Below are positions 1 to 32,979 of a stretch of 32,979 nt of DNA, in pieces. The position numbers were made by a program, and so were the translations under genes. Below the pieces are notes generated by a model. It ran no database searches and was not told where the DNA came from. It was given only the letters and a program-made list of their open reading frames with translations. The DNA is from Acidimicrobiia bacterium (GTDB lineage: Bacteria; Actinomycetota; Acidimicrobiia; Spongiisociales; JAHEDJ01). The stretch lies in NCBI GenBank assembly GCA_029210695.1, contig JARGFH010000042.1, forward strand, positions 1-32,979, given 5' to 3'. Position 1 is the stretch's first letter. The number at the start of each line of letters is the position of its first letter.

Positions 1-71
1 CGGCAGTGCTCACCGGCCAGCAGGCTCAGCCACAAGACTCCCACAACCGCAGAAGCCCCGTAGACCCCCAT
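1..71 (-). CDS. Possible 5' end of a membrane protein gene running off the left edge
   Basis: On the minus strand an ATG at 69-71 opens a frame that stays open to the window edge. It encodes about 23 residues that are strongly hydrophobic and Ala/Val/Leu-rich, followed by a Gly-Glu-His-Cys stretch, which would suit a first membrane segment or signal peptide. Third codon positions are mostly G or C, like the real genes nearby. The same frame is open upstream of the ATG to about position 167, so the start is uncertain and no ribosome binding site stands out. It could equally be chance open sequence in an intergenic region. No family can be named from so short a piece. Confidence 0.25.
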   Translation of the reverse strand, partial: MGVYGASAVVGVLWLSLLAGEHC

Positions 72-168
72 TAGGTGCCATGCGACGGTGCTGGCGGCGC
101 CTCGGGGTGACTTGCACGCCTCCGCCTTCGCATGGCGTCCCCAGCCTGCACCGGCCCCCTGCTGCAAC

Positions 169-180
169 TACCATCAGGTA
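169..180 (+). promoter_or_regulatory. Candidate -10 box with small TACC-N4-GGTA dyad
   Basis: TACCAT at 169-174 fits the actinobacterial TANNNT -10 pattern and would give a leader of about 40 bases carrying the purine-rich site before the ATG at 222. The same bases form the left half of a dyad TACC-ATCA-GGTA, so a repressor could act here. No convincing -35 is visible. This is a weak call based on pattern only. Confidence 0.25.
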
Positions 181-221
181 GCCGTCGGGATATTGACGGG
201 ATCGCGAATGAGGGGAAGGCT

Positions 222-614
222 ATGGGCTCCAATCGGACCCTTTGGGTATTACAGATCGTGTTCGGTGTCTATTTCCTGGCCATTGGGATCACGCACTTCG
301 TCGTTCCCGACGGGCTGCCGAATTTGATGTCCTGGATGTATGAGTTGTCAGATGGTCTGCACGCCGTCAGCGGTGTCGCCGAGATCCTCGGGGGCCTGGG
401 ACTCATATTGCCTGGACTCACCAAGATCCAGCCCAATCTGACCGTGCTGGCCGCCTTCGGCCTTGCCGCGGTGATGATCGGTGCAGCGATCTGGCACGCG
501 AGCCGTGGCGAGGGCACGAACATCGCCAACAACGTCGTCCTCGGCGCCATTGTTGGGTACATCGGATACGCACGCTGGAAGGTCACACCCCTCGAGGGTC
601 AAACCGCCGCTTGA
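222..614 (+). CDS. DoxX-family membrane protein
   Basis: Encodes 130 residues with four hydrophobic segments (roughly residues 6-26, 43-63, 68-90 and 97-115), the size and topology of DoxX-like small membrane proteins. The first segment has the family-like pattern of a helix, then an IGxTHF stretch, then an amphipathic loop before a Gly-rich second helix. DoxX-like proteins are linked to quinone or thiol redox functions in membranes, but the substrate here cannot be inferred. The ATG at 222 is preferred over an upstream in-frame ATG at 132 because it begins just before the first helix and follows a purine-rich AGGGGAAGG site. It lies 85 bp upstream of typA on the same strand; typA has its own promoter-like box, so an operon is not required. 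Confidence 0.8.
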   Translation: MGSNRTLWVLQIVFGVYFLAIGITHFVVPDGLPNLMSWMYELSDGLHAVSGVAEILGGLGLILPGLTKIQPNLTVLAAFGLAAVMIGAAIWHASRGEGTNIANNVVLGAIVGYIGYARWKVTPLEGQTAA

Positions 615-684
615 TGGCGGCCGCAGGAGCTGGTTCGGGAGGCGCCTCCCTGGGGCCGGCGGACGGGGAAGCGTGCCGGACGGC

Positions 685-690
685 TACCAT
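685..690 (+). promoter_or_regulatory. -10 box TACCAT for leaderless typA transcript
   Basis: TACCAT ends nine bases before the ATG at 700, and there is no Shine-Dalgarno sequence in the gap. This is the arrangement of leaderless actinobacterial transcripts, where transcription begins at or next to the start codon. The box also supports choosing ATG 700 over the longer upstream frame. Confidence 0.5.
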
Positions 691-699
691 TCGTCTCTC

Positions 700-2526
700 A
701 TGTCCGCTGCTCCCTTTCGCAACGTCGCGCTGATCGCGCACGTCGACCATGGCAAGACCACACTGGTGGATGCCATGTTGAACGCCGCCGGGGTCTTTTC
801 CGACCACGAGGTACATGTCGACCGCGTCATGGACTCCGGAGACCAGGAACGCGAGCGGGGCATCACGATCCTCGCCAAGGCCGCCTCGATTGAGTGGAAG
901 GGCGCCAGGATCAATCTCGTCGACACACCCGGCCACGCCGACTTCGGTGGGGAGGTCGAGCGAGCACTGGCACTCGTCGACGGCGTCTTGCTGCTGGTTG
1001 ATGCCGCCGAGGGCCCGATGCCGCAGACGCGTTATGTGCTCTCGAAAGCTCTGGACGCCCACCTCCCCGCGGTTGTAGTGGTCAACAAGGTTGATCGGCC
1101 TGACGCCCGAGTCGATGAGGTAATTGATGAGATCTATCAGCTGTTCTTCGACCTCGACGCCGCCGACCACCACATCGAGTTCCCGATCATCTCGTCTGTC
1201 GCCCGTTTCGGGCGGGCCATCCTTGGAGCAGGCATTCCCGCCGAGGGCGACGACCTCTCGGCCCTGCTCGATGCCATCGTCGAGACGATTCCGGCTCCGT
1301 CCGGTGACCCTGCCGCGCCGTTGCAGGCGCTGGTCACGAACCTCGACGCCTCCGACTACCTCGGCCGCCTCGCCATCGGACGCGTGATGCAAGGGACCTT
1401 GCGCGCCGGAGATCAGGTCGTCCTCTGTCACTCCAATGTTGAGGAGCCGCCGCTCAAGCGGAAGCTGACTCAGTTGATGGGGTTCTCAGGTGTCCACCGG
1501 GTCGATGTCGAGGAGCGAATCGCCGGCGATCTCTTCGTCCTCGCCGGGTTCCCGGAGGTCGAGATCGGGGATACGCTCGCAGATGCCAACAATCCGGTGG
1601 CCCTTCCTCGCCTGGAAGTGGATGAGCCTGTGTTGCGCATGACGTTTGGTGTGAACACCTCCCCTCTGGCCGGCAAGGACGGCAACTTCCTGACGTCACG
1701 TCAGATCAGGGAGCGCCTGGAGCGAGAAGTACTCGGCAACGTCTCCATCCGGATCGGCCCAACCTCCTCACCGGAGGTGATCGAAGTGGCGGGTCGCGGG
1801 GAGCTGCAGCTGGCGGTGCTGATCGAGTCAATGCGGCGGGAGGGCTTTGAACTGCAAGTGAGCCGTCCAGAGGTGATTCTCCGGGAGATCGACGGCAAAC
1901 CTCACGAGCCGCTCGAGCGTGCGGTTGTCGATGTGCCGGACGAGTATGTCGGGACCGTTACGCAGGCGGTCGCCCCCAGGAAGGGGAGTGTGACCGACAT
2001 GCGGCCGGGCGATCGGGGTCGGACCATCGTTACCCTGGTGGCCCCGTCACGGGGACTGTTGGGTTTTCGGTCACTCCTGATGACGGCTACGCGCGGAACG
2101 GGCCTCGTGCATCAGCACCACGACGGGTGGATGCCCTGGGCGGGAGAGCTGCCACACCGCCAGGGTGGGCCCATCGTTTCCGATCGGCGCGGCACATCGA
2201 CCGGTTTCGCCCTCGACAACCTCCAGAAGCGTGGGGAGCTCTTCATCGGACCCGGTGAGGAGGTCTACGAAGGGATGATCATCGGCGAGAACTCGCGCCC
2301 GGCCGATATGCCGGCCAACGCCGCCAAGGCCAAGCAACTCACGAACGTTCGTGCCTCCGGCGCCGACGATGCCATCAAGCTGAAGCCGGCGCGTCATCTA
2401 ACTCTCGAGACTGCCATCGAGTGGATTTCCGACGATGAACTCGTCGAAGTGACCCCGAAGAACATCCGGGTGCGCAAGCGCCACCTCACCGAGAGCGATC
2501 GCAAACTCGCCGCCAAGCGCCGCTAG
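700..2526 (+). CDS. typA: Ribosome-associated GTPase TypA/BipA
   Basis: Translational GTPase of the TypA/BipA family, which binds 70S ribosomes and supports 50S assembly and growth under stress or cold. The 608-residue length matches the family. Visible GTPase motifs are G1 AHVDHGKTT (13-21), the switch RERGIT (51-56), G3 DTPGH (75-79) and G4 NKVD (129-132), followed by the beta-barrel domain and EF-G-like domains III and V. The BipA-type C-terminal region is intact (for example the RGLLGFRS stretch and a basic C-terminus). The frame is open far upstream, but the ATG at 700 gives the canonical N-terminus just before G1 and sits behind a -10 box, so the longer version is rejected. The gene is followed at once by a long palindrome at the convergent junction with the dehydrogenase gene. 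Confidence 0.97.
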
Positions 2527-2534
2527 GCCCCAAA

Positions 2535-2592
2535 CCCCGTTTTCGCGCGGGAATCGAACCCCATAGGGTGGGAATCCCGCGCGAAAACGGAG
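2535..2592. repeat. Palindromic repeat, family B copy 1, at convergent junction
   Basis: A 16-bp perfect inverted repeat has its arms at 2537-2552 (CCGTTTTCGCGCGGGA) and 2575-2590. The 22-bp interior itself holds a small CCC/GGG stem. It fills the gap between the stop of typA (2526) and the stop of the convergent dehydrogenase gene (2596). The same arm recurs at 14095-14150, also between convergent stops. It may work as a bidirectional transcription terminator, although no T-run follows either side. Repetition suggests a REP-like element rather than a gene-specific terminator. Confidence 0.85.
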
Positions 2593-2595
2593 GAT

Positions 2596-3636
2596 TCAGG
2601 GGGCGAAGAGGGCTTTGATCAAACCCGGCTCGCGCTCGGCGAAGGCTTGGTAGAGGTCGGGCCCATCCTGCAACCGTTCCTCCGGGTGTGTCACAACGAC
2701 ATCGTCCGGCACAGTCAACCGGCCCTCGTCGAGCATTGGGAGGATTTGGTCGAGCACCGACCGGACCGGGGCCCGTCCGAACCGGACGGTGATGTTGCGG
2801 TCGTACGCCTCGATCGGTGAGAAGGGAAACGCTGGCTCGGTCTGTACGGCGATCACCGAGAGCGTGCCGCCCGGGCGTACCGACCGAAACGCGAACCCCT
2901 GGGCGGCCGACGTGCCCGCCGCCTCAATGACTGATGGCAGATCGTCGGGTATTGCCGGGTCGCCGGGGCTCATCGGGACCGCTCCCAACCGGGCCGACTG
3001 CTCGAGTCGATCGTCCATCGGATCGACCGCGAAGATCGGGTCGGCGCCGAGTGCCCGCAGGGAGACGATCGCTGAGAGTCCCACCGATCCGAGTCCGACG
3101 ACCATCGCCGGCTCGTCCGTCACCGGATCCGATCGTTCTGCCGCGTACCAGCCGGTGGGGAGGTTGTCGGTCAGCAGAATGGCCTGAGGGTCCGAGACAC
3201 CTGCAGGGATCCCCACCAGCGTGCCGTCGGCCAGTGGCACGCGCAGCATCGATGCCTGGCCTCCGTGTACCGCAGGTGCCGACAAATCGTCCGGGTCACC
3301 CCATCCGAACAATTGTCCCCGCTCGCAGCGAGCGGCCAGACCGCGCCGGCACCAACGGCATATCCCGCAACTGGTGGTGAAGGGGACGAGCACCCGGTCG
3401 CCAACTGAGAATCGTGACACCTCGTCTCCAACCAGGATGACCGTTCCGACGGCTTCGTGTCCCGGCACAACTCCCGGTCTGGCCGTTTCGCGGCCCTCGT
3501 AGGTGTGGAGGTCCGACCCGCACAACCCCGCCCTGCTCACCGCGATGACCGCGTCGGTCGGCTGTTCGATTACTGGATCAGGGAGGTCGTCGCGGAACTC
3601 GATCTTCCGGATGCCCTGAAATAGAAGTCCGTGCAT
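2596..3636 (-). CDS. Zinc-dependent alcohol dehydrogenase (MDR family)
   Basis: Medium-chain dehydrogenase/reductase of 346 residues that should oxidise an alcohol or polyol with NAD(P). Catalytic zinc ligands are visible as C39 in the LCGSD motif and H60-E61 in PGHEAVG. The structural zinc loop has the classic four cysteines at 90, 93, 96 and 104. The Rossmann motif GLGSVG is at 181-186, and an acidic residue after the second strand (FAVDPMDD) suggests NAD rather than NADP preference. The substrate cannot be told; relatives include sorbitol, threonine and formaldehyde-type dehydrogenases. The start codon lies six bases downstream of a TAGCCT -10 box, so the mRNA is probably leaderless. The gene is divergent from an MFS transporter; they share an 87-bp intergenic region, but no regulator lies nearby. 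Confidence 0.93.
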   Translation of the reverse strand: MHGLLFQGIRKIEFRDDLPDPVIEQPTDAVIAVSRAGLCGSDLHTYEGRETARPGVVPGHEAVGTVILVGDEVSRFSVGDRVLVPFTTSCGICRWCRRGLAARCERGQLFGWGDPDDLSAPAVHGGQASMLRVPLADGTLVGIPAGVSDPQAILLTDNLPTGWYAAERSDPVTDEPAMVVGLGSVGLSAIVSLRALGADPIFAVDPMDDRLEQSARLGAVPMSPGDPAIPDDLPSVIEAAGTSAAQGFAFRSVRPGGTLSVIAVQTEPAFPFSPIEAYDRNITVRFGRAPVRSVLDQILPMLDEGRLTVPDDVVVTHPEERLQDGPDLYQAFAEREPGLIKALFAP

Positions 3637-3642
3637 GGGCCG

Positions 3643-3648
3643 AGGCTA
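3643..3648 (-). promoter_or_regulatory. -10 box TAGCCT for leaderless dehydrogenase transcript
   Basis: Read on the minus strand, TAGCCT is separated by six bases from the ATG at 3636, with no Shine-Dalgarno sequence between. The spacing matches the other leaderless starts in this window. Confidence 0.5.
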
Positions 3649-3723
3649 CCGTCCTCGCGTTCTTCCGCCGGGACGGATCGCCACCGAACGACACCCGTTG
3701 AAGTAGTGCAAGAATCGTGCGTG

Positions 3724-4875
3724 ATGTTCGGACCCGCTCGCTCCCTCTACTCGATTCGTCCCAAGGCACCCATCGCCATCCTGACGGGTATCGCGGCAGT
3801 GACGCTCATGTTCAGCGCCACGCCCTTCTTGATTCCCGAAATCGCGACTCGGTTCGGCGTGTCTCAGGGACTGGCGGGCGGGATCTCCGTGGTGCAGGTC
3901 GGGGCGTTCGCGTTGGTGAACGTCGTCCTACCGAGGTTGACCGCACCCTCAGGGAGGATCCTCAAGTGGAGTGCCTGGGCCTTCTTCGCCCTCAACGTGG
4001 CGAGCGTGCTGGCCGGGGAGTTCTGGCTGCTGCTGGCTCTGCGCTTCCTGGCCGGGTCGGCGGCCGGGGCGATCACCTGGATCGCCTGGGCGGACGCCAT
4101 GCGCGAGCCCCGTTCGCTGACCGCAGTCTCCGCAGTTGGACCGATAGTGGCGATGGTCGGCGCCCCGCTCGTCTCGGCGACGGCGACCTGGGGCGATCGG
4201 GCCATCTACGGGTTGCTGGCACTGTCCACGCTTCCCGGTGCCATCGCCCGGCTCGAGACCCGGGGCGGAATGACCAGAAGGGAGGCCGTCAGCCGATCTC
4301 GTTCGAACCGCGTGCTCCTGGCCGCCCTGTTCCTTCTGACCTTCTCCGGTTCGAGCCTCTTCGTCTACGCGTCGGTGGCGGCCAGAGCAACGCTCGGCCT
4401 GAGCGCAGTGGCGACCTCGTGGGCATTCTCGTTGAACGCGGCGGCCGGCCTGGCCGGTGCCCGACTCGCCGCCCACCACCGTCGCCCCGGCTGGTGGCTG
4501 GCCAGCGCCGGACCGGCCGTGGCCATCTCGATCGCAGGCGGCCATGCGGCCTGGTTCTTCGTCGGGATGGCCTGGTGGGGCTTCGCATTCTGGATGGGAT
4601 TGCCGGGAGTGCTGCAGATGCTGGCGGTGCGATCTCTGGCAGCCGACGAACGGGCAGGCGACGCACAAGGTGTGATGGCCATGGGCCGGTCCATCGGCCC
4701 GTTGATGGGAGGGGGATTCACCGATGCAGGCGCGTTCAGCACGCTCGCGGTTATCGCCGGTATCGGTGTTTCGGCGTCGGGGATAGCGGTGATCGGCGTG
4801 CAAGAAGGCCGTGAACGTCTACCTCCTTCGGATCCCACCTTCGCCGGGCCGAACCGGAGTGCGCCCGGAGCCTGA
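3724..4875 (+). CDS. MFS transporter (CynX/YeaN-like or drug exporter type)
   Basis: A 383-residue integral membrane protein with 11-12 hydrophobic segments and MFS layout: an N-terminal half, a basic cytoplasmic loop near residues 180-200 rich in Arg, and a C-terminal half. The fold suggests a proton-linked exporter or small-molecule transporter. The substrate is not evident. The classical motif A between helices 2 and 3 is poorly preserved (ending LTAPSGRILKW). ATG 3724 is chosen because an in-frame upstream extension has no hydrophobic or family-like content; GTG 3721 immediately before it is an alternative. The gene is divergent from the dehydrogenase and convergent with the DEAD-box helicase, whose stop is only six bases away, with no obvious shared terminator. 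Confidence 0.85.
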   Translation: MFGPARSLYSIRPKAPIAILTGIAAVTLMFSATPFLIPEIATRFGVSQGLAGGISVVQVGAFALVNVVLPRLTAPSGRILKWSAWAFFALNVASVLAGEFWLLLALRFLAGSAAGAITWIAWADAMREPRSLTAVSAVGPIVAMVGAPLVSATATWGDRAIYGLLALSTLPGAIARLETRGGMTRREAVSRSRSNRVLLAALFLLTFSGSSLFVYASVAARATLGLSAVATSWAFSLNAAAGLAGARLAAHHRRPGWWLASAGPAVAISIAGGHAAWFFVGMAWWGFAFWMGLPGVLQMLAVRSLAADERAGDAQGVMAMGRSIGPLMGGGFTDAGAFSTLAVIAGIGVSASGIAVIGVQEGRERLPPSDPTFAGPNRSAPGA

Positions 4876-4881
4876 GAGCTC

Positions 4882-6138
4882 CTACAGGAGACGTTGTTTG
4901 CGGCGTCTCCGTCCACTGCGACGGACCGGCGCGGCCGGCTTCTCGTCGCCTTCGCCGTCCGGCTGGTCCCATGCCGCCAGGTCGTCCAGCCGATCGTCGT
5001 TCGAGAACATCTTGACGATGGGTTTGACAAGTCCGGCTTCCTGCTGAATTCGTTGCATGGCTGCCATCTGATCCCATTCGATCATGGTGACCACCAGACC
5101 TTCTTCCCCCGCTCTGGCGGTACGGCCCGACCGATGAACGTACGTGCGCGAGTCCTCCGGTGGGTCGTAGTGCAGGACGATGTCGACGCCGTCGATGTGG
5201 AGGCCTCGGGCGGCTACGTTGGTGGCCACCAGGACCGGGCTCTTCCCGCTGGCGAACTCGGCCAGCGTTCGCTCTCGCTTGGGCTGTGGGAGGTCTCCAT
5301 GAATCGGGCGGGCTTGAACACCGAGGGCTCGCAGGTCACGGGCGATTTGATCGCACGCCCGCTTCGTCCGGACGAACACCAGCATGCGGTCGGCGGTTTC
5401 GGCGATGCGGGCGGCCACCTTGGCCTTGTCCATGTGGTGGACCTCTAGGAACCTGTGCTCGGAAGTCTCAACGGTGACGGTGTCCGAGCTGACCTCGTGG
5501 AACACCGGATCGTCTGTGTAACTCGAGATGAGATTGCCGACGGGCCCATCGAGCGTCGCAGAGAACAAGAACGTCTGGTGCTTCCGCTTGATCTGACGCA
5601 TGGCAAAGCGAACCTGCGGAAGGAAGCCCATATCGGCCATCTGGTCTGCCTCGTCGATCACCACCATCTCGACGTCATCGATGAACAGGACCTTTCGATC
5701 GGCCAGGTCGAGTAGACGGCCGGGCGTAGCCACGACCACTTCGACGCCCTGTGCCAGCGTGTCGATCTGGTGTTTCATCGACACGCCGCCGTAGATGGAG
5801 AGCAGCGAGAATCCGCGGGTTTCGCATAGTGGTGCCAGTGCTTCACTCACCTGCACGCACAGTTCACGGGTCGGAACCAGCACGAGGGCGATCGGTCGTC
5901 GCGGTGGTGCCTTGTGCAGGCGATCGACGATTGGCAGACCGAATGCAAGGGTTTTGCCGGAGCCCGTCTTGGCCCGGCCGCAGATATCCCGGCCCTTCAG
6001 AGCATCGGGAATGGCGAGGGCCTGAATGGGGAAGGGCGAGGTGATGCCTTGCCGCTCGAGTATTTCCGCCAGGTCTTCGGCGACACCCAACTGGGCGAAG
6101 GTGGAGGTCGTGGTGAGGTGATCTTGTTCGCGGTTCAA
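4882..6138 (-). CDS. DEAD-box ATP-dependent RNA helicase
   Basis: A 418-residue helicase of the RhlE/DeaD group that remodels RNA, typically in ribosome assembly or mRNA decay. All core motifs are present: Q motif ending PFPIQ (35-39), motif I AKTGSGKT (56-63), PTREL (89-93), TPGR (138-141), DEAD (162-165) and SAT (193-195). The second RecA domain has the ARGLHIDGV region and HRSGRTARAG. A short Arg/Lys-rich tail ends the protein, as is common in RNA-binding forms. No dedicated RNA-binding domain follows, so it is a compact helicase. The likely start is TTG 6138, with AGGAG about 11 bases upstream, which is a rather long spacing. A leader of about 65 bases is likely if the TAAGCT box at 6211-6216 is the promoter. 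Confidence 0.94.
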   Translation of the reverse strand: MNREQDHLTTTSTFAQLGVAEDLAEILERQGITSPFPIQALAIPDALKGRDICGRAKTGSGKTLAFGLPIVDRLHKAPPRRPIALVLVPTRELCVQVSEALAPLCETRGFSLLSIYGGVSMKHQIDTLAQGVEVVVATPGRLLDLADRKVLFIDDVEMVVIDEADQMADMGFLPQVRFAMRQIKRKHQTFLFSATLDGPVGNLISSYTDDPVFHEVSSDTVTVETSEHRFLEVHHMDKAKVAARIAETADRMLVFVRTKRACDQIARDLRALGVQARPIHGDLPQPKRERTLAEFASGKSPVLVATNVAARGLHIDGVDIVLHYDPPEDSRTYVHRSGRTARAGEEGLVVTMIEWDQMAAMQRIQQEAGLVKPIVKMFSNDDRLDDLAAWDQPDGEGDEKPAAPVRRSGRRRRKQRLL

Positions 6139-6210
6139 ATGTTCAGGTGCTCCTAGAGAGAAGGCTCGATCCGGCGTGGAGAGCCGCCGGCACTTCGGGC
6201 CGGTGGAGCT

Positions 6211-6216
6211 AGCTTA
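6211..6216 (-). promoter_or_regulatory. Candidate -10 box TAAGCT for the DEAD-box helicase gene
   Basis: TAAGCT on the minus strand fits TANNNT and would give a leader of about 65 bases. A seven-pair stem (arms 6184-6190 and 6200-6206, strict only when one G-T or A-C pair is allowed) with a TTCG-containing loop lies right at the predicted transcript start. DEAD-box genes are often controlled through their leaders, so this may be regulatory. No -35 was recognised. Confidence 0.35.
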
Positions 6217-6294
6217 GTGGCCCGGCGCCCGGGTGGCTTCCTCAGTTGGTTGCACTCTCCCGTGAGGCTGGCAAGCTGGTGGCGATGGTTTTCG

Positions 6295-6495
6295 ATGAAT
6301 AGCTACGAATTCGACCTGGAATACGAAGTCGAGCGTCGCCGGCGGGTCCGGCGCCTCCGGGTCGTGGCCGCCATTGTGGCCGTTGCTCTGCTGGCGCTCA
6401 CAGTGCTGAGCACGACCTTCGACGTCATCAACTTCCCGCCTTCGCCGACCCCCACGACCGAGCCGGTCTTCGTCGCACTGGCCGCCACCGGTTGA
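6295..6495 (+). CDS. Small single-pass membrane protein
   Basis: Encodes 66 residues: an acidic and aromatic N-terminus (MNSYEFDLEYEVE), a very basic stretch RRRRVRRLR, one hydrophobic helix of about 20 residues (roughly 25-45), then a Pro/Thr-rich tail. The positive cluster before the helix predicts a cytoplasmic N-terminus and an outside tail. The frame continues upstream to 6217, but the ATG at 6295 gives a sensible small protein. No family is recognised. It ends 24 bases before the hrpB start and the hrpB -10 box follows its stop, so it is probably a separate unit. Reality is supported by codon bias and the clear topology, but its short length leaves doubt. Confidence 0.55.
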   Translation: MNSYEFDLEYEVERRRRVRRLRVVAAIVAVALLALTVLSTTFDVINFPPSPTPTTEPVFVALAATG

Positions 6496-6507
6496 TCCCG
6501 CCCGCCC

Positions 6508-6513
6508 TATCCT
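6508..6513 (+). promoter_or_regulatory. -10 box TATCCT for leaderless hrpB transcript
   Basis: TATCCT ends six bases before the GTG at 6520. No ribosome binding site lies between, which fits leaderless expression and fixes this GTG as the start. Confidence 0.5.
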
Positions 6514-6519
6514 CCTGGC

Positions 6520-8967
6520 GTGCTCTCCCACACCAGCCTGCCGGTAGAAGGCTCTCTGCCGTCGCTTCGTTCGGCGCTGGCTGCGCAGCGGCAAGCCGTG
6601 CTGGTCGCGCCGCCGGGCTCCGGCAAGACGACGATCGTTCCGCTTCTGCTGCTGGCGGAACCGTGGCTCGAGGGCCGAAAGATCACCGTGCTCGAACCGC
6701 GACGCCTGGCGACGCGAGCGGCCGCCAGGCGCATGGCGTTCCTGCTGGGGGAGCAGGCGGGGGAGACGGTCGGCTATGTCACCAAGACCGATCGCAAGGT
6801 CGGCCCTGATACTCGCATCGAGGTGGTGACGGAAGGGGTGCTGACGAGGCGCCTGCAGCGCGATCCTGAACTCCCCGGGGTGGGCCTGGTCGTATTCGAC
6901 GAGTTCCATGAACGAAGTCTCCAGACCGATCTTGGCCTCGCCCTGGCCCTCGATGCGAAGAGAATGCTGCGGCCGGACCTTCGTCTGCTCGTGATGTCTG
7001 CCACGATCGACGCCGACAAGATCGCCGGCTTGCTCGGTGGGGCGCCCGTGATCCGGAGCGAAGCACGCTCTTTTCCCGTCGAGGTCCGCTGGGAGCCGCG
7101 ACCGCGCCAGACCTGGCTCGAGCCCCATGTCGTTGCCGTGGTCCGGCAGGCGTTGCGGACCGATGGTGGCGATATTCTCGTGTTCCTTCCGGGCATCGGG
7201 GAGATCAATCGCGTGATGAACCTCCTACGGGACGCCGGTGTAGAGGCCGACATTCACCGGTTGCACGGCTCTCTCTCCATCGAGGAGCAAGATGCGGCCC
7301 TGACCGTTGCATCGAGCAGGAAGGTCGTCCTGTCGACCGATATCGCCGAGTCCAGCCTGACGGTTGAAGGCGTTCGGGTTGTCGTCGACGGAGGTGCTGC
7401 CAGGGCTCCACGTTTCGACAGCCGAACGGGAATGACCCGCCTCAAAACGATTCCGATCTCCAAAGCGTCGGCCGATCAGCGGTCCGGCCGGGCCGGTCGC
7501 ACCGAACCGGGCGTCGCCTATCGCCTGTGGTCGAAGGTCGAGCATGGGCCGCGCAAGGCTCATATCGAACCCGAGATCACCCAGGTCGATCTCGCCGGGT
7601 TTGCCCTCGAGTTGGCCGCCTGGGGCGCGGCCGACGCTTCGGATCTCGATTTCCTGGATCGACCACCGAGGCGTGCTCTAGCGGAGGCCCATCGGTTGTT
7701 GGGGTTGTTGGGCGCCGTCGATGGGGACGGCCGATTGACGGAGTCTGGACGGGCGATGGTGAACTTGCCGCTGCATCCCCGGCTCGCCCGGATGGTTGTC
7801 GACGCTGGTGATGATCAAGCGCTGGCGTGTCTGCTGGCCGCCGTGGTAGATGATCGCGACATTCTGCGCGGACCGTCCGACGAGATTCCGGTCGACGTTG
7901 CTCTTCGGATTGAGTTGGTCACCGGCGCGGCGGACGCTCATCCAAACCTCGATCGGCGAGCACTCGAGCGGTTGCGGCGCAACGCCCGCGACCTCGCCCG
8001 GCGGGCGGACATCAAGACGAACGCGGTCGATCCGGATCATTGCGGTCGAGTGCTGGCGCTGGCTTTTCCGGATCGCCTCGCCGTACAACGGGGGACTGCC
8101 GGACGATTCCAACTGCGAACCGGCACCTCGGCCTGGATGGCGTCCTCTGATTCACTGGCAGGGGAACGTTTCGTGGTTGTAGCCGATCTGGACGGCAAGC
8201 GAAAGGATGCGCGAATACGTCTCGCGGCTGCCCTCGTCGGGGATGAGGTGTCCGCCGTGTACGGGCATGAAGTGGAGGAGCGGGCCGAGCTGGTGTGGGT
8301 CGATGATCGTCTGATGGAGCGTCGGACGGTCCGGTTGGGGGGGATGGTGATCGAGGAGCGTGAGCAGCGTGCCGCGCCCGGCCCTGAGGCAACTGCGGCG
8401 GTGATCTCCCGATTGCAGCAGCGGAAGCTCGAGGATTTGCCGTGGACGGATGCGGCCAGATCCATCCGTGACCGTGTCGCCTTCCTGCGAAACACTGTGG
8501 GGTCACGGTGGCCGGACTGGTCGACCCCGGCCCTGGTCGAGTCCCTGGAAGATTGGCTGCTGCCATCGCTCGGCTTGCCGACCGGATTCGACCGTTTCGA
8601 CCGTCTCGACCTGGCTTCGGTCCTTCGGGGGCGTTTGGGGTATCCACTTGCCGGGGAGCTCGAACGTCTCGCTCCGAAGGAGATCACCGTTCCCAGTGGG
8701 CGGTCGGTTCGCGTCGACTACTCGAGGGATTGGCCGACGGTGGCAGTGCGAGTGCAGGAGATGTACGGCACGACGACTACTCCGACGGTGGGGGGTCAAC
8801 CGGTGGTGCTCCAGCTGCTGTCACCGGCTCGCCGGCCACTCCAGATCACCCGGGACCTCGGCGGATTCTGGACCGGGTCGTGGTCGGACGTTCGCAAAGA
8901 GATGGCAGGCCGCTACCCGAAGCACGACTGGCCAGACGATCCGGCCACCGCCACGCCGACAAGCTAG
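6520..8967 (+). CDS. hrpB: ATP-dependent helicase HrpB (DEAH-type)
   Basis: An 815-residue superfamily 2 helicase of the HrpB type. It carries Walker A PPGSGKT at 31-37, a DEFH box at 127-130 in place of DEAH, SAT at 160-162, and a second RecA domain with STDIAESSLTV and QRSGRAGRTEPG. Then come the winged-helix/ratchet region and the HrpB-specific C-terminal domain, whose end LLSPARRPLQITRDL and the RYPKHDWPDDP stretch are diagnostic. HrpB proteins are widespread but poorly understood; RNA-related roles and cell-envelope effects have been reported in different bacteria. The start is a GTG directly after a -10 box. It is convergent with the next gene across a short 7-bp tandem repeat. Length and all motifs indicate an intact gene. 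Confidence 0.95.
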   Translation: MLSHTSLPVEGSLPSLRSALAAQRQAVLVAPPGSGKTTIVPLLLLAEPWLEGRKITVLEPRRLATRAAARRMAFLLGEQAGETVGYVTKTDRKVGPDTRIEVVTEGVLTRRLQRDPELPGVGLVVFDEFHERSLQTDLGLALALDAKRMLRPDLRLLVMSATIDADKIAGLLGGAPVIRSEARSFPVEVRWEPRPRQTWLEPHVVAVVRQALRTDGGDILVFLPGIGEINRVMNLLRDAGVEADIHRLHGSLSIEEQDAALTVASSRKVVLSTDIAESSLTVEGVRVVVDGGAARAPRFDSRTGMTRLKTIPISKASADQRSGRAGRTEPGVAYRLWSKVEHGPRKAHIEPEITQVDLAGFALELAAWGAADASDLDFLDRPPRRALAEAHRLLGLLGAVDGDGRLTESGRAMVNLPLHPRLARMVVDAGDDQALACLLAAVVDDRDILRGPSDEIPVDVALRIELVTGAADAHPNLDRRALERLRRNARDLARRADIKTNAVDPDHCGRVLALAFPDRLAVQRGTAGRFQLRTGTSAWMASSDSLAGERFVVVADLDGKRKDARIRLAAALVGDEVSAVYGHEVEERAELVWVDDRLMERRTVRLGGMVIEEREQRAAPGPEATAAVISRLQQRKLEDLPWTDAARSIRDRVAFLRNTVGSRWPDWSTPALVESLEDWLLPSLGLPTGFDRFDRLDLASVLRGRLGYPLAGELERLAPKEITVPSGRSVRVDYSRDWPTVAVRVQEMYGTTTTPTVGGQPVVLQLLSPARRPLQITRDLGGFWTGSWSDVRKEMAGRYPKHDWPDDPATATPTS

Positions 8968-8983
8968 GAGCCGGCGACCAACC

Positions 8984-9011
8984 CGCGACTCGCGACTCGC
9001 GACCAGCGACT
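8984..9011. repeat. Short tandem repeat, four 7-bp units
   Basis: Four consecutive units CGCGACT, CGCGACT, CGCGACC, AGCGACT fill the gap between hrpB and the convergent gene, touching the stop codon of the latter. Such a tract can change length by slippage. No function is evident. Confidence 0.8.
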
Positions 9012-9814
9012 CATGAAATCACCATCATCAGGGCGCTCAACACCAGCAAGATCACACCGGCGACCAGTGTGTTGGTCGAGGTCATACCCGACGGCAGTCG
9101 GGCGGCGGCGATGGAGTCTGTTCCCACAACGACGGCGATGAGCAAGGTGATCATGCCGCTGAGCATGAGCAGGGCGGTCAAGATGCCCGGGAGGAAGATC
9201 CCGAGAATGATGCCAATCACGACGACCCCGGCACCGATCTTCCACGAAAGCGGAAGGGCGGCGATCAGCGAGCCCTTCTTGGCGGCAGGTTTCTTTTTGG
9301 CAGGCTGTTGCTCTGCTCTGCGTGCCGGAGGTTGCTCCTCGAGTGCGGGCGGTGGGGGAGCAACGGTCATCGGCTCGGGCTCTGTGAGGTAGCTCGGCAC
9401 AGGTTTGGGCTCGGCCGCGGGAGTGGCGATTCCGGGTTCCAGCGTCGGGCTTTCCGCGGCCTTGGCCTTCTTCGATGTGCGTCCGCGAGGTTCCTTTGGC
9501 GGACTGGCCTTCTTCTCCTTGCGCGAGCGTCGTGCGGTGTGTTTTGGCGCCGAGCGCGGAGCATCCTCCTTGATTTCGACGAGGCGTGTGAATCCTTCTG
9601 GATCGTCGACCGAGATGAGAAGTTGCTCGCCCTCGACTTCGAGGACAAACGCTCCGCTCTTGCGACGGATGTCGAGCCCGGCCAGGCTCCAGTTACCGAT
9701 TTCGTCCGCCGTGCCGACGAGAATCATCAGGCGGCCGCCATCAACGCGGATGCCGGCCGGCATCTTGGTCCCCGCGTCTCCGGCTATCTGTAGTGAACCT
9801 TCAAACGTTGGCAT
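9011..9814 (-). CDS. Uncharacterised membrane protein with N-terminal globular domain and Lys/Ala/Pro linker
   Basis: A 267-residue protein in three parts. Residues 1-83 are a compact beta-rich region (alternating strands such as GGRLMILVG, GAFVLEVEGEQLLISV) that may be a small PH-like or FHA-like fold, but I cannot assign it firmly. Residues about 84-180 are a low-complexity linker rich in Lys, Arg, Ala, Pro and Glu. Residues about 185-267 hold three hydrophobic segments. The protein therefore looks membrane-bound with a cytoplasmic basic linker that could contact nucleic acid or acidic partners. The N-terminal domain starts at the ATG 9814 without a strong ribosome binding site. Its upstream region carries the tandem palindromes at 9911-10019. 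No function can be given. Confidence 0.8.
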   Translation of the reverse strand: MPTFEGSLQIAGDAGTKMPAGIRVDGGRLMILVGTADEIGNWSLAGLDIRRKSGAFVLEVEGEQLLISVDDPEGFTRLVEIKEDAPRSAPKHTARRSRKEKKASPPKEPRGRTSKKAKAAESPTLEPGIATPAAEPKPVPSYLTEPEPMTVAPPPPALEEQPPARRAEQQPAKKKPAAKKGSLIAALPLSWKIGAGVVVIGIILGIFLPGILTALLMLSGMITLLIAVVVGTDSIAAARLPSGMTSTNTLVAGVILLVLSALMMVIS

Positions 9815-9910
9815 CGCTCAACTCTCGAACGTGATGACGTGTACGCATAGTGAAATCCCTGGCCGGCCCCTCCAGTATCTTAGGCGCTGGTGCGTTGAGA
9901 CCCACACATG

Positions 9911-9959
9911 ATTCTCCGCAGTGCTGTGGCGCGTGACGGTCCGTTGTATTGCCGAGAAA
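9911..9959 (+). repeat. 49-bp palindromic repeat, family A copy 1
   Basis: An imperfect palindrome beginning ATTCTCCGC and ending GCCGAGAAA, with the asymmetric core TGGCGCGTG off-centre. It aligns end to end with the copies at 9971 and 24673 without gaps and is the most degenerate of the three (several unpaired stem positions). It lies in the non-coding gap between two minus-strand genes. The asymmetric core gives the repeat a direction; all three copies point the same way. Confidence 0.85.
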
Positions 9960-9970
9960 ATCTGCACGTG

Positions 9971-10019
9971 TTTCTCAGCAATGCTGTGGCGCGTGACAGG
10001 CCATTGCATTGCTGAGAAA
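9971..10019 (+). repeat. 49-bp palindromic repeat, family A copy 2
   Basis: Begins TTTCTCAGCAATGC and ends GCATTGCTGAGAAA, with arms pairing over about 20 bases and two mismatches. The core TGGCGCGTGAC is shared with copy 1. It starts 60 bp after copy 1, leaving an 11-bp spacer. Its seventh base A pairs with T43; in copy 3 that pair is C-G, a compensatory change. It lies 10 bp downstream of the lppM-like stop, so it could end that transcript. Confidence 0.9.
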
Positions 10020-10029
10020 GTCCGGGGTT

Positions 10030-10818
10030 CTATCCGAATGGGTCGCCTTCCAGGGCTTCGCCGACGGGCACGGGAGCTTCGGCGACGAAGCTGTCTCCAT
10101 TGCCAATGATCGGCGCGGACGACCGTCGGTTCCACAGCACGAATGCGAGGGCGGCCACTAGCACGACGGCTGCGGCTGCCGCGATCGGGATTAGCGGGAG
10201 CCCTCCCCCTGGGGCAGACTCAGCGCTGATCACCCGTCCGGAGTCGGTCAAGTGAACCTTCCATACCAGGGTGCCGTCCGACTGCTCTGAATCGGCGTTG
10301 TGGGTGACGATCTCGCCGGGCAGCTTCACGAGGATCTCCGCGTCGAAGAAGGTCTCCGAGAGGTCGTCAACGGAGCCGCCGAGGTCGAATCCTTCGACGC
10401 CCTGGAGCCCCTGCTCGAGGGTCTCGCCGCTCATGGTGGCTTCGAACCGGAACCCGCCGCCTTCGGTGGTTTCTACAGTGAAGGTTTCGAACAGACCATC
10501 TTCGCCGCTGAACACGGTACCGGCGATCGAGCGAAGTTCGGCGAGATCATCGAAGCCGGTACTCGCCTCCATGCCGGTGAACTCACCCTCCGACCAGTCC
10601 GTCGAACTCCAACCGGCCGGCAGATCCGTCGTCAGGTCGGCGAGCGGGTCACCCTCCGGCGCGAACGAGCCCATTAGCTCCATGAGTTCTTCGTCGAACC
10701 CGAAGACGACGGAGGCTTTGCCCGATCCGTCGCTGTTGAGCTCGAAGCCCTGATCTACTTTCACTTTGCAGCCGGTCAGGAGAACGGCCAATACCACGAC
10801 TGGAATTAGTCGGCGCAT
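10030..10818 (-). CDS. LppM-like lipoprotein with C-terminal membrane anchor
   Basis: A 262-residue exported protein. The signal peptide ends in a lipobox, LLTGC, with the lipidated cysteine at residue 17. The extracytoplasmic domain begins VKVDQGFELNSDGSGKASVV, the pattern of LppM-type proteins, in which mycobacterial LppM is implicated in surface lipid and phagosome traits. A second hydrophobic segment at about 207-230 is followed by WNRR and a 30-residue acidic cytoplasmic tail, so the protein is held at both ends. SD-like AAGGAA lies five bases before the ATG at 10818. The gene is divergent from the HEAT-repeat gene. The LppM assignment rests on the domain's general pattern and architecture, not on alignment. 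Confidence 0.8.
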   Translation of the reverse strand: MRRLIPVVVLAVLLTGCKVKVDQGFELNSDGSGKASVVFGFDEELMELMGSFAPEGDPLADLTTDLPAGWSSTDWSEGEFTGMEASTGFDDLAELRSIAGTVFSGEDGLFETFTVETTEGGGFRFEATMSGETLEQGLQGVEGFDLGGSVDDLSETFFDAEILVKLPGEIVTHNADSEQSDGTLVWKVHLTDSGRVISAESAPGGGLPLIPIAAAAAVVLVAALAFVLWNRRSSAPIIGNGDSFVAEAPVPVGEALEGDPFG

Positions 10819-10937
10819 GAGATTCCTTGGTCGGTTCTAAGGAACTTCGGCTGCGAACCCGATGTCCTTGAGGTTTGTCGAACCTGGAGAAACAACTGGG
10901 GCCGCCGGGTTCTCCCGTTGCCGCGGGCCCGTGCCTC

Positions 10938-10943
10938 TACGAT
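10938..10943 (+). promoter_or_regulatory. -10 box TACGAT for leaderless HEAT-repeat gene
   Basis: TACGAT ends seven bases before the ATG at 10951, with no ribosome binding site between. It supports this start over an upstream in-frame one at 10918. Confidence 0.5.
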
Positions 10944-10950
10944 TACGGTG

Positions 10951-12042
10951 ATGACGGATCCACTCGACCTCGATGCCACCCGCTCCGCGATCGCGGCTCG
11001 CGACCTCACCGCAACTGCTTCCGGCTACCTGACCACCGACGTCGCCATGCGATTGCCCTTCGAGGCCCTCGGGCCTTTCAAGACTCTGCTCCGACGGTTC
11101 TTCTCGGCTGAGGCCTTCACCGCTGCGGATCGACAGGAACTCAGCGACACCGTAACCCCCCATATCGAGGGCGGCTGGTGGGAGCATGATCTCGGAGGCG
11201 GCATAACGCTCGCTCACGGGGTCACCGAGGGCCGGTACGTGATCCGGGTTTCCGGGGCTGCCTCGCCGGCTCCCTCTGTGTTTGCTCGGGTCTTCGACGG
11301 TCCGGTGGTCCCGGAAGCCACACCGCATCCCCGCAAGGTGAAGTTCGTGGTCGGGGGTCCGCCTGCACCAGGGAAATGGTATCTCCGGCACGACGCCGAC
11401 ACCGGCGAGGACGCGCGGGTGGCGCGATTGTTCGCAGAGCCAGACGTCACCGACGTCATGGTGGCCGGCGACTTCGTCACCGTCGGCATTGGTTCTCGAG
11501 CGTCGTGGGAACGCCGGCTCGAGCCCCTTCTGGCGCTGGTGACCGAGCTCTTTTTGGTCGAGGGCTTGCCATCGTCGGCTCCCGAACGGACCAGAGATGA
11601 ACTGCTCGACGAGGCCCGACGCTCAACCGGAGAACGCCCGGAGGAGCTCCATTTGCTCGACCCGGACCTGGGCCCGGAACGTGTCCGGCTGCTTGCCGCG
11701 ATCGATTCGGACGATCCAAGAGTGCGTAGGGTGGCACTGGCGATCCTCCTCGAATCCACCGATTCATCCGTGCGCGCCGCCGCGGTCGAGCAAGGGATGG
11801 GCGACCCCTCCCGGATTGTCAGACGCGCAACCATCGATTCGGCGGCGGACTCCGGTCTCGAGTCGTTCCGACCGGTGTTCGAGGCGGCTCTGCGCGACGA
11901 AGACGGGTGGATTCGCTGGAAGGCGGTGCGGGCCCTCGGCGAGTTGAGGGTCGGCACGAGTAGGCCGTTGGTCGAAGAAGCCTCGAAGGACGCCGACTTC
12001 CAGGTCCGGTTCGAAGCCGCCCGCGTTCTCAAGCGGGGATAG
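10951..12042 (+). CDS. NifU N-terminal-like domain protein with HEAT repeats
   Basis: A 363-residue soluble protein. Residues about 128-205 resemble the NifU/Nfu N-terminal domain: a KVKFVVG strand, an Ala/Arg-rich helix, then LFAEPDVTDVMVAGDFVTVG and a Trp-containing helix. The C-terminal 120 residues are HEAT-type repeats (phrases such as DDPRVRRVALAILLE, DEDGWIRWKAVRALGELR and DADFQVRFEAARVLKR), typical protein-interaction solenoids. The first 125 residues are unassigned. This order is seen in some uncharacterised proteins that may bind iron-sulfur scaffold partners, but the cysteines needed for cluster binding are absent, so a scaffold role for the protein itself is unlikely. A clean 12-bp hairpin follows the stop codon. 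Confidence 0.82.
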   Translation: MTDPLDLDATRSAIAARDLTATASGYLTTDVAMRLPFEALGPFKTLLRRFFSAEAFTAADRQELSDTVTPHIEGGWWEHDLGGGITLAHGVTEGRYVIRVSGAASPAPSVFARVFDGPVVPEATPHPRKVKFVVGGPPAPGKWYLRHDADTGEDARVARLFAEPDVTDVMVAGDFVTVGIGSRASWERRLEPLLALVTELFLVEGLPSSAPERTRDELLDEARRSTGERPEELHLLDPDLGPERVRLLAAIDSDDPRVRRVALAILLESTDSSVRAAAVEQGMGDPSRIVRRATIDSAADSGLESFRPVFEAALRDEDGWIRWKAVRALGELRVGTSRPLVEEASKDADFQVRFEAARVLKRG

Positions 12043-12043
12043 A

Positions 12044-12071
12044 AGAACCCAGGGCTTGCGCCCTGGGTTCT
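12044..12071 (+). terminator. Hairpin terminator, 12-bp perfect stem
   Basis: AGAACCCAGGGC (12044-12055) pairs perfectly with 12060-12071 around a TTGC loop, starting two bases after the HEAT-gene stop. There is no T-run, which is common for terminators in GC-rich actinobacteria. Confidence 0.75.
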
Positions 12072-12269
12072 GAGTCGGCCGGGTCCGGTGGGGCTGAGGG
12101 GGGTCAGCCTGGTGCCGGTACCGACCTTGGGGGATCGACCGGCGACAGGCTCTCAGGCCCACCCCGTCATCAATAGGGTCGCACGCCTCGTGTCGAGGGA
12201 GGCGATAGGCCTGTGCACGAATCCGTACCTATCGACCGGTCGGTAAGGAAGCGCCAGCGGTGTGCCCGG
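12072..12269. other. Intergenic region with no recognised RNA element
   Basis: About 200 bp between the terminator and the next promoter. It contains a CTCTCAGGCC stretch that recalls one glycine-riboswitch segment, but the paired upstream consensus is missing, and the downstream genes have no glycine link. No gene or convincing structure is seen. Confidence 0.4.
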
Positions 12270-12275
12270 TATGCT
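12270..12275 (+). promoter_or_regulatory. -10 box TATGCT for the lipoprotein/membrane protein operon
   Basis: TATGCT is separated by seven bases from the ATG at 12283. It predicts a leaderless bicistronic mRNA and supports this ATG over one 21 bases upstream. Confidence 0.55.
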
Positions 12276-12282
12276 CCCGGCC

Positions 12283-12732
12283 ATGCGAAGAGCCATATTT
12301 ACCGTGAGTGCGCTTGCTCTGATCGGCGTGGCCTGCGGGTCGGGGACCGACGCCGTCCCGACCGTTCCCGCGGTAGGGCCGACCTCCACTGTGGCTCCGG
12401 CAGCCACCACAACCTCCGAACCGGTAGCCGGAGACACGACGACGACTACGTTCCCGGCCACTACGACGACGCTGCCCGGCGTGACTGTGCTGGAAGTGGT
12501 GGTGGCGGAAGGCGAAGTCGCAGAACTCAGCGCAACTCTTGACGAAGAACTCCGGATCATCGTGTATGCGGATGAGGTTGATGAGGTTCATCTGCACACC
12601 TACGACATCCAGGTTGCCGTGGGGCCGGGTGCGCCGGCAGTAATCGAGTTCGTTGCTTCGATTCCCGGGATCTTCGAGATCGAGTTCGAGAAGGCCGGCT
12701 CCCTGATCGCCGAACTGCGGGTGGATCCGTGA
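12283..12732 (+). CDS. Lipoprotein with cupredoxin-like C-terminal domain
   Basis: A 149-residue lipoprotein with the lipobox IGVAC (cysteine 18), then a Thr/Pro/Ala-rich linker to about residue 65, then an 80-residue beta-sandwich-like domain. This domain has the cupredoxin feel: a VLEVVVAEGEVAEL strand, EVHLHTYDI in the position where plastocyanin-like domains carry a ligand histidine, and a terminal PGIFEIEFEKAG...IAELRV. The Cys ligand of a type 1 copper site is missing, so electron transfer is unlikely; copper or metal binding through His/Met remains possible. Its stop overlaps the start of the next gene (GTGA), so the two are translationally coupled and probably act together at the outer face of the membrane. 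Confidence 0.8.
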   Translation: MRRAIFTVSALALIGVACGSGTDAVPTVPAVGPTSTVAPAATTTSEPVAGDTTTTTFPATTTTLPGVTVLEVVVAEGEVAELSATLDEELRIIVYADEVDEVHLHTYDIQVAVGPGAPAVIEFVASIPGIFEIEFEKAGSLIAELRVDP

Positions 12733-14090
12733 GGCGATCGGTCCGTGGGGCTGTAACCTCGCTGATCGCCGCCGCCGTCGTCGTTGCCGTGCCGTCGCCA
12801 GCCTTCGCTCATGGGATTGGCGGACGCGCCGACCTTCCCGTTCCGCTCGGTTACTTCCTGGTCGGGGCCGGCGTAGTGCTGGTGGTGTCGTTCATTGCGC
12901 TCGCCGTGCTGTGGAAGATGCCCCGCTTGCAGGATGGTCCGCGCTCGGAGGCGATGAGCGTGCAGGTGGACGGTCTGCCTGCGACGGTGCTGTCCGTCGC
13001 CGGGGTGTTCTTCCTGTTTCTCGTGATCGGCGCCGGCTTATTCGGTGTGCAAAACGGAACCCGCAACGTGGCGCCTGCCACGGTATGGGTGGTGTTCTGG
13101 CTGGTTGTGCCGTTTCTTGGTGCGCTCGTCGGCAACATCTACACGCCACTGAACCCTTGGAGGACGCTATCCGGCTGGCTATTGCCGGACCAGGAGGATC
13201 GACAGGGCATTCTCGAACGCTGGGGCGTATATCCGGCCGGCGTCGCTTTTTTCGGGTTCACCTGGCTCGAGCTGGTGTGGCCGGATTCTGGTCAACCCAG
13301 AACGTTGGCAGCGGCCGCGCTGTTGTACACCTTCTACGTACTGCTGTTGGCGGGTTGGGGAGGTCGGGACGCCGGACTGCAATCGGGAGAGCTCTTCACG
13401 ACCTACAACCGGCTCATCAGTTCGGTCTCACCGTTCGGGCGAGATCGGGACGGCCGGTTGGTGCGGCGAGGATGGTTGCGTGCGTTGCCGGTACTGCCCG
13501 CCTGGCGGGGTCTGACGTTCTTTGTGGTTCTAATGATCGGCACGGTCAGTTACGACGGGTTGTCCGGGACATCATGGTGGAGGGAGCTCCTAGGGAGCAT
13601 GGCCGGCGAACTCTGGGCGGAGACCCTCGGGATGTTGACGATCATTGCAGTCATCGGCGGCGCCTACGCGGCGGCCTCGTGGGGGGCCGTGGCGTTGACC
13701 GGCGGCGGCGGGCGCAGTACCGGGGAGATTGCGGCCTCGTTCGCACACACTCTGGTGCCGATCGCTCTGGCCTACGCCTTCGCGCACTACTTCACGCTCG
13801 TGCTATTCGAGGGCCAGTTGTTCATCTCCACCCTCTCGGATCCGTTCGGTCGGGGATGGAATCTGTTCGGTACCGCAGACCGGGAGGTGAGCTACTTCCT
13901 CGCACCCGAGGTGATCTGGTATGTGCAGGTGGCGGCCATCCTGTTCGGACACATTGCCGGCGTGGTTTTGGCCCACGATCGCGCTCTGGCGGTATTCCCC
14001 GAGAAGACCGCGGTCAGGAGCCAGTACGCGATGCTGGTGCTGATGGTCTTGCTGACCAGCCTCGGCCTCACGATCCTCGCCGCCGGCTGA
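12729..14090 (+). CDS. Polytopic membrane protein, possibly fenitrothion hydrolase (FedB)-like
   Basis: A 453-residue protein with an N-terminal signal-like segment ending SPAFA-HG at residues 23-29, followed by about ten hydrophobic segments. If signal peptidase cuts after Ala27, the mature protein starts with His28, as in copper proteins that use an N-terminal histidine. Further His residues sit near membrane segments (AHYFTL, GHIAGVVLAHDRAL). I recall homologues in actinobacteria being named after FedB, a membrane protein reported to act on the organophosphate fenitrothion; this is recollection of a label, and the natural role is unknown. The GTG start at 12729 overlaps the cupredoxin-like lipoprotein gene by four bases. 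The stop is followed directly by palindrome family B. Confidence 0.75.
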   Translation: MRRSVRGAVTSLIAAAVVVAVPSPAFAHGIGGRADLPVPLGYFLVGAGVVLVVSFIALAVLWKMPRLQDGPRSEAMSVQVDGLPATVLSVAGVFFLFLVIGAGLFGVQNGTRNVAPATVWVVFWLVVPFLGALVGNIYTPLNPWRTLSGWLLPDQEDRQGILERWGVYPAGVAFFGFTWLELVWPDSGQPRTLAAAALLYTFYVLLLAGWGGRDAGLQSGELFTTYNRLISSVSPFGRDRDGRLVRRGWLRALPVLPAWRGLTFFVVLMIGTVSYDGLSGTSWWRELLGSMAGELWAETLGMLTIIAVIGGAYAAASWGAVALTGGGGRSTGEIAASFAHTLVPIALAYAFAHYFTLVLFEGQLFISTLSDPFGRGWNLFGTADREVSYFLAPEVIWYVQVAAILFGHIAGVVLAHDRALAVFPEKTAVRSQYAMLVLMVLLTSLGLTILAAG

Positions 14091-14094
14091 AAAC

Positions 14095-14150
14095 CCCGTT
14101 TTCGCGCGGGATTCCCACCGTATGAGGCGCGATTCCCGCGCGAAAACGGG
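14095..14150. repeat. Palindromic repeat, family B copy 2, at convergent junction
   Basis: A 17-bp perfect inverted repeat has its arms at 14095-14111 (CCCGTTTTCGCGCGGGA) and 14134-14150. It begins four bases after the stop at 14090 and ends ten bases before the convergent stop at 14160. The arm is identical over 16 bp to that at 2537-2552, while the interior differs. The shared placement suggests a terminator role; the shared sequence suggests a dispersed element. Confidence 0.87.
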
Positions 14151-14159
14151 ATTGGGGGC

Positions 14160-15104
14160 TTACTTGGTGAGGACCGAGCGGATTTCTATGACCTGATAGG
14201 GGGTCGTCTCGGTGTCTGTGTAGGGGTCGAGCGGGTAGATGCCGAGAGAGGATCCGGCCGCGTCGAGGAGCTCAAAGCGGCCCGTCCAGATCACCTCGAT
14301 CGCCAGCGAGTACAGGCCCTTGGTGTTGTAGGTGTACGTTCTGGCCGGTTCCTCTTCGGTCCCGGAGATGAAGCGGTAGTGATCAACCGGCGGCGCGACC
14401 ACGTCACCCGGCGTAATGAAGCCGATCGACTCCGTATCTCCGTTGTCGAAAGTCCAGTGCACGGCGGCAACCCAGGCATCGACCAGCGTCGTGAACCCAC
14501 CGGCTGAGGCGGTCAGCGAGATCGTGGTCTCCGCGGGATCCCAGCCCGGCGTACCCGGGTCGAACCACAACCACATCTCCATGCCGGTAACCCCCGTGGG
14601 GTACCCGTCGACGAGCGGGCTCGGGCTGAGCGACAAGTTCGGATCCGGGAGAGCGGCCGCCGCCGCGTCCCATACATCGAGGTCTGGCACCGGCGGCGGG
14701 CCGCAATAGGGCCGGGTCACATCGCCATGGTTCGGTCCCGGATTGATGAGCTCGAGTCCAGACGCGCCGCCGATCAGGCCGATGCCGTCTCCGCCGGGGA
14801 TCCACACGATGATGTCGGAGCCAATCAGCTCCCCCCTGGCCGGGTCGTCGCCGTGGAACAGCCATTCGCGCCAGCCGCCTTCATCAACGGCGCATTCGGG
14901 TGCCGGGCCCTCGAACGAGTAGCGGAGATGGAACCCCTCCGGGGCCGTGAACGAGCCGTCCGACTGCACGCTGATCCAGGTAGTGACCTCTCCGTCGGCG
15001 ATTCCGCCTCCGCCCTCTTCACCGCCCGCGTGAGCCGTTCCCTGCAACCCAACCAGGAAGAGAACTGTGGCGATAAGCAGCGAGCTGAGCCGGAAGTTCG
15101 TCAC
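14160..15104 (-). CDS. Secreted protein with PKD-like C-terminal region
   Basis: A 314-residue exported protein with a Sec signal peptide (residues 1-26, ending GTAHA). The mature part is acidic and rich in Gly, Pro, Asp and Trp. Near the C-terminus is a PKD-like stretch: WTFDNGDTESIG, then ARTYTYNTKGLYSLAIEVIWTG, the usual Trp-Asp-Gly-Asp and Tyr-x-Gly-Tyr order of that fold. Two cysteines (ECAVDEG and RPYCGPP) could form a disulfide outside the cell. Similar actinobacterial proteins are of unknown function and are often found beside a small lipoprotein, as here. The ATG overlaps the stop of the upstream lipoprotein gene by four bases (ATGA), so the pair is coupled. Confidence 0.78.
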   Translation of the reverse strand: MTNFRLSSLLIATVLFLVGLQGTAHAGGEEGGGGIADGEVTTWISVQSDGSFTAPEGFHLRYSFEGPAPECAVDEGGWREWLFHGDDPARGELIGSDIIVWIPGGDGIGLIGGASGLELINPGPNHGDVTRPYCGPPPVPDLDVWDAAAAALPDPNLSLSPSPLVDGYPTGVTGMEMWLWFDPGTPGWDPAETTISLTASAGGFTTLVDAWVAAVHWTFDNGDTESIGFITPGDVVAPPVDHYRFISGTEEEPARTYTYNTKGLYSLAIEVIWTGRFELLDAAGSSLGIYPLDPYTDTETTPYQVIEIRSVLTK

Positions 15105-15733
15105 TGTTCTCCGCCTACGATTTCACCAAGCCTTCCGGTGACTCCGACGCGCCATCGTCCGTCCGTCCCGCGTTCAAGCCCGAATAGGACAACTTTGTTG
15201 ACGTACTCGTCCCGTTCGAGGCGCATCCGTTGGCCTGATTCATCCACCACGAACTGAGGCGACCATGAGTCTGTGATCTGAAGTAGTACGTTCCCGTTTT
15301 CGAACTCCTGGGTGACTATCGCCTCCTCTACGACGATGCCACCGTCATCTTGGACCCATCCTTTGTCTGCGTATTCATTGAGGAAGTCGATCACCGCGCT
15401 GTAGCAGTCGCAACTCTCGAGATACACGAGATCGAGATACTCCGGACCCAGAACAGGAATGGTGTGCAGGTAGCTCACGTACTCCAAGATCGCCACGATG
15501 GCTTCGGTGGGGTCCTCGACGTCATTGTTGGGGAGGAGGATTTCGACGGGTTCTGTTGTCGTTGTGGTGGCCGGGGATGTCGTTGTCGTCGTCGCGGGGA
15601 GCGTTGTCGTCGTCACGGGTGTCGCAGGCATCGTCGTCGGCAGTGCTGAGGTCGTGGCCGTCGACGAGGTAGAGCAGGCACCGAGAAAGAGCATCGCTGC
15701 GACGAGCCATATCGAGGTTCCCTGGATCCGCAT
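15101..15733 (-). CDS. Thr-linker lipoprotein, partner of the PKD-like protein
   Basis: A 210-residue lipoprotein with a lipobox ending LGAC (cysteine 20), then a linker of about 45 residues made almost wholly of Thr, Pro and Ala (repeated TTTTLPATTTTT-like runs), probably a cell-wall-spanning and perhaps glycosylated spacer. The C-terminal 145 residues form a mixed alpha/beta domain with features of the NTF2-like/Mce-associated kind: an early helix IVAILEYVSYL, a CDC pair, and final strands VNKVVLFGLER and RWRVGVTGRLGEIV. No enzyme motif is evident. It is the first gene of a coupled pair with the secreted PKD-like protein, so both likely act in one surface structure. Confidence 0.78.
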   Translation of the reverse strand: MRIQGTSIWLVAAMLFLGACSTSSTATTSALPTTMPATPVTTTTLPATTTTTSPATTTTTEPVEILLPNNDVEDPTEAIVAILEYVSYLHTIPVLGPEYLDLVYLESCDCYSAVIDFLNEYADKGWVQDDGGIVVEEAIVTQEFENGNVLLQITDSWSPQFVVDESGQRMRLERDEYVNKVVLFGLERGTDGRWRVGVTGRLGEIVGGEQ

Positions 15734-15911
15734 CCCTTACCTATCGTTAGCAAACGACTACCAACAAGAGTACCCAGTGATTTCCTGCGCTGCCAGCAGG
15801 TCGGTAACTCACTTTTCGCGGTTTCCGCACTAGTTCGTACCTCGCCGGGCGACGCAAGGCGGAGGCATGGAACGAGCGCAGGCTCGGCCGCTCTGACTGG
15901 ATGAGCCTAGG

Positions 15912-15917
15912 TAGAGT
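15912..15917 (+). promoter_or_regulatory. Candidate -10 box TAGAGT for the VOC gene
   Basis: TAGAGT fits TANNNT and would give a leader of about 42 bases that contains the strong GAGGAGGAGAG ribosome binding site of the gene at 15966. No clear -35 was seen. The remaining intergenic DNA from 15734 shows only a small CCTGC/GCAGG stem. Confidence 0.35.
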
Positions 15918-15965
15918 TCGAAGGAGCGGGCGACCCAACAGCCCGCCAACCACTGAGGAGGAGAG

Positions 15966-16745
15966 ATGCCGGAGCGCACCTCATACGCACAGGGGATCCC
16001 TAACTGGGTGGACCTCCAAACTTCAGATCAGCCCGCAGCCAAGGCGTTCTATGGCGAGTTGTTCGGCTGGACCTACAGAGATGAGCCGGTCCCGCAAGGC
16101 GGCGTCTATTCGATGGCTTACATCGACGACAAGACGGTGGCGGCGATCTCACCTCAAACCCCGGACATGGCCGCGCAGGGCGTTCCGCCGCTGTGGAACA
16201 CCTACTTCGCCGTCGACGATGTCGACGCAACGGCGGCCAAGGTCGCCGGGGCCGGTGGGATGGTGGCGATGGAGCCGTTCGACGTGATGGACGCCGGCCG
16301 GATGGCCGCGGTCATGGACCCGACCGGCGCCTTCTGCATGCTCTGGCAGGCGAAGAACCACATAGGTGGACAAATCGTCAACGCACCGGGAGCCCTGATC
16401 TGGAATGAACTCGTGACCGCAGAAACGGGCAAAGCCGTGGATTTCTACGAGGCGATTCTCGGACTCGAGGGCGAAGCAACCGACATGGGCACCGGACCGT
16501 ACACGACCTTCAAAGTGGGGGGCGAGGCCGTGGCCGGCTCGATGCTTCCTCCCGAGGACGGCATACCGAGTCACTGGGCCGTCTATTTCGGAACCGCCGA
16601 TACCGCCGCCACCTGCGAGAAGGCGAAGGAGTTGGGAGGCGCGGTCGAAGCCGGTCCATTCGACACACCGATCGGGCCGATGGCGGTCATCCGCGATCCG
16701 CAGGGGGCCTACTTCTCCGTGTTCCAGGTGCCGCAAGACGGTTAG
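15966..16745 (+). CDS. Two-domain VOC (glyoxalase fold) protein, CFP30B/Rv0577-like
   Basis: A 259-residue protein of two vicinal-oxygen-chelate domains (about 8-125 and 135-257). It opens MPERTSYAQGIPNWVDLQTS, very close to what I recall of Mycobacterium CFP30B/Rv0577 (also about 260 residues). It has the matching phrases LFGWTYRDEPVPQGGVYSMA, PPLWNTYFAVDDVDA, MDPTGAFCMLWQA, LIWNELVT and IRDPQGAYFSV. The mycobacterial protein has been linked to methylglyoxal handling and to host TLR2 recognition; the enzymatic activity is not established. Metal-binding positions are only partly conserved, so catalysis is uncertain. A near-perfect GAGGAGGAGAG Shine-Dalgarno region touches the ATG. It appears to be monocistronic. 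Confidence 0.92.
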   Translation: MPERTSYAQGIPNWVDLQTSDQPAAKAFYGELFGWTYRDEPVPQGGVYSMAYIDDKTVAAISPQTPDMAAQGVPPLWNTYFAVDDVDATAAKVAGAGGMVAMEPFDVMDAGRMAAVMDPTGAFCMLWQAKNHIGGQIVNAPGALIWNELVTAETGKAVDFYEAILGLEGEATDMGTGPYTTFKVGGEAVAGSMLPPEDGIPSHWAVYFGTADTAATCEKAKELGGAVEAGPFDTPIGPMAVIRDPQGAYFSVFQVPQDG

Positions 16746-16854
16746 CGCACGCTCGAGAAGGAGGAGTTGGACACCCGGCCCCTCCAGCATCTTCTGTCGA
16801 GGAACCGCCTCGAATGCCGGCCGGGCGGATCCGGCACCCAAGTCCTTTCTGTTG

Positions 16855-16880
16855 GGAACGCGTTCTTTCCATGCTGCGTT
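16855..16880 (+). promoter_or_regulatory. Candidate ECF sigma-factor promoter GGAAC-N17-CGTT
   Basis: GGAAC at 16855-16859 and CGTT(G) at 16877-16881 are separated by 17 bases. This is the form of promoters read by SigE/SigH-type extracytoplasmic-function sigma factors in actinobacteria. Transcription would begin around 16888, leaving a leader of about 40 bases with the strong GGAGGAGGG site before GTG 16930. It suggests that the downstream surface protein responds to envelope or oxidative stress. Such short motifs can occur by chance. Confidence 0.45.
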
Positions 16881-16929
16881 GAGAGGATGGTGAGGGCGTA
16901 GGACGTGAAGGGTCTGGAGGAGGGTCGTC

Positions 16930-19128
16930 GTGGCCAACATCGCGCATCCGGGAACCATCGGCGCAGAGCCCATCGTGCGGCCGGACAGGCCCGGCAACAA
17001 CTGGGTTCCGTGGGCGCTCGCAGCCCTCGTGGTTATCTCGGGGTTTGGACTGGGTGCGCTCTACTCCTCCGCCGTCTCGACTGAGACCGCCGCCCCCGAT
17101 CTCGCCCCCCCGCCGCCCCTGGACGAGGCCTCGCCGCTCCCACCCATCGAAGCCGCAGTTGCCCCCGTCTTCGGTGTGCCATCCCCGACGACGCCATCCG
17201 GTCGAGCGTTGGGCCCAACAGAAGTGTCTCTCTTCACCCAGTTCCCCCTGATGGCTTTTGACTGGGAATCCGTCACTATTCCAACGGAAGCCGGTTTCGA
17301 GTTCCGTTGGTTCGGGCGGCTGGGTGACGGGTACACCGTTGTCGGAGTCGAATGGCCTGACGACGGATTCGCCCAGAATCTCACGACGTGGACTTCGCCA
17401 GACGGCCAAACCTGGGCAAGGGCTGGCGTACTCACCATCCCGGGCCGGATGTCATTACACCAGATCACCGGGTGGGGGGACCGGGTCTTTGCCCTCGGCG
17501 AGACCTGGGGTGAGGGCGATTCGGGCAGTCGCGTGCTCTACTCGACGACCGACGGAGTCGATTGGACCGAGCTTCCGTTGCCTCGAGTAGCGGAGTCCTC
17601 CGACTACGTGTACATCCAGGGTGTCGCCTCGAACGACACCGGCATCGTTGTTGCGCTCACGGTTGAGTCGTACCCGACCGAACCACCACAGATACTCGAG
17701 TTTCCGGGTTACACCATCGAGATCGATCATCGGGCGGCCGTCTACAGGCTGATCGACGCCGCCGGCACTGTCATCCTGACGGGTTCTACGGCCGACATCT
17801 GGCGCTCGGAGGACAACGGCCAGGGCTTCTACGACCCCCTTACCGGTGAGTTGATTACCGTGGTGCCCTGGCAGGTTTGGGAGCAAGGTTGGGGCTCCGC
17901 CTACGAGGGCAGGGAGTCGACCTCGCCGCTTCCGGTCCCGATCGAACCAAGTCAGCCCTACGTGGCGCCATCGATCGTGATCGAGTGGGATGGCTTCGTC
18001 GTAACACTCGACGAAAACGAGGGCGTCTTCGACGTCATCGAGGCCGATTCGGGCGAGGTGGTGTGTTCGGGTCCCATCGACTTCATCTGGCGTGGTCCCG
18101 CTCCATCGTTCGTCGACCAGTCCACCGGTGAGGTGCTCTTTGCGGTCACCTGGGAGGAATGGGATCAGGCCGAGATGGCGTTCTGGGATACCCGCCAGGA
18201 GGTCTACGACTCCGGGTGGTATCCCACCAGGACCGTCGTTCTGTTCTCCGCCGACGGGTTCGAGTGGGAAGAGACTCTCCTTTCGACTAGTTCGGCCGGG
18301 GCGTCGCTGACGGTCACAGCCACCGACGAGGAGTTCGTGCTATTCGTGAATTCGTACGGCGAATACGGGGAGAGCAGCTCGTTGTGGACCTCGGTTGACG
18401 GCGTCGACTGGGAGGCCGCCGAATCCTCCGACCAGGGAGAGCGGTACCTGCACAACACGGTTGTGACCGCCGGTGGCCTGATGGGTATTGGCGATTGGCA
18501 GGGTGGTCAGGGAGTCTGGTCGTCTGCGGACGGACTCACCTGGGTCACCGAGTTCGGCGTCGGGCCACAGGATGACGGCCGGCACGTCTGGCTCAACGCA
18601 GTTGCCGACGGCCCGCTCGGATCCGTTGTGGCGGGTACCCAGGAAGGCCCCTTCAACTACCAGTTGTTGCGCGTGTCAAAAGACGGCATGACGGCCGAGT
18701 TCGAAGGCGATTTCATCGTCCGGATCACAGATGACTCCACCGGTGATGTGGTCCTCTTCCTCACCTGGAACGAATTCGAATCCGGCGCTCTGGGTGATCG
18801 CATCGTCTACGCCGACGAAGAAACCCGGTTCTTCGATACCGACGGGAACCTGATCCTGGCGATCACCAATGAAGAAGCCCGTGACGCATATCGCGTTCGT
18901 GATGGGAATTCTCAACCGGTCGTGCGGCAGATCATGTTCATCGAATCCGATGGAGAATGGTACGAAGTCGAGGTCGATGGCGCCGCCGTCGGCGCCATCG
19001 CCGGGTTGGTCGTGGGCGAGGAGGAGGTGCTGCTTGGCGGCATGGATTGGGGCGAGACCCGCTACTGGGAAGAGGACTACTCCGTCGGTGCCAGCGTCGT
19101 GATCATGATCGGCACCCCTGCTGGATAG
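16930..19128 (+). CDS. Large membrane-anchored beta-propeller-like protein with repeated inserted modules
   Basis: A 732-residue protein with a short cytoplasmic N-terminus, one membrane helix (about 26-46), a Pro/Ala/Glu-rich spacer to about residue 90, and a large extracellular part. This has sialidase/BNR-like motifs of the type TSPDGQTWARAG, STTDGVDWTELPLP, SADGFEWEETLL, TSVDGVDWEAA and SADGLTWVTEF, indicating propeller blades. Between blades sit three related modules, at about 258-317, 349-414 and 587-655. Each has a strand such as IEWDGFVVTL, a central V(I/L)...D.TGE motif and a (T/P)W..(W/F)... ending. This repeated insertion is unusual. No catalytic residues of sialidases (Arg triad, Asp box acid) are evident, so a binding or scaffold role is more likely. 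GTG start with GGAGGAGGG upstream. Confidence 0.8.
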   Translation: MANIAHPGTIGAEPIVRPDRPGNNWVPWALAALVVISGFGLGALYSSAVSTETAAPDLAPPPPLDEASPLPPIEAAVAPVFGVPSPTTPSGRALGPTEVSLFTQFPLMAFDWESVTIPTEAGFEFRWFGRLGDGYTVVGVEWPDDGFAQNLTTWTSPDGQTWARAGVLTIPGRMSLHQITGWGDRVFALGETWGEGDSGSRVLYSTTDGVDWTELPLPRVAESSDYVYIQGVASNDTGIVVALTVESYPTEPPQILEFPGYTIEIDHRAAVYRLIDAAGTVILTGSTADIWRSEDNGQGFYDPLTGELITVVPWQVWEQGWGSAYEGRESTSPLPVPIEPSQPYVAPSIVIEWDGFVVTLDENEGVFDVIEADSGEVVCSGPIDFIWRGPAPSFVDQSTGEVLFAVTWEEWDQAEMAFWDTRQEVYDSGWYPTRTVVLFSADGFEWEETLLSTSSAGASLTVTATDEEFVLFVNSYGEYGESSSLWTSVDGVDWEAAESSDQGERYLHNTVVTAGGLMGIGDWQGGQGVWSSADGLTWVTEFGVGPQDDGRHVWLNAVADGPLGSVVAGTQEGPFNYQLLRVSKDGMTAEFEGDFIVRITDDSTGDVVLFLTWNEFESGALGDRIVYADEETRFFDTDGNLILAITNEEARDAYRVRDGNSQPVVRQIMFIESDGEWYEVEVDGAAVGAIAGLVVGEEEVLLGGMDWGETRYWEEDYSVGASVVIMIGTPAG

Positions 19129-19169
19129 TCACCGGGTGAGGCCAGTGCCTTCCTCCACCTCTTGTCTGC

Positions 19170-19175
19170 TTATCT
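19170..19175 (+). promoter_or_regulatory. Weak -10 box TTATCT for the YgjV-like gene
   Basis: TTATCT is followed by a six-base gap to GTG 19182, the same spacing as the other leaderless starts, but its first two bases are TT instead of TA. No ribosome binding site is present. Confidence 0.3.
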
Positions 19176-19181
19176 AGGGGT

Positions 19182-19835
19182 GTGAACTGGGATCTCATCG
19201 TTGAACTGATCGGGTATCTCGCTTCGGCACTGATCCTCGTCTCTGTCACCCGGACTTCGATCCTCAAGCTGCGCCTGTTCAGTCTGGCCGGAGCGGTGAC
19301 CTTCGTTGTGTACGGCCTGATCATCGAGGCCTATCCAATCGCCCTCGTGAATGTGGTCATCATCGGAATACAGATCTTCTTCTTGCGCGACCTCATGTCG
19401 AAGAAACGCGAATACTTCACGACACTCGAGGTCCTTGCCGATTCGCGGTACCTGGAGTACTTCCTGAAGTTCCACGAAGACGACATCCGCACGTATCGAC
19501 CGGATTTTCGGTTTGAGCCGCGCGAGGACCAAATCCGGATCTTCCTCCTCCGGGATCTGGTGCCGGCCGGCCTGCTGATCGGGAGGCCGTGCACGGATCA
19601 CTCGTTCGAGGTGGAACTCGACTACGTGATTCCTCGCTATCGGGATTTCCGGGTCGCCGAGTACTTGTTTTCAGAACGTTCCGGCGTATTTACCGACCCT
19701 CTTTGCTCACGGGCATGGAGCAAGCCCGGTACCGAGGTCAATGTTGCGTACCTCGAACGCATGGGGTTCAAGGCGGCGACCGACCCCGGGGGCAACACCG
19801 TCTACGTTAAGGACCTCGTTCCGCTGCGGACCTAG
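19182..19835 (+). CDS. YgjV-like membrane protein with C-terminal GNAT-like domain
   Basis: A 217-residue protein. Three closely spaced hydrophobic helices (about 5-24, 28-49 and 51-70) resemble the YgjV/Imp inner membrane family. They are followed by a cytoplasmic domain of about 145 residues. The phrases ELDYVIPRYRDFRVAEYLF and NVAYLERMGFK near the C-terminus match the last strand-helix part of a GNAT acetyltransferase-like fold, where a helix leads to a Tyr-x-x-x-Met-Gly-Phe motif. A full acetyl-CoA P-loop (RxxGxG/A) is not obvious, so catalytic activity is doubtful. The function of this architecture is unknown. GTG 19182 is the start; it is convergent with the M20 amidohydrolase gene, 18 bases away. 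Confidence 0.78.
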   Translation: MNWDLIVELIGYLASALILVSVTRTSILKLRLFSLAGAVTFVVYGLIIEAYPIALVNVVIIGIQIFFLRDLMSKKREYFTTLEVLADSRYLEYFLKFHEDDIRTYRPDFRFEPREDQIRIFLLRDLVPAGLLIGRPCTDHSFEVELDYVIPRYRDFRVAEYLFSERSGVFTDPLCSRAWSKPGTEVNVAYLERMGFKAATDPGGNTVYVKDLVPLRT

Positions 19836-19853
19836 GCCGGGGGCCGGGTATCG

Positions 19854-21047
19854 CTAGCCGAGGAAGTCCAGCGCCACTGCGGTGTGGAGGGCCACCCCTG
19901 CGGCCATGGCCTCTTCATCGAAGCGGACCAGGTTGGAGTGATTGACCGGCGCCTTTCCCGGTTCGAGATCATCGGGGCACGCTCCAAGAAACACCATCAC
20001 GCCCGGTACCTTCTGAAGCACGTAGCTCCAGTCCTCGGCTCCCATGATCGGCGTTGGAGCCTGGATGACGCGTTCTTCGCCGAGGAGGTTGCCGGCGATT
20101 GCCGTCACCTCGGCGGCCACCGTCTCATCGTTGAGCGTGACGGGGTAGCCGCGCTCGATGGCGACGTCGACGGTGACACCATGGGCCGCCGCGATACCGG
20201 CCGAGACCCGCTCGATCATGGCGTGGATCTGATCCCTTCGCTCCTCGGACACGGTGCGGGTCGTGCCCGTGAGAGTGGCGGTGGCCGGGATGACGTTGTA
20301 GGCGGTGCCCGCCGCCATCTGGCCGAACGTGAGCACGGCCGGGTCGAAGACATCCACGGTACGAGTCAGCGCCACTTCGGTGGCCATGATGATCTCGGCC
20401 GCCACCGGCACGGGATCAACGGCGTTCCACGGCGCCGAGGCGTGTCCACCTTGTCCGTGCACGGTGATGGTCACTTTGTCGGCAGCTGCCATGTAAGGCC
20501 CCGGCTTCAGGTGAAGGGTGCCGGCCTCGAAGAGGCTTGTCACGTGAATAGCGAACGCCCGGGTCGGTGATGGGTCAACCTGCTCGAGGAGTCCCTCTTC
20601 GAGCATGAAACGAGCACCGAAGTGGCCCTCTTCTCCTGGCTGGAACATGAAGAGGACCTTGCCGGCCAGACCGTCTTTTCGAGCAGAGAGCATGCGGGCG
20701 GCGCCGATGAGCATCGACGTGTGGAGGTCGTGGCCGCACGCGTGCATACGCCCGGTGTGTTCCGAGCTGAAGTCCAGACCGGTGTCTTCCGGCATGGCGA
20801 GACCGTCCATGTCGCCGCGCAACACAATCGTGGGGCCCGGTCGGCCGCCTTCGAGGACTGCGGCGATGCCGGAGGTCGTCTCGTGGAGGTGGATTGTCAA
20901 CGGGAGTCCTTCGAGTGCCTCGAGCACGGCTGCTCTGGTCTTTGGCAGGCTGTTGCCGACCTCGGGGATGCGGTGAAGGGTCCGGCGCAGCTCAACGAGC
21001 TGGGGGAGCATCTGTCGTGTTTCTTCGAGCAGCGTGGCGTAGTCCAT
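19854..21047 (-). CDS. M20-family amidohydrolase
   Basis: A 397-residue metallohydrolase of the M20 amidohydrolase group (hippurate hydrolase / N-acyl amino acid hydrolase-like). The metal ligands are visible: C104 and H106 in MHACGHDLH, E139-E140 in QPGEEGH, H168 in FAIHV, and the C-terminal His in APVNHSN. An LRGDMDGLAMPE motif precedes them, and a dimerisation domain (about residues 175-295) carries VHGQGGHASAP. The Cys in HACGH marks the amidohydrolase subgroup, which splits amide or N-acyl bonds of small substrates. ATG 21047 is chosen over the TTG six bases upstream because it lies eight bases after a TAGCAT -10 box. The gene lies downstream of fadIJ in the same direction but with its own promoter, so it is probably a separate unit. 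Confidence 0.93.
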   Translation of the reverse strand: MDYATLLEETRQMLPQLVELRRTLHRIPEVGNSLPKTRAAVLEALEGLPLTIHLHETTSGIAAVLEGGRPGPTIVLRGDMDGLAMPEDTGLDFSSEHTGRMHACGHDLHTSMLIGAARMLSARKDGLAGKVLFMFQPGEEGHFGARFMLEEGLLEQVDPSPTRAFAIHVTSLFEAGTLHLKPGPYMAAADKVTITVHGQGGHASAPWNAVDPVPVAAEIIMATEVALTRTVDVFDPAVLTFGQMAAGTAYNVIPATATLTGTTRTVSEERRDQIHAMIERVSAGIAAAHGVTVDVAIERGYPVTLNDETVAAEVTAIAGNLLGEERVIQAPTPIMGAEDWSYVLQKVPGVMVFLGACPDDLEPGKAPVNHSNLVRFDEEAMAAGVALHTAVALDFLG

Positions 21048-21055
21048 AGGCAAGG

Positions 21056-21061
21056 ATGCTA
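21056..21061 (-). promoter_or_regulatory. -10 box TAGCAT for the amidohydrolase gene
   Basis: On the minus strand TAGCAT ends eight bases before ATG 21047. There is no ribosome binding site between. It fits the leaderless pattern seen across the window. Confidence 0.45.
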
Positions 21062-21147
21062 GAAGAAGGAGGGCGGGTCACGGCCAATGGCAGCTCAGTC
21101 GCGCTAACCCTTCCCCCGCCCGCCTTCTCGAGGAAGGCGATAGCGCC

Positions 21148-23316
21148 TCAGCCGGCAGCCCGGAACTTGTCCCCGTTCCTCGCGTTCTCGGTCAGGATCT
21201 TCGCCGGCGTGAAGCGGTCTCCGTGTCTGGCGGCCAGGTCTTCGAGATCGGATACCACCCGATCCGCTCCCACCTGGTCGATCCAGAAGAACGGGCCGCC
21301 TCGAAACGGCGGGAACCCCAGGCCCATCACTGCCCCGATGTCGCCGTCGCGAGCCGATCCGAGGATCCCCTCTTCGAGGCATCTGGCCGCCTCGTTGGCG
21401 AAAGCCAACCACAGTCGCTTCTGAATCTCGCCGGGCGAGATCTCGGTTCTCGGTCCGAGACCAAGCGCCGCGTAGACGGTTTGATCCACATCTCCGCGCT
21501 GGCCCTTGTCGTCGTAGAGGTAGAAGCCGCGGCCGTTCTTCCGACCCTTTCGATCGTCTGAGATGAGGCCCTCCATCATCGAGGGTCCGCGCATACGCTC
21601 CCCGAAGGCGTCGATGAGAATGACGGCGATCTTGGCTCCAACGTCGATGCCGACCTCGTCGGCGAGCAGTACCGGTCCGACCGGAAAGCCCCAGCCGACC
21701 ATTGCCTTGTCGATGGCCTCGACGGAAGCGCCTTCGGCCAGGAGATACATCGCCTCGTTCGAGTAGGGCCCGAGGACGCGGGTCGTGTAGAACCCCGTCC
21801 CGTCTTTGACCACGATCACCGTCTTGCCCTGCTTCTTACCGAACTCGACCGCAGTGGCGGTTGCCCAGTCGGCCGTCTGGTCGGTCACGATGATCTCGAG
21901 CAACGGCATCTTGTCCACCGGCGAGAAGTAGTGCATGCCGAGCACCGTCTCGGGTCGGGACGAGGCCGAAGCAATGCTGGTGATCGGTAGCGATGAGGTG
22001 TTCGAGGCGAACACCGTGTCCGGCCGGGTGATGGCTTCGACTTCGCGAAGAATCGACTGCTTGAGTTCGATGTTCTCGAAGACAGCCTCGATGACGAGGT
22101 CGCTGTCTTCGAACCCGCGCCAGCCGGTCGACCCGGTGACGCGGAGCATTGCCTTCTCGCCTTCGAAGTCCCGCAGTCGCTTGCGCTTCACCTGCCCGCC
22201 AATGACCTTCTGTACATAGGCGAGGGCCCTCCCCACGCCGGCCGTGTCGATCTCTTTGATGCGAATCGGGGTCTGGGCCTTGAGTGTGGTGACCGCCGCG
22301 ATTCCTCCACCCATGAGGCCGCCGCCGATCATCGCTACTTTCGAAACCTGCTTTGGTTCGACGCCCTGCGCCACCCAGGTCTCCCTTTCGAGGGAGCGAG
22401 AAGAGAAGAAGATCGATCGCAGTGCCAGCGATTCCGGTGAAACAACGAGCTCACCGAAGAACCTGGCCTCGGCGGCATACCCGGCTGCCGGACCGTCCTC
22501 GATGCCGATCCGAACAGCTTCGAGCGCCCGCTCGGGCGCCGGGTAGAGGCCTTTGGTCTGCTTCAGCAGCTTGTCCTTCGCCTGCTTGAACAAGACGTTG
22601 CGGCCAACAGGGTTGGCTTCGAGGGCTAGTTCCTGAATCCCGTCCATGGAGAACAAGCTGCGTTTCTTGGTGCGACCGTCCGGAGACTCGATGGCCTCCC
22701 GGGCACGGCGCGTTGCCACCTCCATGAGCTTCTCGGTCGGGACGACTTCGTCGACCAGTCCGAGGCTCTTTGCTTTGCGGCTGCGGGCCGGGCGTCCGGT
22801 CAGGATGAGGTCGAGCGCGTCGGCGATTCCGATCAACGCCGGGAGGCGCTGGGTGCCGCCTCCCGCCGGGATAATGCCCAGTTGAACCTCGGGTTGTCCG
22901 AGTTGGGTCTTGGGGTGGTCGGTGCAAATGCGTGACGAGGCGCACAGCGCCAGTTCCGTCCCGCCGCCGAGGCACGCCCCGGAGATGGCTGCTATGACGG
23001 GCTTGCCGTGTTTGGTGTGGAGTCGCTCCACCCGGGCAAACATCTCGTGGGCGGCGAGAATCGTCTTCTCTGCGCCGATCGCGTCGGTCAGTTCGGCGAA
23101 CCAGCGGATGTCGGCTCCGACCAGGAAGTCCTTCTTGGCCGACCCCCAGACCACAGCCTCGATCGAATCGTCCGTCTCCAACCGGTCGAGGACGGTGTTG
23201 AAGTCGTCGAAGATGACCGGCCCGAGGGTGTTCATCGGTTCGCCGGCCCGGTCCATCAGGACCGTTGCGATACCGTCATCAACTGTCAGTTGGAAGTGGG
23301 TGAGTTCGTTGGTCAT
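21148..23316 (-). CDS. fadJ: Fatty acid oxidation multifunctional alpha subunit (FadJ/FadB)
   Basis: A 722-residue enzyme joining enoyl-CoA hydratase (about 1-190) to L-3-hydroxyacyl-CoA dehydrogenase (about 310-720) for two consecutive steps of fatty acid beta-oxidation. In the hydratase half, GADI and ACLGGGTELAL form the oxyanion region. The two catalytic glutamates are E121 and E143, two residues further apart than in E. coli FadB as I recall it. The dehydrogenase half has the NAD motif GGGLMGGGIA, then ASNTSSLPI and GMHYFSPVDKMPLLEI, which supplies the catalytic histidine. ATG 23316 is chosen because it overlaps the fadI stop in TGATG, which couples translation; the upstream Arg-rich extension is not family-like. 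It is the second gene of a fadI-fadJ operon. Confidence 0.95.
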   Translation of the reverse strand: MTNELTHFQLTVDDGIATVLMDRAGEPMNTLGPVIFDDFNTVLDRLETDDSIEAVVWGSAKKDFLVGADIRWFAELTDAIGAEKTILAAHEMFARVERLHTKHGKPVIAAISGACLGGGTELALCASSRICTDHPKTQLGQPEVQLGIIPAGGGTQRLPALIGIADALDLILTGRPARSRKAKSLGLVDEVVPTEKLMEVATRRAREAIESPDGRTKKRSLFSMDGIQELALEANPVGRNVLFKQAKDKLLKQTKGLYPAPERALEAVRIGIEDGPAAGYAAEARFFGELVVSPESLALRSIFFSSRSLERETWVAQGVEPKQVSKVAMIGGGLMGGGIAAVTTLKAQTPIRIKEIDTAGVGRALAYVQKVIGGQVKRKRLRDFEGEKAMLRVTGSTGWRGFEDSDLVIEAVFENIELKQSILREVEAITRPDTVFASNTSSLPITSIASASSRPETVLGMHYFSPVDKMPLLEIIVTDQTADWATATAVEFGKKQGKTVIVVKDGTGFYTTRVLGPYSNEAMYLLAEGASVEAIDKAMVGWGFPVGPVLLADEVGIDVGAKIAVILIDAFGERMRGPSMMEGLISDDRKGRKNGRGFYLYDDKGQRGDVDQTVYAALGLGPRTEISPGEIQKRLWLAFANEAARCLEEGILGSARDGDIGAVMGLGFPPFRGGPFFWIDQVGADRVVSDLEDLAARHGDRFTPAKILTENARNGDKFRAAG

Positions 23317-24623
23317 CAGCGCTCCAATACGACGGCGGCGCCGAGACCCCCGGCGGCGCACTGGGTGATCAGGGCGGCGCCCGAATCACGACGGTTCAAC
23401 TCGTTGGCCATGGTTAGGAGTTGCCGTGCTCCCGTGGCGCCGAACGGGTGGCCGAGGCTGATCGACCCACCGTAGAGGTTGAGCTTCTCGGCTGGTATCT
23501 CACCGATGGCCTTCTTACGCCCGAGATGGGTGCTGGCAAACTCGTCGGACCCGAACGCCTGGAGAATCGACAGCATCTGCGCGGAGAACGCCTCATGGAT
23601 GTCGACGACGTCGATGTCTTCCATGGTCAACCCTGCCCGATCGAGCGCAATAGGCGAGGCGAATGCCGGGCCGATCAGGAGTTGCCAGTTTGGGTCAACT
23701 GCGGCAAAGCCGTAGGACCGCAGGAATGCCTTCGGGACGAAGCCGAGCCGCTCGGCGGTCTTCTCCTCCATCAGAATGAGGGCCGAGGCGCCGTCCGTGA
23801 GCGGTGACGCATTGCCGGCGGTGACGGTGCCGTATCGCCGGTCGAACACCGGCTTGAGGGTTGACAGCTTCTCGAGGGTCGAGTCGGCCCGTGGGATGTT
23901 GTCACGCTCGACGACGGTTGTGTACCGCGGCGGGACGGGGAAGGCCATGACCTCGTCGTCATAGATGCCTTTGTCCCATGCCTCAACGGCCTTCTGGTGA
24001 GAACGGAACGCGTACTCGTCCTGCGCTTCACGGGAGATGCCGTTCATCCTGGCCATCTTCTCGGCACTGTCGCCCATACTTCCGCCGGTCGACCGGTCGG
24101 CGATGGCAGGCGGATGTGGGGCGAGATCCTTCGGGCGGAGGCCGGCCAGCGCCTTGACCCTCGACATCGGATCTCTGGCACTCTGCGCTTTCATCATGAC
24201 GTCGACGAACTCATCGCTGAACATGACGGGTGGCCTGGAGAGCGAGTCGGCGCCTCCGGTGACGACGATGTCGGCCTCACCCAGCAAGATGGCCTGGGCG
24301 CCGTCGACGAACGACTGGGTGCTGGTGGCGCACGCCCTGCTGACGGAGAAGGCGTCCACCGTGTCAGGCATGTTGCATGAGAGAACGATTTCTCGAGCGA
24401 TGTTGGGCGACGACACGTCCTGGACGACGCTCCCGTATACGACCCGATCGATTTGACCGCCGTCCAGACCGGAGCGGTTCAGCAGTTCCGTGACAACAGC
24501 CTGAGCGAGACTGAGGGTGGTGACGTTCTTGAAGACCGTTCCGGATTTGGCGAATGGTGTGCGGAGTCCGTCGACGATGGCGACTCGTCGCCCGTCTACG
24601 ACTCCCGGCCGTTTTTTGGCCAT
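23316..24623 (-). CDS. fadI: Acetyl-CoA C-acyltransferase (3-ketoacyl-CoA thiolase) FadI
   Basis: A 435-residue thiolase that cleaves 3-ketoacyl-CoA with CoA, the last step of beta-oxidation. The nucleophilic cysteine is C98 in SRACATSTQSF. The His residues lie in VDIHEAFSAQ and SLGHPFGATG, and the second cysteine is in TQCAAGGLGAA. Its length and insertion pattern (for example the PPAIADRSTGGSMGDSAE stretch) match FadI, the partner of FadJ, rather than short-form acetyl-CoA acetyltransferases. GAGGAG lies six bases before the ATG. The gene is first in the fadI-fadJ operon, and its upstream region contains palindrome family A copy 3 in a divergent promoter gap. Confidence 0.95.
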   Translation of the reverse strand: MAKKRPGVVDGRRVAIVDGLRTPFAKSGTVFKNVTTLSLAQAVVTELLNRSGLDGGQIDRVVYGSVVQDVSSPNIAREIVLSCNMPDTVDAFSVSRACATSTQSFVDGAQAILLGEADIVVTGGADSLSRPPVMFSDEFVDVMMKAQSARDPMSRVKALAGLRPKDLAPHPPAIADRSTGGSMGDSAEKMARMNGISREAQDEYAFRSHQKAVEAWDKGIYDDEVMAFPVPPRYTTVVERDNIPRADSTLEKLSTLKPVFDRRYGTVTAGNASPLTDGASALILMEEKTAERLGFVPKAFLRSYGFAAVDPNWQLLIGPAFASPIALDRAGLTMEDIDVVDIHEAFSAQMLSILQAFGSDEFASTHLGRKKAIGEIPAEKLNLYGGSISLGHPFGATGARQLLTMANELNRRDSGAALITQCAAGGLGAAVVLER

Positions 24624-24672
24624 GAACGCTCCTCGGGTCGGTTGTTACTCACCAGTATCGCGTGATCTTCCG

Positions 24673-24721
24673 TTTCTCCGCAATGCAATGGCGCGTGGTG
24701 ATGCATTGCATTGCGGAGAAA
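24673..24721 (+). repeat. 49-bp palindromic repeat, family A copy 3
   Basis: The best-preserved copy: an 18-bp perfect stem (24673-24690 TTTCTCCGCAATGCAATG with 24704-24721) around a 13-base loop GCGCGTGGTGATG. It lies between the divergent fadI and DUF6351 genes, about 50 bp from the former start and 75 bp from the latter, so it cannot be a simple transcription terminator for either. It could form a cruciform or serve as a binding site between the two promoters. Confidence 0.92.
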
Positions 24722-24795
24722 ATTCCGATTCCGCCTGCCAGTTGCGTTCGCGCGTTCGGTAGGTTCGAGGGGAGGAAGAAACGGGAAGGGTTCTC

Positions 24796-27075
24796 ATGTC
24801 TGTGTTGCCCAAGGGACGATCCTCGTTCCGAATCATGCTCGTACTCATCGTGGTCGGCGCCATGGTGCTGGCCGTATTACCGGCGAGTGCGGCACCGAAG
24901 GCCGATCGCAACCGATCATATGCAATCGAGGTGTTGTCGAGTCCGGCCGATCTCGTAAGCGGCGGCGATGCGCGCCTGTCGGTGCGGGTGCCTCCCGGCA
25001 ATCTCGATCGAGCGCGTATCCGCCTCAACGGTGAGGACGTCACCGACGACTTCCAGGTTGTACCCGGCACCTCGACTCTCGAAGGCGTGGTCGATGGCCT
25101 GGTGGTCGGCGAGAACCTAGTTCAGGTCCTGCCGAACTCGCGGGCCCGAGGCGCGGCGTCCTCGTTGACGCTCACCAACTATCCGATCTCGGGGCCGATG
25201 TTCTCGGGCCCTCAGCAGGAACCGTTTCTCTGCTCGGATGACGGCGATCGGGCCAATGCCGAACTCGGGCCTGCCATTGACGAGAACTGTGCGACTGAGA
25301 CCGTTGTGTCGTTCAAATACATGAAGACCGGAGGGGGTTGGGGTGATTACGACCCGGTGTCACCGCCCTCCGATGTGGCGACAACCACCACGATGGACGG
25401 CGAGACGGTCGACTACATCGTCCGCTGGGAGCGCGGAACCATCAACCGCTTCATCTACTCGATTGCCGTGCTTTCTCCCGAGGGTCAAGATGCAGAACCC
25501 GACCTCTCCGCCTGGAACGGCAAGCTGATCTACTACTTCCAGGGTGGCGTGGCCATCGGTCACTATCAGGGTGACCCCAGCGGGAGCCGGATGCTCTACG
25601 ACTACGGTCTCGGCAAGGGCTATGCCGTCGTCTACTCGACCGGGACGAAGACCGGCACGCACTACAACCTCGAACTGGGCGGCGAGACCGCCATCATGGT
25701 CAAGGACCGCTTCGTATCTGCCTACGCGAACCCCGTCTACACCGTTGGGGTCGGCGGGTCCGGCGGTGGAATCCAGCAGTACGTGTACGCCCAGAATCAT
25801 CCCGGCCTGATCGACGCGGCCATCCCCCAGTATTCGTATCCCGACATGGTCACGCAGACGATCCACGTCGGTGACTGTGAACTGTTGGAGCGGTGGATCG
25901 ACTTCGAATTGTTCTCCGGCGATGTCACCTGGGCCGATTGGGAGCATCGGAGCTGGCTCGAGGGCCTCAACGCCTCGAACTCTGTCTCCAATGGATTCAT
26001 TTCGGTAATGCCGCCGGGGTATCCCGCCGGCTCATCAGAGTGCATCGAGGGCTGGCGGGGGCTATCCCCGCTTGCGCTTAACCCGCACTTCGGGACGGCT
26101 CCGGGGATCTCACCATCGGATCAAGCATCGACCGAGTGGACCCATTTCGCCGACTTGATCAACATCTACGGCTACGCCGCCGATGACTACGCGGCCAGTA
26201 CCTGGGACAACGTGGGTGTGCAGTACGGGTTGCAGGCACTGGTCGACGGCAACATCACACCCGGCCAGTTCCTCGATCTCAACGCCAACGCCGGATCATG
26301 GAAGAACGAGCCCGAGATGGTGCAGGAAGGCTGCCCATTCATTGGTGCGCTTTGCTCCCTGGTCGATCCAACCGTCTCGCCACCGTTCCCGGGCGTCTGG
26401 CCGGATCAGATCGATGTGTGGTCGGCTCGCAACATGGCCTTGTCTCCGGACGGCGGGCTGACGCCGGCCCCTCGTAAAGAAGCGGATCCTGGCGCCATCG
26501 CCTCAGCCTTCTCGAGCGGGATGGTCAACGTTGGGGCCATTGAGATCCCGATGATCGACTGGCGTAACTATCTGGAGCGCGAGTTGAACATGCACAACTC
26601 GCACCAGTCGTTTGCCTCCCGGCAGCGTCTCTTGAATCACGACGGGGACGCCTCCAACCAGGTCATCTGGTTCACGGACGACGGCGTGTTCGATCAAACC
26701 CCGATGGCGTTCGAGGTGATCGACGAGTGGATGGCCAACATCGCGGCCGATCCGAAACGCCGGGTGGCGGTGAACAAACCGGCTGCGGCGGTGGACTCCT
26801 GCTTCGATTCGTCGGGCAATCTGATCTACGCAGGCGACGACGCCTGGTCGGGGATTCTCGACGGTGGTGCGCAGGGGACCTGCACTGCGCAGTTCCCCAT
26901 CTTTTCCACCTCGCGGATCGTGGCCGGCGCCCCGATTACCGGTGACGTGTTCAAATGCGAACTTCAGTCGATCGAATCGGCGATCGCTTCGGGTATCTAC
27001 GGATCGTGGACTCCCAACACCGCCGAGGTTGCCCAGCTGAACGCGATCTTCCCGACAGGGGTGTGCGACTACTAG
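24796..27075 (+). CDS. Secreted DUF6351-family alpha/beta hydrolase
   Basis: A 759-residue secreted protein. The signal peptide spans residues 1-32 (ending PASA before AP). The N-terminal domain of about 100 residues is an Ig-like beta-sandwich (AIEVLSSPADLVSGGDARLSVRV pattern). The rest is a large hydrolase region with the nucleophile elbow GVGGSGGG (Ser322) followed by IQQYVYAQNHPGLIDAAIPQYSYPDM. These phrases belong to the DUF6351 family, a long relative of tannase/feruloyl esterase and 3-hydroxybutyrate oligomer hydrolase. At least seven cysteines suggest disulfides outside the cell. The substrate is unknown. GGGAAGGG lies six bases before the ATG. A hairpin terminator ends the gene. TAGGTT at about 24757 is a possible -10 box. 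Confidence 0.87.
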   Translation: MSVLPKGRSSFRIMLVLIVVGAMVLAVLPASAAPKADRNRSYAIEVLSSPADLVSGGDARLSVRVPPGNLDRARIRLNGEDVTDDFQVVPGTSTLEGVVDGLVVGENLVQVLPNSRARGAASSLTLTNYPISGPMFSGPQQEPFLCSDDGDRANAELGPAIDENCATETVVSFKYMKTGGGWGDYDPVSPPSDVATTTTMDGETVDYIVRWERGTINRFIYSIAVLSPEGQDAEPDLSAWNGKLIYYFQGGVAIGHYQGDPSGSRMLYDYGLGKGYAVVYSTGTKTGTHYNLELGGETAIMVKDRFVSAYANPVYTVGVGGSGGGIQQYVYAQNHPGLIDAAIPQYSYPDMVTQTIHVGDCELLERWIDFELFSGDVTWADWEHRSWLEGLNASNSVSNGFISVMPPGYPAGSSECIEGWRGLSPLALNPHFGTAPGISPSDQASTEWTHFADLINIYGYAADDYAASTWDNVGVQYGLQALVDGNITPGQFLDLNANAGSWKNEPEMVQEGCPFIGALCSLVDPTVSPPFPGVWPDQIDVWSARNMALSPDGGLTPAPRKEADPGAIASAFSSGMVNVGAIEIPMIDWRNYLERELNMHNSHQSFASRQRLLNHDGDASNQVIWFTDDGVFDQTPMAFEVIDEWMANIAADPKRRVAVNKPAAAVDSCFDSSGNLIYAGDDAWSGILDGGAQGTCTAQFPIFSTSRIVAGAPITGDVFKCELQSIESAIASGIYGSWTPNTAEVAQLNAIFPTGVCDY

Positions 27076-27087
27076 GGAGGCTGGGAG

Positions 27088-27119
27088 AGGGGGTCGGTCG
27101 GGAAACCGACCGACCCCCT
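27088..27119 (+). terminator. Strong hairpin terminator, 14-bp stem with GAAA loop
   Basis: AGGGGGTCGGTCGG (27088-27101) pairs perfectly with 27106-27119 around a stable GAAA tetraloop. It lies 13 bases after the stop codon at 27075, and no T-run follows. Confidence 0.85.
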
Positions 27120-27178
27120 GCGTTCCGGGTGGTCGACCACGGGTTCGTTTCTCCCGGAAGCCCTTGTCTGATCTGCCC

Positions 27179-27184
27179 TAGGAT
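27179..27184 (+). promoter_or_regulatory. -10 box TAGGAT for leaderless LLM oxidoreductase transcript
   Basis: TAGGAT ends six bases before ATG 27191, with no ribosome binding site between, in line with leaderless expression. Confidence 0.5.
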
Positions 27185-27190
27185 CGCCAC

Positions 27191-28207
27191 ATGAACCTCG
27201 GATTCGGATTACTCAGCGCTCAGTTACGACCCGGCGAGGCCGATTGGTCGGCCACCTACGACGAGACCGTCCGGGTGGCGGTCGAGGCCGAACGGCTCGG
27301 CTACTCCTCGGTGTGGACCACCGAACACCACTTCGTCGACGACGGCTACATGCCGTCGCTACTCGTGGTGAGCGCCGCCCTCGCCGCCGTCACCGAGACG
27401 ATCGAGATCGGGACGGGGGTCATCCTCGCTCCGCTTCACGACCCGATCCGCCTGGCGGAAGACGCCGCCACCGTCCAATTGCTCAGCCACGGGCGCCTGA
27501 TCCTCGGACTCGGGCTGGGCTGGAGTCAGGTCGAGTTCGAAGGACTGGGCGCCGATCTGCGGTTGCGGGGCCGAGCGATGGACGAGATCCTCGAGATTCT
27601 CCCCAAGGCCTGGACCGGCCAACCGTTCCGGCATTCAGGTTCGGTGTACACGCTGCCCGAGGTCGGAGTCCGTCCCGCCCCGTCCGTTTCGATCCCGATC
27701 GTGATTGGTGGGAATGCCGAACGGGCCGTCCGGCGGGCAGCCCGGCTGACTCAGGGTTTCTTCGCCAACTCGGCGCCAGATCGATTCGTTCAACAGGTTG
27801 AGTGGATCCTCGAAGAACTCGACCGGGCCGGTCGGGATCCCGACGAGTTTCGTTTTATTCACTACTCGATCCTCTATCCAGCCGACTCGGAGGAGCTGGG
27901 CTGGAACGAGATCGGGGAGCACGTCTGGGCGATGGAATGGAAATACGACGACATGGAAGCGTCCGCCTCCCGGATCGGGCTGCCTTCACCGCCGCCGAAA
28001 TTGCCCTCGGAGCACGAGAAGGAGTTCAGGCGGCGTTCTGCGTTCGTTGGACCCGCTGAACGAATCGTCGAGCAACTCCAATCGATCCGAGCTCGAGCCG
28101 GCGTCCCGGTGGAGTTCGTGGCCCGCTCGTACTTCCATACGCTCGATCATCAGCACCAGGTCGAGGTGATGCAGCGCCTGGCCGCAGAGGTCGGCCCACA
28201 CCTCTGA
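27191..28207 (+). CDS. LLM-class flavin-dependent oxidoreductase
   Basis: A 338-residue protein of the luciferase-like monooxygenase family (TIM barrel). Typical family phrases are visible: an N-terminal strand MNLGFGL, VAVEAERLGYSSVWTTEHH (substrate/flavin His at the end of the helix), TETIEIGTGVILAPLHDP, LDLLSHGRL-type GRLILGLGLGW and IPIVIGGNAERAVRRAARLTQG. Members use FMN or coenzyme F420. Actinobacteria often use F420, and the motifs do not separate the two. The substrate is unknown; relatives act in secondary metabolism, lipid modification or xenobiotic breakdown. Its own leaderless promoter and a strong upstream terminator show it is a unit separate from the DUF6351 gene; it is followed by another leaderless gene after 22 bp. 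Confidence 0.9.
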   Translation: MNLGFGLLSAQLRPGEADWSATYDETVRVAVEAERLGYSSVWTTEHHFVDDGYMPSLLVVSAALAAVTETIEIGTGVILAPLHDPIRLAEDAATVQLLSHGRLILGLGLGWSQVEFEGLGADLRLRGRAMDEILEILPKAWTGQPFRHSGSVYTLPEVGVRPAPSVSIPIVIGGNAERAVRRAARLTQGFFANSAPDRFVQQVEWILEELDRAGRDPDEFRFIHYSILYPADSEELGWNEIGEHVWAMEWKYDDMEASASRIGLPSPPPKLPSEHEKEFRRRSAFVGPAERIVEQLQSIRARAGVPVEFVARSYFHTLDHQHQVEVMQRLAAEVGPHL

Positions 28208-28216
28208 CCGGTGAGC

Positions 28217-28222
28217 TAGCGT
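28217..28222 (+). promoter_or_regulatory. -10 box TAGCGT for the SRPBCC gene
   Basis: TAGCGT is followed by seven bases and then the ATG at 28230, which begins the family-like N-terminus. It indicates that the gene truly starts here and not at the later GTG at 28328. Confidence 0.45.
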
Positions 28223-28229
28223 CGAGTGC

Positions 28230-28948
28230 ATGATGTCAGTGCATCGTCTCGTTCGTTGGGCGCTCCTGCTGTCAGGTACCGGCATCTTGGTGCGTCTATC
28301 GAGGCGTTCGGGAGTCACTGATGACGAGTGCGCGACGCCTTTCCCGGCGACGGGCTCATCCCGAACCCGATGATCGAGTGGACCCGGGCGACGACGATCA
28401 GTGCCACACCCGAGCAGGTCTGGCCGTGGCTCGTGCAGATGGGCTACGGGCGTGGTGGTTGGTATACGAATGAGCGCTTCGATCGGATCGTCTGGCGCAT
28501 CGAGAACAAGAGTTCCGACGTGATACTTCCCGAGTGGCAGCACCTGAAAGCTGGAGACATCGTCCCCGACGGGCCCGGTTACGCGGCCCACTTCCGGGTG
28601 ATGGAGGTTCGAACCCATGAGGCAATCGTGTACCACTCGATCCGGCATCCGTATCGGGGTCAGACGCTCGATCCGTCCGATGAGAATGCGCTGGCGGTAC
28701 GTGAGCATGAGTTGATCGAGGGTGGCAACTATCTCGATTTCAGTTGGGTATTTGTGCTTCGCCAGCACGGATCGACGGCCACCCGGTTGTTGGTGCGGAC
28801 CCGCGCCAACTTCGAGCCGCCCTGGGCGCGGCCGGCCATGGTTCCGCTCGGGTTGGTTGATCTCTTCCATGTGAGCACCATGTTTCGAAACATCAGACGG
28901 AGGGCAGAGACACGCCCGGTGTCACAACCGGCGGACACGGGAAGCTAG
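28230..28948 (+). pseudogene. SRPBCC-family gene with apparent one-base frameshift near 28327
   Basis: The region encodes an SRPBCC (START-like) protein, but in two frames. The first frame (28230-28373) starts with a membrane-like segment RLVRWALLLSGTGILVRLSRR and then GVTDDE. The second (from about 28328 to 28948) continues RDAFPGDGLIPNPMIEW and the helix-grip region VWPWLVQMGYGRGGWYT. Family members typically have GVTDDEV-RDxxPGDGLIPNP in one frame, so one G appears to be missing in GACGAGTGCGCG. Restoring it gives 239 residues in a single frame. This may be a sequencing error, an inactivated gene or, less likely, programmed frameshifting. If intact, the protein would be a membrane-anchored lipid-binding-like domain of unknown role. 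It is convergent with the GPH symporter gene. Confidence 0.7.
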
Positions 28949-28963
28949 GACACCTCCGTCTGG

Positions 28964-30304
28964 TCAGGATTCGACGGCCGGCGTCTGAGCGGCGAGCGCA
29001 AGGCGCGCCTGATCAAATCGCGCCCTGGTGATCCCATACCGGAGCAGCACCAGAGCTGCCGCTACCAGGAACAGTCCGGGAATGAGGCCCAATGCCAATC
29101 GCACTCCTATGACTCCGGACTCGGTCTGCACGTCGGCGGATCCGTCGTAGCCGAATACCTGGAGGAAGACTCCGAGCAGCAGGCCGCCGAACCCGAGTCC
29201 GAGTTGATGGATCGTCAGCCACAGGCCGAAGAACACCGACTCGTGCCGCTCCCCGTACGCGAACTCATACCAGTCGACGAGATCGGGAACCAGTGATCCG
29301 GGGATCAGCAGATAGGCGGACATCGAAGCACCCAGCACCGCGGACCCGACGACGAAGAGAACGGTCGAGTCGGCATCGACGATCAGGCCAACGATTAGGA
29401 GGACGACGGCGGCTATGAGGTTGGCCGCTAGCAGCAGGTGCCGCTTGTCGTATCGGTGGGTGAGGCGGGTCATCAGCGGGACGAGTAGCGCGCCGACGAT
29501 GGTGTAGGCCGCCACACTGATGGCGGCCAGGCCCGTGTTTCCCACGACGTGCTCCGCGAAGAACGGGAGGGAGGCGGCCAGCACACCGGTGGCGACGGCG
29601 CTGAGCAACTTGAACCACAAGAGGGTCGACACGTTCGGTTCCCGGGCGAGTGCCACATACCGCCGCAGCGGCACCCGGGTGATGTCGGAATCGTTCTTGG
29701 CTTCGAGTCCCTTGATGCTGGCGGCGGCGACGAAGATTGCGGTCGCGCAGAAGATGGCGAAGCCGATCGACATCCCGTGCAGTGCACTCTCTACTCCGTC
29801 TTCGTTGGAGACCAGCAGTGCAATGCCACCACCCGTGATGGTGCCGAACGACGAGAACATGGCTCGGAAACCGATCACCTGGGTGCGTTCGTCGTAGTCG
29901 ACGGTCATGATCGGCACCATCGCCATGTAGGGAACGGCTACGAGGGAGTACGTGGTGGCGAACAAGAGGAGGGCGGCTGTGGCCAGGACGAAGGTGACCG
30001 TTTGGGAGGCACCCAGCGGCAGCCACCAGAGGAGGGCGAAACTGACTGCGAAGGGGATGGCCCCATACAGGAGGTAGACGCGTTTGCGGCCGTGGCGGGA
30101 GCGGGTGCGGTCGCTCAATATACCGATCAGCGGGTCGTTGACGCCGTCCCACAGCTTCCCGATCAACACCACGGTGCCCGCCGCCGCCGCCGATAACCCC
30201 ACCACGTCGGTCAGATAGAAGAGGAAGAAGAACCCGAGGGCGAAGTAGGCGATCGAAAGCCCGAGGTCGCCGATGGCGTATCCGATCTTGGTTCGCCGCA
30301 ACAC
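28964..30304 (-). CDS. GPH-family sugar:cation symporter (MelB-like)
   Basis: A 446-residue, 12-helix MFS transporter of the glycoside-pentoside-hexuronide:cation symporter family. The signature between helices 2 and 3 is clear, LWDGVNDPLIGILSDRTRSR, which supplies the acidic residues that bind sodium or protons in MelB. The N-terminus has the family form of a short basic start and the YAIGDLGLSIAYFALGFFFLFYL helix region. The later VPDLVDWYEFAYGERHESVFFGL stretch is also typical of the family. The substrate may be a sugar, glycoside or related metabolite; it could also carry other compounds, as lipid and sulfoquinovose transporters occur in this family. The likely start is GTG 30304, with GGGAG nine bases upstream. 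No sugar-utilisation genes lie next to it. Confidence 0.9.
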   Translation of the reverse strand: MLRRTKIGYAIGDLGLSIAYFALGFFFLFYLTDVVGLSAAAAGTVVLIGKLWDGVNDPLIGILSDRTRSRHGRKRVYLLYGAIPFAVSFALLWWLPLGASQTVTFVLATAALLLFATTYSLVAVPYMAMVPIMTVDYDERTQVIGFRAMFSSFGTITGGGIALLVSNEDGVESALHGMSIGFAIFCATAIFVAAASIKGLEAKNDSDITRVPLRRYVALAREPNVSTLLWFKLLSAVATGVLAASLPFFAEHVVGNTGLAAISVAAYTIVGALLVPLMTRLTHRYDKRHLLLAANLIAAVVLLIVGLIVDADSTVLFVVGSAVLGASMSAYLLIPGSLVPDLVDWYEFAYGERHESVFFGLWLTIHQLGLGFGGLLLGVFLQVFGYDGSADVQTESGVIGVRLALGLIPGLFLVAAALVLLRYGITRARFDQARLALAAQTPAVES

Positions 30305-30406
30305 GTCTGCCTACTCCCAGTCGTGGGTACCGGCTCATTGTCGCTTCCTCCGGGTGGGACTTCCATCGGGGAGATCCCTGGTTCAAATCGGGGGTGTCGA
30401 ATAGAA

Positions 30407-30437
30407 GAGGAGCGGACCCCCGGGGGATCCGCTCCTC
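30407..30437 (-). terminator. Hairpin terminator for the secreted hydrolase gene
   Basis: The arms GAGGAGCGGA (30407-30416) and 30428-30437 pair perfectly, and the inner CCCCC/GGGGG extends the stem around a very small loop with one bulge. On the minus strand it follows the hydrolase stop (30455) by 17 bases and is followed by a T-rich TTCTATT, which fits an intrinsic terminator. Confidence 0.75.
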
Positions 30438-30454
30438 AGATTGGCGCGATGCGG

Positions 30455-31801
30455 TTATGGACAGGGTGTGGCGAGAATGTGACCGCCCGGTGTTGCGAAG
30501 TCGGTGAACGCACAACCGAAGTCCGGTGCAGCTACAGCAGCCGCATTCAGCCAATCGTCTCCTGCCGGCTTCACTCCGTACTCCACCCAGGCAACCAGTT
30601 CGGCAAAGGCGGTGGCGAGTTCGGTTCCTGTGAAGCCGCAGTGGTTTACGCCCCGAATCGCCCGTTGGACCAGCAGGTCGCTGTTTCCGCGCGCCGCCAC
30701 TCGTTCGGCGTACACCACCTCGTTGTGCACCGGCACGAAGAGGTCACCGAGGTTGTGGAGCGTAAGTACCGGAATCGAGATGTCGCCCGAGATGACGGGC
30801 ACCTGGGCGAGGCCGTTCCTGTGTCGACCCTGAGGGTCGGCGGCGATTCGAAAGATCGAGTCGTTGAAGGCTTGCTCCGCTCCCGTCAGCGCCGGATCGG
30901 TATCGAACTGGTACACCACATCGGTGTTGTCGAGGCCGACGCCCGGACTGCGGGGCAACGTACCGTCACCGATGGCCAGGTCGAACAGGAAGTTGCCGGG
31001 TCCGCTCGCAAACGAAGGGAACGTGTTCCAGAAGAACCATGCCTCATCGAAGTTTGGTCGATCGCCACCCGAGCGCAGCTCGGTCAGGTTCTTGAGGTTC
31101 TGCCCGTCGGCGTTGAGCGCGAACGGCCATCCACCGGGAAACGCCTCGAGATTCGCCTTGATAGCCGGAACCGTTGCACCAAGGTACGCGAGCGGGTCGA
31201 CCGGATACGTAGATGTTCCAGTTCCGATCTGTTGCGCGGCCAGATTGAAGTCGAGGAAGTAGTCGAACAACTCGTAGTCGCCGAGCACTCCACAGAACGG
31301 CATGGCACCGTCGTAGGTATTCGGATATTGCTCGATCGCAACTGCGGTGACGTGACCACCCATTGAGGCTCCGGTGAGGTACACCTTGTCGGGATTGCCG
31401 ACTATCCCGTTGAACCGCTGGGTGAGAGCGTGGGTGTCCTGCACCCCGGTCGTGATGTCGTAGTCGTTGCGGCTGTAGCTCGACGATGCCCAGGCGTATC
31501 CGCTGGGGATCAGGAAGTCGCGCAACGGGTGGTTGTCGACCGTCAGTTCGAGGTCGGTCCCGCGGAACCCGTGCGCCCACACCACGAGATCCCCGTTCCA
31601 ATTGGCTGGGACTTCGATCCGGTATCCCGCCCCCTTGTGGACACCCCAGTAGGCGGTTGCCCCCGGTAGGGCGTCGAAGGGCAGCAGCGCCTCGTCGACG
31701 AAGTATTGCGGCTTCGGTCCGCCTCCGGCACCGGCTGAGGCCGCCGGTACGAGGGCGACGACCAGCATGGCCGCCAATGATGCAATCAGAGCCTTCTTCA
31801 T
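30455..31801 (-). CDS. Secreted alpha/beta hydrolase
   Basis: A 448-residue exported hydrolase. Signal peptide residues 1-23 end in ASA. The core fold shows an oxyanion motif VVWAHGFRG and the nucleophile elbow GASMGGH (Ser146), then a candidate acid region around LHNLGDLFVP and the histidine in RGVNHCGF. The C-terminal tail has several cysteines (NHCGF, FGCAF, ATPCP), which suggest disulfides. The family is not clear; it may be an esterase, a peptidase-like or a polyester hydrolase. ATG 31801 is chosen because GGGAGGAGGAA lies about eight bases upstream. Its transcript probably starts within the hairpin at 31819-31843. It is divergent from the hemolysin III locus. Confidence 0.86.
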   Translation of the reverse strand: MKKALIASLAAMLVVALVPAASAGAGGGPKPQYFVDEALLPFDALPGATAYWGVHKGAGYRIEVPANWNGDLVVWAHGFRGTDLELTVDNHPLRDFLIPSGYAWASSSYSRNDYDITTGVQDTHALTQRFNGIVGNPDKVYLTGASMGGHVTAVAIEQYPNTYDGAMPFCGVLGDYELFDYFLDFNLAAQQIGTGTSTYPVDPLAYLGATVPAIKANLEAFPGGWPFALNADGQNLKNLTELRSGGDRPNFDEAWFFWNTFPSFASGPGNFLFDLAIGDGTLPRSPGVGLDNTDVVYQFDTDPALTGAEQAFNDSIFRIAADPQGRHRNGLAQVPVISGDISIPVLTLHNLGDLFVPVHNEVVYAERVAARGNSDLLVQRAIRGVNHCGFTGTELATAFAELVAWVEYGVKPAGDDWLNAAAVAAPDFGCAFTDFATPGGHILATPCP

Positions 31802-31818
31802 GGTGGGTTCCTCCTCCC

Positions 31819-31853
31819 GCACAGCCGGTTGGGCCGACTGTGCTTCGAACCTA
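31819..31853 (-). promoter_or_regulatory. -10 box TAGGTT and 5'-end hairpin of the hydrolase gene
   Basis: On the minus strand TAGGTT lies at 31853-31848, so transcription should begin near 31841. The ten-base arms at 31843-31834 (GCACAGTCGG) and 31828-31819 then form a stem with a five-base loop at the very 5' end of the mRNA. Such a 5' hairpin often protects mRNA from decay, or could mask the ribosome binding site just downstream. Confidence 0.4.
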
Positions 31854-31957
31854 GTTGCAGCGGACTCGACGTGGCTGAGAGACCCGGATTTTCTTCCCCT
31901 CGTATGGTTGGGAGCTTCACTAGATTCGCTTTAGCCGTCGCGTGAGGGAGGACGACC

Positions 31958-32050
31958 ATGGTGCTCGTGACCTATGTCGAGAAGCCGACGCCGCGGCGAA
32001 GTCTGGAGGCATGGCGTATTTGCTACCAGCTGGTAACTTACGGAGTATGA
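31958..32050 (+). CDS. Possible 30-residue small protein or leader peptide, coupled to hemolysin III gene
   Basis: An ATG at 31958 sits five bases after a strong GGGAGGA site and opens a 30-codon frame with G/C-rich third positions. Its TGA overlaps the hemolysin III ATG in ATGA (32047-32050), the classic arrangement for translational coupling. The peptide is basic with no clear membrane segment (it includes VTYVEKPTPRRSLEAW). It might be a leader peptide, a small protein or a chance frame. A TAGATT at 31921-31926 could be its -10 box. The alternative is that the downstream gene starts leaderless from TAACTT at 32034. Confidence 0.4.
   Translation: MVLVTYVEKPTPRRSLEAWRICYQLVTYGV
32024..32039 (+). 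promoter_or_regulatory. Operator-like palindrome TACCAGCTGGTA overlapping -10 box TAACTT
   Basis: TACCAGCTGGTA (32024-32035) is a perfect 12-bp palindrome. Its last two bases begin TAACTT (32034-32039), a TANNNT box seven bases before the ATG at 32047. This layout suggests a repressor site over a leaderless promoter. The palindrome also lies inside the small frame that ends here, so one of the two readings may be accidental. Confidence 0.4.
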
Positions 32051-32706
32051 CCATCGAAGAAGCAGCCAAACCCGCTACTACCAAGCCGAAACTGCGCGGG
32101 TGGCTCCATGCGGTCATGTTTCCCGTTGCGGTGGTGGCCGGGATCGTGCTCCTGGTGGTCGCCGGGACGACCGAGGAACGGATCGCCTCCGCCGTGTTCG
32201 CGATCAGCGCCGCTCTCCTCTTCGGCACGAGCGCGCTGTTTCACCGCGGCAACTGGTCTCCGCGGACCCACAGCCTGCTCAGGCGCCTCGACCACTCGAA
32301 CATCTTCCTGATCATTGCCGGCACCTACACGCCCTTTGCGGTGCTGGCACTTCCTGAGAGCAAAGGGCGGGCTTTGCTCTGGATCGTATGGGCCGGTGCC
32401 CTGGCGGGGGTGGCCTTCAGGGTGTTGTGGGTGGGTGCCCCTCGCTGGCTGTATACGCCGGTATACGTTGCTCTGGGTTGGGTGGCCGTGTTCTACCTGC
32501 CCGACTTCGTGACGGGCGCCGGTGTCGCCGCGGTTGTGCTGATCATCACAGGTGGGGTGTTCTACAGCGTCGGAGCATTGATCTACGGCTTGAAACGTCC
32601 CAATCCGTCACCGCAGTGGTTCGGATTCCATGAGGTTTTCCATGCGCTGACGGTCGCCGCCTTCATCGTGCATTACATTGCGGTGTCGTTGGTCGTCTAC
32701 GCCTAG
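32047..32706 (+). CDS. Hemolysin III / PAQR-type membrane protein
   Basis: A 219-residue integral membrane protein with seven hydrophobic segments, the layout of the hemolysin III (YqfA, adiponectin receptor-like) family. The metal-site residues of the PAQR family are visible: the LFHRGNWSP motif after helix 2, LDHSNIFLIIAGTYTPF in helix 3, and the C-terminal GFHEVFHALTV...H, which supplies two further histidines. In eukaryotic relatives these bind zinc and support lipid hydrolase activity; bacterial members may also act in membrane lipid homeostasis. The cytolytic name is historical. ATG 32047 is chosen because it starts just before the first helix and shares the TAACTT -10 box and an ATGA overlap. 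The gene seems to be the last complete one before the mobile-element end. Confidence 0.9.
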   Translation: MTIEEAAKPATTKPKLRGWLHAVMFPVAVVAGIVLLVVAGTTEERIASAVFAISAALLFGTSALFHRGNWSPRTHSLLRRLDHSNIFLIIAGTYTPFAVLALPESKGRALLWIVWAGALAGVAFRVLWVGAPRWLYTPVYVALGWVAVFYLPDFVTGAGVAAVVLIITGGVFYSVGALIYGLKRPNPSPQWFGFHEVFHALTVAAFIVHYIAVSLVVYA

Positions 32707-32903
32707 GTGGCTCTCGATCGGGGGACGCAGCCGTCTTGATCGCTTGCGAGCAGGCCGGTTCTTGAGTGGCTTCGAACAGGCTGTGGTAGTGCCTATGAGG
32801 ATCGTTATGGGCGGCACACGGTGGGGCTGGCAAGCACAGACCTTGACCTTCAGGGGCTTTGCAGTGGTCTATGAAGTGCGGGGTTCGTGTCGCCGTTGGC
32901 GGC

Positions 32904-32979
32904 TGTCAACACCGCCTGAAAATTGACCCCCTGGCACCGGTTGAAAATTGACCCCCCGGGCCGGGTTTTGGTCACTCTG
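32904..32979. mobile_element. Left end of an IS21-type insertion sequence (rest beyond the window)
   Basis: The last 76 bases carry two direct copies of CTGAAAATTGACCCC (32916-32930) and TTGAAAATTGACCCC (32941-32955), preceded by TGTCAAC at 32904. Tandem terminal repeats with the core GAAAATTGACCCC and a TG tip are typical of IS21-family ends. The transposase genes istA/istB would lie to the right. No target duplication can be judged from one end. Confidence 0.55.

Follow-up and report, generated by a model that had tools for sequence, protein, structure and literature searches.

A large family of REP-like palindromes behind stop codons in a genus of uncultured actinobacteria and its possible role as a protein-binding gene-end element

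Introduction

What kind of element is a 49-bp palindrome that occurs three times, always in the same direction, in a short stretch of actinobacterial DNA? The usual explanations for REP-like palindromes are RAYT mobilisation and RNA hairpins, and neither fits well for the copies in the window, by which we mean the whole 32,979-nucleotide stretch analysed here (contig 42 of the host assembly G000, a 3.9-Mb draft in 181 contigs). The three palindromes are members of a large family, with dozens to more than 100 copies, in a genus of uncultured actinobacteria. We describe the architecture, placement and evolution of this family, hereafter family A, and weigh the explanations that may account for it.

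Results

The window copies align without gaps over 49 bp, as originally predicted, and have in common the blocks TTCTC-x-GCA, TGGCGCGTG and GAGAAA; a search of the window with the consensus at up to three mismatches returns exactly these three, with none expected from 100 shuffles. Copies 1 and 2 (9911-9959 and 9971-10019, both on the plus strand) form a same-direction pair, 60 bp from start to start and 11 bp from edge to edge, in which copy 1 is the most degenerate unit and the intervening sequence (9960-9970) is an unconserved spacer with a length that is fixed across the family. The pair abuts the 3' end of a minus-strand gene for an LppM-domain protein (10030-10818; PF21946, 1e-08), whose stop codon is separated from the end of copy 2 by about 10 bp, and faces on its opposite side a minus-strand gene without a Pfam match (9011-9814). 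Copy 3 (24673-24721, plus strand) stands alone, flanked by a thiolase gene (minus strand, start 24623) and a divergently oriented DUF6351 gene (plus strand, start 24796). The DUF6351 protein has its closest relative in the actinobacterial MAG Ww199 (92% identity), followed by Acidimicrobiia MAGs at 66-69%, which makes Acidimicrobiia the probable class of the host. Relative to shuffled sequences, folding is strong for copy 2 (z of -6.95 as RNA and as DNA) and copy 3 (-6.34 as RNA, -7.28 as DNA), and copy 1 forms a weak hairpin (-2.71 and -0.29, respectively).

Other repeats and hairpins share the window with family A. Palindromes of a second family (CGTTTTCGCGCGGGA...TCCCGCGCGAAAACG), with a length of about 50 bp, a variable core and single units, are found at 2537-2590 and 14094-14150 and in about 38 places of the host genome, in gaps between convergent ORFs and with a design similar to that of family A. 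A GC-rich hairpin lies behind the DUF6351 gene (27076-27140, the hairpin itself at about 27090-27119), and at the orthologous site of the related genome G002 stop codon and hairpin are separated by a family A unit; two adjacent 25-bp copies of a repeat containing TGAAAATTGACCCCC stand near the contig end (32910-32959).

Searches of the host genome gave 39 strand-hits to the consensus at up to three mismatches, 59 copies by half-site search of the fetched stretches and 69 units when 50-bp units were admitted, all of which are lower bounds because a family model gives at least 150 matches, both strands counted. The genome-wide count suggested by the original prediction has turned up many more than three copies (at least 69 units in the host MAG), and relatives carry them as well, with 40 units in 0.78 Mb of the sister species G001 and the family occurring in each of the five genus genomes. 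Across the order (138 genomes, 61 genera), pattern matches are confined to the host genus and to one genus of another family, here g4, which carries a diverged version (arm TTTCTCGTCAATGC, 49 bp, spacers of 11-12 bp); the remaining 59 genera gave no pattern match, and the viral contigs searched contained no family A elements.

Units are 49-50 bp long and consist of the genus-wide arm TTTCTCnGCAATRC, a clade-specific part (mostly TGG in G000 and G001, TGTTG or TGTCG in G002 and G003) and an asymmetric core that makes the family polar, in agreement with the predicted orientation of the element. Many units stand in same-direction pairs, the two members of which agree in polarity in all 31 pairs with clear polarity. 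An edge-to-edge spacer of 11 bp separates the units in 27/27 G000 pairs and 10/11 G001 pairs (10 or 11 bp in G001 and G003, 10-12 bp in G002), a rule that copies 1 and 2 of the window obey; the spacer sequence has no consensus across pairs. Because of the 11-bp edge-to-edge spacing, half-site centres lie about 30 bp apart: by arithmetic from the alignment they fall at 10, 40, 70 and 100 for 49-bp units, an even 30-bp pitch. Units are homogenised within pairs (44.1 versus 36.7 identical positions of 49), and the identity between spacer and flank slightly exceeds that in permutations (p 0.005 in G000, p 0.035 in G001); a duplication of the unit plus its flank may give rise to pairs, for which these data are suggestive only. 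At locus L168 of G004, a unit at 1501-1549 is closely followed by one with both arms changed (GCAGTGC/GCACTGC), a rare two-sided change.

When mapped to gene ends, as also proposed originally, most units follow a stop codon at a distance of 0-18 bp. The 40 units of the 0.78-Mb G001 sequence make up 28 sites, 22 of which are no more than 18 bp away from a stop codon as placed by a simple codon-usage gene caller rather than curated annotation, versus 2.2 +/- 1.4 when positions are drawn at random from intergenic sequence and 13.7 +/- 1.7 when they are drawn at random from within the same gaps. By gap type, nine sites are convergent (54 gaps of at least 49 bp), 17 co-directional (240 gaps) and two divergent (90 gaps); inspected by eye, the genes flanking divergent sites share no DNA-binding protein. 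The core has no preferred direction relative to the gene: in G002 and G003 it runs the same way as the co-directional gene in 14 cases and the opposite way in 15.

Constraint acts on specific bases in each arm and on spacing, not on pairing. Between 25 orthologous units of G000 and G001, constrained positions changed in 2/550 cases and the others in 76/625, the near-zero arm variation being partly built in because copies were found through their arms, a search that favours conserved ones; neither the fixed spacing nor the mutual independence of the arms is a product of this arm-based search. Spacers of the same two genomes differ at 29/88 bases, and changes per base pair are one-sided in 62 cases and two-sided in five. 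The original prediction had derived selection on the structure from stem pair 7:43, which is indeed C-C, A-T and C-G in copies 1-3, respectively, but is Watson-Crick in only 25/59 host-genome copies versus 28.3 expected under independence; the covariation at this pair is therefore not representative. Both the number of paired cells and the covariation score of G000 are lower than in all 500 shuffles, and Watson-Crick pairs at variable stem positions show no excess in any single genome (258 versus 299 expected under independence, 120 versus 142, 328 versus 340 and 421 versus 423). The arms covary in none of the genomes tested, and the proposed selection on base pairing is not borne out. In G000 even mismatches are conserved, mostly A.A at 15:35 and A.C at 16:34, states that were read after orienting the copies by the same positions, with the same mismatch excess in the unoriented table. 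Rfam gave no match in the window and only a tRNA in the relatives.

Sites are retained between species. They were kept in 18/18 orthologous gaps of G000 and G001 (about 91% identity) and 13/13 of G002 and G003 (about 90%), or 31/31 in all; when the flanking genes are about 75% identical, a distance at which most intergenic flanks can no longer be aligned, 18/23 and 7/9 tightly mapped sites are still occupied (25/32) and the remaining orthologous sites are empty (5/23 and 2/9). The gene at 9011-9814 has orthologues without the upstream element in G002 and G003, and three sites differ between species by one 60-bp period, being occupied by a pair in one and by a lone unit in another. Ww199 and G002 both have a unit at the position of copy 3, with the core reversed in G002 relative to G000; the direction of the core can therefore differ even where the site itself is kept. 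Some gain and loss is thus present, but with sites retained between species and constrained bases that hardly change, the alternative offered by the original prediction, a structured source sequence that spreads and decays, is a poor fit.

The copies within a genome change in sequence as one set without leaving their positions, and each clade has its own arm consensus. Position 18 of the arm illustrates this at orthologous sites: clade 1 has G there in 42/44 arms, clade 2 has T or C in 46/48. Moreover, 22/24 clade 2 units are on average closer to unlinked units of their own clade than to their own orthologue. Fixed positions combined with genome-wide sequence change point to a putative trans-acting partner or to homogenisation between copies.

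Discussion

With a confidence that falls a little short of even, we favour the view that family A is a REP-like gene-end element composed of duplex half-sites for a putative co-evolving DNA-binding protein. Protein binding is the best explanation because the half-sites form a symmetric duplex array with fixed spacing and without covariation, and the recurrence of the 11-12-bp spacer in g4 despite its different arm sequence lends it further support. Each 49-50-bp unit would present two inverted half-sites in duplex DNA (TTTCTCnGCAATRC plus the clade-specific inner part) and each pair four half-sites of alternating direction with centres about 30 bp apart, and the element would serve as a binding platform for a putative sequence-specific DNA-binding protein of the lineage. 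The placement of the family suggests a role at transcription-unit ends, which the bound complex, sitting directly behind stop codons, may mark or insulate by acting as a roadblock, as a topological boundary or in topoisomerase recruitment, as is thought for REP/BIME and RIB elements. BIME-2 elements are gyrase sites (PMC6379681), and RIB elements at the 3' ends of transcription units bind IHF, according to a title cited in PMC12306157; family A, for which binding is putative, resembles these protein-binding repeats of E. coli in its place between genes or at transcription-unit 3' ends, whereas its sequence and architecture are unrelated to theirs. We count against a protein the flip of the copy 3 core between G000 and G002 and the empty orthologous sites, and the clade-wide change can also be the product of gene conversion, or of a mobile copy that repeatedly took the place of others.

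Copying of this kind is central to a second account, possible though rather doubtful in our view, in which family A is a REPIN- or REP-like non-autonomous mobile repeat with an unknown or lost transposase that settles behind stop codons as the only tolerated places, its similarity and clade consensus resulting from copying or gene conversion and not from host function. High copy number, intergenic 3' placement, the pair/single variation by one 60-bp period, the empty sites, the genome-wide prevalence of a clade-specific consensus and the homogenisation within pairs would all be expected of such a repeat. The likeness to REPs tagged with CGTC or GTAG extends to short intergenic palindromes near ORF 3' ends, enrichment in convergent gaps, many copies and species-specific sequence types, and the CGTC class has no known transposase either (PMC3733652). 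However, REPs are 20-40 bp in size (PMC3733652) and carry an unpaired GTAG or CGTC end tag, neither of which is found in the 49-50-bp family A with its genus consensus TTTCTCnGCAATRC...GAGAAA; the arms of g4 do contain CGTC, but inside both paired arms and not as an end tag. REP dimers are mostly head-head or tail-tail, head-tail dimers being absent or rare in most families (PMC3733652), whereas family A pairs are direct in 31/31 cases and have a spacer that is fixed at 11 bp but variable in sequence. The retention of 25/32 sites at about 75% identity, the restriction of changes to particular positions and the arms without covariation likewise set family A apart from a mobile REP. REPINs, which are duplicated by RAYTs (PMC8049555), are similar in having conserved outer inverted parts, a variable middle and a long-lived population in their lineage, but family A pairs are direct instead of inverted, orthologous positions are conserved, and Y1/RAYT transposases (PF01797) were found in none of the five genus genomes (drafts, 56-98% complete, positive controls), a search that covers one transposase family. 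The initial classification as a REP-type or miniature mobile element therefore holds insofar as family A is a dispersed, polar, REP-like palindrome family at gene ends; the RAYT-like or Y1 transposase for which a search had been proposed is not supported. When ends of a larger transposon were sought as solitary arms, 13/93 arm matches in the 0.78 Mb of G001 had no partner 25-45 bp away, and target-site duplications could not be read from the empty orthologous sites, which are too diverged.

It is distinctly improbable, in our assessment, that the elements act as RNA hairpins, either as bidirectional terminators or as stabilisers of 3' ends, with the pair as a tandem-hairpin terminator. Strong hairpins directly behind stop codons, enrichment in convergent gaps (9/54) and one G003 site that has an ordinary hairpin where G001 carries the element speak for this possibility, and clusters of hairpins with fewer than 15 bases between them have been reported as terminators (PMC8355165), an arrangement like that of family A pairs, whose two hairpins follow stop codons. 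Yet family A shows sequence-specific constraint without covariation, and even a deficit of it, conserved mismatches at 15:35 and 16:34 in G000, random polarity relative to the gene despite an asymmetric core, copies in divergent gaps such as copy 3, no match in Rfam and, in G002, the unit that intervenes between the DUF6351 stop codon and a hairpin also kept in the window. An intrinsic terminator is likewise hard to reconcile with stems that start with TTTCTC and end with GAGAAA, since a T-rich 5' end and an A-rich 3' end are the reverse of a U-tract terminator, and no T run follows directly behind the window copies or, in general, behind pairs; a crude count of terminators beside elements is uninformative because terminators were detected at only 3-4% of gene ends.

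We rejected a gene cassette reading, in which attC-like recombination sites would exchange a gene and its 3' palindrome as a unit, as highly implausible, mainly for the random polarity (14 same, 15 opposite) and also for the many sites between convergent genes, the lack of visible arrays and the absence of R-box sequences (GTTRRRY/RYYYAAC, by inspection of the consensus), even if sites follow stop codons and, at two G001 sites, a gene separates two direct units that in G002 form just a pair, gene gain beside a boundary being common anyway. The two genes, of 176 aa (C50:143896-144569, L189) and 161 aa (C21:13722-14351, L202), each lie between two same-direction units, and the pair at the orthologous G002 sites has an 11-bp spacer.

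Returning to a protein-binding gene-end element, we consider unlikely, but worth stating, its furthest-reaching form: that a DNA-binding protein of the lineage and its gene-end sites, with their alternating half-sites at a pitch of about 30 bp, co-evolve, so that boundary or termination sites would have switched their recognition sequence together and in place, as part of a previously undescribed gene-end system that depends on a protein but not on direction. Should a protein be responsible, family A would provide a natural set of sites for studying the joint change in specificity of a regulator and its many chromosomal sites, and may represent a gene-end marking system in this uncultured lineage.
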